64,000 nt of DNA. It comes from Microbacterium sp. GTDB taxonomy: Bacteria; Actinomycetota; Actinomycetes; Actinomycetales; Microbacteriaceae. The stretch spans positions 582,758-646,757 of the forward strand of contig NZ_JAFKIP010000002.1 of the NCBI RefSeq assembly GCF_017305435.1, given 5' to 3'. Under the pieces are notes generated by a model. The model saw nothing but the letters and a program-made list of their open reading frames with translations. It was not told the DNA's origin and made no database searches. This document shows, in pieces, positions 1 through 64,000 of this stretch. Both the position numbers and the translations under genes were made by a program. The first letter of the stretch is position 1; every line of letters begins with the position of its first letter.

Positions 1-132
1 TTTCGGTGACGCCGTTGCGCGGGCGGTGTCTCCGGTGCGGAGCGCCCGGAGGCCGGTCATGGGCACTATGGCGATGGGGCCGATGATGAAGACCGCGGTG
101 GCGACGTGCAGGATGCTGAACAGAAGGTCCAA
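1..132 (-). CDS. Small membrane protein, 3' end outside the window (partial)
   Basis: The reading frame starts at a TTG (132-130) seven bases after an AAGGA ribosome site and stays open to the left edge, giving 44 residues. The visible N-terminus (LDLLFSILHVATAVFIIG) is a hydrophobic helix and looks like the first segment of a DUF2269-type or similar integral membrane protein. It lies 27 bp downstream of the ABC ATPase gene on the same strand, so it is probably the last gene of the exporter operon. No function can be assigned; the family guess rests on the first helix only. Confidence 0.5.
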   Translation of the reverse strand, partial: MDLLFSILHVATAVFIIGPIAIVPMTGLRALRTGDTARATASPK

Positions 133-159
133 GGAGTTTTCCTTTGCTGGGGCCGCTGG

Positions 160-855
160 TTAGGCGGCCGCGGAGACGGTGTCGACGAGTGCGCCGTCGA
201 CGAGGTTGACGACGCCGTGCATCTGGGGGAGGTGGACGAGGTCGTGGGTGACGAGCAGCGTCGAGGTGTTCAACTCGTCGGTGAGGCGGAGGATGAGTTC
301 GATGATGCTGGCACCGCGTTCCTGGTCGAGGGCGCTGGTGGGTTCGTCGACGAGGAGCACGCTGGGGTCGTTCATCAGGGCGCGGGCGATGTTCACTCGC
401 TGGCGTTGCCCGCCGGAGAGCTGGTGGGGTCGTTTGTCTCGGTGGTCGGCAAGTCCGACCGCGTCCAGAAGCGTCTCGGCGCGTTTGGCTGCGTTGCCAC
501 GGTTTCGGCGGGAGTGGCGCGCGCCGAGCTCATTCATGACGGAGAGCTGCTCGAGCGCGGTCAGGGACGGGATGAGGTTGGACTGCTGGAAAACGATGCC
601 GATCTTGTCCCGGCGGGTCTCAGTCGCCTCGCCGGGACTGAGGCGGGTGGCATCGATGTCGTCGATGATGACCTGCCCGTTGTCGGGGCGGATGAGGGTC
701 GCGGCGACGGCGAGGAGGCTGGACTTGCCGGAGCCGCTGGGTCCGGTGATGCCGGTAACGGTTCCTGGGTGAGCGGTGAGGCTGACCTGGTTGACGGCGG
801 TGACGCGATTGTCGCCGTCGGGGAAGGTGAGGGTGATGTTGTCGAGGCGGATCAT
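160..855 (-). CDS. ABC transporter ATP-binding protein, LolD/MacB type
   Basis: A 231-residue nucleotide-binding domain. Visible motifs are Walker A GPSGSGKS (about residues 38-45), a Q-loop (VFQQSN, near 88-93), signature LSGGQ (146-150), Walker B VLLVDE (166-171) and a switch histidine (LVTHD). Length and motifs fit the LolD/MacB/FtsE group, which powers FtsX-like permeases in lipid, peptide or antibiotic export. The ATG overlaps the stop of the permease gene by 4 bp (ATGA), so the two are translationally coupled and almost certainly form one complex. The divergent two-component system next door is the likely regulator, by analogy with Bce/Lia-type modules. The substrate is unknown. Confidence 0.92.
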   Translation of the reverse strand: MIRLDNITLTFPDGDNRVTAVNQVSLTAHPGTVTGITGPSGSGKSSLLAVAATLIRPDNGQVIIDDIDATRLSPGEATETRRDKIGIVFQQSNLIPSLTALEQLSVMNELGARHSRRNRGNAAKRAETLLDAVGLADHRDKRPHQLSGGQRQRVNIARALMNDPSVLLVDEPTSALDQERGASIIELILRLTDELNTSTLLVTHDLVHLPQMHGVVNLVDGALVDTVSAAA

Positions 856-1922
856 CGGTTGCTCCCGAGGGCGGTGAGGGGGTCGGCGGAGGTCACGGAG
901 CGGAGCGCGAATGCGGCTCCGGCGAGGCCGAGCGTGATCATGATCGCGCCGGGCAGCAGTGTCGTGAGTGGATTCAGGAGGAACGGCAGGGCGGTACCGG
1001 CGAGCGTGCCAAAGAGGGTGACCACTCCCAACCCGATTCCTATCCCCAGCAGCAGCACGATCAGCGCCTGACCCAGTGCGTCCCGGACGAGAGAGGAGGT
1101 GCTTGCGCCAAGTGCTTTGAGCACGGCGATGTCACCCTTGCGTTGCATGGTCCAGACGGTGAAGAACGCGCCGATGACGAGGCCGGAGATCCCGAACAGC
1201 ATCGTGACCATCAGCAGAAGCGACCCGATCTCGGAGCGGAACGCGCTGAGCGCGGTCAACGACCCCAGGACGGTTTGGGAGACGGTGGAGGTCGCGGTGT
1301 CCACGGTCTCCCAGTCCGGTGACCCGGTGACAGCGAGAACCGTCGCGTAAGCATCGGGGTTGCCAGTGGCAGCCGAATAGGTCTGCCAGTCGGACAGGGT
1401 CATCTCCACCACCGGGGTGTGGCTGTACCAGGCATCGCCAGCGATCGTTTCGACCGTGTACGTGGTCCCCGCGATTGTCACGTCATCGCCGATAGCGACG
1501 TCGAGGTCTTTGGCTGCGGGAGCGGAGAGGCTCACCCGACCATCCTGGGAGGGGGCGGTGGCGTTAAATCCGGGTTGCACGCCGAAGATGGCGATCGCGA
1601 TGCGGGCGTCGCCGGCCTCTGCCCGGGTCTGGCTGATCCCGATAGGTTCTGCCGAGGTGACGCCGGCCGCGGTGTCCCAAGCAGTTTTCTGCTGTTCGGT
1701 GATGGTGGAGTCAGAGAAGCTTGCAGCCGCACCGTCCGTGGTGGGCGCAGAAAGGGTCACCCGATCTGCCGGGATCGACAGGACGGCGGAGATGTTCTGG
1801 ACGGCAAGGCCACCGGTGAGGCCGCTGAGGAAGCCGACGAGAACGGTGATGAGGGCAACGACCGACCCGATCAAGACGAATCGGCCGCGGGCGAAGCGTA
1901 GGTCGCGGAGCGCGACGAACAT
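852..1922 (-). CDS. FtsX-like ABC transporter permease
   Basis: A 356-residue protein with one N-terminal membrane helix (about residues 15-40), an extracytoplasmic MacB-like domain (about 45-225) and three C-terminal helices with the FtsX core (from about 230, containing FFTVWTMQRKGDIAVLKALG). This is the minimal MacB/FtsX permease layout, which would work as a homodimer with the downstream ATPase. The ATG at 1922 follows an AAAGGAA ribosome site. It diverges from the sensor kinase gene, sharing a spacer of about 145 bp. Ligand or substrate cannot be told from sequence. Confidence 0.9.
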   Translation of the reverse strand: MFVALRDLRFARGRFVLIGSVVALITVLVGFLSGLTGGLAVQNISAVLSIPADRVTLSAPTTDGAAASFSDSTITEQQKTAWDTAAGVTSAEPIGISQTRAEAGDARIAIAIFGVQPGFNATAPSQDGRVSLSAPAAKDLDVAIGDDVTIAGTTYTVETIAGDAWYSHTPVVEMTLSDWQTYSAATGNPDAYATVLAVTGSPDWETVDTATSTVSQTVLGSLTALSAFRSEIGSLLLMVTMLFGISGLVIGAFFTVWTMQRKGDIAVLKALGASTSSLVRDALGQALIVLLLGIGIGLGVVTLFGTLAGTALPFLLNPLTTLLPGAIMITLGLAGAAFALRSVTSADPLTALGSNR

Positions 1923-2067
1923 GAGATTCCTTTCCGGTCACCCGACCTGGGGACACCTACCACTTTTCCTTTCTCGACCTGCCATCTCATCGCCTGCCAG
2001 CACAGGCTTTGCCGACTGAAGGGTGGTTGGGAAAGTCGTCCTTTCGGAGGATTCCGCAGTCATAGCC

Positions 2068-3273
2068 ATGCGTAAGATTCGGTCCATGCCCCACACCGCG
2101 CTCACCCCAGTGTTCTTGGGTCTTCGCACCGGGCTGCATGTACTTTTCGCCGCTCTCGCCGTTCTGGTCATCGTCCGCGCGGTGATTTCACCGACGGAGA
2201 GCAGCTTCGCCGCTATCGTCCTCACACTGGTGATGATCGCCACATACGGGGTCGGGGCGATAAGGACCAGGACCACGGGTCGGAGTGGCCGCGTGCTGCG
2301 CCTGCTGTGGTTGGCGGCGCTCACGCTCCAGTGGGTGGTCCTGTTATGGCTGACACCCGAAGCCGCGTACCTCGTCTTTCCTCTGTTCTTCCTCTACCTC
2401 CATCTCCTCGGCCCCTGGTGGGGTGCTGCAGCGATCGCCGTCGCGACCGTGACTGCCATCTGTGCGCTTGGCATCCATAACGGATGGAGTCTCGCGGGAG
2501 TCGTCGGCCCACTGATCGGCGCGGGAGTCGCCCTCCTGATCGGTCTTGGCTACCAGGCTCTGGCCCGAGAGGCGGAACAACGCGAGACCCTCATGCATGA
2601 ACTGCTCGCTACCCGAGGACAGCTCGCTGCAACCGAACACGAATCCGGAGTCCTCGCCGAACGCGCCCGGCTGGCTCGCGAAATCCACGACACCCTCGCC
2701 CAAGGCCTCTCCAGCATCCAGATGCTGCTCTACGCCGCCGACAAAGCCGACCCTGACCGACCTGGCGCGGAGCACATCCGGCTTGCCCGAGAAACGGCGG
2801 CCAGCAATCTTGCTGATGCACGCCGGTTCGTCCGTGAACTGACCCCACCCGATCTTGACGACCGCGGCCTTGGCGGAGCGCTGCGGAGGCTCGCCGACTC
2901 TCAATGGGCTGCGCAAGGACTCCACGTCAACGTGCGTGTATCCGACACACTCGATCTACCGATGCACGTCCAGACGGCGCTGCTGCGAATCGCGCAGGGA
3001 GCTATCGCCAACGTCATCCAGCACGCACACGCCACCACCGCAACGATCACTCTCGCCGCAGATCACGAACGGCTGCAGTTCACCATCGCCGACGACGGCA
3101 AAGGCTTCGACCCCCAGCTCGCATCCACCGAATCGCGCGGTCGCTCAGATTCGTTCGGACTCCAGGCGACCCGCGAACGAGCAGAACAACTCGGTGGCAG
3201 CCTCGCCATCGACACCCACCCTGGCCATGGAACTCAGCTGACCATCGAGCTCACCCTGGAGCAGACCACATGA
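2068..3273 (+). CDS. Sensor histidine kinase, NarL/LiaS type
   Basis: About 401 residues: five or six N-terminal membrane helices (to about residue 155), a short coiled linker, a HisKA_3 dimerisation helix with phospho-acceptor His207 in AREIHDTLAQGLSSI, and an HATPase_c domain with N-box (AIANVIQHAHA), G1 box (DDGKGFD) and G2 box (GHGTQL). No extracellular sensor domain is visible, so the signal is probably sensed in or at the membrane, as in intramembrane-sensing kinases linked to ABC exporters. I chose ATG 2068 because a GGAGG lies upstream; in-frame GTG 2023 and ATG 2086 are alternatives. The stop overlaps the response regulator start (ATGA). Confidence 0.9.
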   Translation: MRKIRSMPHTALTPVFLGLRTGLHVLFAALAVLVIVRAVISPTESSFAAIVLTLVMIATYGVGAIRTRTTGRSGRVLRLLWLAALTLQWVVLLWLTPEAAYLVFPLFFLYLHLLGPWWGAAAIAVATVTAICALGIHNGWSLAGVVGPLIGAGVALLIGLGYQALAREAEQRETLMHELLATRGQLAATEHESGVLAERARLAREIHDTLAQGLSSIQMLLYAADKADPDRPGAEHIRLARETAASNLADARRFVRELTPPDLDDRGLGGALRRLADSQWAAQGLHVNVRVSDTLDLPMHVQTALLRIAQGAIANVIQHAHATTATITLAADHERLQFTIADDGKGFDPQLASTESRGRSDSFGLQATRERAEQLGGSLAIDTHPGHGTQLTIELTLEQTT

Positions 3274-3896
3274 CCCGGCTTCTGATCGCCGACGACCACC
3301 CCATCGTCCGCGCTGGACTGGTGGCTCTCTTCGCCCTCGAGGAGGACATAGACGTCATCGCGGAAGCTGCCACACCCGACGAAGCGGTTTTCGCCGCAGA
3401 ACACAGCAACCCTGACGTAGTACTGATGGATCTCCAGTTCGGCGCCCAGGCCTCCACAACCGGAGTCGACGCGACACGGCGTATCCGCGCCCTCGACGCA
3501 GCCCCGTATGTCCTCGTGCTCACCAACTACGACTCTGACGCCGACATCCTGGGAGCCGTGGAAGCCGGCGCCAGCGGCTATCTCCTCAAAGATGCCCCAC
3601 CCCACGAGCTCGCAGCAGCCGTCCGCGCCGCCGCCGCAGGCGAAAGCGCCCTCGCGCCCGTCATCGCCTCAAGACTTCTGAGCCGCATGCGAGCACCCCA
3701 AGCGAACCTCAGCAGTCGCGAGATGCAAGTACTCAAGCTCGTCGCCGCTGGCCACTCGAACACCGACATCGCAACAGAACTCTTCGTCAGCGAGACCACC
3801 GTCAAATCCCACCTCGCCCACATCTTCACCAAGCTCGCCGTCACCTCACGCACCGCAGCCGTATCCGCAGCCAGACAACGCGGCATCCTGCGCTAA
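3270..3896 (+). CDS. LuxR/NarL-family response regulator
   Basis: 208 residues. The receiver domain spans about 1-120, with acidic pair DD (residues 8-9), phospho-acceptor Asp54 in VLMDL and conserved Lys in LLKD. The C-terminal LuxR helix-turn-helix spans about 145-208 (SREMQVLKLVAAGHSNTDIA). The ATG overlaps the kinase stop by 4 bp, so it is the cognate partner. The likely target is the shared divergent promoter region 1923-2067 that drives the FtsX/ATPase exporter; that is inferred from gene order only. Confidence 0.93.
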   Translation: MTRLLIADDHPIVRAGLVALFALEEDIDVIAEAATPDEAVFAAEHSNPDVVLMDLQFGAQASTTGVDATRRIRALDAAPYVLVLTNYDSDADILGAVEAGASGYLLKDAPPHELAAAVRAAAAGESALAPVIASRLLSRMRAPQANLSSREMQVLKLVAAGHSNTDIATELFVSETTVKSHLAHIFTKLAVTSRTAAVSAARQRGILR

Positions 3897-4104
3897 ACCC
3901 GCGGCACGACGTCATCCCGCATGACACGGCAGCCCGCAACACGGTCGGTCAGCGGGCGAGCCCGACGATTGAGCTGGACCAGGCGTGCGATGTTCACAAA
4001 AGTCTCGAACAGCGATTCCAACTTGGATCGTATAATCAGTACGCCGACTTGCACGGTGATCCTTGGTCGAACGGGCGGCACGCGCAAACCTCACCCGAGT
4101 GGGT

Positions 4105-4680
4105 TCATGGGCGATGATCCGAGTCCTCGGCTTCCGCCATGAACGCGTCCTCGACCGCCCGCCTGCGCGCGACGTCTTCGACGACAAACCGACGGAAGTC
4201 GGCTGCGCGGTCCTTGATCGCCGCCTCTTCGACGGCTGGCGCGGGATCCTCCCCAGGCCAAGCGGTCTGACGTGTCGCCCGGTCGCGGTCGATGCGCGAG
4301 CCGCAAGCGGCGACCCAGTCGTGCAGGCGCTCGCGCGCCTCGGCGAAGTCCTGGTGCCAGCCGAGGGGAGCGGAGCCATGCTGCTCCTCGTCGTAGGCGC
4401 AGAGCCAGTGCAGGTGCAGGGCGGAGAGCTCCCAAACGAGTTCGGAGTGGCGATGCCACAGCGGCGGGATGATCGACGGTCCGAGGCCGTATGTGCGTCG
4501 TAGCCAGTTCACCCACCTGTCGAGCTCCACCCACTCGAATGCAGCTCGATCCGAGGTGAGCACGTTCCAGTTCACCGGGCGGGGCACGCTCGGCAGGCCA
4601 TCGACCTCACCTTCAGGGCCGTCCGGCGTCGGTGGCTCGAACTCGTAGCCCGGAAAGTGCAGGGGCTCGTCGGCGGTCAT
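4105..4680 (-). CDS. Conserved hypothetical protein, last gene of the conjugation operon
   Basis: A 191-residue soluble protein, acidic and rich in Trp and Glu. Its middle part (about 70-130) contains WVNWLRRTYGL and ELSALHLHWLCAYDEEQHG, which look helical. No signal peptide, membrane segment or known catalytic motif is visible. It starts 7 bp after the stop of ssb and is the promoter-distal gene of the leftward operon, so it probably travels with the element. Function not recognised. Confidence 0.6.
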   Translation of the reverse strand: MTADEPLHFPGYEFEPPTPDGPEGEVDGLPSVPRPVNWNVLTSDRAAFEWVELDRWVNWLRRTYGLGPSIIPPLWHRHSELVWELSALHLHWLCAYDEEQHGSAPLGWHQDFAEARERLHDWVAACGSRIDRDRATRQTAWPGEDPAPAVEEAAIKDRAADFRRFVVEDVARRRAVEDAFMAEAEDSDHRP

Positions 4681-4687
4681 CAGTCGC

Positions 4688-5116
4688 TCAGATGACCACG
4701 GGCCGGACGGCGGGCTTTGCCGTCGACGGGGCGGATGCCGCCACCGGGGGAAGCGCGTTGCGGCGGCGTTGCAGGATGTAGTTCGTGCGCGCGGAGTCGT
4801 GCCCGAGTCGCTTCGCGACGAACTCCTCGGTCCCGACCGTTTCGCCGTCGCGCTCCCGCGTCGAGGTGTGCGTGTAGCCCTCGGCGATGAATACGTCGCC
4901 CTTGTTGAACATCGCGTACGCCCGTTCCGCGTTGCGCCGGAACATCACGAGGTCGTGGTAGGTGGTCTCGGTCTGGGTGAATGTGCCGTCTTCGTTGCGT
5001 TCGAAGTGCTCCTGCCCGATGCGCGCCCAGAACCGGGCTTCGCCTTTCGCGTTGAATGCGAGCTGAGGCTGCGACGCGATGAACCCGGAGAGAGACTGCT
5101 GGGTGTGGATAGTCAT
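4688..5116 (-). CDS. ssb: Single-stranded DNA-binding protein (mobile-element type)
   Basis: 142 residues with an SSB-like OB-fold over about 8-115 (FIASQPQLAFNAKGEARFWA, then HDLVMFRRNAERAYAMFNKGDVFIAEGY). The C-terminus ends PAVRPVVI, not in the acidic DDDIPF tip of housekeeping SSB, so it may not recruit the host SSB interactome in the usual way. It would coat the transferred single strand during conjugation or protect it on entry. The gene follows the VirD4 coupling protein by 54 bp. A second, divergent SSB-like gene lies at 35332-35694. Confidence 0.85.
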   Translation of the reverse strand: MTIHTQQSLSGFIASQPQLAFNAKGEARFWARIGQEHFERNEDGTFTQTETTYHDLVMFRRNAERAYAMFNKGDVFIAEGYTHTSTRERDGETVGTEEFVAKRLGHDSARTNYILQRRRNALPPVAASAPSTAKPAVRPVVI

Positions 5117-5170
5117 CGGATGCTCCTGCCAGGGGGCCGCATGTCGGCCATCACCCGTTAGGTGCGTCGC

Positions 5171-6943
5171 CTATCCCCGCCGCAGTTGTTCCTCGACTCG
5201 AGCCCGTTCAGCGCGAAGTTCTGCAGCGTCGGACCGGGCAGTCCATTCGCGCATGCGCGTGACGATCGGCGGCGCCGACCTCAGCAGCAGGAGCGCCGTG
5301 CCGTACGGCAGCGTGCGAATCACGTCGGGCGGCATGATCGGAACCCGGCGCGTTGATCGCTGGTTAGAGCGCATACCGCGTTCACCGATCGTGATCGAGT
5401 CGGTGGCCTCGTCGCGGTCGCCAATCAGGGTGGCGATGTCTTGGAGGTCTCTAGACCCTGAGGCGCCGCCGAGCACGATCTTGGCGATGCTCGCGTCCCA
5501 GATCGCCGTGGCTGCGTTGTCGCCCCACCGCTGACGGGCCTGCGCGAGCGACTGAAGCACCGGCATCGTGGTGACACCGGTGCCTCCACCTTCGGCCATC
5601 AGGACAGGCAGCGACGGCAGAGGGGCGAGGTTGCCGATCTCATCCAGCGCGAGAAGCAGCGGCGGGTCGAGGCGGGCGCCTGGGGATCTCGCGGCAACGC
5701 GCCTCGCGGTTTCGACGAGGTCTTCGACCAGCGCGGCGACGAGCGAGGAGGATGCGCCGGCGCCGGCGCCCGTCGCGAGAAGGTACAGGGTGCCGTTGCG
5801 TCGAAGAAAGGTCTCCGGATCGAACTGCTCGTCCTCGCTCGGGCTGACGGCGTCGAGAACACGGGGGTCAGCCAGAGCCGCCAACGCCAGGGAGACGCCC
5901 TGCCAGATCGAGTCGCGCGTGCGGGGGTCGGCGTCGATCATCGCCTCAAGCGACTCGGCCCATCCCGTCGCGGCCGCAGGATTGGACGTGAGGATCGCGA
6001 CGGCATCCTTCGCCGCGGCCGGATCGAGCGTCCAGCGAAAGAGCTCACCAGGTGAGCGGCCGTCGAGCGCCGCGGCGTGCAGCAGCGACTGAAGGGCCGT
6101 ACGGGTCTTGCCCTCCCAGAAGCCGCCGTTTTCCACCCCAACGCTCGACAGGCCCGTACCGGCCGCAAGCCCCGCGGCGCGAATCATCGCGGTTAGTGGG
6201 AGCTCGCAGCCGCGTACCGGAGACCACCGCAAGCCCGCCGGTACGCCCGGGGCAAGATGCTGTGGATCGAACACGGCGACGGGCCCTCGACTCATCCGCG
6301 AGCGAATGGTGGTCGTGAGGTTGTCCGGCCTGGTGGAGGTCGTGACGACGGCGCCAGGTGCGTCGAGGATCGCGTTGATGACGACGTGGGCGCCCTTGCC
6401 CGACCGGGGAGGGCCAATGACGAGGATCGAATCCTCAACCGACGTCCACACCTTCGTTCCTCGCGCCACTCCCACGAGGTAGCCGACGTCCTCGCATCGC
6501 GGCTTGTCGACGGACGCGCGAAGGTGGGCAGCGCGCTTCAGCAACGCGCGATCGGAGGCAGCGCGGCGCACGTCGGCCGCGGTCGCGATTCCGGCGATCC
6601 TGTTCGGGTCGGATCGGGAATGACGAGTGTGGTTTCGGATGACGCGCCAGACCCACCACCCCGAAACGCTGAGCAGCGCCACAAACGCCACGACGACAGC
6701 CCAGTACGCCACGGCGTTGAGCCCAGGAGATCCGAGTGCCGCCCCCGGGTCAGCGGGGGAGCCGAAGACACCGAGCCCCGCGGCCAGACCACCTGTCGGC
6801 TGCTCCGCTCCTGATAGGAAGGCGGCGAGATTGCCGCCCACACGAAGGATGCCGGCGATCGCAACGGCCCCGCTGACAGCGAGCAACGCGACGTTGGTCA
6901 GCCCGTCAGGACCGGAGACACCGACACCGTGGGGACCCGTCAT
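5171..6943 (-). CDS. Type IV coupling protein, VirD4/TraG family
   Basis: 590 residues. Two N-terminal membrane helices (about 15-35 and 78-100) anchor a cytoplasmic AAA-type ATPase. Walker A is GPPRSGKG (177-184) and Walker B is LLLALDEIGNLAPLPSLP, followed by the family signature GGTGVTTMPVLQSLAQARQRWG, a TraM/TraG recognition-type region. This ATPase docks the relaxosome to the mating channel and pumps DNA. The start is ATG 6943, which overlaps the upstream stop by 4 bp; an in-frame ATG 21 bp further upstream is less likely. No relaxase gene is visible in the window, so its substrate is encoded elsewhere or is unrecognised. Confidence 0.92.
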   Translation of the reverse strand: MTGPHGVGVSGPDGLTNVALLAVSGAVAIAGILRVGGNLAAFLSGAEQPTGGLAAGLGVFGSPADPGAALGSPGLNAVAYWAVVVAFVALLSVSGWWVWRVIRNHTRHSRSDPNRIAGIATAADVRRAASDRALLKRAAHLRASVDKPRCEDVGYLVGVARGTKVWTSVEDSILVIGPPRSGKGAHVVINAILDAPGAVVTTSTRPDNLTTTIRSRMSRGPVAVFDPQHLAPGVPAGLRWSPVRGCELPLTAMIRAAGLAAGTGLSSVGVENGGFWEGKTRTALQSLLHAAALDGRSPGELFRWTLDPAAAKDAVAILTSNPAAATGWAESLEAMIDADPRTRDSIWQGVSLALAALADPRVLDAVSPSEDEQFDPETFLRRNGTLYLLATGAGAGASSSLVAALVEDLVETARRVAARSPGARLDPPLLLALDEIGNLAPLPSLPVLMAEGGGTGVTTMPVLQSLAQARQRWGDNAATAIWDASIAKIVLGGASGSRDLQDIATLIGDRDEATDSITIGERGMRSNQRSTRRVPIMPPDVIRTLPYGTALLLLRSAPPIVTRMREWTARSDAAELRAERARVEEQLRRG

Positions 6944-7530
6944 GCGACGATCCCGAAAACACACGTGCCGGAGATTCTCCCCACGAGGACAATCTCGCCC
7001 TCGGCGGTCACGCGGCAGAGCCCCGGTTCCAGCAACGCTCGAGCGGACCCGTCCGCAGAAGCCTTGATGTGACGCACGATGATCGCTAGGGCTACCTCTT
7101 CACCCGGGAGGAATCCCTCTTCGCCGTATACAACGCGAGGCGGCTCGATCAAGGGCGTCGCATCTATGAGTGCTGCGGGTGCGGCCGGTGGCCCCGCCTG
7201 AGCGCTCGACCCTGCGTCCCGGACCTGCGGCGGCGCACTCGGGGCGACCGAGCCTTGCAGCGGCCGGGTGATGAGATCGGTAAAGATCGTGCCGTCTGCC
7301 TCGTGGACGACGACCCGCACCGGCGACCCGCGAGCGAGCAGGACCGTGTCTATGACTTCCGCAAAGGACGCGCGGGCCCAGGGTGCCCCGAACCGAGGCG
7401 GTTCGAACGGCGTCCCATCGACGGCGACGGTCATCGTGCCGTCCGCCGAGATCGTCATGGTGATCACGGGAAGGACCGCTGGCACGCGGATCGCGTCGGT
7501 GGATCGTCGTAAAGCGTGCGCTGTCGTCAT
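6940..7530 (-). CDS. Conserved hypothetical protein of the conjugation operon
   Basis: 196 residues with no membrane segment. The N-terminal half (about 15-85) is beta-rich (VITMTISADGTMTVAVDG) and resembles proteins found between VirB4 and VirD4 genes in actinobacterial conjugative elements. A Pro/Ala-rich linker (about 95-125) separates it from a C-terminal part. The gene overlaps both neighbours by 4 bp, so translation is coupled to the VirB4-like ATPase and VirD4. A role in coupling or regulating transfer is possible, but nothing in the sequence proves it. Confidence 0.65.
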   Translation of the reverse strand: MTTAHALRRSTDAIRVPAVLPVITMTISADGTMTVAVDGTPFEPPRFGAPWARASFAEVIDTVLLARGSPVRVVVHEADGTIFTDLITRPLQGSVAPSAPPQVRDAGSSAQAGPPAAPAALIDATPLIEPPRVVYGEEGFLPGEEVALAIIVRHIKASADGSARALLEPGLCRVTAEGEIVLVGRISGTCVFGIVA

Positions 7531-9021
7531 TTCACGCCCTCCGTCATCCGGCTCGTCGTGTCGAATGCTGCAAGCTCCGCGGGATGCAGTTGGTGCTGAA
7601 CCACGAAGCTACGATCCTTGATCCGCCAGAGGCCTTGACCCGTTGCCAAGCCGGGCAGCAGGCTTTGCTCAGTGCCGGTGAGGCCCAGTGCGGTCGCAGT
7701 CGCTCCGAGTTGGTCCGCTTCCTGCCGGTAGATGATTCGGGTCTCCGCGTTGGCGAGGAGGGATGATGCGATCGCGCGCATGGCGGAGCCCTGGTCGCCG
7801 ACGTTGTCGAGGTCGGAGAGCTTGTGGAAGACGAGCAGATTCGCGATTCCGTAGTGGCGCGCGAGCCGCCACTGCGCATCCATGCGTCGCAGGAGGGCGG
7901 GATGCGACATGAGGCGCCAGGCTTCGTCGTAGATGACCCAGCGCTGCCCACCGTGAGGGTCGAGGAGGGCGGATTCCATCCAGGCGGAGGAGCACGTCAT
8001 GAGGACAGAGACGAGCGTCGTATTCTCGGCAACGCGCGACAGATCGAGGGAGATCATCGGCAGAGTCGGGTCGAAGGTGACGGTGCTGGGACCGTCGAAC
8101 AGTCCGGCGAGATCTCCGGCAACCAGCCGACGGAGTGCATGCCCGACGACCCTGCCGTCCTCGACGAGGCGGCGGTCGGATTGTCGGGATACGTCCGGGG
8201 AGAGGATGCGTTCCACGACCATCGGCAGAATCGGGGTCTCACATGAGCGCACAGTGTCCGCGAGAGCGAGGTCGATCGCGGTGTGCTCCAGCGGGCTGAG
8301 TGGTCGTTCGATCACCGTTTCGGTCAAGGCCCCGATGAGGTCGCGGCGACGAGAGGCGACCTGACCGGCCCAGCTCTCGTCGGAAACGCCAGACGGGCGA
8401 TGCCCTTCGTCGAGCGGGTTGAGTCGGTTCGCCATGCCGTGTCCGAGCACGATTGCCTGTCCACCGACCGCTTCGGCGACGGCAGTGTGTTCGCCCTTCG
8501 GGTCGCCGGGTACGTAGACGCGGCGACCCGAAGGGGATCGAGCGCGTGTAGAGGCTCTTCACGAGCGATGACTTACCGGAGCCCACGATCCCTGCCAGGA
8601 CGATGTTCGGCGCGGTGATCATCCCACGTGAGTACAGCACCCACGGGTCATATACGAATGACGCACCCGAGTAGAGGTCCTGGCCGACGAAGACGCCTTG
8701 CGAGCCGAGTCCGCCTTCGGCGAGGAACGGGTAAGCTCCGGCGAGCGTCGCACTGGTGTCCTGGTGGCGCGGTATCCGCAGGCGGCCGGGGGTTCGGAGC
8801 GCCGCGGGCCGCGACTCCCCGGCGGCAGGCAGGTAGGCCGTCGCGCGTAGATCCGCGCGCTGAGCTTCGACCGCGGCACGGTCGGATTCGGTGCCCGCAG
8901 CGCGAGTGACGGCACTAAGACGCTGGGATGCCTTTCGTCGGGCACGACGCTCCTTCCTACGTTCGCCTGCCGGGTCCACGAGCGTTGTGGTGTGAATGCG
9001 CTCACCCCCTTGCGCGTTCAC
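7527..9021 (-). pseudogene. VirB4/TraC-like conjugation ATPase, frameshifted
   Basis: Two frames together make one ATPase of about 497 residues. The first frame starts at GTG 9021, which overlaps the previous stop (GTGA), and carries Walker A GIVGSGKSSLVKSLYTR near residue 145. The second frame carries the Walker B region (GGQRWVIYDEAWRLM) and the arginine-rich C-terminal half. After TRSIPFG the frame must slip by one base to read RRVYVPGDPKGEHTAVAEAV; removing one G from the GGG run complementary to 8527-8529 restores an uninterrupted frame. This ATPase powers pilus/channel assembly, so a true shift would disable transfer; a homopolymer sequencing error is equally possible. It overlaps both neighbours by 4 bp. 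Confidence 0.85.
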
Positions 9022-9500
9022 AGCGACATCCCGTTGCGGCGGTGAACCTTCGCACCAGACCCCTGGATGGCGGAGGGGCCAGGGCGCTGAAACGAGTCGT
9101 TCGGATTGACGCGGGGCGCGAGTGATTCCGAGACCGGCGGTGCGACGACGGCGGAGGATCGCCATGCAATTCGGCTGGAGTGCTGAGATGCCCGATCCAA
9201 GGCCAGGCCTGCCCGAGCAACAAGGGTCGACGCGCGGCGCAGCGCGAGGGCGGCTGCATGGGCTTCCTCCACCCCTGCCCAGTGATCGCCGTCGTCAGTC
9301 CGGGCGATCGCGTCCGAGCTGGTGTGCGCGAACGCGAGCTGATCGAGCACCTGTTCGAGCGACCTCAGGCCGCCCAACAGGTCCCCGACCACCTCGTACG
9401 TCTGTGCCGGGTCATCGAACGCGCGCGTGGCGTGCGCGAGAGCGCGCAGAGCGTGACATGCTTCCTCGCCATCGACGACAGGATCCTGAAATGTAGGCAT
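9018..9500 (-). CDS. Small conserved protein of the conjugation operon
   Basis: 160 residues, helical and rich in Ala/Leu, without signal peptide or membrane segment. The start is ATG 9500 behind an AAGGGA ribosome site; a longer in-frame extension exists but has no good start. The N-terminus (EEACHALRALAHATRAFDDP) looks like a family of small proteins encoded next to SCO6880 and VirB4 genes in actinobacteria. A cousin of the same layout is encoded at 35762-36121 (LGELVATVDDLEQVCQQLGAW). Function unknown. Confidence 0.7.
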   Translation of the reverse strand: MPTFQDPVVDGEEACHALRALAHATRAFDDPAQTYEVVGDLLGGLRSLEQVLDQLAFAHTSSDAIARTDDGDHWAGVEEAHAAALALRRASTLVARAGLALDRASQHSSRIAWRSSAVVAPPVSESLAPRVNPNDSFQRPGPSAIQGSGAKVHRRNGMSL

Positions 9501-9555
9501 TGCGTGTCCCTTGCAACAGAAGTCGTCAGTCAGGTGCGCGAGGTGTCCCCGCGCG

Positions 9556-11019
9556 TCATACGGTTCGGCACAGGGGCAGCGCGGCGACGGTGAACGCTTG
9601 CGCCTGCTGACCCACGAGCCTCCGTGTTTCGCAGGCAGCTTGCACGGCGGCCTGCTCGATCGCCGCGACTGCGGCATCCAGCTCGTCGACGCTCGGCGCC
9701 GACACCGCTACGAGACCGGTGAAACGCAGCACGCCGTGACCAGCCGTGAGGTCTGACTCTTGCTGCACGACGTCGTTGTATTCGGCGGTTCGCGCGGCAT
9801 CCTCGATCTGCCCGACCTTCGCCCGCTGCGCGGCATCCGAGAGAAGTCCTACCTTCTTTCTCCTGATGTCTCGCGCGGCGAGGTCGGCACGTACCGGTGT
9901 GCACGTCAGAGTGAATGTGCGTTGGATGCCCGAGGTCAGCAGCAAGGGGGAGAGGAAGCCTGGGTACACCTGTGACCTCGGCCACTCCGAGATCCAGAGA
10001 ACCGCGTGGTGGGCCGAGTCGGTACGCAGCCGGTCCCAGGTTTCGGAAACTGCGATGGGGCCGGCCGTTGCGAGAGATCGACCGATGTCCCCGTGTCTCT
10101 CGAGCGCGGGAGCGGCTGCGGGATCGTATGCGGAGCGCAGCACGACCGCGACCTCGCCTGGGCTCAGCCAGCCTGTGGGCGTTAGGTCGGCTGCCCGCAG
10201 TGCTGCCACGAACGTCGTCATCTCCTGACGCAGTACGCTCGCGGCCCCCTTCATGCCACCCCCGGCGGCGCGGATCTGGCGGGCCGCCGCGCGCATGTCG
10301 AGCGCGAGGGCGATTGTCGTCTCATGCCGTTCGCCGGCAGGGCCGGCGCGCTCAATGAGCTCCTTGTACGTGACGGCGGGCCAAGAGTCATCGTCGACGC
10401 CATGCCGGGCCCACCATTCGGCGAGCCCGCTTCCGGAGCTGGGCACTGTGCGCTCGGAGATCTGCACGCGCGCGATGCGGCCCGACCGGCAGACCGTCCC
10501 GAGCACTCGCCCCCAGCCGGCCACCCGACGCTCCTGTTCGCCGCTGTCGAGAAGAACGAACGCCGGATGCGTGATGCCGGCGATTACCGTCAGGGTCTGG
10601 GCATGAGGGTCTTGGATCATGGCGGCGCCCGTCTCGGGGTCGACCCACTCGCGGAGCGCGGCGGCGTCGCCGGGGAGTGCGAGCGTGCCCGCGGGGCGCG
10701 GCTTGACCAAGTCCGCGCGGAATCGCAGCTGCCCGCCGATGCTTCGCCACACCCAGCGGATAGAGATCGGCACCCACTCAATGAGCTTCCGACCACCCAC
10801 GGGAACGAAGGCAAGAGCGACGCTCGTCACCCAGATCGGTGACGTGAGGCCGAAGAGGATGCCGCCGCCCATGTACACCGCACTCGTGAATGCGACTAGC
10901 CCGACGGCGAGTGTCACGAGCTGTGCCACGGAGAGGCCGAGCATCACGCCCCGCTTGGACAGACGCGAGAACTGAACCGGGTGCAGTTGGTTTGCGCGCG
11001 GGGCGTTGTTCGCTGTCAT
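9556..11019 (-). CDS. SCO6880-family conjugation protein
   Basis: 487 residues. Two adjacent N-terminal membrane helices (about 30-75, GLSVAQLVTLAVGLVAFTSA and following) precede a large cytoplasmic domain with the WVPISIRWVWR segment typical of PrgI-like/SCO6880 proteins. In actinobacteria this protein occupies the VirB3/VirB4-N slot of the mating machinery, before the VirB4-like ATPase. The ATG overlaps the stop of the VirB6-like gene by 4 bp. Assignment is by domain order and gene neighbourhood; the biochemical role is not established. Confidence 0.8.
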   Translation of the reverse strand: MTANNAPRANQLHPVQFSRLSKRGVMLGLSVAQLVTLAVGLVAFTSAVYMGGGILFGLTSPIWVTSVALAFVPVGGRKLIEWVPISIRWVWRSIGGQLRFRADLVKPRPAGTLALPGDAAALREWVDPETGAAMIQDPHAQTLTVIAGITHPAFVLLDSGEQERRVAGWGRVLGTVCRSGRIARVQISERTVPSSGSGLAEWWARHGVDDDSWPAVTYKELIERAGPAGERHETTIALALDMRAAARQIRAAGGGMKGAASVLRQEMTTFVAALRAADLTPTGWLSPGEVAVVLRSAYDPAAAPALERHGDIGRSLATAGPIAVSETWDRLRTDSAHHAVLWISEWPRSQVYPGFLSPLLLTSGIQRTFTLTCTPVRADLAARDIRRKKVGLLSDAAQRAKVGQIEDAARTAEYNDVVQQESDLTAGHGVLRFTGLVAVSAPSVDELDAAVAAIEQAAVQAACETRRLVGQQAQAFTVAALPLCRTV

Positions 11020-12365
11020 GCTGTCGTCCTCTCGCGCGGAGTCGGCATCGGTCGCGGGGCCGGGGTCTGTGTGCGCGGCTGTGGGACCGGTTGCCCTGCA
11101 GCTGGCGAGACCGTCGGTGCCGGTGGCATGTCTGCCGGAATGGCACCCTCGGCATGTCCCATGGCTGTTGATCCGGTGGCGTTGCCGAGCTTGGGTCCGA
11201 CGGAGGCAGCCTTGCCGACCACCTGACCGCCGACGATGACTGCGGCGGCCGGGCCGGCGGCCGCCGCAGCGCCTGAAGTTCCTGCGCCGGACGCTGCTGC
11301 ACCAGACGCACCCGCGCTGGCACCAGATCCAGGGGTGTTGGCAGCGGCGCTCGTCGCCACCGGGGGCGCCGACCCACTCGAGGCGCCACCTCCGTCGAGG
11401 ATCGACTTCGCCGACTTCGCGCTCGCGGGGCTCACTGGCACGGGGACGGGCCGATTCAGCGCGCCCTTAGCCTCCTGTTCAGTCGACATCGCGTGGTACA
11501 TATCGACGCCGACGAACGAGATGAACTTGTAGGTCATGTATGGCGCGAAGGCTGCGACGAGCATGAGTACGACTCCGGCCACGGGATCGCTGATGGAGGC
11601 GAGATCAAGGTCGATCGGCGCCGCGGTCTGGTTGATCGCGACGAGGAAGAGGACGACAAGCACGAGCTTGGAGAACACGAGGGCCACAACGAACGCCACC
11701 CACTTGCCGAACCAGCCGCGAGTGGCATCCCAGGAGAATCCGGCCAGTGCGATCGGCGCGAACACGATCGCCACCAGGAGCAGGGCTTTTCGGATGAGGA
11801 GCGAGAACCACACAATCGCGGTGGCTGCGATCGCGAGTCCTGCGAGGAAGATCGTCATGATCGCGCCGACGCCGGGGCTCGCGATGTTGATCGCGACCAG
11901 GCCGGCGGCCATCAGGGCGATTCTGTCGCCCATTCCCTCCATCGTGTTTCCGGTTGCCTGGACGATCCCGATGGCCAGCTGATCCGTGACCTCCAGCAGC
12001 GTCGCCGTCAGGGCGATTGCGACGAACGATCCGAGCACGGACTTGCCGAGCCCCACAGCAGCCCGGGAGAGCGCAGTCGGATCGCGATGCGCCAATCCGG
12101 TGATCAGTTGCAGGCAGAAGAACACGAGCATGACGAAGAGCGCGACGCCGAAGAGCAGGTTGTACACCTGGGTGTACTGGTCACCGGTGACGTCGACGAG
12201 GGTGGTCGTGTCGAACACCGCCCAGACGGCTTCGAAGAACCACGCGGCGGCTGCGGCGAGCGTATGGGCGAGCCAATCGAAGGGCGCGGCAACGAGCGAC
12301 GTGACACCCGACCCGACGGTCTGGCACACCTCGGCGATCGCCGGGATATCGCAGACTCCGCCCAC
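11016..12365 (-). CDS. VirB6/TrbL-like polytopic conjugation channel protein
   Basis: 449 residues. A short periplasmic N-terminus with Cys5 and Cys14 leads to at least six hydrophobic helices between about 45 and 290 (for example LLFGVALFVMLVFFCLQLI and AFVVALVFSKLVLVVLFLVA). A long low-complexity tail rich in Ala, Gly, Ser and Pro (about 320-449) follows. This layout is that of the TrbL/VirB6 inner-membrane channel component of type IV secretion. It sits between the pilin-like genes and SCO6880, as expected. The tail probably lies in the cytoplasm and is disordered. Confidence 0.85.
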   Translation of the reverse strand: MGGVCDIPAIAEVCQTVGSGVTSLVAAPFDWLAHTLAAAAAWFFEAVWAVFDTTTLVDVTGDQYTQVYNLLFGVALFVMLVFFCLQLITGLAHRDPTALSRAAVGLGKSVLGSFVAIALTATLLEVTDQLAIGIVQATGNTMEGMGDRIALMAAGLVAINIASPGVGAIMTIFLAGLAIAATAIVWFSLLIRKALLLVAIVFAPIALAGFSWDATRGWFGKWVAFVVALVFSKLVLVVLFLVAINQTAAPIDLDLASISDPVAGVVLMLVAAFAPYMTYKFISFVGVDMYHAMSTEQEAKGALNRPVPVPVSPASAKSAKSILDGGGASSGSAPPVATSAAANTPGSGASAGASGAAASGAGTSGAAAAAGPAAAVIVGGQVVGKAASVGPKLGNATGSTAMGHAEGAIPADMPPAPTVSPAAGQPVPQPRTQTPAPRPMPTPRERTTA

Positions 12366-12398
12366 TCGCGTCGTTCCTCTCGATCGACCGCGTCTCGC

Positions 12399-12668
12399 TC
12401 AGACGGACTGACCGACACCCCAGAAGAAGTTCACGAGCGTGACCGACGCCCCGCAGATGAGTGCCGCGCCGCACGCCACCAGAACGCCGAGCTTGCCCCG
12501 TGAGGCGAGATGGGGGTTCGATGAGTTGGCTCCATACCCCCACGCGACAGCGGCGATGATGAGGGCGAGCACGGCGAGAATGAGCCCGACTGTCATCACT
12601 GCGCCGACGATGACGCGGAGTTGCTCGATGCCGGGAAGTCCCGACCCGTTGGGAACGATGTCGATCAC
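12399..12668 (-). CDS. DUF6112-like small two-helix membrane protein (copy 1)
   Basis: 89 residues starting at a GTG behind AAGGAG. Two hydrophobic helices (about 16-38 and 58-80) flank a short loop; the C-terminus reads VTLVNFFWGVGQSV. Size and two-helix layout are like VirB2/TrbC pilins, and the position before the VirB6-like gene fits a pilin or channel subunit. It is a clear paralogue of the adjacent upstream gene (both end in the pattern NFF/LxGVGQ). Pilin function is inference. Confidence 0.7.
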   Translation of the reverse strand: MIDIVPNGSGLPGIEQLRVIVGAVMTVGLILAVLALIIAAVAWGYGANSSNPHLASRGKLGVLVACGAALICGASVTLVNFFWGVGQSV

Positions 12669-12767
12669 GGTCGTGCTCCTTGTCTGCGCAGAAACGAACC
12701 TGCGTACAAGGTGCGTGCGGCGTCCCCGAGATTCCGTCGACCCGCGCAGTCCGTGCACGCACTCTGG

Positions 12768-13034
12768 CTAGAGCTGTTGGCCGACCCCAATGAGGAAGTT
12801 CATCCAGGCGACCGCCGCGCCGGCAAGTGCCGCTGCGCCGACGGCGACAAGAAGGCCGGTACGGGCTCTCATGGCCGACTGGTAGTTTCCGCTCGTCGAC
12901 GCAATAGCCCATGTGGCGGCACAGACGAGGATCGCGAGCACCGCGAAGACCAGGACATACATGAGGAGAGCGCCGACGATCGCGCGGAGGTCACCCGCAC
13001 CTCCAACTGCTCCGAAGTCGGGGAAGATGTCCAT
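12768..13034 (-). CDS. DUF6112-like small two-helix membrane protein (copy 2)
   Basis: 88 residues, ATG 13034 five bases after the wall-hydrolase stop. The layout matches copy 1: MDIFPDFGAVGGAGDLRAIV, helix one (about 18-40), loop NYQSAMRARTG, helix two ending WMNFLIGVGQQL. Tandem duplication suggests either a major/minor pilin pair or two subunits of a channel. The 99-bp gap between the copies has no obvious gene. Translation may be coupled to the M23 gene. Confidence 0.7.
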   Translation of the reverse strand: MDIFPDFGAVGGAGDLRAIVGALLMYVLVFAVLAILVCAATWAIASTSGNYQSAMRARTGLLVAVGAAALAGAAVAWMNFLIGVGQQL

Positions 13035-13039
13035 TCCGG

Positions 13040-14215
13040 TCACGCCCGTGCGCCCGTCGCGCACGCCGTCCTGCCAGATGTCGAGGAATCCAATCCTTCA
13101 GCCCCATGCTCGGCGAGCCACGGGTCTGCGTCGATAGCCGGCTCGAACGCACCGCCGGGACGGATCTCGAAGTGGAGGTGAGATCCCGTGGATTTGCCGG
13201 ATGCCCCCACATCCCCAATATGGTGCCCCGCGGTGACGCGTTCGCCGACCGTCACGTGTACGCCGGTTTGCCACATATGCGCGTAGGCCGACGCCACCCG
13301 CCGTCCGTTGACCGTGTGCTCGATGACTATCAGCTGTCCGTAACCCCCATACGGGCCTGCCCAGCTGACGATCCCGTCCGCGATCGCGAAGATTGGCGTG
13401 CCGTCTGCCGCGGAGAAGTCGGTTCCTGCATGGAACGCGGGTCGACCGGTCATGGGGTCAGTACGCCCGCCGTACCCGCTGGACCGCACCCACGTATCGC
13501 TCGGGAGGGGGAAGACGATTCGCGTTGTCTCGGGGAGGGAGTCGACAGGTGCGCCGCCTCCAGCCCCCGACGCGATCGGCCGGGTCAGCGCGACGAGGAT
13601 GGCGTCCGCGACGGGCTGATAGTCCTGGTAGCGGTCGGGGAAGGCAGAGCGCTCGACAGCTTGCGCAGCCGAGCCGGGATCAGCTGACTGCCAGCCCGCG
13701 ATGTCGAGGAGCCCCGCAGGAGAGGGGAAGTTGGGTCCTTCTGCTCCGCCGAAGAACGCGCGCACCTGGTACTCCGGATCCATGAGCTCGTCGACGGTGC
13801 CCCAGCCGGAGGTCGGGCGCATCTGAAAGAGGCCGAGTGAGTCGTGGTCGCTGCCGACGCCGTCGTTGGGCATGCCGAGCGAAGTGGGATGGGCGGCGTT
13901 CGCCAGCATCCTCAGGGTCGACTCGGTGAGCGCGGCCATCAGACCGATCAGCACCCCCTGCCGCCCCACACCCTCAATACCGCTGCCGACAGTGATGATC
14001 GTCGCGGCACGGGTGAGTTGTGCCTGCCCGAGGGTCACCGACACGCCGTCGCTCCGTTTCGCAGTCAATGTGTCGGGCACGTCGGTCACGACGAGCTGGC
14101 CGGATGTCTGGCAGGCAGCGAGCGCGGCGGGGGAGAGGACGAGAGGGAGCGCGATCAAGCCGGCGAACGGCAGGGTGAACAGAACCACGGCGAGAGCGAT
14201 GACGAGCTTCTTCAT
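13040..14215 (-). CDS. Conjugation wall hydrolase: lytic-transglycosylase-like region plus M23 peptidase
   Basis: 391 residues. An N-terminal hydrophobic signal/anchor (about 5-35) precedes a transglycosylase-like region (about 75-190; catalytic-type glutamate in ALTESTLRMLANA, then DHDSLGLFQMRP) and a LytM/M23 zinc endopeptidase domain (about 245-365; HAGTDFSA and SGKSTGSHLHFEIRPGG, giving the H-x3-D and H-x-H zinc ligands). This two-activity VirB1-like enzyme opens peptidoglycan for assembly of the mating channel in a Gram-positive wall. It lies between the VirB8-like and pilin-like genes. Confidence 0.88.
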   Translation of the reverse strand: MKKLVIALAVVLFTLPFAGLIALPLVLSPAALAACQTSGQLVVTDVPDTLTAKRSDGVSVTLGQAQLTRAATIITVGSGIEGVGRQGVLIGLMAALTESTLRMLANAAHPTSLGMPNDGVGSDHDSLGLFQMRPTSGWGTVDELMDPEYQVRAFFGGAEGPNFPSPAGLLDIAGWQSADPGSAAQAVERSAFPDRYQDYQPVADAILVALTRPIASGAGGGAPVDSLPETTRIVFPLPSDTWVRSSGYGGRTDPMTGRPAFHAGTDFSAADGTPIFAIADGIVSWAGPYGGYGQLIVIEHTVNGRRVASAYAHMWQTGVHVTVGERVTAGHHIGDVGASGKSTGSHLHFEIRPGGAFEPAIDADPWLAEHGAEGLDSSTSGRTACATGARA

Positions 14216-14227
14216 GCGCGACGTCCG

Positions 14228-14911
14228 TCACCGGAGCGGGTTGTCGACCTCGGAGAGCCGGAGCAGGCGGCATTCGTCGAAACTCGGCTCGCAGGCGATG
14301 AAGAGTGTGAACGCGATCGGTCGAGACGTCTCCTGAGCCTGCGTCCCCACGATGCCGGAGCGATGGCGTGTTCCCGTGATCGTGTACGCGATGGTCCCGG
14401 GGAGTAGTTGACCAGGTGCCGCTTGATCGACCGCGTCGCTCCAGGATGCCGGCACGAACGCCTCGTCGATGGTCAGCCACTGGCGCGTGCCGTAGCTGCG
14501 CAGCGTCAACCACGCCTCCGCCGTCGGCAGATAGGTGCGAACATCGGAGACGAGCCCGGCGGTCTCAATACCAGAGGGATCCCCTGCGTCGACGATCACC
14601 TGTGCGTAGTCGGCCGGATCGAAGTCCGTGGTGGAGTCCCAATTGACGAGCGCGCCTGCTGCTTCGCGCGCGAAGGCCTCGGCATCCGATGTCGAGCGGA
14701 TCGGGGGGAGCGTTGCGCTCGAGGCGCTCGGTTTAGGGCTGACGTTCGAGGCAGCCGGGGCCGGCGGCTCGACCTCAGTCGTCGGAGTGCTGGGCGACGG
14801 TGCCAGTACAAGTCCGTACAAGCCAACGCCGACAAGTGCCGCCAGCACACCGAACCCGATCGAGAGGAAAAGGACGAGGCGCCGCCGGGGGCGCAGCGCG
14901 GCGATCATCAC
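14228..14911 (-). CDS. Membrane-anchored VirB8/TcpC-like conjugation protein
   Basis: 227 residues. A single N-terminal membrane helix (about 13-35) is followed by a Pro/Ser/Thr-rich stalk (36-70) and a globular extracytoplasmic domain (about 75-227). This topology matches VirB8/TcpC proteins with NTF2-like folds that scaffold Gram-positive mating channels. The primary sequence has no diagnostic motif, so the assignment rests on topology and position. The ATG overlaps the stop of the ParB-like gene by 4 bp. Confidence 0.65.
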   Translation of the reverse strand: MMIAALRPRRRLVLFLSIGFGVLAALVGVGLYGLVLAPSPSTPTTEVEPPAPAASNVSPKPSASSATLPPIRSTSDAEAFAREAAGALVNWDSTTDFDPADYAQVIVDAGDPSGIETAGLVSDVRTYLPTAEAWLTLRSYGTRQWLTIDEAFVPASWSDAVDQAAPGQLLPGTIAYTITGTRHRSGIVGTQAQETSRPIAFTLFIACEPSFDECRLLRLSEVDNPLR

Positions 14912-15918
14912 GCGATCTTCCGTCCCCGCTGGACACGTGCGCTGCGGAGCGCCGCGAAGAACTCGACGGTCGAAGCGAGCGTCGCTTCGAACTGCTCGAG
15001 TTGCTCGTCCGTCAGTTCAGTAGCCACAGCTGCGACATCGAAATGGGTCCACCAGAGATCCAGGTCTTCCCACACACGCACGAACGCGCGGACGGGAAAG
15101 ACGTGTGCCGTATCACCACGAGACCTGGATGGCCGCCGGCCGCGCTTCGCCTCCTTGACTCTCGCAAGAGCCGCGTTTGCCAATTGCTCGAGTTCGTCGG
15201 GCGGCTCGAAGTCCTCGGGTGCTTCGAAGTCCTCGAACTGTTGTGGCGGTTCCGGCTCGAGGAGTTGCCGGATTCGCGCGTGCGACGCGGCGACACTTCC
15301 TCCCTCGTCGATGAGCCGCAGTTCTTCGCTCGCCTTCTCCTTCAGTGCAGGGTCGGCGCCGGGGTCAGCGACAACGCGCTGCAGTTCGGCGATGCGTTCC
15401 AGCGTGGTGTATGACGCCTTTCCGGTGACCATCTGGGCTGCCTGGGTGCGACTCTTGCCTGACTTGAATTGCGGTGGTGCCACGGTGGCACCACCGTCTT
15501 TTCCATCCCGGGAATCCGGACGGCTGAAACGCGTCGCGGACTGCCGGCGAGTCGCGTCGTCGGCGATCTGATCCTTCAGTTCGGTGTACAGGGAGGCCGC
15601 CTCTGTCGGCGTGAGCGGCTTGTGGAGAAGGTTCTCGGCCTGCTCTGCCAACAGCTCGGCGAGCCGATCCGAGATCCCGGACCTCACCCACACCTTGATC
15701 GTCTTCTCGCCCAGCCGCTTCAGCGCTTCGAGCCGACGGGCACCGCACACCAGGACGCCTTCCGGTGTCACGGTGACCGGCTGGAGCAGTCCGTCGCGGG
15801 TGATCGACTCGGCAAGCTCATCGATGTCCCCGAATTCGGTACGGTGCCGCTTCCCGACGACGATCGACTCGATCGATCGTTCGAGCTCGATGTGGCCGAC
15901 TCTGGTTCCCACGGTCAC
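14908..15918 (-). CDS. ParB/Spo0J-like N-terminal nuclease-domain protein
   Basis: 336 residues. The ParB/Srx domain covers about 8-100, with the RHRTEFGDIDELAESI segment and the box VLVCGARRLEALKRLG. A central helical KorB/ParB-like part (about 100-220, with SGKSRTQAAQMVTGK) follows, then an acidic Glu/Pro/Phe-rich linker (about 225-250) and a unique C-terminal domain. It may bind element DNA for partition or regulate the transfer operon. No parA lies next to it; a broken parA remnant is found 18 kb away, beside a different ParB-like gene. Confidence 0.85.
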   Translation of the reverse strand: MTVGTRVGHIELERSIESIVVGKRHRTEFGDIDELAESITRDGLLQPVTVTPEGVLVCGARRLEALKRLGEKTIKVWVRSGISDRLAELLAEQAENLLHKPLTPTEAASLYTELKDQIADDATRRQSATRFSRPDSRDGKDGGATVAPPQFKSGKSRTQAAQMVTGKASYTTLERIAELQRVVADPGADPALKEKASEELRLIDEGGSVAASHARIRQLLEPEPPQQFEDFEAPEDFEPPDELEQLANAALARVKEAKRGRRPSRSRGDTAHVFPVRAFVRVWEDLDLWWTHFDVAAVATELTDEQLEQFEATLASTVEFFAALRSARVQRGRKIA

Positions 15919-16814
15919 CGCCTCGATCGATCTGCGGGTGCGGCGAGACTCACCGCGAGGACGAGATCGTCATCCGTCAGCAGCGAACGCAACGGTTCAC
16001 CGATCAGCAGTCGAAGCAGGATGCCGCGGCCGGCTGTCGTCCGGGCGACCTCCGGTTCCGGGTTGCCGAGGACAGCACGGAGCAATCCGTTCCACGATGC
16101 GGACGACAGGTCGAGGAGGGTTCTTCCGTGGACGTCGCGCCGGAGCGATTCCCAGGCGGTAGCACGCGAGGGGACCTCACTGAGTCGTGCACAGATGTAC
16201 TCCATCGCGGTCCGCGCGGGCGTGCGCGGCCAGCCGAGCAAGGTCATGAAGGCGATCGCATTCTCGACTGCCTCTCCAATCCCGGCGCCGTCCGAAGAGC
16301 CGCCGTCATCGAGCGCGTCCCCGGCCCCCTGCACACGCAGTGACGGGTGATAGTCGCTCAACGGGTTCTCTCGGTCGCTGAATCGCTCGGGGTCATGGAA
16401 CGACGAGAACTCGGGTCGGCGCGCCTGGTAGACCGAGCACAGCAGGCCGTTCGCCCGTTCCTCGGCGATCAGCGTCACCTGCACGGCCCGAGTGACTACC
16501 GCCCAGGGGTCGTCGGCATTGCGCACGGCCGACGAGCGCATTGCGTCGAATGCGGCCGCGGCGGCATCCCATGGATCGAGTCCGTGCTTGCGCGCCAGCT
16601 TTGCGTAGCGCCGAACGACATACTCCATGAGCGCTCCGGCTTCGGCGTCGCGACGCCAGGCGCCGTGGTCCTGCGCGGCGAGGCGTTCGAGCACTTCGCG
16701 CAGCCCCTCCGAGCTCTCGAACAAGGCGGGCACGCTCGCCGACTCGGAGGAGTCCGGACGGCGCTGCGAGTGCACCGATGCGGCGGCATCTGAGCGGGAA
16801 CCCTGGCTCGACAT
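15915..16814 (-). CDS. Hypothetical conjugation-operon protein
   Basis: 299 residues from ATG 16814. A disordered Ser-rich N-terminus (to about 30) precedes a helical body with EYVVRRYAKLARKHGLDPWD and WAVVTRAVQVTLIAEERANG, which is faintly reminiscent of the helices of sigma factors but lacks a recognisable sigma domain. It overlaps the ParB-like gene by 4 bp. Its position between a ParB-like and an SpdB-like gene suggests a role in element maintenance or regulation, but function is not known. Confidence 0.65.
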   Translation of the reverse strand: MSSQGSRSDAAASVHSQRRPDSSESASVPALFESSEGLREVLERLAAQDHGAWRRDAEAGALMEYVVRRYAKLARKHGLDPWDAAAAAFDAMRSSAVRNADDPWAVVTRAVQVTLIAEERANGLLCSVYQARRPEFSSFHDPERFSDRENPLSDYHPSLRVQGAGDALDDGGSSDGAGIGEAVENAIAFMTLLGWPRTPARTAMEYICARLSEVPSRATAWESLRRDVHGRTLLDLSSASWNGLLRAVLGNPEPEVARTTAGRGILLRLLIGEPLRSLLTDDDLVLAVSLAAPADRSRR

Positions 16815-16824
16815 GGCAACCTCG

Positions 16825-17241
16825 CTACCGACCGATTCCAGAACGACGGACGGACCCGTGATCAGCGCGGCCGTTTCCGAACGCCTCCACCGGCGGTAGG
16901 TGAAGGGCCCGTTCTCGGATTGCGCGGCGAGTTGCCGCGACCCCCTGCGTCGGGAAAGCGCGCGCTCGCCGGGCGAGCGAGGACTCGAGGTCGATTCCCT
17001 GGCCCGCGACGCGCCCGGTGACGGCGGGAACGAGTTCCGTAGGTCGCATCCAGACCACCTCGCTTCGAACCCGCTCAGCGCCGGATAGGGACAGCGGCTG
17101 CCTCGCAAGCGAAGGATCGCCGTGCCGCGCCAATTCGGAGACCTCTTCGGGTGACCGCTTATCGACGAGTTCACGTTCACGCTCGGACGCGTCCACGCGA
17201 AGCGGCGGGCCGGGTCGCTCGACTCGCTCGTATTCGTTCAT
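16825..17241 (-). CDS. Small basic conjugation-operon protein
   Basis: 138 residues, Arg-rich, no membrane segment. Its C-terminal part (VWMRPTELVPAVTGRVAG, then RAIRERALHLPPVEAFGNG) resembles small proteins encoded in the same slot of other actinobacterial elements. It overlaps the DUF2637 gene stop by 4 bp and ends 10 bp before the next start. I prefer this frame to the N-terminal extension of the downstream gene because its start and stop fit the coupled operon. Function unknown. Confidence 0.6.
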   Translation of the reverse strand: MNEYERVERPGPPLRVDASERERELVDKRSPEEVSELARHGDPSLARQPLSLSGAERVRSEVVWMRPTELVPAVTGRVAGQGIDLESSLARRARAFPTQGVAATRRAIRERALHLPPVEAFGNGRADHGSVRRSGIGR

Positions 17242-17894
17242 GACGTAACCTCCTTCTGAACCTCAGGTGTGCCGATCGTCCCCGCGAACCACCGGCCGAC
17301 TGTCGACGGATGAACTCCCGTGGCGCTCGCAATCTCCTTGTTCGACATCCCGCGCTGACGCATCAGCGCGGCAACGCTTCTACGGGCACCCTTCTCCGGA
17401 ACCTCGACCAGCGAGCGAACCGGAACGACTTCTGTGGACAGGTCTCGTGACGTCTCTGCTGTGGAGGAAACGTGAAGCCGGAATCGCTGGGTGAGAACGA
17501 CCGTCAGGTGAGTGATCGCGAGAAGCACCAGCGGCGGTACTGCGGCAACCGACGCTGCAAGCACGGGAAGAACATCGGCATCGGCCGCGACGACGGCATG
17601 GATCGAGTTCGCGGCGACCGATACGGCAGCGCCGATCATGAGCAGCATCCACGGATACCACGCACCCCGCTGTCCGGCGAGCGCGACGACGGCAACGGTT
17701 CCGACGACGATTATTCCGTCCACAATGAGCGGCCACGCCCACGCCTGCGTCGCCGCGATGCCGGACGCATGGGCGAGATCCGCGAGAGCGGTGAACGACA
17801 ACCAGAACGCACCGACAGCGATGAACACGGTGCCGACTACCGCGGTCCATACGGCAATCCGTCCTGACCGCGGCTCCGTCGTAGCGGGGATCAC
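17238..17894 (-). CDS. SpdB-like DUF2637 membrane protein with C-terminal helix-turn-helix
   Basis: 218 residues. Four membrane helices (about 13-37, 47-70, 80-100 and 108-130) form the DUF2637 domain found in Streptomyces plasmid spread (Spd) and transfer loci. A cytoplasmic tail (about 160-210) carries a helix-turn-helix-like motif (MSNKEIASATGVHPSTVGRW). The combination suggests a membrane-tethered DNA-binding protein that could link intramycelial or cell-to-cell spread to element control. It overlaps both neighbours by 4 bp. Confidence 0.82.
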   Translation of the reverse strand: MIPATTEPRSGRIAVWTAVVGTVFIAVGAFWLSFTALADLAHASGIAATQAWAWPLIVDGIIVVGTVAVVALAGQRGAWYPWMLLMIGAAVSVAANSIHAVVAADADVLPVLAASVAAVPPLVLLAITHLTVVLTQRFRLHVSSTAETSRDLSTEVVPVRSLVEVPEKGARRSVAALMRQRGMSNKEIASATGVHPSTVGRWFAGTIGTPEVQKEVTS

Positions 17895-18784
17895 GAGATC
17901 ACCTGCCCGCTGAGCGAGCGGGATGCTGAGCTGCCACCACTGATGCGAAAGGGCGGCGTCTGCCCCACCACCGTTCGGTACGCAGACCGGATGGTCGTCA
18001 GGATCTCAGCCTGATGCAACCCCGCGTGCTCCGCAGCAGGCCCGAGTAGGTTGCGCGCGCTCTGATCAGTGACGCCGTTCTCGGCGAGCCGGCATGCGGC
18101 CCAGTACAGGGCGCGGTTCCGCTCGCCCTCAGCCCGTGCGGCCAGCCACGCCGCGAGACGCTCCGCGTCAACATCGCGGCGTGTCTCCACAGGCCTCGTC
18201 GCAGCAGGGGTCGGCCTCGGGTCGAGAAACTGTCGAAGCGCTGATCCGTCGATTGACACGGCGTGCCCGCGTCCGGCGCCGATCAGCTCATACGCAGACC
18301 GGTTGCCTTCGAAAAGCACTTGCGACGGCGGCACGATGACGTAGCCGCCCTCACCCCGGAAGTCGATGCCGGCGCGGGCGGCCTGCCACGATGCCTGAAC
18401 GCGATCAGGGTCTGCGGGGTAGTAGGCGTGCATCCCACCGGATGCCGTCTTCACCAGCGCCTGCCAGCGATCCACGAGACCTTCCCGGCGAGCGAGCTCG
18501 AAGGCAGCGAATCCGCGCACCCGCCCGTGCACATCGATGTCTACGACCTCGACGGCGGAAGCTCGCCCGGTCGGCATGCCGATGTTCGCTTCGGGCCATC
18601 GAGACCACCATCGGGCGATCTGGCGGTCGTCGGAGGTCGCGTCGCGGAACCCGTGCTCTGTGAGCGGCCGCTTCTCCGCTGGCTTGCAGGGGAAGATCGG
18701 GACTCCTGCCGCAGCGAATCGAGCGGCGCCTTCCCGCGGCGAGAGGCCGATCATTCCGGCGAACAGGGCGAGGGTGTCCATCAC
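17891..18784 (-). CDS. Bifunctional DNA primase/polymerase (prim-pol)
   Basis: 297 residues. The AEP prim-pol domain spans about 15-205, with the motif IFPCKPAEKRPLTEHGF, the catalytic acidic pair in VEVVDIDVHG, the GGMHAYY histidine motif and GIDFRGEGGYVIVPPS. A shorter helical C-terminus (about 210-297) resembles the primase C-terminal domain. It probably primes synthesis of the complementary strand after transfer or during element replication. No helicase domain is fused, so it is shorter than many plasmid prim-pols. Confidence 0.9.
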   Translation of the reverse strand: MMDTLALFAGMIGLSPREGAARFAAAGVPIFPCKPAEKRPLTEHGFRDATSDDRQIARWWSRWPEANIGMPTGRASAVEVVDIDVHGRVRGFAAFELARREGLVDRWQALVKTASGGMHAYYPADPDRVQASWQAARAGIDFRGEGGYVIVPPSQVLFEGNRSAYELIGAGRGHAVSIDGSALRQFLDPRPTPAATRPVETRRDVDAERLAAWLAARAEGERNRALYWAACRLAENGVTDQSARNLLGPAAEHAGLHQAEILTTIRSAYRTVVGQTPPFRISGGSSASRSLSGQVIS

Positions 18785-19881
18785 AGATCCCGGGCCGAGA
18801 ACGCTGATTCGGGGGACGAGTTCCGAACCCTCACGCGGCGGACATCATCGAACTGTTCCACCGGGCCAGCAACGAGAGTCTGAAGTGCACCCCGCTGCGC
18901 TTCCCTCGTCAGACCCGGAGGGTCGCCCGAGCCGACTTGCATCGTGCGCAGCCCCTTGAGGATCGCGACCGCTGCCGTGCGGACTCGCTCACCGGTCGCT
19001 TGCACGACTTCCACCGGCGTCTTTCCCTCGACGGATGTTGCCCATGTCGCCACATACGGGATCGTGTAGCCCGATGTGTCGAGGCCGTGGGCCGCTCCGA
19101 TCATCAGAGCAACGGACTCCGCTTCGACTTCCCCGATCCCGCGGTGGAGTACGGCATCGGCGTTGTCAGGGCCGTGCAGCATCACGTGCGCCAGCTCGTG
19201 CGCCAAGGTCTTCGCACGCGCCGCGGGGTCTATGTCACCCCGAATGGCAACGCTTCGAGTGAGGTAGTCGGTCATGCCGTTGGCTCCGCCGAGAGCGCGA
19301 TCGCTCCCAACAATGCGCAGCGTGTACCCGTGTTCGCGTACGAGGGATGCAAGACCATCCCAGAGACCCTGTGGCGCCTCGCCCGCGAGCAAATGCGGAG
19401 TGTGGGCATGGGGGATCGGGACACCGCTCGTCTGCGAGGCATCCCATACGTATGCGGGCCGCACGCCCACCATCCGCGTGCGCACTTCGTCGTTGCGTCT
19501 CGGGGTCTCGCGAGGCGCAAGACGACGCCATGACTCGGCGACGTGTGGGGTGGGGGAGGCGAATCGCGCGAGGATCGGCGCAAAGATCAGGTAGCCGGTC
19601 TGGCCGCGGGCGACCGACCTCCCAAGCGTGCGCCATTGCCGGAACCCCGCGACGTACGTCGGCGTGGGCTCAGCGACCCTGCCCTGCTCGAACGCAGCAA
19701 GGTGCTGCACCCAGATGAGCATGGTGTTGTTGAACGAACGAGAGCGGAATCGCGCGGCGAACTCAAGAGCCTGCACCCAGTCGTTGCCCGTCACGAGCGT
19801 GCCCACGGCATCCGCCAGCTGAGCGTGCAGCCGTTCGAGCTTCGCCTCAGTGGAACCGACTGCGGGGGGTTGGTGTGTCAT
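18781..19881 (-). CDS. ArdC-like antirestriction protein with metallopeptidase motif
   Basis: 366 residues. The N-terminal ArdC-type ssDNA-binding domain spans about 15-125 (WVQALEFAARFRSRSFNNTM). A zincin domain carries HExxH in KTLAHELAHVMLHG (about 225-240) with a downstream glutamate (GEVEAESVA). ArdC proteins protect incoming conjugative DNA from host restriction. It is the first gene of the 16-kb leftward operon, behind a strong AAGGAGG ribosome site, which fits early expression in a recipient. Its promoter region carries the phased palindromes at 20111-20214. Confidence 0.87.
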   Translation of the reverse strand: MTHQPPAVGSTEAKLERLHAQLADAVGTLVTGNDWVQALEFAARFRSRSFNNTMLIWVQHLAAFEQGRVAEPTPTYVAGFRQWRTLGRSVARGQTGYLIFAPILARFASPTPHVAESWRRLAPRETPRRNDEVRTRMVGVRPAYVWDASQTSGVPIPHAHTPHLLAGEAPQGLWDGLASLVREHGYTLRIVGSDRALGGANGMTDYLTRSVAIRGDIDPAARAKTLAHELAHVMLHGPDNADAVLHRGIGEVEAESVALMIGAAHGLDTSGYTIPYVATWATSVEGKTPVEVVQATGERVRTAAVAILKGLRTMQVGSGDPPGLTREAQRGALQTLVAGPVEQFDDVRRVRVRNSSPESAFSARDL

Positions 19882-20140
19882 GGCGTGGGCACCTCCTTCT
19901 GATCAGCCGACAGAGCGGCTTCCTGTGGGAGGTACGCGCGATCTCACCGGAGCCGATGGGCGAGCGCGCGAACGACCGACCCGAGACGGTCGCATAACTG
20001 TTCACGCTCGCGCGGGGCGGCTTCACGAAATTCGGGCGCGCCCGCAGGCCGGCTGTGTGGGGGTGGAGTGCCGACAAGTCCTCTGTACCGTCCCCGGCGA
20101 TGACCTCCTCTTTGAGCATGCTCAAATGGCTTTGGAGTTG

Positions 20141-20169
20141 TTTCTAGCACCGACATTGATCATGCGCAA
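20141..20169 (-). promoter_or_regulatory. Predicted promoter of the conjugation operon
   Basis: On the minus strand a -35-like TTGCGC (20169-20164) and a -10-like TAGAAA (20146-20141) are separated by 17 bp. The -35 lies inside the degenerate palindrome 20155-20170, so occupancy of that site would block sigma access. Hexamers are only moderate matches to consensus. Confidence 0.45.
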
Positions 20170-20172
20170 CGG

Positions 20173-20201
20173 TTGATTTGAGCATGCCCAACGGGTACGT
20201 T
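20173..20201 (+). promoter_or_regulatory. Predicted promoter of the regulator-ImmA-DUF6545-hydrolase operon
   Basis: TTGATT (20173-20178) and TACGTT (20196-20201) are spaced by 17 bp. Palindrome three (20177-20192) fills the spacer and palindrome four (20199-20214) covers the -10 end and start point, a classic repression geometry. The transcript would have a leader of about 70 nt before ATG 20281. Confidence 0.5.
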
Positions 20202-20280
20202 GAGCATGCTCAACGCCCGTCGACGGGCGCTCACAAACGACAAGCCTTGCCTCACCCGAGGGGAAGGGTGGTCTACCGAA

Positions 20281-20703
20281 ATGACAGAAGACGAGAGCAA
20301 AGTGGCCGCGGAAGACCTCGCGAAACGCCTCAGGCTGCTTCTCGACGTCGCGATCACCGAGTCGGGTTCCGAACCGACCTACGCCCAGATCGCGGCGTTC
20401 CTCGAGAAGCGTGGGATCAACCTGTCGAGATCTCGATGGACATATATGGTCAACGGTCACCGCTACGTGCAAGACCCCGCGCTATTCGAAGGGCTCGCTG
20501 CGTTCTTCGACGTGGATGCCGCGTTCCTGCTCGGGGAGGACGGCGCAGCGACCCCGGACAAGGTCACCGCGCAGCTGGATCTTGTGCGAGCGATGCGAGC
20601 CGCGAAGGTGAAGTCCTATGCCGCGCGCACGCTGGGAGATATCTCCCCGAAGGCCCTTCAGGCGATCAGCAGATTCCTGGATGAGGAAATGACACACACC
20701 TGA
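20281..20703 (+). CDS. XRE/EspR-like helix-turn-helix regulator
   Basis: 140 residues. The helical N-terminal domain (about 20-85) includes SEPTYAQIAAFLEKRGINLS and RSRWTYMVNGHRYVQDPALF, an XRE-type helix-turn-helix of the sort found in EspR-like actinobacterial regulators. A helical C-terminal region (about 95-140) may dimerise. I chose ATG 20281, downstream of a GA-rich region; an upstream in-frame TTG lies inside palindrome four and is rejected. It is the first gene of the rightward operon and probably binds the palindrome array, controlling itself and the conjugation operon. Confidence 0.78.
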   Translation: MTEDESKVAAEDLAKRLRLLLDVAITESGSEPTYAQIAAFLEKRGINLSRSRWTYMVNGHRYVQDPALFEGLAAFFDVDAAFLLGEDGAATPDKVTAQLDLVRAMRAAKVKSYAARTLGDISPKALQAISRFLDEEMTHT

Positions 20704-20768
20704 GCAGTGCCCTTGCCGGTCCGTTGTGACCCCCCACCGGCACATGCTCCCCGGACGGGAGTGACATC

Positions 20769-21233
20769 GTGAATATCGAGCAGACCGTGCCGACGGCCGT
20801 CGCAGACCTTGCGCTGGGTAGCACCTTCACCTTTGACGATCTCGTTGGGGCAATCCAGGATCACCGGCAGCGCACACTCCGAATCGTGGAACTTGCGGAT
20901 CTCGGCGACCACGATGGCATCTGCGCGGTGTGGCTCATCACCGAGAACGAAGACCTCGTCCTTCACGCGCACAGCGACTCCGTCCTCCATCGCCAGCAGT
21001 TCGTCCTGCACGAGTTCGCCCACATGATCCTCGGGCATGGAGAAGACGACGAATGTTCGACGGAAGACTTCCTGCTTCCCGACATCCCCGCCCGGACTCG
21101 GCGTCGACTACTCACTCGTCAAGATTTGGACTCTCACACCGAGATCGCGGCGGAGGCCTTGGCTGATCATCTCGCTGCGGCGATCAGAGGATCGGTGTAC
21201 GGCGAATCGCGCTACCTCGAGATCTTCGGGTGA
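20769..21233 (+). CDS. ImmA/IrrE-family metallo-endopeptidase
   Basis: 154 residues from GTG 20769. The zincin motif HEFAHMILGH (about residues 81-90) matches the ImmA/IrrE (COG2856) family, with a distal acidic residue in EIAAEALADHLA. In ICEBs1 and phages, ImmA cleaves an XRE repressor to trigger excision or induction. Here it lies 65 bp after an XRE-like gene and directly before a membrane protein, so cleavage of the 20281 regulator is the natural hypothesis. No substrate evidence is present in the sequence itself. Confidence 0.85.
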   Translation: MNIEQTVPTAVADLALGSTFTFDDLVGAIQDHRQRTLRIVELADLGDHDGICAVWLITENEDLVLHAHSDSVLHRQQFVLHEFAHMILGHGEDDECSTEDFLLPDIPARTRRRLLTRQDLDSHTEIAAEALADHLAAAIRGSVYGESRYLEIFG

Positions 21234-22252
21234 TGCAGACCTTCGTCGCGGTGCTGATGTGGCTGCTCGTGGCGAGCCTGCTCATCTTGCGCCGCGGACG
21301 AGCCGAGCGGAGCATCACCTACGCGGCGATCACGATCGCGGTCGCGATGACGATCAACGTCGATGCGGTCTACCGCTTCATCGATGCACTCCTCGGCGGC
21401 TCGAATGTCGCCACCCTCATCGGGGACTGCGCGCTCATGGTCGGGATCTTCTTCCTTGGCCGAGGGATCATGAAAGCGGGGGAGTATCAGCCCGGCCCAG
21501 TTCGCATTGCGCTGGGCCCCGTTGCCCTCCTGGTTGCGCTGAGCGGCGTCGGGATCGCCTTTCTGCTCATCGACCGTGGCGCCACGACGACCAACTTCAT
21601 GATTGATCTCGGAGCGCAGCCTGCCGCAGCTGCGTACTCCATGATCCAGTTCACCTACTACGGGATCGTCGTTGGCACCATGGCAGTCCTCGCGAGTCGC
21701 CAGTATCGGCTGAGCGTTGGTCTACAGCGTCTGCCGGCCGGCTGTCTCGTCGTCGGCGCGATCCTCGGAGTCGCTCTCTGTGTCGTCGTCCTCATCATGG
21801 ACATCGCACACCTTTCCGGGCGTGCAGACGTGATGGCTGACGTGTCTATCGCGTATGGACCGCTTTACATGTTGACCTTCCTCTTCCTCTGCGTCGGACT
21901 CGCTGGGCAGCCGACAGCGCGCTACCTGAGCGCGCGCCGGAGGGCAGCGCGAACACGCACGCTCATCAAGGAACTGTCGCCCGCATGGCGAGCGGCGACG
22001 ATCGTTCGCCCGGGATTGAGTCAGACGGATGCCGCGTCCGTGCAAACCGATCGCCTCGAGGCGCAGCTGCATAGACAGGTCGTAGAGATTCGCGACGCGA
22101 TGATCGACCCGCGCGTGTCGTTCTCTCTCAGCGCAGATGACCGTCTCGTCCTTGAACGAGCGGAGCAGCATCTCCTCGGAACAGACGGAGCTCGACTTCA
22201 CCCGTCGTCTGCACCGGCCACACGGCGTAACTCTCAACGAGGGGCGGCATGA
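21233..22252 (+). CDS. MAB_1171c/DUF6545-type seven-helix membrane protein
   Basis: About 339 residues. Roughly seven hydrophobic helices lie in the first 235 residues (starting with MQTFVAVLMWLLVASLLILR). A cytoplasmic tail (about 245-339) contains the family-like segment HRQVVEIRDAMIDPRVSF. The layout matches the actinobacterial MAB_1171c (DUF6545) family, annotated only as putative transporter. ATG 21233 overlaps the protease stop (TGATG); GTG 21230 is an alternative. Coupled translation with the protease suggests a membrane sensor that controls it, but this is inference. Confidence 0.75.
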   Translation: MQTFVAVLMWLLVASLLILRRGRAERSITYAAITIAVAMTINVDAVYRFIDALLGGSNVATLIGDCALMVGIFFLGRGIMKAGEYQPGPVRIALGPVALLVALSGVGIAFLLIDRGATTTNFMIDLGAQPAAAAYSMIQFTYYGIVVGTMAVLASRQYRLSVGLQRLPAGCLVVGAILGVALCVVVLIMDIAHLSGRADVMADVSIAYGPLYMLTFLFLCVGLAGQPTARYLSARRRAARTRTLIKELSPAWRAATIVRPGLSQTDAASVQTDRLEAQLHRQVVEIRDAMIDPRVSFSLSADDRLVLERAEQHLLGTDGARLHPSSAPATRRNSQRGAA

Positions 22253-23403
22253 GAAACCCGATCGCGCTGGCAGGCGTGATGGCGGCCGCAGCGTCCCTAT
22301 CGTTGGGCCTCGGTTTGGTGATCACGCGGCGGCTGACCGCCCCTCCAGGCCCGCGCCGGTTCGAACTGGCCATCCGTGCTGTCGAACAAGATGGCGACCG
22401 GCGAGCAATCGTGCTCGATCGAACGCATCAAACTGAGTCCCCAGGTGAGTTTACTCTGCTGTTTCGAGGAGGCCAGTGGGTGCAGCTGTCTGCCGAGGTG
22501 CTTGATCGCGGGCCTCGGCGCCTCGCACGTGAAGTGACGGCAACTGCACCGGGCTTCACGCCGTCAGCCGACGAGCCCGCATCCTGGAGCGGCATCTACT
22601 TCATGACGCCCGTCGATGCGGGCCTCAGCGCCTACGACATTGCCATCCCCACTCCGTCGGGGCCCGCGCCAGCGTGGCGTATCGGTCGCAGCGACTCGCA
22701 GTCAACGAGGTGGGCAATCCACATCCATGGGCTCGGCAGCCCGCGAGCCGGAACACTGCGCGGTGTGCAAGTCACCACCGAGCTGGGCTACACGTCCCTC
22801 GTCGTCAGCTACAGGAACGATAGCGAAGGCCCAAGGCGCGGAACTGGTCGGTCAACCCTCGGCGCCACTGAAGTCGACGACGTCGACGCTGCGATCCAGT
22901 ACGCCATCGATCAGGGCGCGCGTCGCGTCGTTCTCTTCGGCTGGTCAATGGGAGCACAGGTCGCACTCCAACTCGCTGCACGGCCGCGTTACGGGCGGCT
23001 GATAGCCGGGCTCGTGCTTGAGTCGCCCGTTCTCGACTGGGTCGCGACGATCAAGGCGAACTGCGCTCGCGCCGGGCTGCCCGCCGCGGCAGGGCTCCTC
23101 GCCATCCCGTGGCTCACATCGCCTTTGCTCGCGCGCGCAATCGGCCTGCCCGGCACCATCCCTCTCGGCGATCTCGACTGGATCGCACGCGCGCAGGAGC
23201 TGGCAGCCCCTACTCTGATCCTCCACGGAACGAACGACGGCTCGGCGCCGTCGGCCCTCTCTCGCGAGCTCGCAGTGCTGCGTCCAGATCTCGTTCAACT
23301 CGAAATCTTCGACTCAGATCACACGATGACGTGGAACTCCGACCGAGAGCGTTGGCGGTCCACTGTTGCTGCCTGGCTTACTGCCAAGGTGACAGCTGAC
23401 TAA
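22249..23403 (+). CDS. Membrane-anchored alpha/beta hydrolase
   Basis: 384 residues. An N-terminal hydrophobic segment (about 5-27) would anchor or export the protein. The alpha/beta-hydrolase domain (about 150-380) shows the oxyanion-region HIHGLGS, nucleophile elbow GWSMGA (Ser catalytic), acid in HGTNDGSAPS and histidine in DSDHTMTW, a complete triad. It resembles alpha/beta hydrolases of the prolyl-oligopeptidase/esterase type. The ATG overlaps the membrane-protein stop by 4 bp, so it belongs to the same coupled operon. Substrate unknown; an envelope lipid or peptide is plausible. Confidence 0.82.
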   Translation: MRNPIALAGVMAAAASLSLGLGLVITRRLTAPPGPRRFELAIRAVEQDGDRRAIVLDRTHQTESPGEFTLLFRGGQWVQLSAEVLDRGPRRLAREVTATAPGFTPSADEPASWSGIYFMTPVDAGLSAYDIAIPTPSGPAPAWRIGRSDSQSTRWAIHIHGLGSPRAGTLRGVQVTTELGYTSLVVSYRNDSEGPRRGTGRSTLGATEVDDVDAAIQYAIDQGARRVVLFGWSMGAQVALQLAARPRYGRLIAGLVLESPVLDWVATIKANCARAGLPAAAGLLAIPWLTSPLLARAIGLPGTIPLGDLDWIARAQELAAPTLILHGTNDGSAPSALSRELAVLRPDLVQLEIFDSDHTMTWNSDRERWRSTVAAWLTAKVTAD

Positions 23404-23506
23404 TCCTGGCCCGCCGAAGCTCCCGCCTCGGTTGATCCGACCGGGGTGGAGAATACGCCTTTGTGCGTCAATCATCACCCGATTGTCGGTGAAGGCAGCG
23501 TAGTGA

Positions 23507-23626
23507 TTGCGAGCGGTTGCGAGCGGGCGAGAATCGCGGAATTACGCGGATCTTCGGTTGTGGAGAGTGGAGCCGCGGAGTTGTGCGCCCGGGCTTCCGC
23601 GGACTTTTTGCGGACTCGGTGCGGAC
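23507..23626. repeat. Short direct repeats in the hydrolase/CDF intergenic region
   Basis: The 277-bp spacer 23404-23680 lies between two convergent genes and has no credible gene. It contains a head-to-tail duplication of TTGCGAGCGG (23507-23516 and 23517-23526). It also has three GCGGAC copies at 23599, 23610 and 23621, spaced exactly 11 bp. The latter geometry, one helical turn per unit, resembles a regulator or origin binding site. No clear terminator hairpin with a T-run is visible. Confidence 0.4.
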
Positions 23627-23680
23627 AAGCATCTGACGGGACGGGCTACCGGCCGGGCCTCGTGCTTGACGGGGCACACG

Positions 23681-24322
23681 CTATTCCGATTTCATCTCAC
23701 TGAGGACCTCGAAGGGAGACTCGATGTCTCCGCGCCACGCTTCGATGCCTTCACGGACGGCGAGGGCTGCGACGACGAGCGCGGCGACAGAGTCGGCCCA
23801 CCACCATCCGAGAAGGCTGTTCAGAATCAGACCGATGAATACGGCGCCGGAGAGGTAGACACAGAGCAGTAGCTGCTTCGCGTCGGCGAGGACGCTCTTT
23901 GATCCCAGTTCCCGGCCCGTGCGCGGTTCATACCAGGCCAGCGCCGGCATCACCAGCAAGCTCAACGCGGTGATCGCGAGGCCGCGCGGACTGTGCTCGG
24001 GTGCGTCTCTCGAGACAAGACTTAATATCGCGTCGACGGTGACGTAGGCGGCGAGGGCGAAGAACGCCAGCCCGATCGCGCGAACCGTGGCCTTCTCCCA
24101 CCGCTCAGGGTCCTTCCGGGTGAACTGCCACGCCACCGCGACCGCCGAGAGCACTTCGACGACAGAGTCCAAACCGAACCCAATGAGGGCTGCAGAAGAA
24201 GCGAGCACACCCGCCCAGATCGCGATGACCGCTTCCAGCACGTTGTAGGTGATCGTGAAGGCGACGATGAACCGCACGCGACGATGCAGCCGCTCCCGTC
24301 GCTCAGGCGTGAGCGTCGTCAC
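23681..24322 (-). CDS. Cation diffusion facilitator (CDF) family transporter
   Basis: 213 residues from GTG 24322, which overlaps the sensor stop (GTGA). Five to six hydrophobic helices span the chain. The second helix carries the CDF-like motif GFGLDSVVEVLSAVAVAW (D in place of the usual HxxxD/DxxxD pattern, partly preserved), and a later helix has LLGWWWADSVAALVVA. It lacks the long cytoplasmic C-terminal domain, which is common in short actinobacterial members. With its CmtR-type sensor it probably exports Cd, Zn or Pb. Confidence 0.85.
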   Translation of the reverse strand: MTTLTPERRERLHRRVRFIVAFTITYNVLEAVIAIWAGVLASSAALIGFGLDSVVEVLSAVAVAWQFTRKDPERWEKATVRAIGLAFFALAAYVTVDAILSLVSRDAPEHSPRGLAITALSLLVMPALAWYEPRTGRELGSKSVLADAKQLLLCVYLSGAVFIGLILNSLLGWWWADSVAALVVAALAVREGIEAWRGDIESPFEVLSEMKSE

Positions 24323-24672
24323 GGTGCGACCTCGCAGCAGCCGGGAACCGTGCAGGATGCGTCGACGCACGGCGCGTTCTCATCGACCGCCAAGGTGACA
24401 TCCACGAGAGCGGTGAGCGCGACGGCCAGATGGCCATCAGCAATCTCATAGCGTGTCTGACGCCCCTCGGGCTCGGCGATCACGATGCCGCAGTCGCGAA
24501 GGCAGGTGAGGTGGTTGGAGACATTTGACCGGGACAGCTCGAGTTCGCGAGCGAGTACAGCCGGATAGCTCGGGCCGCCGAGCAGGGTCATCAGTATCCG
24601 CGATCGTGTCGGGTCGGCCATAGCCCGTCCCAGTCGATTCATGACATCCAGGCGATTCGCAATAGTCAGCAC
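24319..24672 (-). CDS. cmtR: CmtR-type ArsR/SmtB metal sensor (copy 1)
   Basis: 117 residues. The winged helix reads NRLGRAMADPTRSRILMTLL and SRSNVSNHLTCLRDCG; the latter holds the Cys-x3-Cys pair that, with a C-terminal cysteine (here ENAPCVDASC), forms the Cd/Pb site of Mycobacterium tuberculosis CmtR. Metal binding would release DNA and induce the downstream CDF exporter. The start is GTG 24672; a -10 box TATAGT sits exactly 6 bp upstream, so the mRNA is probably leaderless. Two close paralogues are at 52827-53189 and 61460-61819. Confidence 0.9.
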   Translation of the reverse strand: MLTIANRLDVMNRLGRAMADPTRSRILMTLLGGPSYPAVLARELELSRSNVSNHLTCLRDCGIVIAEPEGRQTRYEIADGHLAVALTALVDVTLAVDENAPCVDASCTVPGCCEVAP

Positions 24673-24684
24673 TCAATGACTATA
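24662..24684 (-). promoter_or_regulatory. CmtR copy 1 promoter and operator
   Basis: An inverted repeat ATAGTCA-N8-TGACTAT (24662-24683) straddles the start codon, and its outer arm contains the -10 hexamer TATAGT (24684-24679). Binding would block the promoter and the first codons at once. Related sequences occupy the same position at the other two CmtR genes. Confidence 0.7.
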
Positions 24685-24898
24685 CAGTGCTTGCTGTACC
24701 GACCGCACGTCTTCGCCGGGGACCAACGAGCCCACGCATCGCGCACACCTCAGCCGCGACCGTGCGACGGCGACACGGCCCCGGGGCCATCGACTATTGC
24801 GGGTTACCGTACCCCGGTTGAGTCTGCAAGGCCCTTACTGGGCGCGTGGCAAGCGGCTTACGTTACCGGCGTTCAAACCCCTTCGAAAGGAGACGGCC

Positions 24899-25303
24899 AT
24901 GACGGTCACCGAGGACATGCTGCGCACCTACCCGAAGAGTCTCGGGAATGTGGATGAGAGGGTGCTGGCGCGTTGTATCGACGCGTGTGTGGAGTGCGCG
25001 CAGGCCTGCACTGCGTGTGCGGACGCTTGCTTGAGCGAGGAGATGGTCGCGGAGCTGACGAAGTGCATTCGCACCAATCTGGATTGCGCCGACCTGTGCG
25101 CGGTCACGGCGCGCGTGCTGTCACGGCACACCGGGTACGACGCGAACATCACCCGCGCGGCCGTGGAGGCGTGCCGATCGGCGTGTAAAGCGTGCGCGGA
25201 CGAGTGCGAGCGCCATGCAGACATGCACGAGCACTGCCGTGTGTGCGCGGAATCATGCCGACGCTGCGAGCAGGCCTGTGAGGAACTGCTGCGCAGCCTG
25301 TAG
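24899..25303 (+). CDS. Four-helix-bundle copper-binding protein (Csp3/DUF326-like)
   Basis: 134 residues with 17 cysteines in repeated CxxxC-type spacing (CIDACVECAQACTACADACL, later CRSACKACADECE and CRVCAESCRRCEQACEELL). The pattern places Cys side chains down the core of a four-helix bundle, as in cytosolic copper storage proteins of the Csp3 type. No signal peptide, so it is cytosolic. The start is ATG 24899 after AAGGAG. It precedes the copper genes and would sequester Cu(I). The 226-bp spacer upstream has no gene. Confidence 0.88.
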   Translation: MTVTEDMLRTYPKSLGNVDERVLARCIDACVECAQACTACADACLSEEMVAELTKCIRTNLDCADLCAVTARVLSRHTGYDANITRAAVEACRSACKACADECERHADMHEHCRVCAESCRRCEQACEELLRSL

Positions 25304-25336
25304 AGAGTCACATCGAGCACAGAAGGGACGCCTCTG

Positions 25337-25954
25337 ATGTCGAAAACCGATAACGATCAGCACACCTCAGATCACCAACACTCGGAAGACGACAAGCCCC
25401 GCACGTCAGCTGCAATGTACCTGCGATTCGCGGCGATGATCCTCACTGCCATGGTCGTCATGTACTGGGTCATGTTCGTGGGTTCATGGGAGTGGAGCCA
25501 CATCCGCTTCAGTCAAAGCCGGGTGTTCATGGCCATCACCATGGGCGGCGCCATGGTGCTCGTGATGATCGCCTGGATGCTGAACATGTACAAGAACACC
25601 AAGGCGAACATCGCCATCGTCGGCGTCGGAATCCTCCTGATCGCCGGAGGCGTGGTTCTCGATCGCAGCCAGATTACCGTCGGCGACACCTCGTTCATGA
25701 ACGCAATGATCCCGCACCACTCCCTCGCCATCACCCGATCCGAGCGCGCACAGATACAAGACGTGCGTGTCTGCGAGCTGGCCGTCGAGATTATCGAGGC
25801 GCAGAAACGGGAGATCCTCCTGATGGACTGGCTTATCGACGACATTCAAACCAACGGGCCGGCAACCACCCCGGAAGAGGCAGCCTCGCGAGCCGTGCCA
25901 ACCTTCTCGGGAGAAGCAGACCGAAGCTGCGCGAACGAAACCCCCACCGAGTAG
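25337..25954 (+). CDS. DUF305 membrane protein
   Basis: 205 residues. A His/Asp-rich N-terminus (DQHTSDHQHSEDD) leads to three hydrophobic helices (about 27-50, 60-82 and 90-108), then a DUF305-like ferritin-fold segment (about 115-170) with the signature MNAMIPHHSLAI and a following helix (IEAQKREILLMDWLIDDI). DUF305 proteins recur in copper and mercury loci and are suspected metal binders. It lies 33 bp downstream of the copper-storage gene, so the two are probably co-transcribed. Confidence 0.82.
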   Translation: MSKTDNDQHTSDHQHSEDDKPRTSAAMYLRFAAMILTAMVVMYWVMFVGSWEWSHIRFSQSRVFMAITMGGAMVLVMIAWMLNMYKNTKANIAIVGVGILLIAGGVVLDRSQITVGDTSFMNAMIPHHSLAITRSERAQIQDVRVCELAVEIIEAQKREILLMDWLIDDIQTNGPATTPEEAASRAVPTFSGEADRSCANETPTE

Positions 25955-26054
25955 TTCTGGACTGTCCGCCCCCGGACGCGCGGCGCCTTCCCGCTGGCAG
26001 GCGAGCGTGAGAATTTCCTCGCCCCCCGCGCGCTGAGCGTGACAGAACGCCTAC

Positions 26055-26075
26055 TATACCCTAGGGGGGTATAGT
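26055..26075 (+). promoter_or_regulatory. CsoR operator and -10 element
   Basis: TATACCCTAGGGGGGTATA (26055-26073) is a near-palindromic G/C-tract operator of the kind bound by CsoR repressors. TATAGT (26070-26075) overlaps its right end and is a good -10, 8 bp before the csoR ATG, so the transcript has little or no leader. CsoR therefore very likely represses its own operon with copZ and copA. Confidence 0.85.
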
Positions 26076-26083
26076 ATGTAGTC

Positions 26084-26365
26084 ATGAACGGTTACGCGGG
26101 AAACAAAGATGATCTGCTCAAGCGGCTGAGCCGGGCCGAAGGGCAGGTGCGCGGCATCGCGCGAATGGTCGACAACGACAAGTACTGCATCGACATCCTC
26201 ACCCAGGTGTCGGCGGCGACGAGCGCGCTGGAGACGGTCGCGTTGTCGCTGCTGGCGGATCATCTGTCCCACTGCGTCGCTGAGGCTGCAGTTGAAGGCG
26301 GCCCGGTAGCCGAAGAGAAGATCCGAGAAGCGAACGAGGCGATCGCTCGCCTTGTCCGCTCCTGA
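26084..26365 (+). CDS. csoR: CsoR-family copper-sensing repressor
   Basis: 93 residues, all-helical. The N-terminus reads LLKRLSRAEGQVRGIARMV. The Cu(I) ligands Cys-His-Cys of CsoR are present: Cys in KYCIDILTQ (residue 35) and the His/Cys pair in ADHLSHCVAEA. Copper binding releases the DNA. It is the first gene of the copper export operon csoR-copZ-copA, with its operator directly upstream. Confidence 0.93.
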   Translation: MNGYAGNKDDLLKRLSRAEGQVRGIARMVDNDKYCIDILTQVSAATSALETVALSLLADHLSHCVAEAAVEGGPVAEEKIREANEAIARLVRS

Positions 26366-26396
26366 CGTCTACCCCTGAACCGAAAGGACACACATC

Positions 26397-26723
26397 ATGA
26401 CCACGAACGAGCGCACCGACCTGGGCCTGACCGACTCCGCCGCCGGATGCAGCTGCTGCGCCACGGCATCCGTCCCCGACACGCAGCCCGCCGCATCCAC
26501 GATCACCGCTGAGGTGCTGGTTGAGGGGATGACCTGCTCGCACTGCGTGATGAGCGTCACCGAGGAGATCTCCGCGATCGACGGTGTCGATAACGTCTCG
26601 GTCGACCTGAAGGCCGGCGGAACCTCACGGGTCACGATCCACAGCGCCGAGCCGATCGATGCCGCACGCGTGCGGGCCGCGGTAGAGGAGGCGGGGTACG
26701 CCCTCGCCGGCACACCCGCATGA
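26397..26723 (+). CDS. CopZ-like copper chaperone with Cys-rich N-terminus
   Basis: 108 residues. A Cys-rich N-terminal stretch (GCSCCATAS, about 17-25) precedes one HMA domain (about 38-105) with the metal motif GMTCSHC. Such small HMA proteins hand Cu(I) to CopA. The N-terminal CSCC cluster is an extra potential thiolate site, also seen in some actinobacterial members. It overlaps the copA start by 4 bp. Confidence 0.9.
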
Positions 26724-28993
26724 GCACCGTCGATGTGGACCTCGATATCTCGGGGATGACCTGCGCATCCTGCGCGACCCGGATCGAGCGCAAGCTCAAC
26801 AAGATCCCGGGGGTGGAGGCGACGGTCAATTACGCGACCGAGAAGGCGCGCGTGCACGCCGACGGCGTGGAGACGGCGCAGCTGATCGCGGCGGTCGAAT
26901 CCGCCGGCTACTCCGCGGCGCTTCCCGCGCCGATCATCGATGAGTCCACATCGGCCGCAACACCTGCCGACGACGTCGAGTTGGTTACCCTGCGCCGCCG
27001 GCTGCTGATCAGCACGGCCCTGGCCGTGCCGGTCGCGCTGATGTCGATGATCCCGTTGCTGCAGTTCACGAACTGGCAGTGGCTCGCGCTGACCCTGACC
27101 GCGCCGGTCGCGGTGTGGGGCGCCTGGCCGTTCCACCGTGCCGCGTTCGTGAATGCCCGCCACGGCGCCGCGACCATGGACACGCTGATCAGCCTCGGGG
27201 TGATCGCCGCATTCGGGTGGTCGCTGTATGCGCTGTTCTTCGGGATGGCGGGGATGCCGGGCATGCACATGACCTTCACCCTCTTCGGCAGCCCGGAAGC
27301 GGGAAGCGGGGAGATCTACCTGGAAGTCGCCGCCCTCGTCACGGTGTTCATCCTCGCCGGCCGGTACGCCGAAGCCCGGGCGAAGAAGTCTTCTTCCGAG
27401 GCGTTGCGCGCCCTGCTCGAACTCGGCGCCAAGGACGCCACGCGCCTCGTCGGCGGGGTGGAGCAGCGTGTTCCGGTCGCACAGCTTGCCGTCGGGGACC
27501 GGGTGCTGGTGCGCCCCGGCGAGAAGATCCCCTCGGACGGGCTCGTCGTCGACGGCGCCTCGGCGATCGACGCCAGCATGCTGACCGGGGAATCCGTGCC
27601 GGTCGAGGTCACCGTCGGATCCCGCGTCGTGGGCGCCACCGTGAACGTTGGCGGACGCCTGATCGTCGAGATCACGAGGGTCGGGGCGGACACGGAGCTG
27701 GCGCGGATGCAGCGGCTGATGGATGACGCTCAGACCGGCAAGGCGCGCGTGCAGCGTCTCGCCGACCGGGTCTCGGCCGTGTTCGTTCCGATCGTGATCC
27801 TCCTGGCGATCGTCGCTTTCGTCGGGTGGATGCTGGTCGGTGGGTCCGTCGAGGTCGCGTTCACTGCTGCGGTGGCGACGCTGATCATCGCCTGCCCGTG
27901 CGCGCTGGGCTTGGCCACTCCGACCGCGCTGCTGGTCGGCACCGGACGCGGGTCACAGCTGGGCATCCTCATTCGTGGGCCGCAGGTGCTTGAGCAGACC
28001 CGTCAGGTCGACACGATCGTGCTGGACAAGACCGGAACCATCACCCAGGGCGCGATGACCGTCACCACCGTCTCGGCGGCGCCCGGCGTTACCGATGACG
28101 AGTTGCTGCGGATCGCCGCCGGCGCGGAGTGGGGATCCGAACACCCCGTCGCGCGGGCCATCGCGAGCGCTCATGGTGGCGCGGCACCGGTGGCGGAGTC
28201 GTTCGCGTCGCACGCCGGGTTCGGCGTCCAGGCCGTTCTGGAAGGCTCGCTCGTCGTGGCTGGACGCCCGGAGTGGGTGGAGGACCAGTGGTCCGTTCAT
28301 CTGCCGATCCGTTTTCGCGGTGAGGCTGAGGTGCTGGAGGCTGCTGGGGGCACGGTGATCGCGGTCGCCCGCGACGGGGACTTCCTCGGCATCGTCGCGG
28401 TCTCCGACACCCTCAAGCCCACCAGCGCGGACGCGATCGCCCGATTCCGCGCCCTGGGCCTGCGTCCCGTGCTGCTCACGGGCGACAACGCCGGCGCCGC
28501 CGAGCACATCGCGGGGCTGGTCGGCATCGATGAGATTCGGGCTGGGGTCACCCCCGCAGGAAAGCTCGACGCCATCCGGCAGCTGCAATCCGCGGGGCGT
28601 GTGGTGGCGATGGTCGGTGACGGTGTGAACGATGCCGCCGCCCTCGCCGCGGCCGACCTCGGCATCGCGATGGGGGGCGGGACGGACGCCGCCATCGCCG
28701 CCAGCGACGTAACCATCGCCTCCGGCGATCTCCTGGTTGTCGCGGATGCGATCCGGCTGTCGCGCCGGACGCTGGGCACCATCAAGGGCAACCTGTTCTG
28801 GGCGTTCGCGTACAACATCGCCGCGATCCCGATCGCGATGCTCGGCCTGCTCAACCCCCTGGTTGCCGCCGCAGCGATGGCCCTGTCGTCGGTGTTTGTG
28901 GTGACCAACAGCCTCCGCCTGCGGCGGTTCCGCCCAGCGTCGGCGCCGACGGTGCCGACCGCACCCGTGGCGCGAGAACCGCAGCACGTTTGA
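26720..28993 (+). CDS. copA: Copper-exporting P1B-type ATPase CopA
   Basis: 757 residues. One N-terminal HMA domain (GMTCASC, about 9-16) is followed by the P-type core: TGES actuator loop, CPCALG in the sixth helix, the phosphorylated aspartate in DKTGTITQG, an HP motif (SEHPVARAI) and [10 protein letters not shown]. The last helices carry YN and MALSS, the P1B-1 signature for Cu(I). It pumps Cu(I) out of the cytosol. It ends the csoR-copZ-copA operon, just before a strong hairpin. Confidence 0.95.
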
Positions 28994-28995
28994 GA

Positions 28996-29029
28996 CCTGG
29001 CGGCTGGCGGTTCCACGCCGGCCGCCAGG
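28996..29029 (+). terminator. Hairpin terminator after copA
   Basis: A 14-bp stem CCTGGCGGCTGGCG / CGCCGGCCGCCAGG, with one non-Watson-Crick pair and a 6-nt loop, starts 3 bp after the copA stop. There is no T-tract, as is usual for actinobacterial terminators. Confidence 0.7.
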
Positions 29030-29064
29030 GACGATTACCCTGAAGAGGAGGAGGTGAGTTCTCG

Positions 29065-29481
29065 ATGATCACTCTCGCGCAGCATCTGCGTCGCGGCCCT
29101 TCCGGGCTGGGTCATTCTGTGCTGTTGCTCATCGCCCTCACCGCCGCGCTCATCATCGGGCTGCTCGCCATGCACGCGCTGGCCGCCCCGACAGCCCACG
29201 CCGAGCCTGCCGCCGCCGTGTCCGTGCAGGAAGCCGGCGCCGCCCACGGCCACGATGCGCCACCGGCTGACGACGGTTGCCCGGACTGCGGGGGGCATGA
29301 AGCCATGCTCGCGATGGCGTGCGTCCTTGCCCTCCTGGTCGTATCGCTGCTTTTCCTCCTGCCCCGCGCTGGCGTCAGCTGGGGTGTCGTGTTCGGCCGG
29401 GCCGGACCCCTCATGGTCGCCGGCCGGGCAGCGCTGTCTCGACCACCCTCTCTTCTCGTTCTTTGCATCAGTCGAACGTGA
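29065..29481 (+). CDS. Small membrane protein, DUF6153-like
   Basis: 138 residues behind a strong AGGAGGAGG ribosome site. Two hydrophobic helices (about 15-40 and 75-98) flank a loop with HGHDAPPADDGCPDCGGHEA, which has His and a CxxC that could bind metal. A loosely similar two-helix protein is encoded at 53267-53686, again next to metal or thiol genes. The domain name is a tentative match to the DUF6153 layout. Function unknown; metal-linked by context. Confidence 0.65.
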   Translation: MITLAQHLRRGPSGLGHSVLLLIALTAALIIGLLAMHALAAPTAHAEPAAAVSVQEAGAAHGHDAPPADDGCPDCGGHEAMLAMACVLALLVVSLLFLLPRAGVSWGVVFGRAGPLMVAGRAALSRPPSLLVLCISRT

Positions 29482-29571
29482 TGGCAGCTCGCTGACCCGT
29501 TAAGGGCAGCCGAGCTTTCGCGCGCGATCACACCGATCGTGCGCGCCACACAGACGACTGAGGAGAACCAC

Positions 29572-30165
29572 ATGAAGAACCGTGCCGCGGCGACCGCCGC
29601 GATCACCCTGACCGCCCTGCTCGCCCTCGCTGGCTGCGCCGGCGCCACCGGCAGCGGCGGGATGCCCAACATGCCCGGAATGGGCTCGTCGGCATCCGCA
29701 TCCCCGGCCGCCGACGTGAACAACGCCGACATGCAGTTCACGATGATGATGATTCCCCATCACGAACAAGCCGTTGAAATGGCCGACATGATCCTCGCCA
29801 AGGACGGCATCGACGAGCGCGTCATCACCCTGGCCGAGCAGATCAAGGCCGCCCAAGGCCCGGAGATCGAGCTGATGGAGTCCTGGCTCGATGACTGGGG
29901 CACCCCGATGGGGGACATGGACGGAATGGACCACGGAGGGATGATGTCGGACACCGACATGCAAGCCCTCCAGGACGCCACCGGTGCGGAGGCCTCCCGC
30001 CTCTTCCTGGAGCAGATGATCGTCCACCACGAAGGCGCGATCGACATGGCGCAGACCGAAGTCGAGAACGGCCAGAACGCCGACGTGATCGCCCTCGCAG
30101 AGGCCATCATCGCCTCACAGACCACCGAGATCACCACGATGGAGGAGATTCTCGCGACACTCTGA
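29572..30165 (+). CDS. DUF305 lipoprotein
   Basis: 197 residues. A lipobox (LALAGC, Cys near 22) follows a 20-residue signal. Two DUF305-type ferritin-like halves carry MMMIPHHEQAVEMADMI and EQMIVHHEGAIDMAQ, with Met/His clusters and a linker DMDGMDHGGMM that should bind copper. The mature protein would sit at the outer face of the membrane. The start ATG 29572 has a GAGGAG ribosome site. Confidence 0.9.
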   Translation: MKNRAAATAAITLTALLALAGCAGATGSGGMPNMPGMGSSASASPAADVNNADMQFTMMMIPHHEQAVEMADMILAKDGIDERVITLAEQIKAAQGPEIELMESWLDDWGTPMGDMDGMDHGGMMSDTDMQALQDATGAEASRLFLEQMIVHHEGAIDMAQTEVENGQNADVIALAEAIIASQTTEITTMEEILATL

Positions 30166-30171
30166 CCGTCA

Positions 30172-30200
30172 GGGGCCGGCCGCACCCGACGGCCGACCCC
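30172..30200 (+). terminator. Hairpin after the DUF305 gene
   Basis: GGGGCCGGCCG and CGGCCGACCCC pair with one mismatch around a 7-nt loop, 7 bp after the stop. It may terminate or attenuate transcription into the next gene, which starts only 22 bp later. Confidence 0.55.
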
Positions 30201-30221
30201 CGACCCAGGGAGACCGCCACC

Positions 30222-31103
30222 ATGAAGACACATACACGCACTCTCGCCGCTTTTGGCCTCGCCACCACGGTTGTCCTGACCGCCGCCGCATGCGCGGCTG
30301 TACCCGAGAATGAGACCTCGCTCGATCTCATACCGCACGTCCACGACGTCGCTTTCGACCCGGACGGGGCGGTGCTGGTCGGCGCACACACCGGTGTCTA
30401 CCGGGTCGACCCGACGACCGACGACACCTCCCTGGTCGGGAAGACCACCTTCGATGCGATGGGACTGACCGTCCACGCGGACACCATCCTCGCGTCCGGC
30501 CACCCTGACCCGGCCAACCAGGACCACACCTTCACTGCCCCCAACGTGGGCCTGGTCCGCTACAGCGACGCCGGCTGGGAACAGGTGTCGCTGGCAGGCG
30601 TCACCGACTTCCACCTTCTCGCCGCCACCCCCGCCGCCCCCGACTTCCTCCTCGGGCTTCCGTCCGACCGGGCGGTCCTCGCCGCGAGCGGTGATGCCGG
30701 GCAGACCTGGGAGGACCTTGGCCCGCTGACGGCACGGGACATCAGCATCGACCCGATGAAAGCCGATGTGGTCACTGCCACCACTCCGGAGGGTCTGATG
30801 GTCAGCCGCGACGGCGGCATCACCTTCACCGCGGTCGCCAACGCCCCGGCGCTTCTGGTGATCACGGCCGACCCGACAGCGGAGGAGGGCATCATCGGGG
30901 TCGATGCGGACGGCATGATCTGGACCGGAAGCACGACCGAGGGGGCCGTCTGGAAGACCGCCGGGCACGCCACCGGCGCCGCCTCGGCAATCGCGGCCAG
31001 CTTCGACGGAGCTGTCGCCATCGCTGACGAGGGCGGAGTGCGCATAACCACCGACGCCGGAAAAACCTGGCGGACTGTCATCAGGACGGACGCTTCACAA
31101 TGA
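30222..31103 (+). CDS. Secreted BNR/sialidase-like beta-propeller lipoprotein (F510_1955-like)
   Basis: 293 residues. A signal peptide ends in a lipobox-like TAAACA (Cys near 24). The rest is all-beta with BNR/YCF48-type repeats, for example [23 protein letters not shown] and [11 protein letters not shown] (Asp-box S/T-x-D-x-G-x-T-W). This matches the F510_1955 family glycosylhydrolase-like propellers common in copper loci. No catalytic residues can be assigned, so enzymatic activity is doubtful. It overlaps a possible upstream start of the next ATPase by 4 bp. Confidence 0.8.
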
Positions 31104-31138
31104 ACCCGACGTCCGCCGATCACCGAGAAGAGAAGATC

Positions 31139-33640
31139 ATGAGCAACACGACGCGAACCGTGGTGTTGGAAGTCGAGGGGTTGTCCTGGGCGTCCTCAAA
31201 GGCCACGGTCGAGGCCACCCTGCTGCGGCAGGCGGGTGTCACTGATGTCGAGGCGAACCCGGTCTCCCAGACCGCGAACGTGACCTACAACCCGGAGCTG
31301 ACCTCACAGGATCAGCTGCGGCAGTGGATCATCGAGTGCGGCTACCACTGCGCCGGGCAGTCCGTCCCCGAGCACATCTGCGATCCCGCCGACGACCCCA
31401 CCCGGCCGGCGCACACCGACCACCGCCCGCCCCCGACCGAACCACACGTGCCGCCGCCCGGGGATGCACGGCCCCTGGGCCCGACGACCCCGGCTCACGA
31501 TCACGCCGCCATGACCAGCCCCGCACCTGTGGGCGGCGAGACCTCCGCGGATCAGGTCCCACGCCAAGCCCTGGATCACGGAGGCCACGAGATGGCAGAC
31601 CGCAGCATGCAGGATGTGATGGGGCACGGCGGAAGCCACGCGGGAATGTCCATGGCCTCGATGATCCGCGATATGCGCAACCGGTTCATCGTGGCCGCCG
31701 TGCTGTCCGTCCCGATCATCTTGTGGTCCCCGATCGGCCGGGAAGTGCTGGGGTTCACCGTGCCCGCACCGTTCGGGCTGCGCGATGACGTGTTCTCGCT
31801 GATCCTCTCGCTGCCGGTGATCTTCTACTCCGCCTGGATCTTCTTCGATGGGGCCTTCCGTGCGCTCCGAGCCCGCACCCTGGACATGATGGTGCTGGTC
31901 GCCGTCGGTGTCGGCACCGGCTGGCTGTACAGCGTGGCGGTCACCCTCACCGGCGGCGGTGAAGTGTTCTACGAAGCCGCCACCGTGCTTGCCGCGTTCG
32001 TGCTGCTCGGCCATTGGGTGGAGATGCGCGCCCGCGGCGGGGCGAACGACGCGATCCGCACCCTGCTCGAGCTCGCCCCTCCCCGCGCAGTCGTGCTCCG
32101 CGACGGCGAAGAGGTCGAGGTGCCCACCGCCGACGTCGTCCCCGGCGATCTCATGCTGGTCCGACCCGGCGCGAAGATCCCCACCGACGGCACCGTCGAA
32201 GAAGGCGACTCGGAGATCGACGAATCCATGGTGACCGGCGAGAGCCTCCCGGTCCTCAAAACGCCCGGATCCGAGGTGATCGGCGCCACCGTCAACACCA
32301 CCGGGACCCTCCGGGTACGGGCCACCAAGGTCGGCGCCGACACCGCCCTCGCGCAGATCGTCGCGCTCGTCCAGGAGGCGCAGAACTCCAAAGCCCCCGG
32401 GCAACGCCTCGCCGACCGGGCGGCGTTCTGGCTGGTCCTGGTCGCCCTGATCGGCGGCACGGTCACCTTCCTCGCCTGGCTGCTGATCGGCGCCCCAGTG
32501 CCTACAGCGATCCTGTTCGCCATCACCGTCGTGGTGATCACCTGCCCCGACGCGCTCGGCCTGGCCACACCGACTGCGATCATGGTCGGCACCGGACTCG
32601 GCGCCAAACGCGGCGTGCTGTTCAAGAACGCCAGCGCCCTGGAATCCGCTGCCCATATCGATACGGTCGTCCTCGACAAGACCGGCACTCTGACCAAGGG
32701 CGAACCCGAAGTCACGGACTACCTGCCGATCGGCATGAACGACATCGAACTGCTCTCCCTCGCGGCCGCAGCGGAACGCGAATCTGAGCATCCGCTCGCC
32801 AGGGCGGTCGTCGCCTACGCCGACGCCCGCAACATCCCCCGACGCACCGCCAGCGCATTCCGGAATGTGACCGGGCTCGGCGCTGTCGCCACCGTCGACG
32901 GCCACCGCGTGGTGATGGGCAACACCCGTCTGATGGCCGATGAGGGCATCGACATCAGCCCCATCGAGGCAGCCCTCCACGGACTGGCCTCCACCGGACG
33001 CACCGCCATCGCATTCGCGGTGGACGGCGAGGCAGCTGGGGTGATCGCGCTGGCGGACGCGCCGCGAGAGACCGCCGCGGCAGCGGTCACGGCCCTCCAC
33101 GAGGCTGGCATCGAGGTCGTTATGCTCACCGGCGACAACGAGCCCACGGCAAAGCGGATCGCCTCCCTGTTGAGCATCGACACCGTGATCGCCGAAGTCC
33201 TCCCCGAGGACAAGTCCGCACGGATCGCCGAGCTGCAACGGGCGGGCAAGAAGGTTGCCATGGTCGGCGACGGCGTGAACGACGCCCCCGCCCTCGCTCA
33301 AGCAGACCTGGGCGTCGCCATCGGCGCGGGAACCGATGTGGCCATCGAGACCGCCGATGTCGTGCTGATGCGCTCCGACCCTCTCGACGTCGCGATCGCG
33401 CTGCGGATCGGGAAAGGCACCGTCCGAAAGATGCGACAGAACCTCGGCTGGGCCATCGGCTACAACGCCGTCGCCCTCCCGATCGCCGCCGGCGTCTTCG
33501 TCTCCTCGCTGGGGATCATGCTCAGCCCGGAGATCGCCGCCATCTCGATGTCCGGCTCCAGCGTCATCGTCGCCGTGAACGCGCTCCTGCTCAAGAGGCT
33601 GCGCCTCCCCTCACCTGCCGCTCCCGCTGCAGCATCCTGA
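31139..33640 (+). CDS. CopB-like P1B-type ATPase with CPD motif and degenerate HMA domain
   Basis: About 833 residues. The N-terminal HMA-like fold (about 4-70) has GLSWASS where GMTCASC is expected, so the metal cysteines are gone. A His/Met-rich linker (HDHAAM, then [19 protein letters not shown]) follows, typical of CopB. The core has [16 protein letters not shown] in the sixth helix (CPD instead of CPC or CPH), [18 protein letters not shown] and [10 protein letters not shown]; the last helices carry GYN and MSGSS. It probably exports copper from the cytosol, perhaps with different ion preference from CopA. Start ATG 31139 has a GAGAAGAG ribosome site; in-frame ATG 31100 is an alternative. 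Confidence 0.9.
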
Positions 33641-33678
33641 CAGTCCCCCCTGCCTGACCCCAACCCGAGGAGAATCCC

Positions 33679-33873
33679 ATGACACACCACCACAACGGCG
33701 ACGCGACCGACAACGCAGAACTGGTCACGGACCCGGTCTGCGGGATGCTGATCGACCCTGCGACAGCCGCCGCAACCCGAGAGCACGACGGCACGACGTT
33801 CTACTTCTGCTCAATCGGATGCGCCAAGGCTTTCGACGCGGATCCCCACCGATACGGACACCCACACCGGTGA
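33679..33873 (+). CDS. YHS-domain protein
   Basis: 64 residues. The His-rich start MTHHHNGD is followed by a YHS domain with DPVCGM and FYFCSIGCAKAFDADP. The Cys residues form a soft-metal site found next to copper ATPases. It lies 38 bp after the ATPase gene, with its own GAGGAG ribosome site, and closes the copper block. Confidence 0.88.
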   Translation: MTHHHNGDATDNAELVTDPVCGMLIDPATAAATREHDGTTFYFCSIGCAKAFDADPHRYGHPHR

Positions 33874-33944
33874 CGGTCCGGCAGTACTGGTGGGGCGTGG
33901 ACCGCCATGCGCACCCACCGCGAGCACATCGGCTAAGCAGGTAA

Positions 33945-34181
33945 CCCCTCGACAGCGCCGCCGCTGACGCCCGGCGGCGCGGCCTCCTCGTCCACGAGCT
34001 GGAAGAGGCCGCGATCACCGACCGTGCAGCCCGCATCAGCGCCCTCCGCAGCGGCACGACCCCCACGGGCGGGCTGTACGCCCGCGACGCATCCGGACTC
34101 GCCACCGACTACGAGAACATCGCCCGCGAGCTGCTGACCCGCGTCGCGGACATCGAGCAGGAAGTGAGCGTCGCATCATGA
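33945..34181 (+). pseudogene. ParA-like partition ATPase remnant (5'-truncated)
   Basis: An open frame of 78 codons begins after an in-frame TAA (33942-33944) and has no plausible start. The encoded peptide (GLLVHELEEAAITDRAARIS, then GTTPTGGLYARDASGLATDY) looks like the C-terminal end of a longer protein. It keeps an ATGA overlap with the ParB-like gene, the usual parA-parB arrangement. No Walker motifs remain. The likely cause is insertion or recombination of the copper block at about 33.9 kb, replacing the 5' part of parA. The family call rests on position and my recollection of similar tails. Confidence 0.5.
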
Positions 34182-34783
34182 GCGAACCGCAGATCGAGCG
34201 CCCCAACCTTGCAGACGCCTTCAAAGGCTCCGGCAGCGGCCGCGCAGCCAGCCTCGGCGGCCTCCTACCCAAGAACACCCGCCCCGCCGACCCCGCGACG
34301 GCCGACACGGCAGTAGCAGTCGAGCCGGCCGCCCCGCGGCAGAAGCCGACGCCCAACCCCGCCACCGAACGCCCGACGGCTGTTCGCCGCGCCGCGGCAC
34401 AGCACGCGGGCGTGCAGAACGTCGCCGTCTACCTCGAGCCCGACATCCTCGCCCTTGTCCGCGCCGCCAAGACCCGCACCACGACAGCGGGGGAGCCGGA
34501 CAAGACCTACGACGAACTCCTCGTCGACGCCCTCGACCACATCCCCACCGAGCAGCTGCGCGCCGAGTTCGCCAGCGCACCCACCGAGCACAGCGCAGGC
34601 CCGCTGCAACGCCGCGCCCGCCGCGCACGAGGCAGCGGCGGCATCCAGATCCAGCTACGCCTCGACGGCGACCAACGTCGCGCACTCGACGAGCTCACCG
34701 CCGATGCCGGCGCGCCCTCGCGCAGCGCGCTCGTCGCCGCGGCCTACCGGCTGCACCTCGCCCCGCACGACCACGAGAGCTAA
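34178..34783 (+). CDS. ParB-like small plasmid partition protein
   Basis: 201 residues. A disordered Pro/Ala-rich N-terminus (about 1-80) precedes two regions that look like ribbon-helix-helix DNA-binding folds: NVAVYLEPDILALVRAAKTR (about 87-106) and IQIQLRLDGDQRRALDELTA (about 150-180). Small centromere-binding partners with this pattern follow parA on actinobacterial plasmids. Its partner gene upstream is truncated, so partition is probably not functional from this locus, although the protein could still bind DNA or regulate. Confidence 0.65.
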   Translation: MSEPQIERPNLADAFKGSGSGRAASLGGLLPKNTRPADPATADTAVAVEPAAPRQKPTPNPATERPTAVRRAAAQHAGVQNVAVYLEPDILALVRAAKTRTTTAGEPDKTYDELLVDALDHIPTEQLRAEFASAPTEHSAGPLQRRARRARGSGGIQIQLRLDGDQRRALDELTADAGAPSRSALVAAAYRLHLAPHDHES

Positions 34784-35076
34784 CCGGCTCAACCGACGCA
34801 ATCATGCGACGACAGCACACCACAGCGAGCCGACACGGAGGCCGGCCCGCAGAAGGAGCCGCTGCGCGGCGCAGACACTCTCACGCACTCTTTGACCTGT
34901 CCGGCTGTCGAGGATACGACGGCTCCACTGCGGGCCAACGGCTTTCGCGGCATATCCTCCCTCGCTGCGCTCAGTCCGGTATTCCACGGTCCGTTGCTCC
35001 CTCCGCTGCGCCCGCCGCTAATCCCTCGATTGCCGGAAGGCAAAGAGAAACGGTTGGTAAGGAGAAGGGCAGAGCA
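34784..35076 (+). promoter_or_regulatory. Plasmid-type intergenic region with possible promoter
   Basis: No gene is visible in this 293-bp stretch. It has a tight GC-rich inverted repeat (CTGCGCGGCGCAG) and a promoter-like TTGACC (34892-34897), 17 bp, TACGAC (34915-34920). Near 34960-35030 it has repeated CTCCCTCGCTGCGCTC-like and GCTCCCTCCGCTGCGCCC segments. Such repeats occur near transfer origins and plasmid control regions, but I cannot assign a role. Confidence 0.35.
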
Positions 35077-35322
35077 ATGGCTGAGCAGATCACGGTGTAC
35101 ACCACCGGCCCGGCATGCGCACGCTGCACGCTGACCAAGAACGTGATGACGAGCAAGGGGATCGCGTTCGTCGAGGTGAACATCAGGGACGACGAGGCGG
35201 CACGCACGTATGTCGTGGAGGACCTGGGCTACACCGAGGCACCCGTCGTCGTCATCACCGACGAGGACCACTGGAGCGGCTTCCGCCCCGACCACATCGA
35301 CCGGATCGCCAACAACCGATAG
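35077..35322 (+). CDS. NrdH-like glutaredoxin family redoxin
   Basis: 81 residues with the thioredoxin-fold start ITVYTTGPACARC (redox CxxC at residues 14-17) and the cis-proline segment APVVVITDEDHWSGFRPDHI, which resembles NrdH. NrdH proteins are reduced by thioredoxin reductase and feed ribonucleotide reductase; plasmid copies are common in actinobacteria. The start is ATG 35077 after AAGGAG. It is the first gene of a small operon with the SSB-like gene 9 bp downstream. Confidence 0.87.
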   Translation: MAEQITVYTTGPACARCTLTKNVMTSKGIAFVEVNIRDDEAARTYVVEDLGYTEAPVVVITDEDHWSGFRPDHIDRIANNR

Positions 35323-35331
35323 GAGAGAACC

Positions 35332-35694
35332 ATGTCCGTCCGCACCATCGCCGGAAACCTGGCCGCCGACCCCGAGGTCGTGCAGGCCGGGAGCATCCAG
35401 ATCACCAAGCTCCGCGTCATCGAGAACACGGGGGAGTACCGACAGGACAAGTGGCAGGCCCACGACACCCCCACGACGCACTTCATCGAGGCCCGGTTCG
35501 AGCTGGGCGAGAACGCGGCCGCCTCCCTGCACAAGGGCGACGCCGTAATCGTCACCGGCCGCGAGCACACGTCGAGCTGGGGCGAGGACGCCAACAAGCA
35601 GTATGGCCGCGTCATCGACGCCGACAGCATCGGCGCGGACCTCGCTCGCGCGACCGTCACCATCAGCCGGAACACCCGCGACGACCAGCAGTAG
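35332..35694 (+). CDS. SSB-like single-stranded DNA-binding protein
   Basis: 120 residues. The OB-fold pattern is visible: SVRTIAGNLAADPEVVQAGS, THFIEARFELGENAAASLHKGDAVIVTGR and a C-terminal strand region. No acidic tip is present. It has low similarity to the SSB-like protein at 4688-5116, so the two came by separate routes. It lies in a plasmid maintenance patch after nrdH-like and probably serves replication of this element. Confidence 0.78.
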   Translation: MSVRTIAGNLAADPEVVQAGSIQITKLRVIENTGEYRQDKWQAHDTPTTHFIEARFELGENAAASLHKGDAVIVTGREHTSSWGEDANKQYGRVIDADSIGADLARATVTISRNTRDDQQ

Positions 35695-35761
35695 CCACCT
35701 ACGACACGGCCGGGGCCCCACCGCCCCGGCCGTGTCCGTGACGTCAGAGAAGGTAAGAAAC

Positions 35762-36121
35762 ATGGCCGTGAACGAAGAACACCGTCAGGTTGAGGTCGCC
35801 CGCGACCTCTCATCCCAGGCTAGAATCCTCGTGCACTCGACCCGAGACGTCCCGGCGCCGTTCGATTCCTACACGCTTCTTGGTGAGCTGGTCGCCACCG
35901 TCGACGACCTCGAACAGGTCTGTCAGCAGCTCGGGGCCTGGCACTCACGCGTCGTCGACGGCGAGCACTACGCCGGCGAGGACAACCGAGGGGATGGGGC
36001 GACAGGAACCGTCACCGCCTCTGCCGAGCTCCAACGGGCCGCCGCCGCGCTCGGCGCCGCCTCCGAAGCCCTCCGAGCCGCGCATTCCGCGAACGGCGTG
36101 GTGCGCTGGTTCGACGCATGA
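35762..36121 (+). CDS. Small helical protein, cousin of the 9018-9500 product
   Basis: 119 residues from ATG 35762 after AGAGAAGG. It is helical throughout, with LLGELVATVDDLEQVCQQLGAWHSR aligning by eye with the SLEQVLDQLAFAH region of the conjugation-operon protein at 9018-9500. Both proteins also share an EHYAGEDNRGD/DDGDHWAGVEE-like loop. No catalytic or membrane features. A shared plasmid or conjugation role is likely, but the function is not known. Confidence 0.6.
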   Translation: MAVNEEHRQVEVARDLSSQARILVHSTRDVPAPFDSYTLLGELVATVDDLEQVCQQLGAWHSRVVDGEHYAGEDNRGDGATGTVTASAELQRAAAALGAASEALRAAHSANGVVRWFDA

Positions 36122-36462
36122 GCAGCGCACGAACTTATGTGCAGCGACTCGTCGACGCCATGCTCGACGCTGCTCAGTCCGCTGCCCCGAAAGCCGAGCA
36201 CAGCATCACCCTGACGCCCGAGAACTCGCTTCTGCTCCCGATCCACGCCACCGAGCTGCCCCGCATCGTCGACGGCGTGGACGGCGCATACCGCGGCCAC
36301 GTCTACCGCGACTGCATGGTGTGGGATCAACTTGTCCTCGATCACCTGGTCATCGTGACGCCCGTCGTCGGCCGGGTCACCGAGGATTCGCATGGACCGA
36401 CCTACTTTGGCGACCTGCGGAGCGGCACCTTCGGCACCGAACCGCCGCCGAGCGAGGAATAG
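36118..36462 (+). CDS. Hypothetical plasmid protein
   Basis: 114 residues with no signal peptide or membrane segment. The start overlaps the upstream stop by 4 bp (ATGA), so it is translationally coupled to the small helical protein. The C-terminal half (LVLDHLVIVTPVVGRVTEDS) is beta-like. Not recognised. Confidence 0.55.
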   Translation: MSSARTYVQRLVDAMLDAAQSAAPKAEHSITLTPENSLLLPIHATELPRIVDGVDGAYRGHVYRDCMVWDQLVLDHLVIVTPVVGRVTEDSHGPTYFGDLRSGTFGTEPPPSEE

Positions 36463-36550
36463 CCCCATGCGCAGCAATGCCCCGACCGCACTCTCTCTCG
36501 GCCGGGGCGTTGTACGCGACAATAGAGCCACCGAGCGACAGGAGAGCGCC

Positions 36551-36817
36551 GTGAAGATCCCCAAGGCCTTACGGCTGTGGTGGCACGACGGCGCCGGAGT
36601 GCGCGTTCTCCGCTACAGTGGCCGCCAGTGGACCGTCCAGGCCCTCGTGAGCTTCATCTGCACCCTGGCCAGCCTCATACCTGTGGAGAGCTTCCTGGGC
36701 CGCTCCATGCTCGTCGTCGTGCCGTACCTCCTGGTGCCGGCCGGTCTCGCCGCTGCGGCCTTCGCGATCACCGCCGCGGTGCTGACACACCGGTTCCGGC
36801 GCACAAGCCGAGGCTGA
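36551..36817 (+). CDS. Small two-helix membrane protein
   Basis: 88 residues from GTG 36551, preceded by GGAGAG. A cationic amphipathic N-terminus (KIPKALRLWWHD) is followed by two hydrophobic helices (about 30-48 and 53-78). Unrecognised. It ends the rightward plasmid patch and converges on the arsenic operon; the 116-bp spacer has only weak hairpins (GGGCG-AGTA-CGCCC). Confidence 0.5.
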   Translation: MKIPKALRLWWHDGAGVRVLRYSGRQWTVQALVSFICTLASLIPVESFLGRSMLVVVPYLLVPAGLAAAAFAITAAVLTHRFRRTSRG

Positions 36818-36933
36818 CGTTTGCAGCTTCGACCGGGAGTCTCATGCACAGGGCGAGTACGCCCACCGTCTTGGATTCCCTACTCGGCGACGCGGCTGTG
36901 AATTCAATGCTGGGCGGAAGCCTTCAGCGTTCG

Positions 36934-37329
36934 TCAGCGTGCGAGGAACGTGGTCTTGATCTTGTGGGATACGGCGTCGCGCAATGGCCGCACCGCGTCG
37001 GCGTCCCATGCCTCCGGGTTGGGGAAAGACCATTCAAGAACCTCCCCACGGGGTGCGGACGGCAGTGCCAGCCCGGGCTTCATCAGTACCACGACGTCGG
37101 CGGCTTCCAGGTCGCCCGGGGTAACCGCGCGCGGCAGTCGATCGGTGATGTCCATCCCCAATTCCGCGACGGTCGCGGCCACGGCGGGGTTCACTTCCTC
37201 GGCGGGGGAAAGGCCGGCGGACTTGGCCGTGAATCGATCGCCGGCCAGGTGCTCCAGCAGCGCGGCGGCCAGTTGGGAGCGGCCCGCATTGTGCTGGCAG
37301 ATGAACAAGACGGTCGGAATGCTTGGCAT
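36934..37329 (-). CDS. arsC: Arsenate reductase, single-cysteine LMW-phosphatase type
   Basis: 131 residues. The P-loop CQHNAGRS (Cys11) is the LMW-PTP/ArsC active site. The C-terminal redox cysteines of thioredoxin-linked ArsC are absent; Cys11 is the only cysteine. That fits the mycothiol/mycoredoxin-linked actinobacterial ArsC class. It is the last gene of the leftward arsR-acr3-DUF2180-arsC module and converts arsenate to arsenite for Acr3. Confidence 0.9.
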   Translation of the reverse strand: MPSIPTVLFICQHNAGRSQLAAALLEHLAGDRFTAKSAGLSPAEEVNPAVAATVAELGMDITDRLPRAVTPGDLEAADVVVLMKPGLALPSAPRGEVLEWSFPNPEAWDADAVRPLRDAVSHKIKTTFLAR

Positions 37330-37365
37330 TTGGGGTCTTCTCCTAAAATCCGTGGCGTTGGGGTG

Positions 37366-37572
37366 TCAGCTCGCGCATTGGGATTGGGCGCAGGAAGCGC
37401 AGCACATCTCCCTTTTGGGCGCGAGCTGGCGAGGGTTGCCGACGACGTTGTTGAAGAATGACTCCTTCTCGCACTTGTGGAGATGCTCGGTGCAGAGAGC
37501 GGCGCCGCAGTGAGGACAGACGGCAACCGCGGGAACGGCGATGTCCAGAGTGGCGTGTTTATAACAGATCAT
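37366..37572 (-). CDS. DUF2180 zinc-ribbon-like protein of the ars operon
   Basis: 68 residues. Cysteines are arranged as VCPHCGAALC, HLHKCEK and CCASCAQSQC, which can hold two metals or arsenite. DUF2180 proteins recur in actinobacterial ars operons. The start is ATG 37572, 46 bp after acr3. It may be an arsenite-binding chaperone; no experimental role is known to me. Confidence 0.82.
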   Translation of the reverse strand: MICYKHATLDIAVPAVAVCPHCGAALCTEHLHKCEKESFFNNVVGNPRQLAPKREMCCASCAQSQCAS

Positions 37573-37618
37573 GAGTGTTCCTTCAATGGTGGGCAACAGT
37601 GCTGCTGCTGCCGAGGGC

Positions 37619-38719
37619 TCAAGTGGTGATGTCCTGCACGCGTCGGCGATCGATGTGAAGATCCTCGTTGGTGGCGGGGAAAAGTCGACCGCGCAACGAG
37701 AGGGCGACGTAGACAAGTCCGACGAGCACCGGGACTTCGATGAGGGGACCGACAATGCCAGCCAGAGCTTGCCCGCTGGTGGCGCCGAAGGTGCCGATAG
37801 CGACGGCGATAGCGAGTTCGAAGTTGTTGCCGGCGGCCGTGAAAGCGAGCGTCGTGGTGCGTTCGTAGCTCAGGCCGATGGTCTTGCCAGTCCCGAACCC
37901 AATAAGGAACATCGCGATGAAGTAGGCCAGGAGGGGCAGGGCGATGCGGGCGACGTCGAGGGGACGGTCGATGACTTGCTGCCCTTGAAGGGCGAAGAGC
38001 ATGACGATCGTGAAGAGGAGGCCGCCGAGGGCGAGTGGGCTGATCCGGGGGAGGAAGACCGTTTCGTACCAGGCGCGGCTGCGGCGGCGTTCTCCGATGC
38101 GGCGGGAGAGGTACCCAGCGAGTAAGGGGATACCGAGGAAAACGAGCACGCTGAGGGTGATGGCCCAGATGGAGAACTCGGCGCTGGTTGTGGAGAGGCC
38201 CAGCCAGGTGGGAAGGATCTGCAAGTAGAACCAGCCGAGAGCGGCGAACGCGATCACTTGGAAGACGGAGTTGATGGCGACGAGGAAGGCTGCTGCTTCG
38301 CGGTCCCCACAGGCGAGATCGTTCCAGATGAGGACCATCGCGATGCAGCGGGCAAGGCCAACAATGATGAGCCCGGTGCGGTATTCGGGGAGGTCGGGGA
38401 GGAGCAGCCAGGCAAGAGTGAACATCAGCGCGGGGCCGACGAGCCAGTTGAGGACCAGTGAGGAGATCAGTAGCCGCTTGTCGCGGGCGACGATCGCTGC
38501 GTCGGAGTACCGCACTTTGGCGAGGACGGGATACATCATGACCAGCAGTCCGACGGCGATGGGGATGCTGATGGTGCCGATCGACGCCGCGTGAAGGAAT
38601 TCTCCGAAACCGGGGGCGAGGACGGCGAGGGCAAGACCTGCGCCCATGGCGAGCAGGATCCATACGGGCAGGTATCTGTCCAGTGTTCCCAGACGGGCGG
38701 GCGCGATAGTCGTGCTCAC
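37619..38719 (-). CDS. acr3: Arsenite efflux transporter, ACR3 family
   Basis: About 366 residues with ten hydrophobic helices. Family landmarks are present: GLARCIAMVLIWNDLACGD (with the essential Cys) and TLAFTAAGNNFELAIAVAIG. It exports arsenite. The start is probably GTG 38719 behind AGGAG (in-frame ATG 38731 sits inside the ribosome site). An ArsR-like operator at 38767-38782 suggests a second promoter between arsR and acr3. Confidence 0.95.
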   Translation of the reverse strand: MSTTIAPARLGTLDRYLPVWILLAMGAGLALAVLAPGFGEFLHAASIGTISIPIAVGLLVMMYPVLAKVRYSDAAIVARDKRLLISSLVLNWLVGPALMFTLAWLLLPDLPEYRTGLIIVGLARCIAMVLIWNDLACGDREAAAFLVAINSVFQVIAFAALGWFYLQILPTWLGLSTTSAEFSIWAITLSVLVFLGIPLLAGYLSRRIGERRRSRAWYETVFLPRISPLALGGLLFTIVMLFALQGQQVIDRPLDVARIALPLLAYFIAMFLIGFGTGKTIGLSYERTTTLAFTAAGNNFELAIAVAIGTFGATSGQALAGIVGPLIEVPVLVGLVYVALSLRGRLFPATNEDLHIDRRRVQDITT

Positions 38720-38766
38720 TTCACTCCTCATTCATAGATGAACTTCGATATGAAGCGTAGCAGAAT

Positions 38767-38782
38767 ATCGACAGACGTCGAT
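38767..38782 (-). promoter_or_regulatory. ArsR operator upstream of acr3
   Basis: ATCGACAGACGTCGAT is a perfect ATCGA-N6-TCGAT inverted repeat in the 86-bp gap between arsR and acr3. It has the same architecture as the sites at 39177-39192 and 39225-39246. Confidence 0.65.
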
Positions 38783-38805
38783 GCTCTCCGTGGAGCGGCT
38801 GAGTC

Positions 38806-39174
38806 TTATGCGGTGGCGAAGAAGCGCGATACCCGGTCGAGAGCCCCCGGTACGAGAGTGAAATAGGCCCAGGTTGCGCGCTTGCTACGGGTGAGGAACC
38901 CCGCCGCGGTGAGGACCTTCAAGTGGTGCGAGACGGTCGGCTGACTGAGGCCGATGGGTTCGATCAGGTCGCACACGCAGGCTTCCGAGTTCTCGGATGC
39001 GGCAACGATGGAAAGCAGCCGCAGGCGGGCGGGGTCCGCCAGAGCCTTCATGGTCAGAGCCAGGGCCTCGGCCTCCTCCACAGTCATCGGTTCACGAACG
39101 AGCGAGGTGCAGCAGCTATCAGCGCCGGTCTCGGCGATGGCAGTGATGTCGGTGACGTCGAGCGTGGTGACCAT
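38806..39174 (-). CDS. arsR: ArsR-family arsenite sensor
   Basis: 122 residues. Winged helix: ALADPARLRLLSIVAAS, then SEACVCDLIEPIGLSQPTVSHHL; the CVC in the alpha-3 position is the classic ArsR arsenite site. A further CC near residues 21-22 (ADSCCTS) could complete the trigonal thiolate site. A -10 TATTGT ends 6 bp before ATG 39174, so it is probably leaderless. It controls acr3-arsC and the divergent flavoprotein. Confidence 0.92.
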   Translation of the reverse strand: MVTTLDVTDITAIAETGADSCCTSLVREPMTVEEAEALALTMKALADPARLRLLSIVAASENSEACVCDLIEPIGLSQPTVSHHLKVLTAAGFLTRSKRATWAYFTLVPGALDRVSRFFATA

Positions 39175-39176
39175 GC

Positions 39177-39192
39177 ATCGACAATAGCCGAT
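39177..39192. promoter_or_regulatory. ArsR operator overlapping the arsR -10 box
   Basis: ATCGACAATAGCCGAT fits ATCGA-N6-TCGAT with one mismatch. It covers the arsR -10 hexamer (complement of ACAATA at 39181-39186) and ends 2 bp before the start codon, so it would autoregulate arsR. Confidence 0.6.
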
Positions 39193-39224
39193 ATTGACAG
39201 GGATCTATAGGGCGAGTAGGAATG

Positions 39225-39246
39225 AACATCGAAGCTTGTCGATGTT
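39225..39246. promoter_or_regulatory. ArsR operator of the divergent flavoprotein operon
   Basis: AACATCGA-AGCTTG-TCGATGTT is a perfect 8-6-8 inverted repeat ending 14 bp before ATG 39261. It is the longest of the three sites in this module. Confidence 0.7.
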
Positions 39247-39260
39247 ATGAAGGAGTGGTC

Positions 39261-40577
39261 ATGACCTTGTTGGATCTCACGCCGCGTGTCGCTGTGAGCG
39301 ATCGTCTGGCGACGCTGCCCGTGGTGATCATCGGTGCAGGACCAGTCGGGTTGGCTGCGGCCGCGAATCTCGTAGAGCGCGGTATCGACTTCATCGTTCT
39401 CGAGGCAGGCGAGACGGTCGCCGCGAGCGTTCGGGCGTGGGGCCATACTCGCCTGTTCTCCCCGTGGAAGCACCTGGTGGATCCGGCGTCGCGTCGCCTT
39501 CTGGAAGCACGAGGCTGGGAACTTCCCTCACCTGAGCGGGCGCCAACGGGAGCCGAACTGGTGGACTTGTACGTCGACCCACTGGCTCAGCTAGAGGAGA
39601 TCGCATCGAGGATTCGGACGGGGGTGCACGTGACTGCCGTGTCCCGGGAAGGAATGGATCGCACGCGCAGTCGCGGGCGGGATGCGACACCGTTCGTCAT
39701 CCGCACCCGCGATACCGAAGGCAACGTTGCCGAGGTTGCGGCGCGCGCGGTAATCGACGCGTCAGGCACCTATTCGTCACCGAACTCGTTGGCTTCCAGC
39801 GGGCTGGAACTTCTGGGACTGGGCGAGATCGCCGGCCACGTGATGCCGGCACTTCCCGACGTGCTCGGCCGGGACCGCGCCCACTTCGCAGGCAAGCACG
39901 TCACCGTCGTCGGCGCCGGGCACTCTGCTGCGAACACACTTCTCGGGCTGGTGTCACTTGCCCGCGAGGAGCAGGGCACGACGGTGTCCTGGCTGATCCG
40001 CAATGCGCAGGCTGTACGGGTGTCCTCGTCGCCGGACGATGAACTCGTCGGGCGCGCTCACCTGGGCGCGCGCGTGGATCGCGCGGTGGACCGCGGTGAC
40101 ATCGATCTCGTCGACGGATTCGAGATCATCCGTGCTGCCCAGGCAGGCGCCGCGGTGGAACTGATCGGTCATCGAGACGGAGAGGTGGTGACGCACACCA
40201 CCGACATCGTGGTCAACGCGACCGGCTTCCGGCCCGACCTGGACATGCTGCGCGAGGTTCGCCTGGAGCTGGACGACATCGTCGAGGCCCCCAAGCGGCT
40301 CGCGCCGCTCATCGATCCGAACGTGCACTCTTGCGGCACGGTGGAGCCCCACGGGTTCGGCGAGCTCACCCACCCGGAGCGCGGGTTCTTCATCGTCGGG
40401 ATGAAGTCGTACGGTCGCGCTCCCACGTTCCTGCTCACGACCGGATACGAGCAGGTCCGTTCGGTGACCGCGTGGCTGGCCGGCGACATGGCTGCCGCCA
40501 CCCAGGTCGAGCTGGTTCTCCCTGCCACGGGCGTCTGCTCCACGGACCTCGGGTCAGCCGGCGGTTGCTGTTCGTGA
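39261..40577 (+). CDS. FAD/NAD(P)-binding oxidoreductase of the ars module (ArsO-like)
   Basis: 438 residues. The FAD Rossmann motif is VVIIGAGPVGLAAAANLVER (about 13-32), and the NAD(P) motif is VTVVGAGHSAANTLLGL (about 214-230). The overall layout is of flavin monooxygenase-like proteins found in ars operons as putative ArsO. The C-terminus ends in CSTDLGSAGGCC, a Cys cluster able to bind arsenic. Start ATG 39261 after AAGGAG. Exact reaction not known. Confidence 0.85.
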   Translation: MTLLDLTPRVAVSDRLATLPVVIIGAGPVGLAAAANLVERGIDFIVLEAGETVAASVRAWGHTRLFSPWKHLVDPASRRLLEARGWELPSPERAPTGAELVDLYVDPLAQLEEIASRIRTGVHVTAVSREGMDRTRSRGRDATPFVIRTRDTEGNVAEVAARAVIDASGTYSSPNSLASSGLELLGLGEIAGHVMPALPDVLGRDRAHFAGKHVTVVGAGHSAANTLLGLVSLAREEQGTTVSWLIRNAQAVRVSSSPDDELVGRAHLGARVDRAVDRGDIDLVDGFEIIRAAQAGAAVELIGHRDGEVVTHTTDIVVNATGFRPDLDMLREVRLELDDIVEAPKRLAPLIDPNVHSCGTVEPHGFGELTHPERGFFIVGMKSYGRAPTFLLTTGYEQVRSVTAWLAGDMAAATQVELVLPATGVCSTDLGSAGGCCS

Positions 40578-41080
40578 CAAAGGTCCGCTCCCTCGTCCCA
40601 GCGGATTGGCCCGACGTGGAGAGGATCTACCGGCAGGGAATCGACGAGGGCGATGCGACCTTCGAGACGCACCCGCCGACCTGGGAAGAGTTCACCACCA
40701 GCAAACTGCATACTCCCCGTCTTGTCGCCGCCGATGACGACGGCCCGGTTCGCGGCTGGGTGGCGGCGTCGCAAGTGTCGAGCCGGGAAGCATATCGGGG
40801 TGTGATCGAGCACTCTGTGTATGTCGATCGTGACCACCGCGGTCAGGGCGTGGGACGAACGCTGTTGGCCGCGTTCATCGCGGGCGCAGAGTCGGCCGGG
40901 TATTGGACGATCCAGTCGAGCATCTTCCCGGAGAACAGCGCCAGCCTCCAACTGCATGTCGCGGCCGGGTTCCGGGTAGTGGGCCGCCGGGAAAGAATCG
41001 CTCGGTCCCGCCTCGGCGCCCAAGCGGGACAGTGGCGGGACACCCTCCTCATCGAGCGGAGAAGCGCGGCAGACTCGTGA
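40574..41080 (+). CDS. GNAT acetyltransferase, ArsN/phosphinothricin-acetyltransferase-like
   Basis: 168 residues from GTG 40574, overlapping the flavoprotein stop (GTGA). The GNAT acetyl-CoA motif is DHRGQGVGRTLL, and the N-terminus (LVPADWPDVERIYRQGIDEG, then DATFETHPPTW) is typical of PAT-type enzymes. ArsN1 enzymes of this group acetylate arsinothricin and phosphinothricin. In this operon an organoarsenical is the likely substrate. Confidence 0.85.
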   Translation: MTKVRSLVPADWPDVERIYRQGIDEGDATFETHPPTWEEFTTSKLHTPRLVAADDDGPVRGWVAASQVSSREAYRGVIEHSVYVDRDHRGQGVGRTLLAAFIAGAESAGYWTIQSSIFPENSASLQLHVAAGFRVVGRRERIARSRLGAQAGQWRDTLLIERRSAADS

Positions 41081-41373
41081 CTGACGGTTCCCCCGACGCG
41101 GAGTTCATCCGCCGACACCTCACCGGCGTCCGCCGCACCGTCCTCGCCATCGTTGCTAACCACGGACCGATCAGCCTCGATGACATTGCGATCGAATGGG
41201 CGCGGCAGCATCCCACCATCAGTCCCCGCCACAGGTTCGCCCTTCCCCGCATGAGCGGCCAGGTTCTGTGGCGGCTGGAGAATCTCGGCTGGGTGGCTCG
41301 TCGAGGCGAGCAGTATCTCCTCACCGCTGAGGGGCGTCGGGTCCACGACGGCATCGCAATCGCCTCCGAATAG
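41077..41373 (+). CDS. Small winged-helix-like protein of the ars module
   Basis: 98 residues from GTG 41077, again overlapping the upstream stop by 4 bp. It looks like a winged helix (VRRTVLAIVANHGPISLDDI, then MSGQVLWRLENLGWVARRGE), but lacks ArsR metal ligands. A regulatory role is possible. It ends the flavoprotein-ArsN transcript. Confidence 0.6.
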   Translation: MTDGSPDAEFIRRHLTGVRRTVLAIVANHGPISLDDIAIEWARQHPTISPRHRFALPRMSGQVLWRLENLGWVARRGEQYLLTAEGRRVHDGIAIASE

Positions 41374-41394
41374 CTGGGCTGCGTTCACCGCGCG

Positions 41395-41441
41395 TTCACA
41401 TAGATTAGCTTCTATGTGAAACGGATAGAAGATCATCTATC
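41395..41441. promoter_or_regulatory. Tandem ATAGA-N6-TCTAT operators upstream of pstS
   Basis: Two inverted repeats, ATAGA-TTAGCT-TCTAT (41400-41415, within the longer perfect arm pair TTCACATAGA/TCTATGTGAA at 41395-41420) and ATAGA-AGATCA-TCTAT (41425-41440), are spaced 25 bp. The same motif occurs at 47212 and 48155 in front of arsR/arsC genes, so the pst operon is probably under arsenite/ArsR control and not only phosphate control. Confidence 0.75.
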
Positions 41442-41501
41442 TGGCCTGCCTTGCACCGGCGGGTCCTGACGCCCATGTCGGGCACGAAGGAAAGCGCACC
41501 C

Positions 41502-42461
41502 GTGAACAAGACCACAGCAAAGCTCGCTGCCGTTGCGACGCTCGCCGCCGCCGCCCTGGCATTGAGTGCCTGCGGCGGACAGTCCGCCGGCAGCACTGGC
41601 GGAGGAGAGGCCAGCGGAGGCGGGGCCGGCGGCTCTGTCACCACCGATGGTTCGTCGACCGTCGCCCCCCTCACCGAGGCCGCCGCGGACCTGTTCCGCG
41701 AAGAGGACTCGTCGGTCAACGTGTCGGTCGCCACCTCCGGCACCGGTGGAGGCTTCAAGGCGTTCTGCGCCGACGAGACCGACATCTCCAACGCGTCCCG
41801 TCCGATCAAGGACGAAGAGGCCGCTGAATGTGAAGCGAACGGCGTCGAGTACACCGAGATCGTCGCCGCCAACGACGGCCTGTCGGTCATCCTGAACCCG
41901 GAAAACGACTGGGCAACCGACCTCACCCTGGAGCAGGTCGCGAAGATCTGGGCACCGGAATCCGAGGGTGTCGTCAACAGCTGGTCCGACGTTGACCCGA
42001 GCTTCCCCGACGTGCCGCTGGTCCTGTTCGGTGCCGGCACCGACTCGGGCACCTTCGACTACTTCACCGAAGAGGTGAACGGGGAGACCGGCGCGATCCG
42101 TACCGACTACAGCCCCTCCGAGGACGACAACATCACCATCCAGGGCGTCGCCGGGGACCAGGGTGCGATCGGCTTCCTCGGCCTGAGCTACGTCGAAGAG
42201 AACGAGGGCACGATCATCGCCGCATCCATCGACGGCGTCTACCCGAGCACCGAGACCGTGCAGGACGGCACCTACACGCCGCTGGGGCGCCCGCTGTTCA
42301 TCTACGTCAAGAACGCCGCGTACACCGACAAGCCGCAGGTGAAGGAGTTCGTCGACTTCTACGTCGCCAACTCCGCCGACATCGCCTCGCTCGCCCTGTT
42401 CGTGCCGCTGACCGAGGAGCAGATCACCACCGCGCAGGAAGAACTCGCCTCGCTCGGTTGA
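41502..42461 (+). CDS. pstS: Phosphate ABC transporter substrate-binding lipoprotein PstS
   Basis: 319 residues from GTG 41502 with GAAGGAAAG upstream. A lipobox LSACGG (Cys near 24) follows the signal, then a Gly/Ser linker and a PstS-like periplasmic-binding domain with DGSSTVAPLTEAAA and GTGGGFKAFCADETDISNAS, including a TGxGGG-type anion-binding loop. First gene of a complete pstSCAB operon embedded in an arsenic island. Confidence 0.93.
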   Translation: MNKTTAKLAAVATLAAAALALSACGGQSAGSTGGGEASGGGAGGSVTTDGSSTVAPLTEAAADLFREEDSSVNVSVATSGTGGGFKAFCADETDISNASRPIKDEEAAECEANGVEYTEIVAANDGLSVILNPENDWATDLTLEQVAKIWAPESEGVVNSWSDVDPSFPDVPLVLFGAGTDSGTFDYFTEEVNGETGAIRTDYSPSEDDNITIQGVAGDQGAIGFLGLSYVEENEGTIIAASIDGVYPSTETVQDGTYTPLGRPLFIYVKNAAYTDKPQVKEFVDFYVANSADIASLALFVPLTEEQITTAQEELASLG

Positions 42462-42487
42462 GCGAGCCCCCTCCGCGGAGACACTCC

Positions 42488-43447
42488 ATGACCGCTGTGA
42501 TCACCAAGGCTGGGGGCTCGAGGACTACTTCCTCGGGCCCCCGGCCAGGCACCCAGTTCGCCGGCCGCCGCCGACCCGGCGAAGCCCTCATCAGACTCGT
42601 TCTCCGGCTAGCCGCAGTACTCACGATCGTGACGACGGTCGGGATCCTGATCGCCCTACTGATCCCCTCCCTCTCGTTTTTCGCCGAGGTTCCCGTCCTG
42701 GACTTCCTATTCGGCACGCGCTGGGCACCCCGGTTCGCAGACGCGTCCTTCGGAGTCATCCCCCTCGTCTCCGCCACGCTATGGACGACCGTGATCGCCC
42801 TGCTGGTCGCCGTGCCGTTCGGGCTAGGCGCAGCCATCATGCTCGCCGAGTACGCCAAGCCCCGCACCCGCAAAATCCTCAAGCCGATGCTGGAGATCCT
42901 CGCCGGCGTCCCCACCGTCGTCTACGGGTTCTTCGCCCTCCAGTTCGTGCAAGCCACCGTGCTCCGCGACTGGCTGCAGCTGCCCACCGGCGCATTCAGC
43001 GTCCTCGCCGCAGGACTCGTCATGGGTGTCATGATCATCCCCACAATCGCGTCGATCTCCGAAGATGCCATGTCCGCCGTTCCCGGTGCGCTCCGTCAGG
43101 GCAGCGCTGCGCTCGGCGCGAACCGGATGCAAACCACCCTTCGCGTGGTGTTCCCCGCCGCCCTGTCGGGCATCGTCGCCGCTGTCGTCCTCGGCGTCTC
43201 CCGCGCCGTGGGAGAGACGATGATCGTCGCGATCGCCGCCGGAAGCCAGGCCCGGATCGTCACCAACCCGCTCGAGCAGGGACAGACGATGACCGGATTC
43301 ATCGCGAACGCCGCTCTCGGAGACTCCCGCGTGGGAAGCCTGGAATACAACACCCTGTTCGCGGTCGGGCTGCTGCTGTTCCTCATCACGCTGCTGATGA
43401 ACTTCATCAGCATCCGGTTCGTTCGCCGCTTCCGAGAGGCCTACTGA
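42488..43447 (+). CDS. pstC: Phosphate ABC transporter permease PstC
   Basis: 319 residues with six hydrophobic helices. The permease EAA-like loop is GALRQGSAALGANRMQTTLRVVFPAALSG in essence (about 200-230). Start ATG 42488 after a GGAG; an in-frame TTG overlapping the pstS stop is less likely. It forms the membrane channel with PstA. Confidence 0.92.
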   Translation: MTAVITKAGGSRTTSSGPRPGTQFAGRRRPGEALIRLVLRLAAVLTIVTTVGILIALLIPSLSFFAEVPVLDFLFGTRWAPRFADASFGVIPLVSATLWTTVIALLVAVPFGLGAAIMLAEYAKPRTRKILKPMLEILAGVPTVVYGFFALQFVQATVLRDWLQLPTGAFSVLAAGLVMGVMIIPTIASISEDAMSAVPGALRQGSAALGANRMQTTLRVVFPAALSGIVAAVVLGVSRAVGETMIVAIAAGSQARIVTNPLEQGQTMTGFIANAALGDSRVGSLEYNTLFAVGLLLFLITLLMNFISIRFVRRFREAY

Positions 43448-44358
43448 TGACCACCACCCGAAGCGCCCCGACGAAGATCCGCGCATCCGCGCCCCTCGGG
43501 ACGGGGACACACGGTGACCGGAAACCCGGCCCGATGATCTTCCTCATCCTGCTGTGGCTGTCGCTGCTTGTCGCGTTCGGCGTGCTCGCGACTCTTCTGG
43601 TCACGATCCTGATGGACGGGTGGGGGAAGCTGTCCCTGCAACTGTTCACCAACTACCCATCCGCCACCCCGGAAACAGCGGGCGCCCGCCCTGCCATCCT
43701 CGGGTCCGCCTGGGTGATCGCGACCACCGCGGTGCTGACACTGCCGCTGGGGATCGCCGCGGCAATCCACCTCGAAGAGTTCGCCGACAAGAAGCGCTGG
43801 TTCAACCGGCTCATCGAACTGAACGTGCAGAACCTCGCCGCCGTCCCCGCCATCATCTACGGCCTGCTTGCCCTCGGATTCCTCAGCCTGCTACAGGTGC
43901 AGAACAAGAACATCGTCATCGGCGGCGCACTAGCGCTATCGCTACTGATCCTTCCCGTCATCATCATCTCCACCCGAGAAGGGTTGCGGTCCGTACCGAA
44001 CGAGATCCGCGACGGGTCCCTCGCGCTCGGTGCGACGAAGTGGCAGACCGTGTGGCGGCAGGTGCTTCCGGCGTCCGTGCCCAGCATCGCCACCGGCTCA
44101 ATCCTCGCTCTCTCCCGCGCACTTGGGGAAGCGGCACCACTGTTGGTGCTCGGAGCGCTGGTCTACATCACGTTCGACCCGAACGGGCTCATGAGCGGGT
44201 ACACCACCCTCCCTATCCAGATCTTCAACTGGACCGGTCGTCCTCAGGAGGGCTTCCACGAGCTTGCCGCGGCCACCAGCGTGCTCCTCCTCGGCGTTCT
44301 GCTCCTGATGAACGCCCTCGCCATCTTCATCCGCAACAAGTACCAGAAACGGTGGTAG
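43447..44358 (+). CDS. pstA: Phosphate ABC transporter permease PstA
   Basis: 303 residues with six helices. The EAA-like loop includes [20 protein letters not shown], and the family segment [17 protein letters not shown] is present. The ATG overlaps the pstC stop (TGATG), so the two permeases are made together. Confidence 0.92.
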
Positions 44359-44360
44359 CC

Positions 44361-45226
<866 letters not shown>

Positions 45227-45230
<4 letters not shown>

Positions 45231-45928
45231 GCACCCTCACGAACCCAGTGGTCGGATCGGCACGCGTCGTCGTGCTGTCCACCGACCCGCACGTGGTTCG
45301 AGGAACCGTCGCCGAATTCCGCCACTTCGGTGCGTCACTAATCCGGCGAACCGACATCATCAGCGCGCTGACGGAGTTGATCCGCGACCCGCACACGATC
45401 CTGCTGGTGTCCTCTGACGTGGCCTGCCAAGACATCGCCGCCGTCCTGGAACTGTCGATCGCCACCAGCAAATCAACGGTGCTGTTCGGAATACATCCCT
45501 CCACCGGGATCGCCACAGTAGATACCGCGATCGCCGCCGGCGTGGGCGGCGTCGTCGACCTTCCCCTCACCCCCGAACGCCTCGCGTCCGCGCTGCGACA
45601 GCTGCCCCCCGCATCCGTGGAGGTGCCGAGCACGGTCGCGGTGGGCGCGCTGCTGGTCGACACGGACCGGCACCGGGTCGAGCTGTACGGCACACCCATC
45701 ACGACCACCCCGAGAGAGTTCGACATCCTGCTGGCATTGGCAATGTCCCACCCGCGGATCGTCACACTCGACGAGCTCGCAGACACGCACGGCGGTGGAA
45801 CACAACGGCAAGCATCCATCAGGGTCATGGTCGCGGGTCTCCGGTCGCGGTTCGCCGCGCTCACGGGCGCCCCGAGGGACGCGGTGATCGAAACCCACCG
45901 CGGCATCGGCTACCGACTGGCCGCGTGA
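45227..45928 (+). CDS. Orphan response regulator with degenerate receiver domain
   Basis: 233 residues. The N-terminal receiver-like domain (about 12-120) lacks the usual signature: the third strand reads ILLVSSD, the acidic pair is reduced, and the lysine loop is VVDLPLTPE without K. The OmpR/PhoB winged helix (about 135-232) is well conserved ([20 protein letters not shown], then [11 protein letters not shown]). No kinase is nearby. It overlaps pstB by 4 bp and probably controls pst or ars genes without phosphorylation. Its last 19 bp overlap the convergent arsC-type gene. Confidence 0.82.
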
Positions 45929-46875
45929 GACGTCATCCCCATCTCGGCCAGAAGATCCTCAACGTGCCCTCGGATCTGGTCACGAACCACCCGCAGCCCC
46001 TCGTCGTCGAGGGCGAGCGGATCCTCAAGATCCCAATCCATGTAGCGGCGACCGGGGTACACCGGGCACGCATCCCCGCACCCCATCGTTACCACGAAGT
46101 CCGCGGCCTGCACGACCTCGTCCGTCAACGGCTTCGGATACTCGTCAGAGAGAGGAACACCCACCTCGGCGAGAGCATCAACGACTCGAGGGTGGACCGC
46201 GTCGGCTGGCTGCGACCCCGCGGTGCGCACATGGACACGATCGCCCGCGAGATACCGCAGATACGCGGCCGCGATCTGCGAACGCCCGGCATTCTGAACA
46301 CAGACGAACAGCACCTCAGGCGTGCCGCGAAGCACCAGACCCTGCGCCGACGCCAGAGCGTCAAGACGATCAGCGGCATATCGTGCCGTCAACGAGGGCA
46401 AATGCTTCCGCACCCGGGCTCTCTGACTGAGCAGCAGGTAGCTCTCCACGACATACTGCGACACCGTCTCGCTACTGAACGTGGAAGCGAACCGGTACGA
46501 CAAATCATGCGCGACCGTCGCGATCGCCGCCGGCAACACGGCAACGGTCGGAGCGGTGTCGGGTTCGGGCAGGGCCGGCATATCACCCACCAACAAACGC
46601 CCGAAACGCACCCACGATGCCGCCGGCAACACGTGTGCCCCCACCTCGTCAGTGCGCACGATGTTCACGGCCAACAACCGGGCAATCGCGTCCTCCACCT
46701 CGATAGCCGGAACATGCAGCAACGAGGAGAGCACGTCGGCCGGAGCACCCGCGGCCAGAGCACTCAGCACCCGCAACGTAAGCAGATCGCCGAGCACTGC
46801 GGCCTGCGCGGCACGTTCCTGCGCGGCATCGTCATCCAGCGGGCGCCCGACACGGTGCCGCGCACGCTCGATCAC
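45910..46875 (-). CDS. ArsC-type arsenate reductase with N-terminal winged-helix-like and helical extension
   Basis: 321 residues. About 1-100 is a helical/winged-helix-like region (AAVLGDLLTLRVLSALAAGA), about 115-185 is a three-helix domain (SSETVSQYVVESYLLLSQRA), and about 190-321 is LMW-PTP-type ArsC. It has P-loop CVQNAGRS and the second redox motif MGCGDACP, plus YMDWDLEDP. The three-helix extension is also seen at 48612-49262 and 47226-48146 and is a known feature of actinobacterial ArsC relatives. Coupled to arsR upstream by a 4-bp overlap, and tail-to-tail overlap with the response regulator. Confidence 0.88.
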   Translation of the reverse strand: MIERARHRVGRPLDDDAAQERAAQAAVLGDLLTLRVLSALAAGAPADVLSSLLHVPAIEVEDAIARLLAVNIVRTDEVGAHVLPAASWVRFGRLLVGDMPALPEPDTAPTVAVLPAAIATVAHDLSYRFASTFSSETVSQYVVESYLLLSQRARVRKHLPSLTARYAADRLDALASAQGLVLRGTPEVLFVCVQNAGRSQIAAAYLRYLAGDRVHVRTAGSQPADAVHPRVVDALAEVGVPLSDEYPKPLTDEVVQAADFVVTMGCGDACPVYPGRRYMDWDLEDPLALDDEGLRVVRDQIRGHVEDLLAEMGMTSHAASR

Positions 46876-47192
46876 CGCAGCAGATCCTCGATCGCGCTAC
46901 GCCGAGACGGAACCACCGAAAGCCACACGTACTTCCCCTCCGGCTCACGGACCAGGAGACCGTCATCCACAAGGATGCGCACGTGGTGGGTGACCGTCGG
47001 CTGCCGCAACCCCAGGGCGTCGGTCAGTTGCTTTACGGTTGCACGCCCAGACTCCGAGTCCAAAATGACGCTCAACATCTGCAACCGCGTCGGATCTGCC
47101 ACCGCTCGCAGCGTCCGAGCGAGATCTTCCGCGGCGGAGCGGCCGAGCGGTGCGCTCGCACCTGCTGCGGGGCTGCCGTGGGAAGAGGTCAC
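46872..47192 (-). CDS. arsR: ArsR-family regulator (second module)
   Basis: 106 residues. Winged helix with TLRAVADPTRLQMLSVILDS and LGLRQPTVTHHVRILVDDG. The CVC motif of classic ArsR is absent (no cysteine at all in the chain), so metalloid sensing must use other residues or be indirect. GTG 47192 follows a -10-like TAGGAT by 6 bp, giving a leaderless message. It is divergent from the ArsR-ArsC fusion. Confidence 0.88.
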   Translation of the reverse strand: MTSSHGSPAAGASAPLGRSAAEDLARTLRAVADPTRLQMLSVILDSESGRATVKQLTDALGLRQPTVTHHVRILVDDGLLVREPEGKYVWLSVVPSRRSAIEDLLR

Positions 47193-47198
47193 ACTGTG

Positions 47199-47227
47199 AT
47201 CCTACCTGAAGATAGACTTTCATCTAT
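47199..47227. promoter_or_regulatory. Overlapping divergent leaderless promoters with ATAGA-N6-TCTAT operator
   Basis: The leftward -10 TAGGAT is at 47204-47199 (6 bp from GTG 47192) and the rightward -10 TAGACT is at 47213-47218 (7 bp from ATG 47226). The operator ATAGA-CTTTCA-TCTAT (47212-47227) covers the rightward -10 and the start codon. With only 33 bp between the two genes, one bound repressor would block both. Confidence 0.65.
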
Positions 47228-48146
47228 GGATGCGGTGGTGTCGGACGCGACCCGAACCGCGTCCGTTCTTGCTGACCCTACCCGTATGGCGCTCTTGCGA
47301 CTGATGTCGACGGCCGATACCGGCCGAGTCCTCGTAGGAGAGACCTCGCGAATCCTCGGCCTGCGGCAGCCGACCGTCAGTCATCACATGAGGCGGTTGA
47401 TGGATGAGGGGATCGTGACCCGCCAGCCCGAGGGTCGGCGCACGTGGTACGCCATCGCCCCGCCTCATCGTGACAGGGTCACCGCACTGCTTTCCCTTGC
47501 GGACCAGCGACCCTCTGCGCCGCCGGATCTGGACCGCGTGGTGGGTGATCTTCTCGTGCGGTTTCACGGCACCCTGACCCGTGAAAAGGTGCGAAGGGTC
47601 GTGTCCGACGCTCATACACGTCTCTCCGAGTCAACGCCGCACCACCTCTTGGCCTCCCGCACCGCCACCTTTGCCATCGAACGGATTGAAGCATCCCTGA
47701 AAAACCGGCTCCATCGCGACCCCGACGTCACCGTGCTCTTCGTGTGCGTACAGAACGCCGGACGGTCGCAGATCGCCGCGAGCGTCCTCCGCCGGCTCGC
47801 CGGCCCTCACATCCGCGTGCATACAGCGGGATCTGCGCCGGCAGACGATGTGCGATCATCCATCATCACCGTGCTCGACGAAGTCGGCCTCTCGCTCGAT
47901 GGTGAGTTCCCCAAACCCCTCACCACCGAAGTCCTCGAGGCGGCCGACATCGTCGTCACGATGGGGTGCGGCGACATCTGCGTGCCCCGAATCGGCGCAA
48001 CGCACCTCGACTGGGACATTCCCGACCCCGCTGGGCTCTCTCTGACAGAACTCAGAACCATCCGCAACGACATCGACCTTCGCGTGCGCGATCTCCTACC
48101 GCGCCTCAAAAAGGGTGAGTCACTTGCCGTTCACTCGGCGTTGTAG
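47226..48146 (+). CDS. ArsR-ArsC fusion: winged-helix sensor joined to arsenate reductase
   Basis: 306 residues. The ArsR-type winged helix is at about 5-90 (SVLADPTRMALLRLMSTADT, LGLRQPTVSHHMRRLMDEG), followed by a three-helix segment (about 100-155, GTLTREKVRRVVSDAHTRLS) and an ArsC domain (about 170-306, CVQNAGRS and MGCGDICVP). The second redox motif has Ile-Cys-Val in place of Ala-Cys-Pro. It could sense its own substrate or product state. Start ATG 47226 lies inside an operator; the mRNA is predicted leaderless. Confidence 0.88.
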   Translation: MDAVVSDATRTASVLADPTRMALLRLMSTADTGRVLVGETSRILGLRQPTVSHHMRRLMDEGIVTRQPEGRRTWYAIAPPHRDRVTALLSLADQRPSAPPDLDRVVGDLLVRFHGTLTREKVRRVVSDAHTRLSESTPHHLLASRTATFAIERIEASLKNRLHRDPDVTVLFVCVQNAGRSQIAASVLRRLAGPHIRVHTAGSAPADDVRSSIITVLDEVGLSLDGEFPKPLTTEVLEAADIVVTMGCGDICVPRIGATHLDWDIPDPAGLSLTELRTIRNDIDLRVRDLLPRLKKGESLAVHSAL

Positions 48147-48154
48147 TCTGATAC

Positions 48155-48170
48155 ATAGATGATCCTCTAT
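48155..48170 (+). promoter_or_regulatory. ATAGA-N6-TCTAT operator upstream of arsC
   Basis: ATAGA-TGATCC-TCTAT, fourth copy of the motif, lies 8 bp after the fusion-gene stop and 28 bp before the arsC start. It marks an internal promoter for arsC and the following genes. Confidence 0.65.
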
Positions 48171-48198
48171 GCTTCGAGGACACGAAAGAGAGTCCACC

Positions 48199-48615
48199 AT
48201 GTCTGATACCCCCACTGTTCTGTTCGTGTGCGTGCACAACGCCGGTCGCTCGCAAATGGCCGCCGGCTACCTCCGCGAGCTCGCGCAAGGACGCATCCAG
48301 GTCCTCTCCGCCGGATCCGCCCCCAAGGACCAGATCAACCCAGTCGCCGTCGAGGCCATGGCCGAAGAGGGCATCGACATCACAGGCAACACCCCGAAGG
48401 TTCTGACCGTCGAAGCCGTCAAAGAATCCGACGCCGTGATCACGATGGGCTGCGGAGACGCCTGCCCGATCTTCCCCGGTAAGCGGTACGAGGACTGGGA
48501 GCTGGACGACCCCGCCGGTCAGGGCATCGACGCTGTCCGCCCGATCCGCGACGAGATCCGCCGACGCGTGGAAACGCTCATCGAAGAGCTCCTCCCCGCC
48601 CGTGGTGTCGCATGA
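48199..48615 (+). CDS. arsC: Arsenate reductase, LMW-phosphatase type
   Basis: 138 residues from ATG 48199. P-loop CVHNAGRS (Cys13), second redox motif MGCGDACPIFPGKRYEDW. This is the stand-alone ArsC with the additional cysteine pair typical of thioredoxin- or mycoredoxin-linked enzymes. It overlaps the next gene by 4 bp. Confidence 0.94.
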   Translation: MSDTPTVLFVCVHNAGRSQMAAGYLRELAQGRIQVLSAGSAPKDQINPVAVEAMAEEGIDITGNTPKVLTVEAVKESDAVITMGCGDACPIFPGKRYEDWELDDPAGQGIDAVRPIRDEIRRRVETLIEELLPARGVA

Positions 48616-49262
48616 CCTGGCAGAAAGGGCAAGACGCTCTGCTCTCCGCGGACTCAGTACTGCACCGCGCCGCGGAACGTCTCACTGCCCAATTCACCGG
48701 CATGGTGGGAGCGGAAACGGTCGAACGCGTCGTTTTCGAGTCCTACACCGCACTCGCCCGCACGGCGACCGTCACCACCCACCTGCCATCACTGGCCGAG
48801 AAGTTCTCCCGCGACCGACTCACCGCGCTGGCACAGTCCCGCGGCTTCATCCCCAAGCCCGTCCCGGAAGTGCTCTACGTGTGCGTACAAAACTCCGGTC
48901 GCTCCCAGATGGCCGCCGCACTCACCCGTCACCTCGCCGGCGACCGAGTGCACGTCCGCTCCGCCGGTTCACAGCCCGGCCAAGGCATCCTCCCCGTCGT
49001 GGTCGAAGCGTTGGCGGAGCTGGGGATCGACGTGAACGAAGAGTTCCCTAAGCCTCTCACCGATGACGTCGTCCGTGCAGCGGACGCCGTGATCACCATG
49101 GGCTGCGGCGACGCGTGCCCGATCTACCCCGGCAAGAGATACCTCGACTGGGACCTCACCGACCCCGCAGATCTCGACATCGTGGCCGTCCGCGAAATTC
49201 GGGACGACGTCCAAGCCCGAGTGCAGCAGCTACTTTCCGAACTGACCACCGCGACAGCGTAG
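48612..49262 (+). CDS. ArsC-type arsenate reductase with three-helix N-terminal domain
   Basis: 216 residues. The N-terminal three-helix domain (about 12-80, GAETVERVVFESYTALARTA) precedes an ArsC domain with CVQNSGRS (Cys about 95) and MGCGDACPIYPGKRYLDWDL. This domain order is that of the Corynebacterium ArsC1'-type proteins, linked to mycothiol. ATG overlaps arsC stop (ATGA). It is a third full reductase in the second ars module. Confidence 0.92.
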   Translation: MTWQKGQDALLSADSVLHRAAERLTAQFTGMVGAETVERVVFESYTALARTATVTTHLPSLAEKFSRDRLTALAQSRGFIPKPVPEVLYVCVQNSGRSQMAAALTRHLAGDRVHVRSAGSQPGQGILPVVVEALAELGIDVNEEFPKPLTDDVVRAADAVITMGCGDACPIYPGKRYLDWDLTDPADLDIVAVREIRDDVQARVQQLLSELTTATA

Positions 49263-49274
49263 GAGGACAGCCTG

Positions 49275-50651
49275 ATGCACCTTGTAGCGATCGGCGGAAG
49301 CGACGCCGGCATCTCCACCGCCCTGCGCGCCCGCGAACTCGACCCCTCCGTCGACGTCACCGTCGTAGTCGCAGACGCCTACCCGAACTTCTCCATCTGC
49401 GGCATCCCCTACTACTTCTCCCGCGAAGTGCAGCCCTGGCAGTCCCTCGCCCACCGCACGCACGCCGACCTCGAAGCCACCGGCATGAACCTGCGCCTGG
49501 ACACCCTCGCCACCGGCATCGACGTCGACGGCCGCACGCTCACCGTCCGCGACGCGGCCGGCACCGAATCGACGATCGCGTACGACGAGCTCATGGTCGG
49601 CACCGGAGCATCTCCGTCCACCGCCGGCATCGCCGGCCTTGACCAGCTCGGCCCCGACGACGGCGTGCACCTGCTGCACTCGATGGGCGACACCTTCGCC
49701 CTGGAGCGCTACCTCGACAAGCACCAGCCCGAAACCGCGATCATCGTCGGCGCCGGCTACGTCGGCCTCGAAATGGCCGAAGCCCTCACCGTCCGCGGCC
49801 TGCACGTCACCCAGCTCCAACGCGGTCCCGAAGTGCTCTCCACCCTCGACCCCGAACTGGGCTCCCTCGTCCGCGACGAACTCACCCGCCACGGCGTCGA
49901 CGTCCTCACCGGAACCCGCATCGAAGCTGTCACCCGCGACGCTGGCCGCCTCACCGTGACCGGCACCCGCGACGGTGACACTTTCTCCCGCAGCGCCGAC
50001 CTCGTGCTCGTGGTCGTTGGTGTCCGCCCCAACACCAGCCTGCTCACCGCGGCTGGCGCGACCACGGGCGCGGGTAGTGCGGTCGTCGTCGACGAGCACA
50101 TGCGCACTGGCCTGCCGAACGTGTGGGCAGCCGGAGACGGCGTGGTCACCCACCACCGCCTCCTCGGCGTCACCTACCTGCCCCTCGGCACCACCGCACA
50201 CAAGCAGGGTCGTGTCGCGGGGGAGAACGCAATCGGCGGAGACGCCCGTTTTGCCGGGAGTCTTGGCACGCAGGTCGTGAAGGTTTTCGACCTCGTGGCC
50301 GCCCGCACGGGCCTCCGCGATCACGAGGCTGCAGCCGCCGACTATGCCCCACACAGTCACACTGCGATCGCGGACGACCACAAGCGTTACTACCCCGGAG
50401 CCACTCCCATCAGCATCCGCATCACCGGAGACACTCGCGACGGCCTCCTCCTCGGGGCGCAGCTCGTCGGCACCCGCGGCGCGGAAATCTCCAAGCGCGT
50501 AGACACCTACGCCACCGCCCTGCACCACGGCATGACCGTGGCCGGAATGAGCGACCTCGACCTCTCCTACACGCCCCCGCTCGGCTCCCCGTGGGATGCC
50601 GTGCAGATGGCAACACAGGCATGGGAGCGCGAGGCGCGTGTAAGCGCCTAG
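49275..50651 (+). CDS. CoA-disulfide-reductase-like FAD-dependent pyridine nucleotide oxidoreductase
   Basis: 458 residues. The FAD motif is IGGSDAGISTALRARELDP (near residue 5), the single active-site cysteine is in NFSICGIPYY (about 40-48), the NAD(P) motif is IIVGAGYVGLEMAEAL, and the FAD-binding GD box is VWAAGDGV. This is the single-Cys CoADR/NADH-oxidase/polysulfide-reductase class. It probably keeps a thiol reduced for the neighbouring ArsC enzymes. It follows the ArsC gene by 12 bp. Substrate uncertain. Confidence 0.88.
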   Translation: MHLVAIGGSDAGISTALRARELDPSVDVTVVVADAYPNFSICGIPYYFSREVQPWQSLAHRTHADLEATGMNLRLDTLATGIDVDGRTLTVRDAAGTESTIAYDELMVGTGASPSTAGIAGLDQLGPDDGVHLLHSMGDTFALERYLDKHQPETAIIVGAGYVGLEMAEALTVRGLHVTQLQRGPEVLSTLDPELGSLVRDELTRHGVDVLTGTRIEAVTRDAGRLTVTGTRDGDTFSRSADLVLVVVGVRPNTSLLTAAGATTGAGSAVVVDEHMRTGLPNVWAAGDGVVTHHRLLGVTYLPLGTTAHKQGRVAGENAIGGDARFAGSLGTQVVKVFDLVAARTGLRDHEAAAADYAPHSHTAIADDHKRYYPGATPISIRITGDTRDGLLLGAQLVGTRGAEISKRVDTYATALHHGMTVAGMSDLDLSYTPPLGSPWDAVQMATQAWEREARVSA

Positions 50652-50715
50652 CCGCGCACCGCGGAGTCGAATCAACGAGCCCACCTAATAGGTGCGCGAA
50701 GGTCGCAGATGAATG

Positions 50716-52830
50716 TCAGACCCGCACGAATGTTGAGCGAGAGATTGGCTTTTCGGTAAGTCGCCGCAGCGCAGGGGGGCGGCGCGCTGCACGGACGCCG
50801 TTGAGGATCACGATGACTTCGGCGACCTCGTGCACCAGGACCACACCGGCGAGGCCGAGGACGCCGAAAAGGGCGAGAGGGAACAAAACGATGATGATCG
50901 CAAGGGCCAGCCCGATGTTGGTGGTCATGATCCGCCGGCCTCGCTTGGCGTGATCGAGCGCCCCGGGGATCAAGCGGAGGTCGTGGCCGGTGAAGGCGAC
51001 ATCGGCAGATTCGATCGCTGCGGCGGAGCCCTTCACGCCCATCGCGATCCCGACCGTCGCCGTAGCAAGGGCGGGGGCGTCATTGACGCCGTCGCCAACC
51101 ATCGCTGTCGGACGGGATGCGACGAGGGCGACGATCGCGTCGGTCTTGTCCTTGGGCAGTTGCTCGGCCCGGACGTCCGTGATGCCGGCTTCCTGGGCGA
51201 TCGCGCGGGCGGTGCGGTCGTTGTCGCCGGTCAGCATGATGGTCTCGATGCCTTGATCGTGCAGCATCCGTACGGTCTCGGCGGATTCTGGACGCAACTC
51301 GTCTCGCACCCCAATGAGTCCTGCGGTCTGCCCGTCCGTTTCGACAACGACCACGGTCATGCCCTGGGCGGCCATGGTGTCGGCAGCGACGCGGAGCTTG
51401 CCGGGGTTGAGCCAGCGGGCGTTGCCGACGCGAATGACACGGCCGTTGACGTGGCCGCTGATGCCGTGGCCTGCCTCTTCGGTCACGTTCATCGCAGCAG
51501 TATTTCCGGGTGCGGCGGCGATGATGGCGGCCGCGAGCGGGTGCGTGCTGGTGGCCTCGACGGCTGCCGCCCAGACGAGGAGGTCGTCACGGGCGGTCTC
51601 GGCGGCGGGTTGCACGTCGACGACGGTTGGCTCGTTGCGGGTGAGGGTGCCGGTCTTATCCAGCGCCACGGCGCGGATCGTGCCGAGCTGCTCGAACGCC
51701 TCGCCGGACTTGATCACGACACCGAACTTCGAGGCCGCACCGATCGCGCTGATGACCGTGACGGGCACCGCGATTGCCAGGGCGCATGGAGACGCGGCGA
51801 CCAAGACGACAAGGGCTCGTTCGATCCACGTCCACGGGTCGCCAACGAGCACACCGAACAGGGCAACCAAGGCCGCGAGGATCAGCACGGCCGGGACGAG
51901 GGGGCGGGCGATGCGGTCAGCGAGGCGTGCCCGGTCGCCCTTGTGGGCGTGTGCTTGCTCGACGAGCGCGACGATCTGAGTGAGGGAGTTGTCCCGTCCG
52001 TCTGCGGTGGCCTCGATCCGGAGGGTTGCAGACCCGTTTACCGAGCCGGCGATGACCGGGTCGGCGGGTCCGACCTCCAATGGAATGGATTCGCCGGTGA
52101 CCGCTGAAGTGTCGAGACTCGACTGGCCCTCCACGACGACGCCGTCTGTGGCGATCCGTTCGCCGGCGCCGACGACGAGGATGTCCAGTTCACGGACGTC
52201 GGCTGCGGGGATGGTGAAATCGCCGCCCAGGCGGGAGACCCGCACGGTGTCGGGAATGAGGGAGAGGAGCGCGCGGAGGCCTTCTTTGGCTTGGTCCATT
52301 GCCCGGTCTTCGAGAGCTTCGGCGAGGGAGAACAGGAACGCCAGCGCGGCGGCTTCGCCGACGTGGCCAAGCAGCACCGCGCCGACCGCGGCGATCGTCA
52401 TCAGCAGCCCGACGCCGAGGCGGCCGCGCAGCAACCGTCGGATGGCACCGGGGACAAACGTGTACGCGCCCGCGACCAGGGCGATTGCCTGGAGGATCAG
52501 GGCCGGGATCGGAACCCCGGTCCATTCGAGGATGTATCCGGCGAGGAGGAAAACGCCCGCGATCGCGGAGGGCAGCAGCGCGGTGTCCCGCCACCACGGC
52601 GGACGCACCTCGATCTCTTCCGCATCCTTGTCTACAGGGGAGGCGGGGTCTGGTCCGCAGCATGCGTCGCCGTCTTCATGCTTTCGCGCCGCGACGTGAG
52701 CACGGCCTGTTGTGTGGGTGTCGTCGGGGCCGCAGCAGATGTCACCGGTGGTAAGCGGGCGGGTCAGTTCGATCCGGCGCACCGTGCTGGTCTTGCGTGG
52801 CTCGTCGGGACCGCAGCATTCCTCGCTCAC
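50716..52830 (-). CDS. Soft-metal P1B-type ATPase with triple CCGPD N-terminus
   Basis: 704 residues. The first about 65 residues carry three CCGPD motifs (EECCGPDE, DICCGPDD, DACCGPDP), with no HMA domain. The core has TGES, SPCALAIAVP in the sixth helix, DKTGTLTRN, STHPLAAAI and [11 protein letters not shown]; a late helix reads VLVHEVAEVIVILNG, with HE in the place expected for P1B-4. SPC plus HE fits P1B-4 (Co, Zn, Cd) rather than CPC Cu pumps. It is coupled by a 4-bp overlap to the CmtR-type sensor, so cadmium or lead is the likely inducer. Confidence 0.9.
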   Translation of the reverse strand: MSEECCGPDEPRKTSTVRRIELTRPLTTGDICCGPDDTHTTGRAHVAARKHEDGDACCGPDPASPVDKDAEEIEVRPPWWRDTALLPSAIAGVFLLAGYILEWTGVPIPALILQAIALVAGAYTFVPGAIRRLLRGRLGVGLLMTIAAVGAVLLGHVGEAAALAFLFSLAEALEDRAMDQAKEGLRALLSLIPDTVRVSRLGGDFTIPAADVRELDILVVGAGERIATDGVVVEGQSSLDTSAVTGESIPLEVGPADPVIAGSVNGSATLRIEATADGRDNSLTQIVALVEQAHAHKGDRARLADRIARPLVPAVLILAALVALFGVLVGDPWTWIERALVVLVAASPCALAIAVPVTVISAIGAASKFGVVIKSGEAFEQLGTIRAVALDKTGTLTRNEPTVVDVQPAAETARDDLLVWAAAVEATSTHPLAAAIIAAAPGNTAAMNVTEEAGHGISGHVNGRVIRVGNARWLNPGKLRVAADTMAAQGMTVVVVETDGQTAGLIGVRDELRPESAETVRMLHDQGIETIMLTGDNDRTARAIAQEAGITDVRAEQLPKDKTDAIVALVASRPTAMVGDGVNDAPALATATVGIAMGVKGSAAAIESADVAFTGHDLRLIPGALDHAKRGRRIMTTNIGLALAIIIVLFPLALFGVLGLAGVVLVHEVAEVIVILNGVRAARRPPALRRLTEKPISRSTFVRV

Positions 52831-53189
52831 AGTGCGGCTCCCGTGGTGTCGCAGCAGAATGGCACGTCGCAGTTCTGGTCGGTGCAGGGTGCGCCGTCGT
52901 CGTAAGCGAGCACGGTGTCCACGAGCATCGAGATTGCGCGGGTCAGATGCGGGTCCGCGATCTCATATCGGGTCTGGCGTCCTTCCGGGGTCGCGACCAC
53001 GATGCCGCAACCGCGCAGACACGCGAGATGGTTGGAGACGTTCGTCCGCGTCAGGGCCAGCGACTCCGATAACCGGGCAGGGTACCCGGGGGCTTCGAGA
53101 AGCTCCAGGAGAATCCGGGAGCGGGTCGGATCTGCCAGCGCGCGGCCGAGACGGTTCATCACATCAAGACGAGACGCAAGGGTCAGCAT
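52827..53189 (-). CDS. cmtR: CmtR-type ArsR/SmtB metal sensor (copy 2)
   Basis: 120 residues from ATG 53189. Winged helix NRLGRALADPTRSRILLELL and TRTNVSNHLACLRGCG with the Cys-x3-Cys pair, and C-terminal APCTDQNCDVPFCC. -10 TATAGT lies exactly 6 bp upstream, so it is leaderless. It controls the P1B ATPase that follows with ATGA overlap. In M. tuberculosis, CmtR likewise regulates a neighbouring P-type ATPase. Confidence 0.9.
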   Translation of the reverse strand: MLTLASRLDVMNRLGRALADPTRSRILLELLEAPGYPARLSESLALTRTNVSNHLACLRGCGIVVATPEGRQTRYEIADPHLTRAISMLVDTVLAYDDGAPCTDQNCDVPFCCDTTGAAL

Positions 53190-53201
53190 CGGCTGACTAT
53201 A
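53182..53201 (-). promoter_or_regulatory. CmtR copy 2 promoter and operator
   Basis: The palindrome GTCAGC-ATCG-GCTGAC (53182-53197) spans the start codon. The -10 TATAGT (53201-53196) overlaps its edge. Position and core TCAG/CTGA match the sites of the other two CmtR genes. Confidence 0.6.
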
Positions 53202-53266
53202 CACCTGATAGTGTTTGATGGTCGACTATTCCGATTCCCTGATCTCCGAGCATAGGAACGTCCGCA

Positions 53267-53686
53267 ATGATCCGCTCTGCCCGCGCTGACCGCGCTATCG
53301 CTACGCGCGTGCGCTGGACGGTGGCGAGGCTGCTGGTCGGGCTGGGACTCGTCCTGGTACTCCTGACGTGCTCTTGGGCCGCGACGCACTCGGAGACCGA
53401 AGGCCCCCAAGGAGCGTCGATCAGTGAGCTGATCATCACCGACGAGCCGGGCGCCGTCCCGGCGGTGACATCGGGTGGGCACGCCGGTGGGGCCGGAGAT
53501 CTCGGTGCCGCCCTGTGCCTGTTGGGAGTGGCGTGCGCGTTGACGCTCGTCGTCCTTGCCTGGCGGGCACCGTCCCGCCCGTACAGCATCGAGCGTGTCG
53601 CAGGAATGGTGCGTGAGTTGATCGCGGTCCCGCCGTCCCGGATGCCGGTGCTTACCCTTACGCAACTGCGCGTTTACCGAACCTGA
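53267..53686 (+). CDS. Small two-helix membrane protein
   Basis: 139 residues. Two hydrophobic helices (about 18-40 and 82-103) flank a loop containing PAVTSGGHAGGAGD. It is loosely like the protein at 29065-29481, both in layout and in neighbourhood. The divergent spacer to cmtR is short (77 bp). Function unknown. Confidence 0.6.
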   Translation: MIRSARADRAIATRVRWTVARLLVGLGLVLVLLTCSWAATHSETEGPQGASISELIITDEPGAVPAVTSGGHAGGAGDLGAALCLLGVACALTLVVLAWRAPSRPYSIERVAGMVRELIAVPPSRMPVLTLTQLRVYRT

Positions 53687-53777
53687 TCCACCACTCAACA
53701 CCCTCGCACCTGTGAGAGCGAGCGGATTCTGGTGCTGCCAGACCGCCGCCTGTTGAGTCCTGGTATTGGAGAACGTC

Positions 53778-54437
53778 GTGGCAAACCCATTCCGGGTGAC
53801 TCTCGTCACCCGCACCGTGCCCCCGGTTGCCCATCGTAGGTCCAGGCGTCCATTCCGTGCGGCCGCCGCTATGTTCGCCGCGACCGCTGTATTCGCGGTC
53901 GCAGGGTGCACGTCCCAGGACGGGCTTGCCGCTACGGCGAACAACGGCACCGGTTCCACCAGCGTTGACGAGCGCATTGTCGAGATCTCCCCAGAGAAGC
54001 GTGGCGAGACGGTGGTGTTCGCTGGCGTCGACGAGCGCGGCAATCCGGTCAGCAGCGACGAGTTCGCCGGCGAGGTGTACGTCGTGAACTTCTGGTATGC
54101 CGCGTGTGGCCCGTGCCGGGTTGAGGCGCCTCTGCTGGAAGAGGTGTGGCAGACCTACCAGCCCGAAGGGGTGGGGTTTATCGGGGTGAACATCTACGAC
54201 CAGCCCGCCACCGCGGTGTCGTTCGCGGAGGACTACGGGATCACCTACCCGAGCGTGATCGACATCGTTGACGGGAAGACCAAGCTCGCCTTCGCCGCGG
54301 TCACCCCCATCCAGGCGACGCCGACGACCCTGGTGATGGACCGTCAGGGCAGGGTCGCTGCGCGGATCATCGGGCAATTGCCGGCCGCGTCGATCCTGTC
54401 CACCCTTGTCGCGGACGCGCTGGCGGAGAGCCAGTGA
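53778..54437 (+). CDS. TlpA/ResA-like thiol-disulfide oxidoreductase lipoprotein
   Basis: About 219 residues from GTG 53778 with GGAG upstream. A lipobox VAGC follows a hydrophobic signal (about 30-46). The thioredoxin domain (about 80-215) has YAACGPCRVEAP (redox CxxC: CGPC) and the cis-proline region IQATPTTLVMD. Such proteins reduce apocytochrome c or other extracytoplasmic thiols, using electrons from the next gene's CcdA. First gene of the redox block. Confidence 0.9.
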   Translation: MANPFRVTLVTRTVPPVAHRRSRRPFRAAAAMFAATAVFAVAGCTSQDGLAATANNGTGSTSVDERIVEISPEKRGETVVFAGVDERGNPVSSDEFAGEVYVVNFWYAACGPCRVEAPLLEEVWQTYQPEGVGFIGVNIYDQPATAVSFAEDYGITYPSVIDIVDGKTKLAFAAVTPIQATPTTLVMDRQGRVAARIIGQLPAASILSTLVADALAESQ

Positions 54438-55183
54438 GCGCCGAAGGGTTCATCTTCGACGGCGCGCTTTGGGTGGCCGTGCTCGTCGCCATGCTTGCGG
54501 GCCTGATCTCCTTCGTCTCCCCGTGCGTCCTCCCGCTTGTCCCCGGATACTTCGGCTACCTCGGTTCCTCCCTCTCCACCTCCCCGACACAGAGCCCCGC
54601 CCCCGCCCGTGGACGGCTGCTCGGCGGAGTGGCGTTGTTCGTCGCCGGATTCACCCTCGTGTTCATGACCGTCACGGTGCTCGGCGGCGTCGCGGGACTG
54701 TTCTTCCTCGAGTACGCGAACATCCTCACCCGGGCGCTCGGGGTCGTCGTCATCGTTCTGGGCCTGGTTTTCATCGGCGCGTTCCCTCGCACGCAACGCA
54801 CCCTCCGCCCCCGTTTCCGCGGCAACCTGGGTCTGCTCAGCGCGCCACTGCTGGGCATCGCGCTCGGGATCGGCTGGACCCCCTGCATCGGACCGACGCT
54901 GGCGGCGATCATGTCGGTGTCCTGGAATCTCGGCGACCCCGGCCGTGCCGCGCTGCTGGGACTGGCGTACTCCCTCGGCCTGGGCATCCCGTTCTTCCTC
55001 CTCGCGCTCGGACTGGGCTGGGCCACCCGCTCGGTCACCTTCCTCCGCCGTCACATCCGCGTGGTGAACATCATCGGCGGCAGCCTGCTCATCGCGCTGG
55101 GCGTGCTGATGGTCACCGGCATCTGGGGGATGCTGATGTCCGTCCTGCAGGGGGTGATGCTCAGTGTCACGCTCCCTCTCTGA
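54434..55183 (+). CDS. ccdA: CcdA/DsbD-like thiol electron transporter
   Basis: 249 residues with six helices. Redox cysteines are in SFVSPCVLPLVPGYFGYLG and GIALGIGWTPCIGPTLAAI, the two CcdA motifs. It moves electrons from cytosolic thioredoxin across the membrane to the TlpA-like protein. It overlaps tlpA-like by 4 bp and the resB start by 20 bp. Confidence 0.92.
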   Translation: MSAEGFIFDGALWVAVLVAMLAGLISFVSPCVLPLVPGYFGYLGSSLSTSPTQSPAPARGRLLGGVALFVAGFTLVFMTVTVLGGVAGLFFLEYANILTRALGVVVIVLGLVFIGAFPRTQRTLRPRFRGNLGLLSAPLLGIALGIGWTPCIGPTLAAIMSVSWNLGDPGRAALLGLAYSLGLGIPFFLLALGLGWATRSVTFLRRHIRVVNIIGGSLLIALGVLMVTGIWGMLMSVLQGVMLSVTLPL

Positions 55184-56885
55184 CCAGGCACCCACCGACC
55201 CCTCGCGCCCCGCCGATCACATCGAACAGGACGAGCCCGACACCGTCGCCTCCCCGACGCTGGGACCCATCGAGTGGCTGCGATGGGCATGGCGGCAGCT
55301 GACCAGTATGCGCACCGCGATCCTGCTGCTGCTCCTGCTGGCCATCGCCTCAGTTCCCGGGTCCATCTTCCCGCAACGCACCGCGGACCCCAACGGGGTC
55401 CTCCAATACTTCCGAACCAACCCCGAACTGGCCCCCATCCTCGACGGGCTCCAGGTGTTCGACTTGTACAACTCCGCCTGGTTCTCCGGCATCTACCTGC
55501 TGCTGTTCATCTCGTTGATCGGCTGCATCATTCCCCGCACCCGTCACCACTGGAAAGCCCTCCGCACCCGCCCACCACGCACCCCGGCACGGCTCAGCCG
55601 GCTGAGCGCCCACCTTTTCGCAGACGTCCCGGCAAAGGCCGAGGACCCCGCCGCGGACGCGGCGGCCACGGTCACCGCCGCAGCCGCCGATCTGCGCCGC
55701 CGCGGATACCGCATCGAGCGGTACGACACCGCACGGTCTTGGTCGGTGTCGGCCGAGCGAGGATACCTCCGGGAGACCGGCAACCTGGTTTTTCATGCCT
55801 CCCTGGTCGGGGTGTTGGTCGCCGTGCTCGCCGCCAGCGGCTTCTCCTATACCGGGCAGCGGGTCATCGTCGAGGGGACCACGTTCGTCAACACCCTCAA
55901 CGACTACTCCTCGTTCACCCCGGGCAGGTTCGTGGACGGAACGCAGCTGGACCCGTACTCGCTGACCCTCGACAGCTTCGACGTCAGCTACGTGCCACCG
56001 GGAGAACCCGGTGGCGGCCAAGCGGGCGACTTCGCCGCGAACCTCACCATCCGCGACGCCCGCGCCGGGACCGAGGACACCGAAAGCGTGCGCGTGAACT
56101 ACCCCATCACGGTCGGCAATGACCGGGTCTATCTGCTCGGCAACGGCTATGCACCCACCATCACCGTCCGAGACTCCGAGGGCGCGGTCGTGTACAGCGA
56201 GTCGCAGCCGTTCCTCCCGCAAGACAGCATGATGACCTCGCTTGGCATCATCAAGGTCGCGGACGGGCTTCCCGAACAGGTCGGGCTTGTCGGTTTCTTC
56301 TATCCCACCCAGGGCGCTCTTGACACCGGGGCGTTCACCTCGGTGTATCCCGATCTGGTGAACCCGGTCGTCACCTTCAACGTGTTCTCCGGCAGCCTCG
56401 GCATCAACGACGGCGTGCCCCGGTCGGTGTACACCCTCGACACCAGCGGAATGACCCAACTCACCGGCGGCACGAGCGGTGCCGAGTCGATCCAGCTCAC
56501 TCCTGGGCAGACCGCCGACCTGCCCAATGGGTGGGGCACGGTCACCTTCGAGGACGCGTCCAGCGGCACGAATCCCCTGGCGGCGGTGAAGCGATTCGCG
56601 TCGCTGGACATCAAACGCGACACCGGCGGTCCTTGGGTGCTCGCCTTCGCCACCCTCGCCACACTGGGTCTAATCACCGGCCTTCTCGTTCCCCGACGCC
56701 GCGTGTTCATCAAAGCATCCGTCACCGGCGACCCGGACGAGCCCACCCTGCGCCTGGAATACGCCGGTCTCGCGCGCGGGGAGGACCCGCAGCTGCCCGA
56801 CGCGATCGCCGGCATCCGCAACGCCCACCTCGCCGCCCGTGATCGCCCGAGCTCACAGACCCCCAGCCGAAGGAACCCACGATGA
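55164..56885 (+). CDS. resB: Cytochrome c biogenesis protein ResB
   Basis: 573 residues from GTG 55164. Transmembrane helices lie near 50-70, 100-120 and 205-230, and one lies near the C-terminus (about 490-510); a large extracytoplasmic domain is in between. The family segment LTSMRTAILLLLLLAIASVP and the motif GSIFPQR are seen. With CcsB it forms the system II haem ligase. Start lies within the ccdA end, so it is translated by coupling. Confidence 0.9.
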   Translation: MSRSLSDQAPTDPSRPADHIEQDEPDTVASPTLGPIEWLRWAWRQLTSMRTAILLLLLLAIASVPGSIFPQRTADPNGVLQYFRTNPELAPILDGLQVFDLYNSAWFSGIYLLLFISLIGCIIPRTRHHWKALRTRPPRTPARLSRLSAHLFADVPAKAEDPAADAAATVTAAAADLRRRGYRIERYDTARSWSVSAERGYLRETGNLVFHASLVGVLVAVLAASGFSYTGQRVIVEGTTFVNTLNDYSSFTPGRFVDGTQLDPYSLTLDSFDVSYVPPGEPGGGQAGDFAANLTIRDARAGTEDTESVRVNYPITVGNDRVYLLGNGYAPTITVRDSEGAVVYSESQPFLPQDSMMTSLGIIKVADGLPEQVGLVGFFYPTQGALDTGAFTSVYPDLVNPVVTFNVFSGSLGINDGVPRSVYTLDTSGMTQLTGGTSGAESIQLTPGQTADLPNGWGTVTFEDASSGTNPLAAVKRFASLDIKRDTGGPWVLAFATLATLGLITGLLVPRRRVFIKASVTGDPDEPTLRLEYAGLARGEDPQLPDAIAGIRNAHLAARDRPSSQTPSRRNPR

Positions 56886-57538
56886 AGACCCCCATGAAAG
56901 TGACCCTCATTGCGATCGGCGCCGTGGTCGTGCTCGTCATCGGCGCGATCATCTACACGGTCTCCGCCCGCCCTCAAGTGCCCGCAGGCGACAACGCCGC
57001 GGACGCGTTACCGGGTGCCCGCAGCAACTCCCACGTCCTGGACAGCGCCGGCCCGAACGCGCCGACCCTGGTGGAGTTCCTCGACTTCGAATGCGAGGCA
57101 TGTGGGGCGTTCTACCCGTACGTCGAAGAGATCCGTGAGCAGTACGACGGACAGATCAACTATGTGTTCCGGTACTACCCGATCCCCAGCCACTACAACT
57201 CGATGAACGCCGCCCTCGCGGTGGAAGCGGCCGCCCAGCAGGACCGGGTCGAGGACATGTACCACCGCATGTTCGAGACGCAGGCCGAGTGGGGCGAGCA
57301 GCAAGTCTCCGAAGCTGACCTGTTCCGCAGCTTCGCCGAGGACCTTGGCCTGGACATGGCCGCCTACGACCAGGCGGTGGAAGACCCCGCCACCCGGGAG
57401 CGGGTCGAGGAAGACTTCGCCGAAGGGCAGCAGATGGGTGTGCAGGGCACGCCCACGTTCTTCCTCGACGGCGAAAAGCTCGAGCTCACCCAGCTGACGG
57501 ATCTCACCGATGCTCTCGACCGCGCCCTCGCTGACTGA
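56882..57538 (+). CDS. DsbA-family thioredoxin-fold protein
   Basis: 218 residues. One N-terminal membrane helix (about 8-28), then the thioredoxin-fold segment EFLDFECEACGAFYPYVEEI (CEAC active site) and the DsbA/BdbD-like C-terminal GVQGTPTFFLDGE. It is probably an oxidase of exported proteins, paired with the VKOR encoded 3 kb on. It overlaps resB by 4 bp. Confidence 0.9.
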   Translation: MKTPMKVTLIAIGAVVVLVIGAIIYTVSARPQVPAGDNAADALPGARSNSHVLDSAGPNAPTLVEFLDFECEACGAFYPYVEEIREQYDGQINYVFRYYPIPSHYNSMNAALAVEAAAQQDRVEDMYHRMFETQAEWGEQQVSEADLFRSFAEDLGLDMAAYDQAVEDPATRERVEEDFAEGQQMGVQGTPTFFLDGEKLELTQLTDLTDALDRALAD

Positions 57539-59102
57539 CACGCCGACAGACGCCGCCCCCTCCGCACGAAGAGGGGTGCCGTTGTGGGCGGCGCTCCTCG
57601 TCGCTGCGGCTGCTGGTGGGCTCCTGGACCTGTCCTTCCCCGCCGTGGGGTGGTGGCCGCTCGCGTTTGTGAGCATCACGATCGCGCTGTGCACGATGAT
57701 CGGCCGCAGCATCGGTGGCGCATTCCTGGTCGGCACGGCCTTCGGTTCCGCGTTCCACTTCACCCACCTGATGTGGGTTGGGACCTTCCTCGGACCCGTC
57801 CCGTGGGTGGCGTTGGCCGGTCTGGAAACGGTACTATTCGGGGTCGGTGCGATCCCCATCGCTCTCGCGTACCGGTGGACCGACCGCGCCAGCGGACGCG
57901 CCGTCCTATGGTTTGCCGGGGTGCCGCTGCTGGTAGCGGGGCTGTGGAGCGTGCGGGAGCTCGCGATGGGGTCCTGGCCATACTCAGGGTTCCCGTGGGC
58001 GCGGATCGGGATGACCCAGGCGAACGGCCCAATGCCGGAGGCGGCGTCCTGGGTCGGGGTGACCGGGCTGACCTTCCTGATCGTCACCGCGTGCGCGTGC
58101 CTCGTGCAGTGGTGGCGGTACGGCGGGTTCCGGCGCCTGCGCGGCATCCTCCCCGCCGCGGGAATCGTGACCGCCCTGGTGATCGTCCCGCAGTTCCCGA
58201 CCGGGGATGTCGGCCGGTTGGACATCGGATGGGTGCAGGGCAACGGGCCCTCCGGGTACTTCGACGACCGTGCCCCAGGGGATGTGCTTGCCGCGCAGAC
58301 GGCCGCGACCGAACCCCTGGTGGGAGAACGCATGGATCTGCTGGTGTGGCCCGAAGGTGCCGTCGATACCGACCCCCTCACCCACCCGGCCACCGCTCGA
58401 CGCCTCAACAATCTCGTCGCCCGGGTCGGCGCCCCGCTGCTGACCAACGCCGCCACCGCGCGCGGCGGCGATGTGTTCAACACCTCAATGCTGTGGGACG
58501 GGCAAGGCACCCCGCAGCTGCACGACAAGGTCAACCCCGTCCCGTTTGGCGAGTACGTCCCGGACCGATGGTTCTACGAGCGGATCGCGCCCGACCTGAT
58601 CGGAATGATCCAACGCGACTACACGCCCGGCCAGAACCCTCCGATCGTGACGGTGAATGGCGTGGATGTCGGTCTCGCGATCTGCTTCGACGTCATCTAC
58701 GACGCCGTCATCTGGGACGGAGCCCGCCATGGCGCTCAGGTCTACGTGTTCCAAACCAACAACGCCGACTTCCGCGGCACCGACGAGAACCTTCAGCAGC
58801 TCGCTTTCGCCAGGATGCGTGCGATCGAGACCGGACGTGCCGTCGTGAACATCTCCACCGTCGGCACCAGCCAAGTCATTGCCCCGGACGGGCAGATCAT
58901 CGACGGTGCCGGGGTCGACCAGGCGGCTGCGGCGATCACCCGCGTTCCGCTGCGCGAGGGCCTCACCCCCGCCGTCATGCTCGGCGGTGCTCTCACCGCC
59001 GTGATCGCCTTCAGTGCGATCACGGGTTTAACCATCGCTGGATTCAGACACCGGCGCTATCACTGCCGACCCCAGACCGCACGAGGAGCGACCGATGCCT
59101 GA
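57510..59102 (+). CDS. lnt: Apolipoprotein N-acyltransferase Lnt
   Basis: 530 residues. About six helices occupy the first 225 residues; a nitrilase domain follows with the Glu-Lys-Cys triad, in LVWPEGAVDTD (E), LHDKVNPVPFGEYVPD (K) and LAICFDVIYD (C). A final helix lies near residue 490-510. Lnt adds the third acyl chain to lipoproteins. Having it in a metal island, next to lspA and several lipoprotein genes, is unusual. It overlaps the DsbA-like gene by 29 bp. Confidence 0.9.
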   Translation: MLSTAPSLTDTPTDAAPSARRGVPLWAALLVAAAAGGLLDLSFPAVGWWPLAFVSITIALCTMIGRSIGGAFLVGTAFGSAFHFTHLMWVGTFLGPVPWVALAGLETVLFGVGAIPIALAYRWTDRASGRAVLWFAGVPLLVAGLWSVRELAMGSWPYSGFPWARIGMTQANGPMPEAASWVGVTGLTFLIVTACACLVQWWRYGGFRRLRGILPAAGIVTALVIVPQFPTGDVGRLDIGWVQGNGPSGYFDDRAPGDVLAAQTAATEPLVGERMDLLVWPEGAVDTDPLTHPATARRLNNLVARVGAPLLTNAATARGGDVFNTSMLWDGQGTPQLHDKVNPVPFGEYVPDRWFYERIAPDLIGMIQRDYTPGQNPPIVTVNGVDVGLAICFDVIYDAVIWDGARHGAQVYVFQTNNADFRGTDENLQQLAFARMRAIETGRAVVNISTVGTSQVIAPDGQIIDGAGVDQAAAAITRVPLREGLTPAVMLGGALTAVIAFSAITGLTIAGFRHRRYHCRPQTARGATDA

Positions 59103-60114
59103 CCCCGAATCCCTTACCTTCGACAGCATCTCCCTGCTGGTGGTGTGGACGGCAATCGCCGTGTACCTCCTCGCGTTCGTGGCCTACGCCATCGACCTCG
59201 CGCAACGATCGGTACGCCGCGACGAGGTCCAGCGGGCCCGCGCACTCGTGACCGCGGGCGGCGGAGACACGCACAGCGGAGCGGGCGTTGGACGCACCGC
59301 GCTGAATGAGGTCCGCACCCGTCCGGCGCAGCGGCAGCGTCTGCTCTGGGCGCGCATCGGCACCGTCCTGACCGGGTTCGCGTTCGTCTTCCACCTTGCT
59401 GGGACCATCGGGCGAGGGCTCGCCGCGGAACGGGTCCCGTGGGCCAACATGTACGAGTTCGCGCTCACCGGGACATTACTGATCGTCGCCGTCTACCTGA
59501 TCGTGCTCCGCAGATACGACTTACGCTTCCTGGGCTCCTTCCTCATCGGCATGGTCGCGTTGCTCCTCGGCGGGGCGACTCTTGCGTTCTATGTCGAAGT
59601 CACCCCGCTGATGGACCCGCTCAAAAGCGTGTGGCTCATCATCCACGTCTTCGTAGCCTCGCTCGGCACGGCCCTGTTCGCGATCTCCTGCGGTCTCTCC
59701 GCCACGCAACTCCTGCAAGCCCGACGAGAACGACGGGCGTCAGGAAAGGGTGGTGAGGACGCGAAGCGGTCCGGCCTGGGGTATCTGCGCACGCTTCCCA
59801 CCGCGGAGGCACTGGAGTCTCTGGCGTACCGGTTCGCGATCGTCGGGTTCATCTTCTGGACCTTCACCCTGATCGCCGGATCAATCTGGGCCAACGACTC
59901 CTGGGGCCGCTACTGGGGATTCGACACTAAGGAAGTCTGGACCTTCGTGATCTGGGTTCTTTACGCCGGCTACATCCACGCCCGCGCAACCCGTGGCTGG
60001 CGGGGAACCCGATCCGCATGGCTGTCGATTATCGGCTTCACCGCCGTCCTGTTCAACTTCACCATCGTCAACATGTTCTTCAAAGGCCTGCACGCCTACT
60101 CCGGCCTCACCTGA
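59095..60114 (+). CDS. ccsB: Cytochrome c biogenesis protein CcsB/CcsA (ResC-like)
   Basis: 339 residues. About eight helices. The haem-handling WWD-like motif is WGRYWGFDTKEVWTF, and a histidine lies near it (IHARA). With ResB it moves and attaches haem. It overlaps lnt by 8 bp. The system is complete except for a cytochrome target, which is not encoded in the window. Confidence 0.92.
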   Translation: MPDPESLTFDSISLLVVWTAIAVYLLAFVAYAIDLAQRSVRRDEVQRARALVTAGGGDTHSGAGVGRTALNEVRTRPAQRQRLLWARIGTVLTGFAFVFHLAGTIGRGLAAERVPWANMYEFALTGTLLIVAVYLIVLRRYDLRFLGSFLIGMVALLLGGATLAFYVEVTPLMDPLKSVWLIIHVFVASLGTALFAISCGLSATQLLQARRERRASGKGGEDAKRSGLGYLRTLPTAEALESLAYRFAIVGFIFWTFTLIAGSIWANDSWGRYWGFDTKEVWTFVIWVLYAGYIHARATRGWRGTRSAWLSIIGFTAVLFNFTIVNMFFKGLHAYSGLT

Positions 60115-60140
60115 CCTCTACCACTTGACAGGATTACCGC

Positions 60141-60260
60141 ATGCCCACACCGTTGCTCGTTTCGGAGCTTCGCAATATCTCCCCATGGCCGTCTGTGCAA
60201 ATGGACTGCACCTGGCGGCGTTGCCAAAGTCTCCCCTCCGTGGGCCGAGGCGCACAATGA
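60141..60260 (+). CDS. Possible 39-codon leader ORF coupled to lspA
   Basis: A short frame (MPTPLLVSELRNISPWPSVQ...) runs from ATG 60141 to a TGA that overlaps the lspA ATG (ATGA). The coupling is exact, but no good ribosome site is visible and the length allows chance. It may be a translational leader or no gene at all. Confidence 0.2.
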   Translation: MPTPLLVSELRNISPWPSVQMDCTWRRCQSLPSVGRGAQ

Positions 60261-60775
60261 TGCGCAGTCGGAGCCGGAGGCTAGCCGTCGCGTGCCTAGT
60301 CGCGCTCACCATGGCTCTCGTAGACCAGGGCACGAAGGCCATGGCGCTCGGGCAGCTGAGCGAGGAACAACGCATTCCGCTGATCGGCGACCTGCTGGGC
60401 CTGCAACTGGCATTCAACCCCGGCACGATCATGTCTCTCGGATCAAACAGCACATGGGTGTTCACCGTGATCGGAATCGCGGCAGCGATCGTGCTGTTCT
60501 ATGCCGCCTGGCGGGCGACCTCCATGGCGTGGGCGATCGCGATCGGATTCGTCTGGGGTGGAGCGGTCGGCAACCTCATCGACCGCCTATTCGCCCCTCC
60601 CGGATTCGGTCACGGCCACGTCACCGACTTCCTCGCCTATGGCAACCTCTTCATTGGAAACCTCGCCGACATCTTCATCGGAATCGGCGTCGGCCTCGGT
60701 ATCCTCCAGATGCTCCGCAGCCACCGATCCCAGTTGCGCTCCAAACCGACGACGACCTCCACCCGCGAGAAGTAG
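60257..60775 (+). CDS. lspA: Lipoprotein signal peptidase LspA
   Basis: 172 residues, four helices. Landmarks are VDQGTKAMAL, FNPGTIMSLG, and the catalytic aspartates in GGAVGNLIDRL and GNLADIFIGIG. It cleaves lipoprotein signal peptides at the lipobox Cys. Start ATG 60257 (a second ATG follows directly). It is a second partner with Lnt for the lipoproteins of this island (TlpA-like, DUF305, PstS, propeller). Confidence 0.9.
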   Translation: MMRSRSRRLAVACLVALTMALVDQGTKAMALGQLSEEQRIPLIGDLLGLQLAFNPGTIMSLGSNSTWVFTVIGIAAAIVLFYAAWRATSMAWAIAIGFVWGGAVGNLIDRLFAPPGFGHGHVTDFLAYGNLFIGNLADIFIGIGVGLGILQMLRSHRSQLRSKPTTTSTREK

Positions 60776-60801
60776 CTTCTGTCGAATATGGGTCCCTCGG
60801 G

Positions 60802-61392
60802 CTAAATGATGCTCGCCAGGACATTCAGGCGGAGCTGAGCGAGCACGGCGACCACTAGGTATGCGGCGACCGTCACGAGCGTCATCCACGGCCACAACAA
60901 CGCACCGACTCGTCTTGCCCTGCGACCAAAGACGCCCTCACGCAGGTTCCGAGCCGTCACGAAGAAGAACAGCGGGAGCGTCGTCAGCCACACAACCAGA
61001 CACCACGGGCAGAGCGTACCCAGCACGTAGATGCTCTGCCCAATCAACCAGACCACGAACCCAAAAGCTCCGGCGACACCGAAATTGAACAGCATCCAGA
61101 ACCAGCGCGCGAAGTGCGGGACCGCCCACACCGTGACGCCGACACACACCACGAGCGCGAACCCGACCAACCCGAGGAACGGATTGGGAACTCCGAAGGC
61201 GGCTCCCTGAGCGCTGTCGAGGTTCGCGGAGCATTGCACCAACACGGAGAAGTCGCAGCTGAGGCCCGTATCGGGGTTGGTCAGCTTTTCGATCTTCTCG
61301 ACGGACAGTGCCATCGATGCCGTCACCCCGATGATGCCACTCAGCATGAGGAACAAGCCGAAGAAGGATTCACGGCGCACGAACTGTGACAA
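60802..61392 (-). CDS. VKOR family disulfide-generating membrane protein
   Basis: 196 residues, five helices. The active-site motif LGTLCPWCLVVWL and the loop cysteines (GLSCDFSVLVQCSAN) are those of bacterial vitamin K epoxide reductase homologues, which reoxidise DsbA-like proteins with menaquinone. It is convergent to lspA (26-bp gap) and divergent from cmtR-3. Confidence 0.92.
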   Translation of the reverse strand: MSQFVRRESFFGLFLMLSGIIGVTASMALSVEKIEKLTNPDTGLSCDFSVLVQCSANLDSAQGAAFGVPNPFLGLVGFALVVCVGVTVWAVPHFARWFWMLFNFGVAGAFGFVVWLIGQSIYVLGTLCPWCLVVWLTTLPLFFFVTARNLREGVFGRRARRVGALLWPWMTLVTVAAYLVVAVLAQLRLNVLASII

Positions 61393-61447
61393 CTTTCACC
61401 CATCGCGATATGGAAGGAACGGTTTGGCAATCATACAGCGAAGCGTG

Positions 61448-61470
61448 TATGTTCATTGAGTGCTGACTAT
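61448..61470 (+). promoter_or_regulatory. CmtR copy 3 promoter and operator
   Basis: -10-like TATGTT (61448-61453) lies 6 bp before GTG 61460. The partial inverted repeat ATGTTCA-N8-TGACTAT (61449-61470) covers the start codon, and the inner TTGAGTGC matches copy 1 exactly. Confidence 0.65.
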
Positions 61471-61819
61471 AACCGATCGTCTGGACGTGATGAACCGGCT
61501 CGGCCGAGCAATGGCCGACCCGACACGTTCACGCATTCTCATGACCCTGCTTGACGGCCCGATCTATCCTGCGGCACTCGCCCGCGAGCTGGATCTCAGT
61601 CCGTCCAACGTGTCCAACCACCTGACCTGCCTCCGCGACTGCGGCATCGTCGTCGCCGAGCCCGAGGGCCGCCGAACCCGGTACGAGGTCGCCGACCCCC
61701 GTCTCACCCGTGCGCTTACCGCTCTGCTGGACACGACCTTGGCCGTTGACCATGCAGCCGGGTGCATCGATCCCTCCTGCGCGGCCCCGGAATGCTGCAC
61801 GACGGAGGCGACCGCATGA
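61460..61819 (+). CDS. cmtR: CmtR-type ArsR/SmtB metal sensor (copy 3)
   Basis: 119 residues. It is very close to copy 1 (NRLGRAMADPTRSRILMTLL, SPSNVSNHLTCLRDCG), with metal ligands Cys-x3-Cys and C-terminal AAGCIDPSCAAPECC. The start GTG 61460 is leaderless. It overlaps cadD by 4 bp, so it is its repressor. Confidence 0.9.
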   Translation: MLTITDRLDVMNRLGRAMADPTRSRILMTLLDGPIYPAALARELDLSPSNVSNHLTCLRDCGIVVAEPEGRRTRYEVADPRLTRALTALLDTTLAVDHAAGCIDPSCAAPECCTTEATA

Positions 61820-62421
61820 TCTTCCTCTCCATCCTGCAAGCGATCGGCCTGTTCCTTGCCACGAACATCGACGACATCATCGTGCTCTCACTGTTCTTCG
61901 CCCGCGGCGCGGGACAACGGGGCACGACCGCTCGAATCCTGGTCGGGCAGTATCTGGGGTTCGCAGGTATTCTCGGCGCAGCCGTACTCGTAGCCCTCGG
62001 CGCCGGAGCGTTCCTGCCTCCAGAGGTCATCCCCTACTTCGGCCTGATCCCCTTGGGGTTGGGGCTATGGGCGGCCTGGCAGGCATGGCGTCGACGTCAC
62101 GACGACGACGATGACGATGAGGGCAAGATCGAAGGCAAAAAGGTCGCCGTCTGGGCTGTAGCCGGAGTCACCTTCGCAAACGGCGGGGACAACATCGGGG
62201 TCTACGTGCCGGTCTTCCTGAGTGTCGGACCCGCCGCCGTGGTCGCCTACTGTGTTGTGTTCCTCGCGCTCGTCGCGGTCCTGGTGTACGTCGCCAAGTT
62301 CATCGCTACCCGACGTCCGATCGCGGAAATCCTGGAGCGCTGGGAGCACATACTGTTCCCGATCGTTCTGATCGGCCTCGGTATCTTCATCCTGATCGGT
62401 GGCGGGGCATTCGGGCTCTGA
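61816..62421 (+). CDS. cadD: Cadmium resistance transporter CadD
   Basis: 201 residues. About five helices. Typical CadD segments are LFLATNIDDIIVLSLFF and ANGGDNIGVYVPVF. A His/Asp-rich loop (RRHDDDDDDEGKIEG) separates the two halves. It exports Cd(II). Its sensor is the upstream CmtR (ATGA overlap). Confidence 0.92.
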   Translation: MIFLSILQAIGLFLATNIDDIIVLSLFFARGAGQRGTTARILVGQYLGFAGILGAAVLVALGAGAFLPPEVIPYFGLIPLGLGLWAAWQAWRRRHDDDDDDEGKIEGKKVAVWAVAGVTFANGGDNIGVYVPVFLSVGPAAVVAYCVVFLALVAVLVYVAKFIATRRPIAEILERWEHILFPIVLIGLGIFILIGGGAFGL

Positions 62422-62485
62422 CCACCAGAACGAAGCAGGCCGAGCCGGGACCGACGTTTCGATCATTAGCGTTCACCCGCAGTGG

Positions 62486-63699
62486 TTAGGCGGGAATGAG
62501 CACAAACCCGTCCTCGGGTTGCGCCGGGAATCGCCGCAGGTCGACTCGAAAGTCCTGGCCCGGGACTGTGTACTCCGCAGCGGCCAGCCGTCCCACAGCG
62601 GAAGCGAGGAGGTCCACTGTCGCCGGTTCGCCCGGGCAGCGGTGGCCGTCCTCGTAAGAACCACCGCCTTGCGGCACAAGCGCGTTGTGGTGCGGCTCAC
62701 TCGACATGAATCGGGCGGGAGCAAAGGTGCACGGATCTGACCAGAGCTGAGGATCACGATTGGTGGCGAAAAGATCAAGGATCACCCAATCACCGCGCGT
62801 AAAACGGACACCGTCCCATTCCATATCGCGCGCGGCGGTCCCGCCGACCACGGGGAAAAACGGCGTAGTGCGGCGCACTTCCTGGGCGAAGGCGAGACGG
62901 GTCTCCTCGTGCTCGGCGACACGCGAACGCCATTCGGGATGAAGATGCAACGCGAGAGCCGCGAACACGATGAAGCGCGCAATCGCAACGGTGGGTCGAA
63001 GCAGGTTCAGGATTTCCACGGCTGCAGTACGCTCGTCGATCGACTGACCGTCTGCGTCCCGATGACCTGCCACTCTGGCCGCGATGGTCTCTGGCGGCGC
63101 GTCGCGGAGCACCTGTCGCGCCCATGCTTCCGTACGCAGCCGGAGCGCCCGTCCTCGCAGGTTTCGTGGTCCGAAGGAGCCTGCGCCATCGATCATCCCT
63201 GCAAACTCGGACGCTCTTCGATCAAGGTCGCGGTCGCTGAGCGGAATTCCCGCCCAGGTGCACACCCCAGCGGTCAGAGCGCGCCCAGCCAACTCCAGCA
63301 GAGATACGCGGTTTCCGGACGCCGCGGCCCATTCCTTCTGCCACGCCTCCGCGACATGGCCATCCAGATCGATGCGAGCTGACGCATCGAGCACGTCAAT
63401 GAAAAGTGCCTTACGATTCCGGTGCCCATCTCCGGCGAGGGTCTGCACGCTTCCCTCATCCTGCAACGAGTGCTTCACCGAGCGAGGCATCGCCCGATCC
63501 CGAGTAAATCGGTCACCCTCGTAGAAGAAGCGCACCCACCCGCTGCCGCGGGCGAAAGTCTCCCCATCAGGCGAGTCGTGAACGCATCGCGTCCTACCGC
63601 ATCGAACCCATGCTGCCCGAACGCGTACCCGCGCATGAGGAATTCGAGCGTTCGATCGACGGGAAGAACGGGAAGCGCAGATCTCCTGTCCTCGGGCAT
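62486..63699 (-). pseudogene. CYP152-type cytochrome P450 peroxygenase, frameshifted
   Basis: Two frames together give about 404 residues, near the usual length of the CYP152 family (about 415-430). The first frame starts at ATG 63699 (MPEDRRSALPVLPVDRTLEF). The second has RFFYEGDRFTRDRAMP, the I-helix R-P pair in EVRRTTPFFPVVGG and the haem Cys loop GHRCPGEPATVDLL. Adding one G in the run complementary to 63562-63565 restores TRLMGETFARGSGWVRFF. Such enzymes hydroxylate or decarboxylate fatty acids with H2O2. True shift or homopolymer error cannot be told apart here. Confidence 0.82.
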
Positions 63700-64000
63700 G
63701 CTCTGACGGTATTCACGAAGTTGTTTATGTGGCAAGGGACTTGACCTCCGCAGTTGCAGGTGGCGCGCACCCGGCCGTGCCGGAAACGATCGATTCTGAG
63801 CAGGCCGAGCAAACGCGCGGTGCGCACCGCGCGATGTCTGGGAAGCTCCGGTGTGACTTTCTGTGTTCAGTGGCGGCAAATCTTGCACACTACATGTCGG
63901 GGCGAGGTAAGAAACCCCTTGACGATGCTGTTCGTCACCGTGTGGCCACTTTCGATCTCGTCACCGCGACCCACCCATGCTGGCGGCGTCACAGTCACTA
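63700..64000. other. Right-end region, no clear gene; possible mobile-element terminus
   Basis: These 301 bp hold no supported gene. A minus-strand frame (63867 to the edge, 43 codons, ending KGFLTSPRHVVCKICRH then stop) is open but has no visible start. The stretch TGTTCAGTGGCGGCAAATC (from 63864) begins with TGT and could be an insertion-sequence end, but only one side is in the window. I see no tRNA or promoter that I trust. Confidence 0.25.

Follow-up and report, generated by a model that had tools for sequence, protein, structure and literature searches.

A conserved palindrome array beside an EspR-like regulator gene as a candidate off-switch for conjugative transfer in Actinobacteria

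Introduction

In ICEBs1 of Bacillus subtilis, transfer is off by default, and the element encodes both a helix-turn-helix (HTH) regulator, ImmR, and its metalloprotease partner, ImmA (PMC6540685). A comparable regulator/protease pair, immR/immA, is described for TnSmu1 (PMC10233336). Conjugation can also be held off by DNA looping: RcoLS20 of pLS20 and PrgX of pCF10 are tetrameric regulators that use two operators and a DNA loop to repress it, and RcoLS20 acts over divergent promoters (PMC6540685). EspR binds cooperatively to multiple sites, hundreds of them with the consensus TTTGC[TC][GA] (PMC3315491). Among the integrative elements of Actinobacteria, the RUSTI ICE of cheese bacteria carries a tyrosine recombinase, a Prim-Pol and a VirD4/TraG-type transfer system and is inserted in a tRNA gene; the portions of that article available to us do not describe its regulation (PMC5526665). 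For the MAB_1171c/DUF6545 membrane proteins, which feature below, the part of the literature that we could consult holds a knockout study (PMC8707978).

The matches listed by our literature searches, judged by their entries, included no paper on a switch of the kind proposed here and no description of on/off control of actinobacterial T4SS-type conjugative elements. Text searches for the 14-bp operator core, "EspR-like" and "EspR homolog" found none of them, and a 12-bp part of the core occurred only in five papers that were unrelated by title and the start of the abstract. The strings GAGCATGC and CATG are absent from the main text of a 2025 survey of XRE palindromes (PMC12565409).

Results and Discussion

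The conjugative element

We analyzed a 64-kb stretch of a Microbacterium genome (here called the window), which ends where its contig, C6, ends. On the minus strand it encodes a TraG/VirD4-type coupling protein (5171-6964), an SCO6880-family T4SS protein (9556-11019; NF042935, E 2.9e-133, above cut-off), an SCO6881-like T4SS protein (11016-12365; NF047967, E 1.6e-27, 96.5 bits, below the cut-off of 325), a ParB-like protein recognized by profile matches (14908-15918), a Prim-Pol primase-polymerase (17891-18784; PF09250, E 1.4e-32), and an ArdC-like protein (18781-19881; PF08401, E 1.2e-6), which is the first recognized gene of an operon that diverges from the regulator genes. A tRNA-Ala gene (C6:579022-579097) and an integrase gene lie 2 to 4 kb to the left of the window. 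Together these genes bear out the original prediction that the region belongs to a conjugative element. A second HTH protein is encoded nearby, at 17241. At 7527-9677 (minus strand) a VirB4-like ATPase is apparently split over three overlapping frames, two of which give weak NCBIfam VirB4/TraC matches; the gene may be broken, the sequence may contain an error, or the frames may be genes in their own right.

Agromyces mediolanus and Sediminivirga luteola carry copies that are 99.9% alike over 10.3 to 10.4 kb, and this speaks for recent transfer. Homology to the three closest loci extends to 23378-23381, close to the 3' end of the hydrolase gene described below, and to the right of that gene lies what appears from the open reading frames to be metal-resistance cargo, including two long frames at 26720-33640 that by eye resemble P-type ATPases. 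Searches of contig C6 for the relaxase families PF08751 and PF03432 gave no match. A single PF08751 match is located on contig C1, about 2 kb short of its end. Given this and the fact that C6 ends with the window, part of the element may lie on a different contig. The 26-bp end of the tRNA-Ala gene, searched for as an exact repeat, recurs only in another complete tRNA-Ala gene on C1, and neither a right attachment site nor the right end was identified.

An array of four palindromes

The original prediction had placed four 16-bp palindromes, two perfect and two degenerate, ahead of the regulator gene, and a check of the sequence confirmed each of them (no strand is assigned). Site 1 (20111-20126) is the perfect palindrome TTTGAGCATGCTCAAA, set apart from the others as an isolated operator candidate. 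Sites 2 (20155-20170; ATTGATCATGCGCAAC) and 3 (20177-20192; TTTGAGCATGCCCAAC) are degenerate copies, and site 4 (20199-20214; GTTGAGCATGCTCAAC) is again perfect. The start-to-start distances are 44, 22, and 22 bp.

Searching the 64-kb window for the 14-bp core with up to three mismatches gave four matches, every one inside the array. Shuffled windows contained a mean of 1.40 matches, and 6 of 100 shuffles gave at least four anywhere in the 64 kb; the number of sites is therefore weak evidence, and the case is carried by their clustering, exactness and conservation. Across all 3,498,495 bases of the genome, the perfect core turns up twice, both times within the array; allowing one mismatch adds site 3 and a single position on contig C4. 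At equal base frequencies, 3.5 Mb would be expected to hold about 0.01 perfect cores and about 0.6 with at most one mismatch.

The array in close relatives

Scanning genome contigs with the regulator identified 81 relatives, of which 80 were kept (67 to 99% identity), in Microbacterium, Leucobacter, Agromyces, Arthrobacter, Kocuria, Tessaracoccus, and other genera. These loci were fetched through the regulator gene, and sites without such a gene were sought in the Microbacterium genome only. As one locus (L038) begins 10 bases before the regulator gene, 79 were scored, allowing three mismatches within 300 bp upstream of that gene. All 79 have at least two sites. In 69 of them one isolated site is followed by three at intervals of 21 to 23 bp (1+3), and the other ten are arranged as 1+2 (five loci), 1+1+1 (two), 1+3+1, 1+1+3, and 1+1 (one each). 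Within the 69 loci of the 1+3 type, the inner distances are 22 bp (102 instances), 23 bp (35) or 21 bp (1), and the outer distance is 43 to 47 bp in 66 loci and 66 to 67 bp in three. The claim that every distance is a multiple of 22 bp is thus true of the window but not of its relatives: the outer distance is variable, so that phasing is the rule for the triplet only, and the 4-bp range of the outer spacing counts against phasing of all four sites. The general plan is one strong site standing alone and a phased triplet, and the 22-bp rule for all four sites is particular to this window. In L071, L076, and L078 the triplet is displaced by one 22-bp step, with the 1+3 layout kept.

Removal of near-duplicates left 47 sequences including the window, 34 of which (the window counted) have the 1+3 layout with an outer distance of 43 to 47 bp. 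Across these 34, the mean frequency of the commonest base is 0.947 in the site columns, 0.45 in the outer flanks, and 0.50 and 0.57 at the two ends of the first spacer. Site 1 is the most exact, each position of its 14-bp core being kept in 33 or 34 of the 34 sequences. The right half of site 2, GCGCAA, is fixed among the relatives, and the right half of site 4, perfect in the window, is often degenerate.

The original prediction would have been undermined by a motif as common in other DNA as it is here, and this is not what we found: the perfect core is confined to the array in this genome, and sites with at most two mismatches number 299 upstream of regulators versus 1 among the 727,025 positions that the same loci comprise outside the 400 bp preceding the regulator gene. 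Six loci (L067, L071, L076, L078, L079, and L082) gave no ArdC, Prim-Pol, or DUF2637 match in the available flank; on visual inspection of five of them (all but L078), the divergent frames resembled membrane or transfer genes. The sites adjoin the regulator gene in all six.

Sites and promoters

The array had also been said to overlap -35 and -10 elements of both operons. A strict sigma-70 promoter scan of 19850-20850 returned nothing, and neither did a strict terminator scan, so this part of the claim stands on comparison, as an overlap with conserved promoter-like blocks. A putative regulator promoter (20173-20201, plus strand) consists of TTGATT (20173-20178), a 17-base spacer and TACGTT (20196-20201); a putative transfer promoter (20141-20169, minus strand) consists of TTGCGC (20164-20169), 17 bases and TAGAAA (20141-20146). 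In the alignment, a TTGAT or TTGCG-like block follows site 2 and TA precedes site 4. The pattern TTGnnn-16..18-TAnnnT occurs in the 150 bp that precede the regulator gene in 34 of 34 sequences versus 39 of 13,196 random 150-mers from the loci; as it was composed after the alignment had been seen and the TTG of the sites themselves supplies part of the excess, it supports the promoters, short of proof. On the transfer side, the G of TTGCGC that lies within site 2 is kept in all 34 sequences, and a GTTCTAACA-like block precedes site 2 in 27 of them, by a pattern likewise set after viewing the alignment.

These blocks suggest that sites 1 and 2 serve the transfer promoter and sites 3 and 4 the regulator's own, with starts placed by inference near 20134 (minus strand) and 20208 (plus strand). 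Site 2 would then contain the transfer -35, site 3 would span the spacer of the regulator promoter, site 4 would cover its -10 and start, and site 1 would lie at about +9 to +24 of the transfer transcript. Such positions are typical of repression and make it unlikely that activation, or regulation in both directions, is the main role of the EspR-like protein. That alternative gains something from site 1, which lies outside the core promoter, and from EspR of Mycobacterium tuberculosis, which acts both positively and negatively and forms multimers and loops (PMC3315491).

The regulator operon

Four genes, all on the plus strand, follow the array. The first (20281-20703) encodes a 140-residue EspR-like HTH regulator, for which EspR is the best sequence match and is among the top matches of the predicted fold, over the HTH and the C-terminal helices. 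The adjoining gene (20769-21233) encodes an M78 (ImmA/IrrE-type) metalloprotease; its Pfam match (PF06114, E 0.0021) is below cut-off, and its active-site residues, HExxH and a downstream Glu, are intact in the window and invariant in 47 of 47 sequences. The third product (21230-22252) is a seven-helix membrane protein of the MAB_1171c family/DUF6545 (NF042915, E 6.7e-26, 91.2 bits against a cut-off of 100) with a cytosolic C-terminal part; the assignment also draws on a structure model and a fold comparison. The fourth (22249-23403) is an alpha/beta hydrolase with an N-terminal hydrophobic segment, and its Ser-Asp-His triad is invariant in 41 of 41 sequences. The protease, the membrane protein and the hydrolase had not figured in the earlier reading of this region. 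A phage collection searched with the regulator at E 1e-5 yielded no relative.

Distant cassettes

Beyond the close relatives, tblastn with the regulator matched 59 plasmid records, every one below 60% identity, and tblastn with the membrane protein matched 14. Fifteen plasmid loci (L120-L134) were picked by hand for diversity, 14 from the first set and one (L132) from the second. Profiles of the window's families detected the protease in 12 of the 15, the seven-helix protein in 13, and the hydrolase in five (L121, L122, L128, L130, and L132). According to gene tables, the regulator gene follows the membrane protein gene in 12 loci, precedes it in L126 and L128, and stands alone in L123. Several of the plasmids with cassette genes in other orders are typed as conjugative. 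In a further 22 genome loci with 1.5-kb flanks, the protease was found in 16 and the membrane protein in 16.

The fourth cassette gene on these plasmids is, by predicted family, interchangeable among lipid-type enzymes. A Pfam scan of ten candidates assigned alpha/beta hydrolases to L121, L122, L128, and L130, MpaB/Lcp oxygenases to L120 and L124, an FAD/geranylgeranyl-reductase-like protein to L125, and PAP2-like proteins to L127 and L134 (the latter below cut-off); the candidate in L129 gave no Pfam match. L126 and L133 have genes annotated as MpaB/DUF2236, and no fourth gene was identified on reading L123 and L131. Some of the fourth genes, those of L124, L125, and L128, lie on the opposite strand. 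A simple pattern scan of 28 other MAB_1171c-type loci found a neighboring M78-like HExxH frame in L136, L137, L143, and L145, and a weaker one in L154.

Operator and regulator

The exact array of the window is absent from distant relatives, many of which carry single or paired palindromes centered on CATG instead. In the non-coding DNA of the 15 plasmid loci, 18 of 141 CATG cores extend to at least six of seven pairs, versus 35 of 1,808 for the other 15 cores (Fisher P 7e-9, annotated genes only), and in coding DNA the corresponding counts are 11 of 542 and 225 of 9,519 (P 0.73); because the loci are related, the P values are optimistic. A first version of the test (20 of 128 versus 31 of 1,590) was set aside, gene borders in L126, L129, L130, and L132 having been edited after the sites were seen. 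Thirteen of the 18 palindromes lie at the cassette or just 3' of the regulator gene, and the remaining five lie elsewhere, in L122, L124, L126, and (twice) L128. Counting two that fall at annotated gene starts (L126 and L130), ten of the 15 loci have a CATG palindrome at the cassette or after the regulator gene. L124, L125, L131, and L134 have none with at least six of seven pairs at the cassette, and L128 has weaker ones only; GTAC-centered palindromes after the regulator gene of L125 resemble terminator stems and were rejected. Among 16 wider genome loci, the TTAGACATGTCTAA type is present in L165, L166, and L168, two CTTACATGTAAG-like palindromes precede the hydrolase gene of L170, and the other 12 have no CATG palindrome (at least six of seven pairs) at the cassette.

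Four plasmids have a palindrome at each place, before the cassette and after the regulator gene, and the members of each pair differ by no more than one base. Palindromes of different cassette types differ from each other by 4 to 6 bases, and all differ from the window core by 5 to 7. CATG palindromes whose flanks vary with the cassette type thus tie the putative operator to the regulator, and since the palindrome is missing in 5 of 15 plasmid loci and 12 of 16 genome loci, the link is seen in part of the family only. In that part, the candidate operator and the regulator change together.

This covariation also bears on whether the sites belong to a host regulator or to a second HTH protein of the element, such as that encoded at 17241, and merely lie near the EspR-like gene. 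Another HTH protein is indeed encoded close by, and binding of the EspR-like protein to the sites is something we infer, but the sites accompany its gene in hosts of several families, are rare elsewhere in the same loci, and have flanks that vary with the cassette type, so that we regard this explanation as quite improbable. More improbable still is that the array serves ParB, or replication of the element after excision, as a centromere- or iteron-like site whose overlap with the promoters is incidental: tandem 22-bp repeats and the ParB and Prim-Pol genes of the divergent operon would suit such a role, but the six loci in which the search, covering ArdC, Prim-Pol, and DUF2637, gave no match in the available flank keep their sites by the regulator gene, and the four plasmids with matching palindromes at two places have no single cluster.

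A model for the switch

Taken as a whole, the reading in which the palindromes are operators of the EspR-like protein and serve repression is probably correct. Bound to sites 1 and 2, the protein would block the divergent transfer promoter, and bound to sites 3 and 4 it would limit expression of its own operon. At intervals of 22 to 23 bp, sites 2 to 4 would lie on approximately the same face of the helix, and neighboring dimers probably bind cooperatively; site 1 would act close to where the transfer transcript begins. The M78 metalloprotease may be expected, on the model of ImmA and IrrE, to cleave the repressor on receipt of a signal, a step that we consider somewhat better than an even prospect. 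The signal might reach the protease via the seven-helix membrane protein, and the hydrolase might make, alter or destroy it.

Gene content also prompts a broader and more tentative suggestion, which we think doubtful: that the cassette is a new cell-to-cell or envelope signaling system controlling conjugation in Actinobacteria, in which a seven-helix receptor senses a lipid-like molecule, the M78 protease is released to cleave the EspR-like repressor, and production or removal of the signal falls to an interchangeable enzyme. If so, the alpha/beta hydrolase, the MpaB/Lcp-type oxygenase, the FAD/geranylgeranyl-reductase-like protein, and the PAP2 phosphatase could provide different elements with different signals. 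What emerges is an operator array that is well delimited, along with its regulator and a possible sensor, in the 80 fetched loci and on plasmids. Many actinobacteria carry the putative switch together with the protease, the receptor-like membrane protein and an enzyme, and it is small enough for testing in laboratory strains.

Comparison with known systems

The RUSTI ICE shares with the window's element a tyrosine recombinase, a Prim-Pol, VirD4/TraG-type transfer and insertion at a tRNA gene. EspR itself has hundreds of genomic sites, whereas the perfect core of the window's array is found at one locus, as judged by motif only, and the EspR consensus TTTGC[TC][GA] is absent from the four sites. 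RcoLS20 and PrgX are peptide-linked regulators that belong to families other than that of the window's regulator. The DdrO/IrrE pair of Deinococcus serves the radiation response and, unlike the window's pair, is not part of a mobile element; it is not known to have a membrane partner. ICEBs1 provides the closest parallel, with three differences: the window's regulator is EspR-like over its length, in its control operon a seven-helix membrane protein and a hydrolase take the place that RapI-PhrI holds in ICEBs1, and it has four sites in a 1+3 layout. Judged by its predicted working, cleavage of the repressor included, the locus is most likely an ImmR/ImmA-like off-switch in which a different repressor is combined with a membrane sensor.
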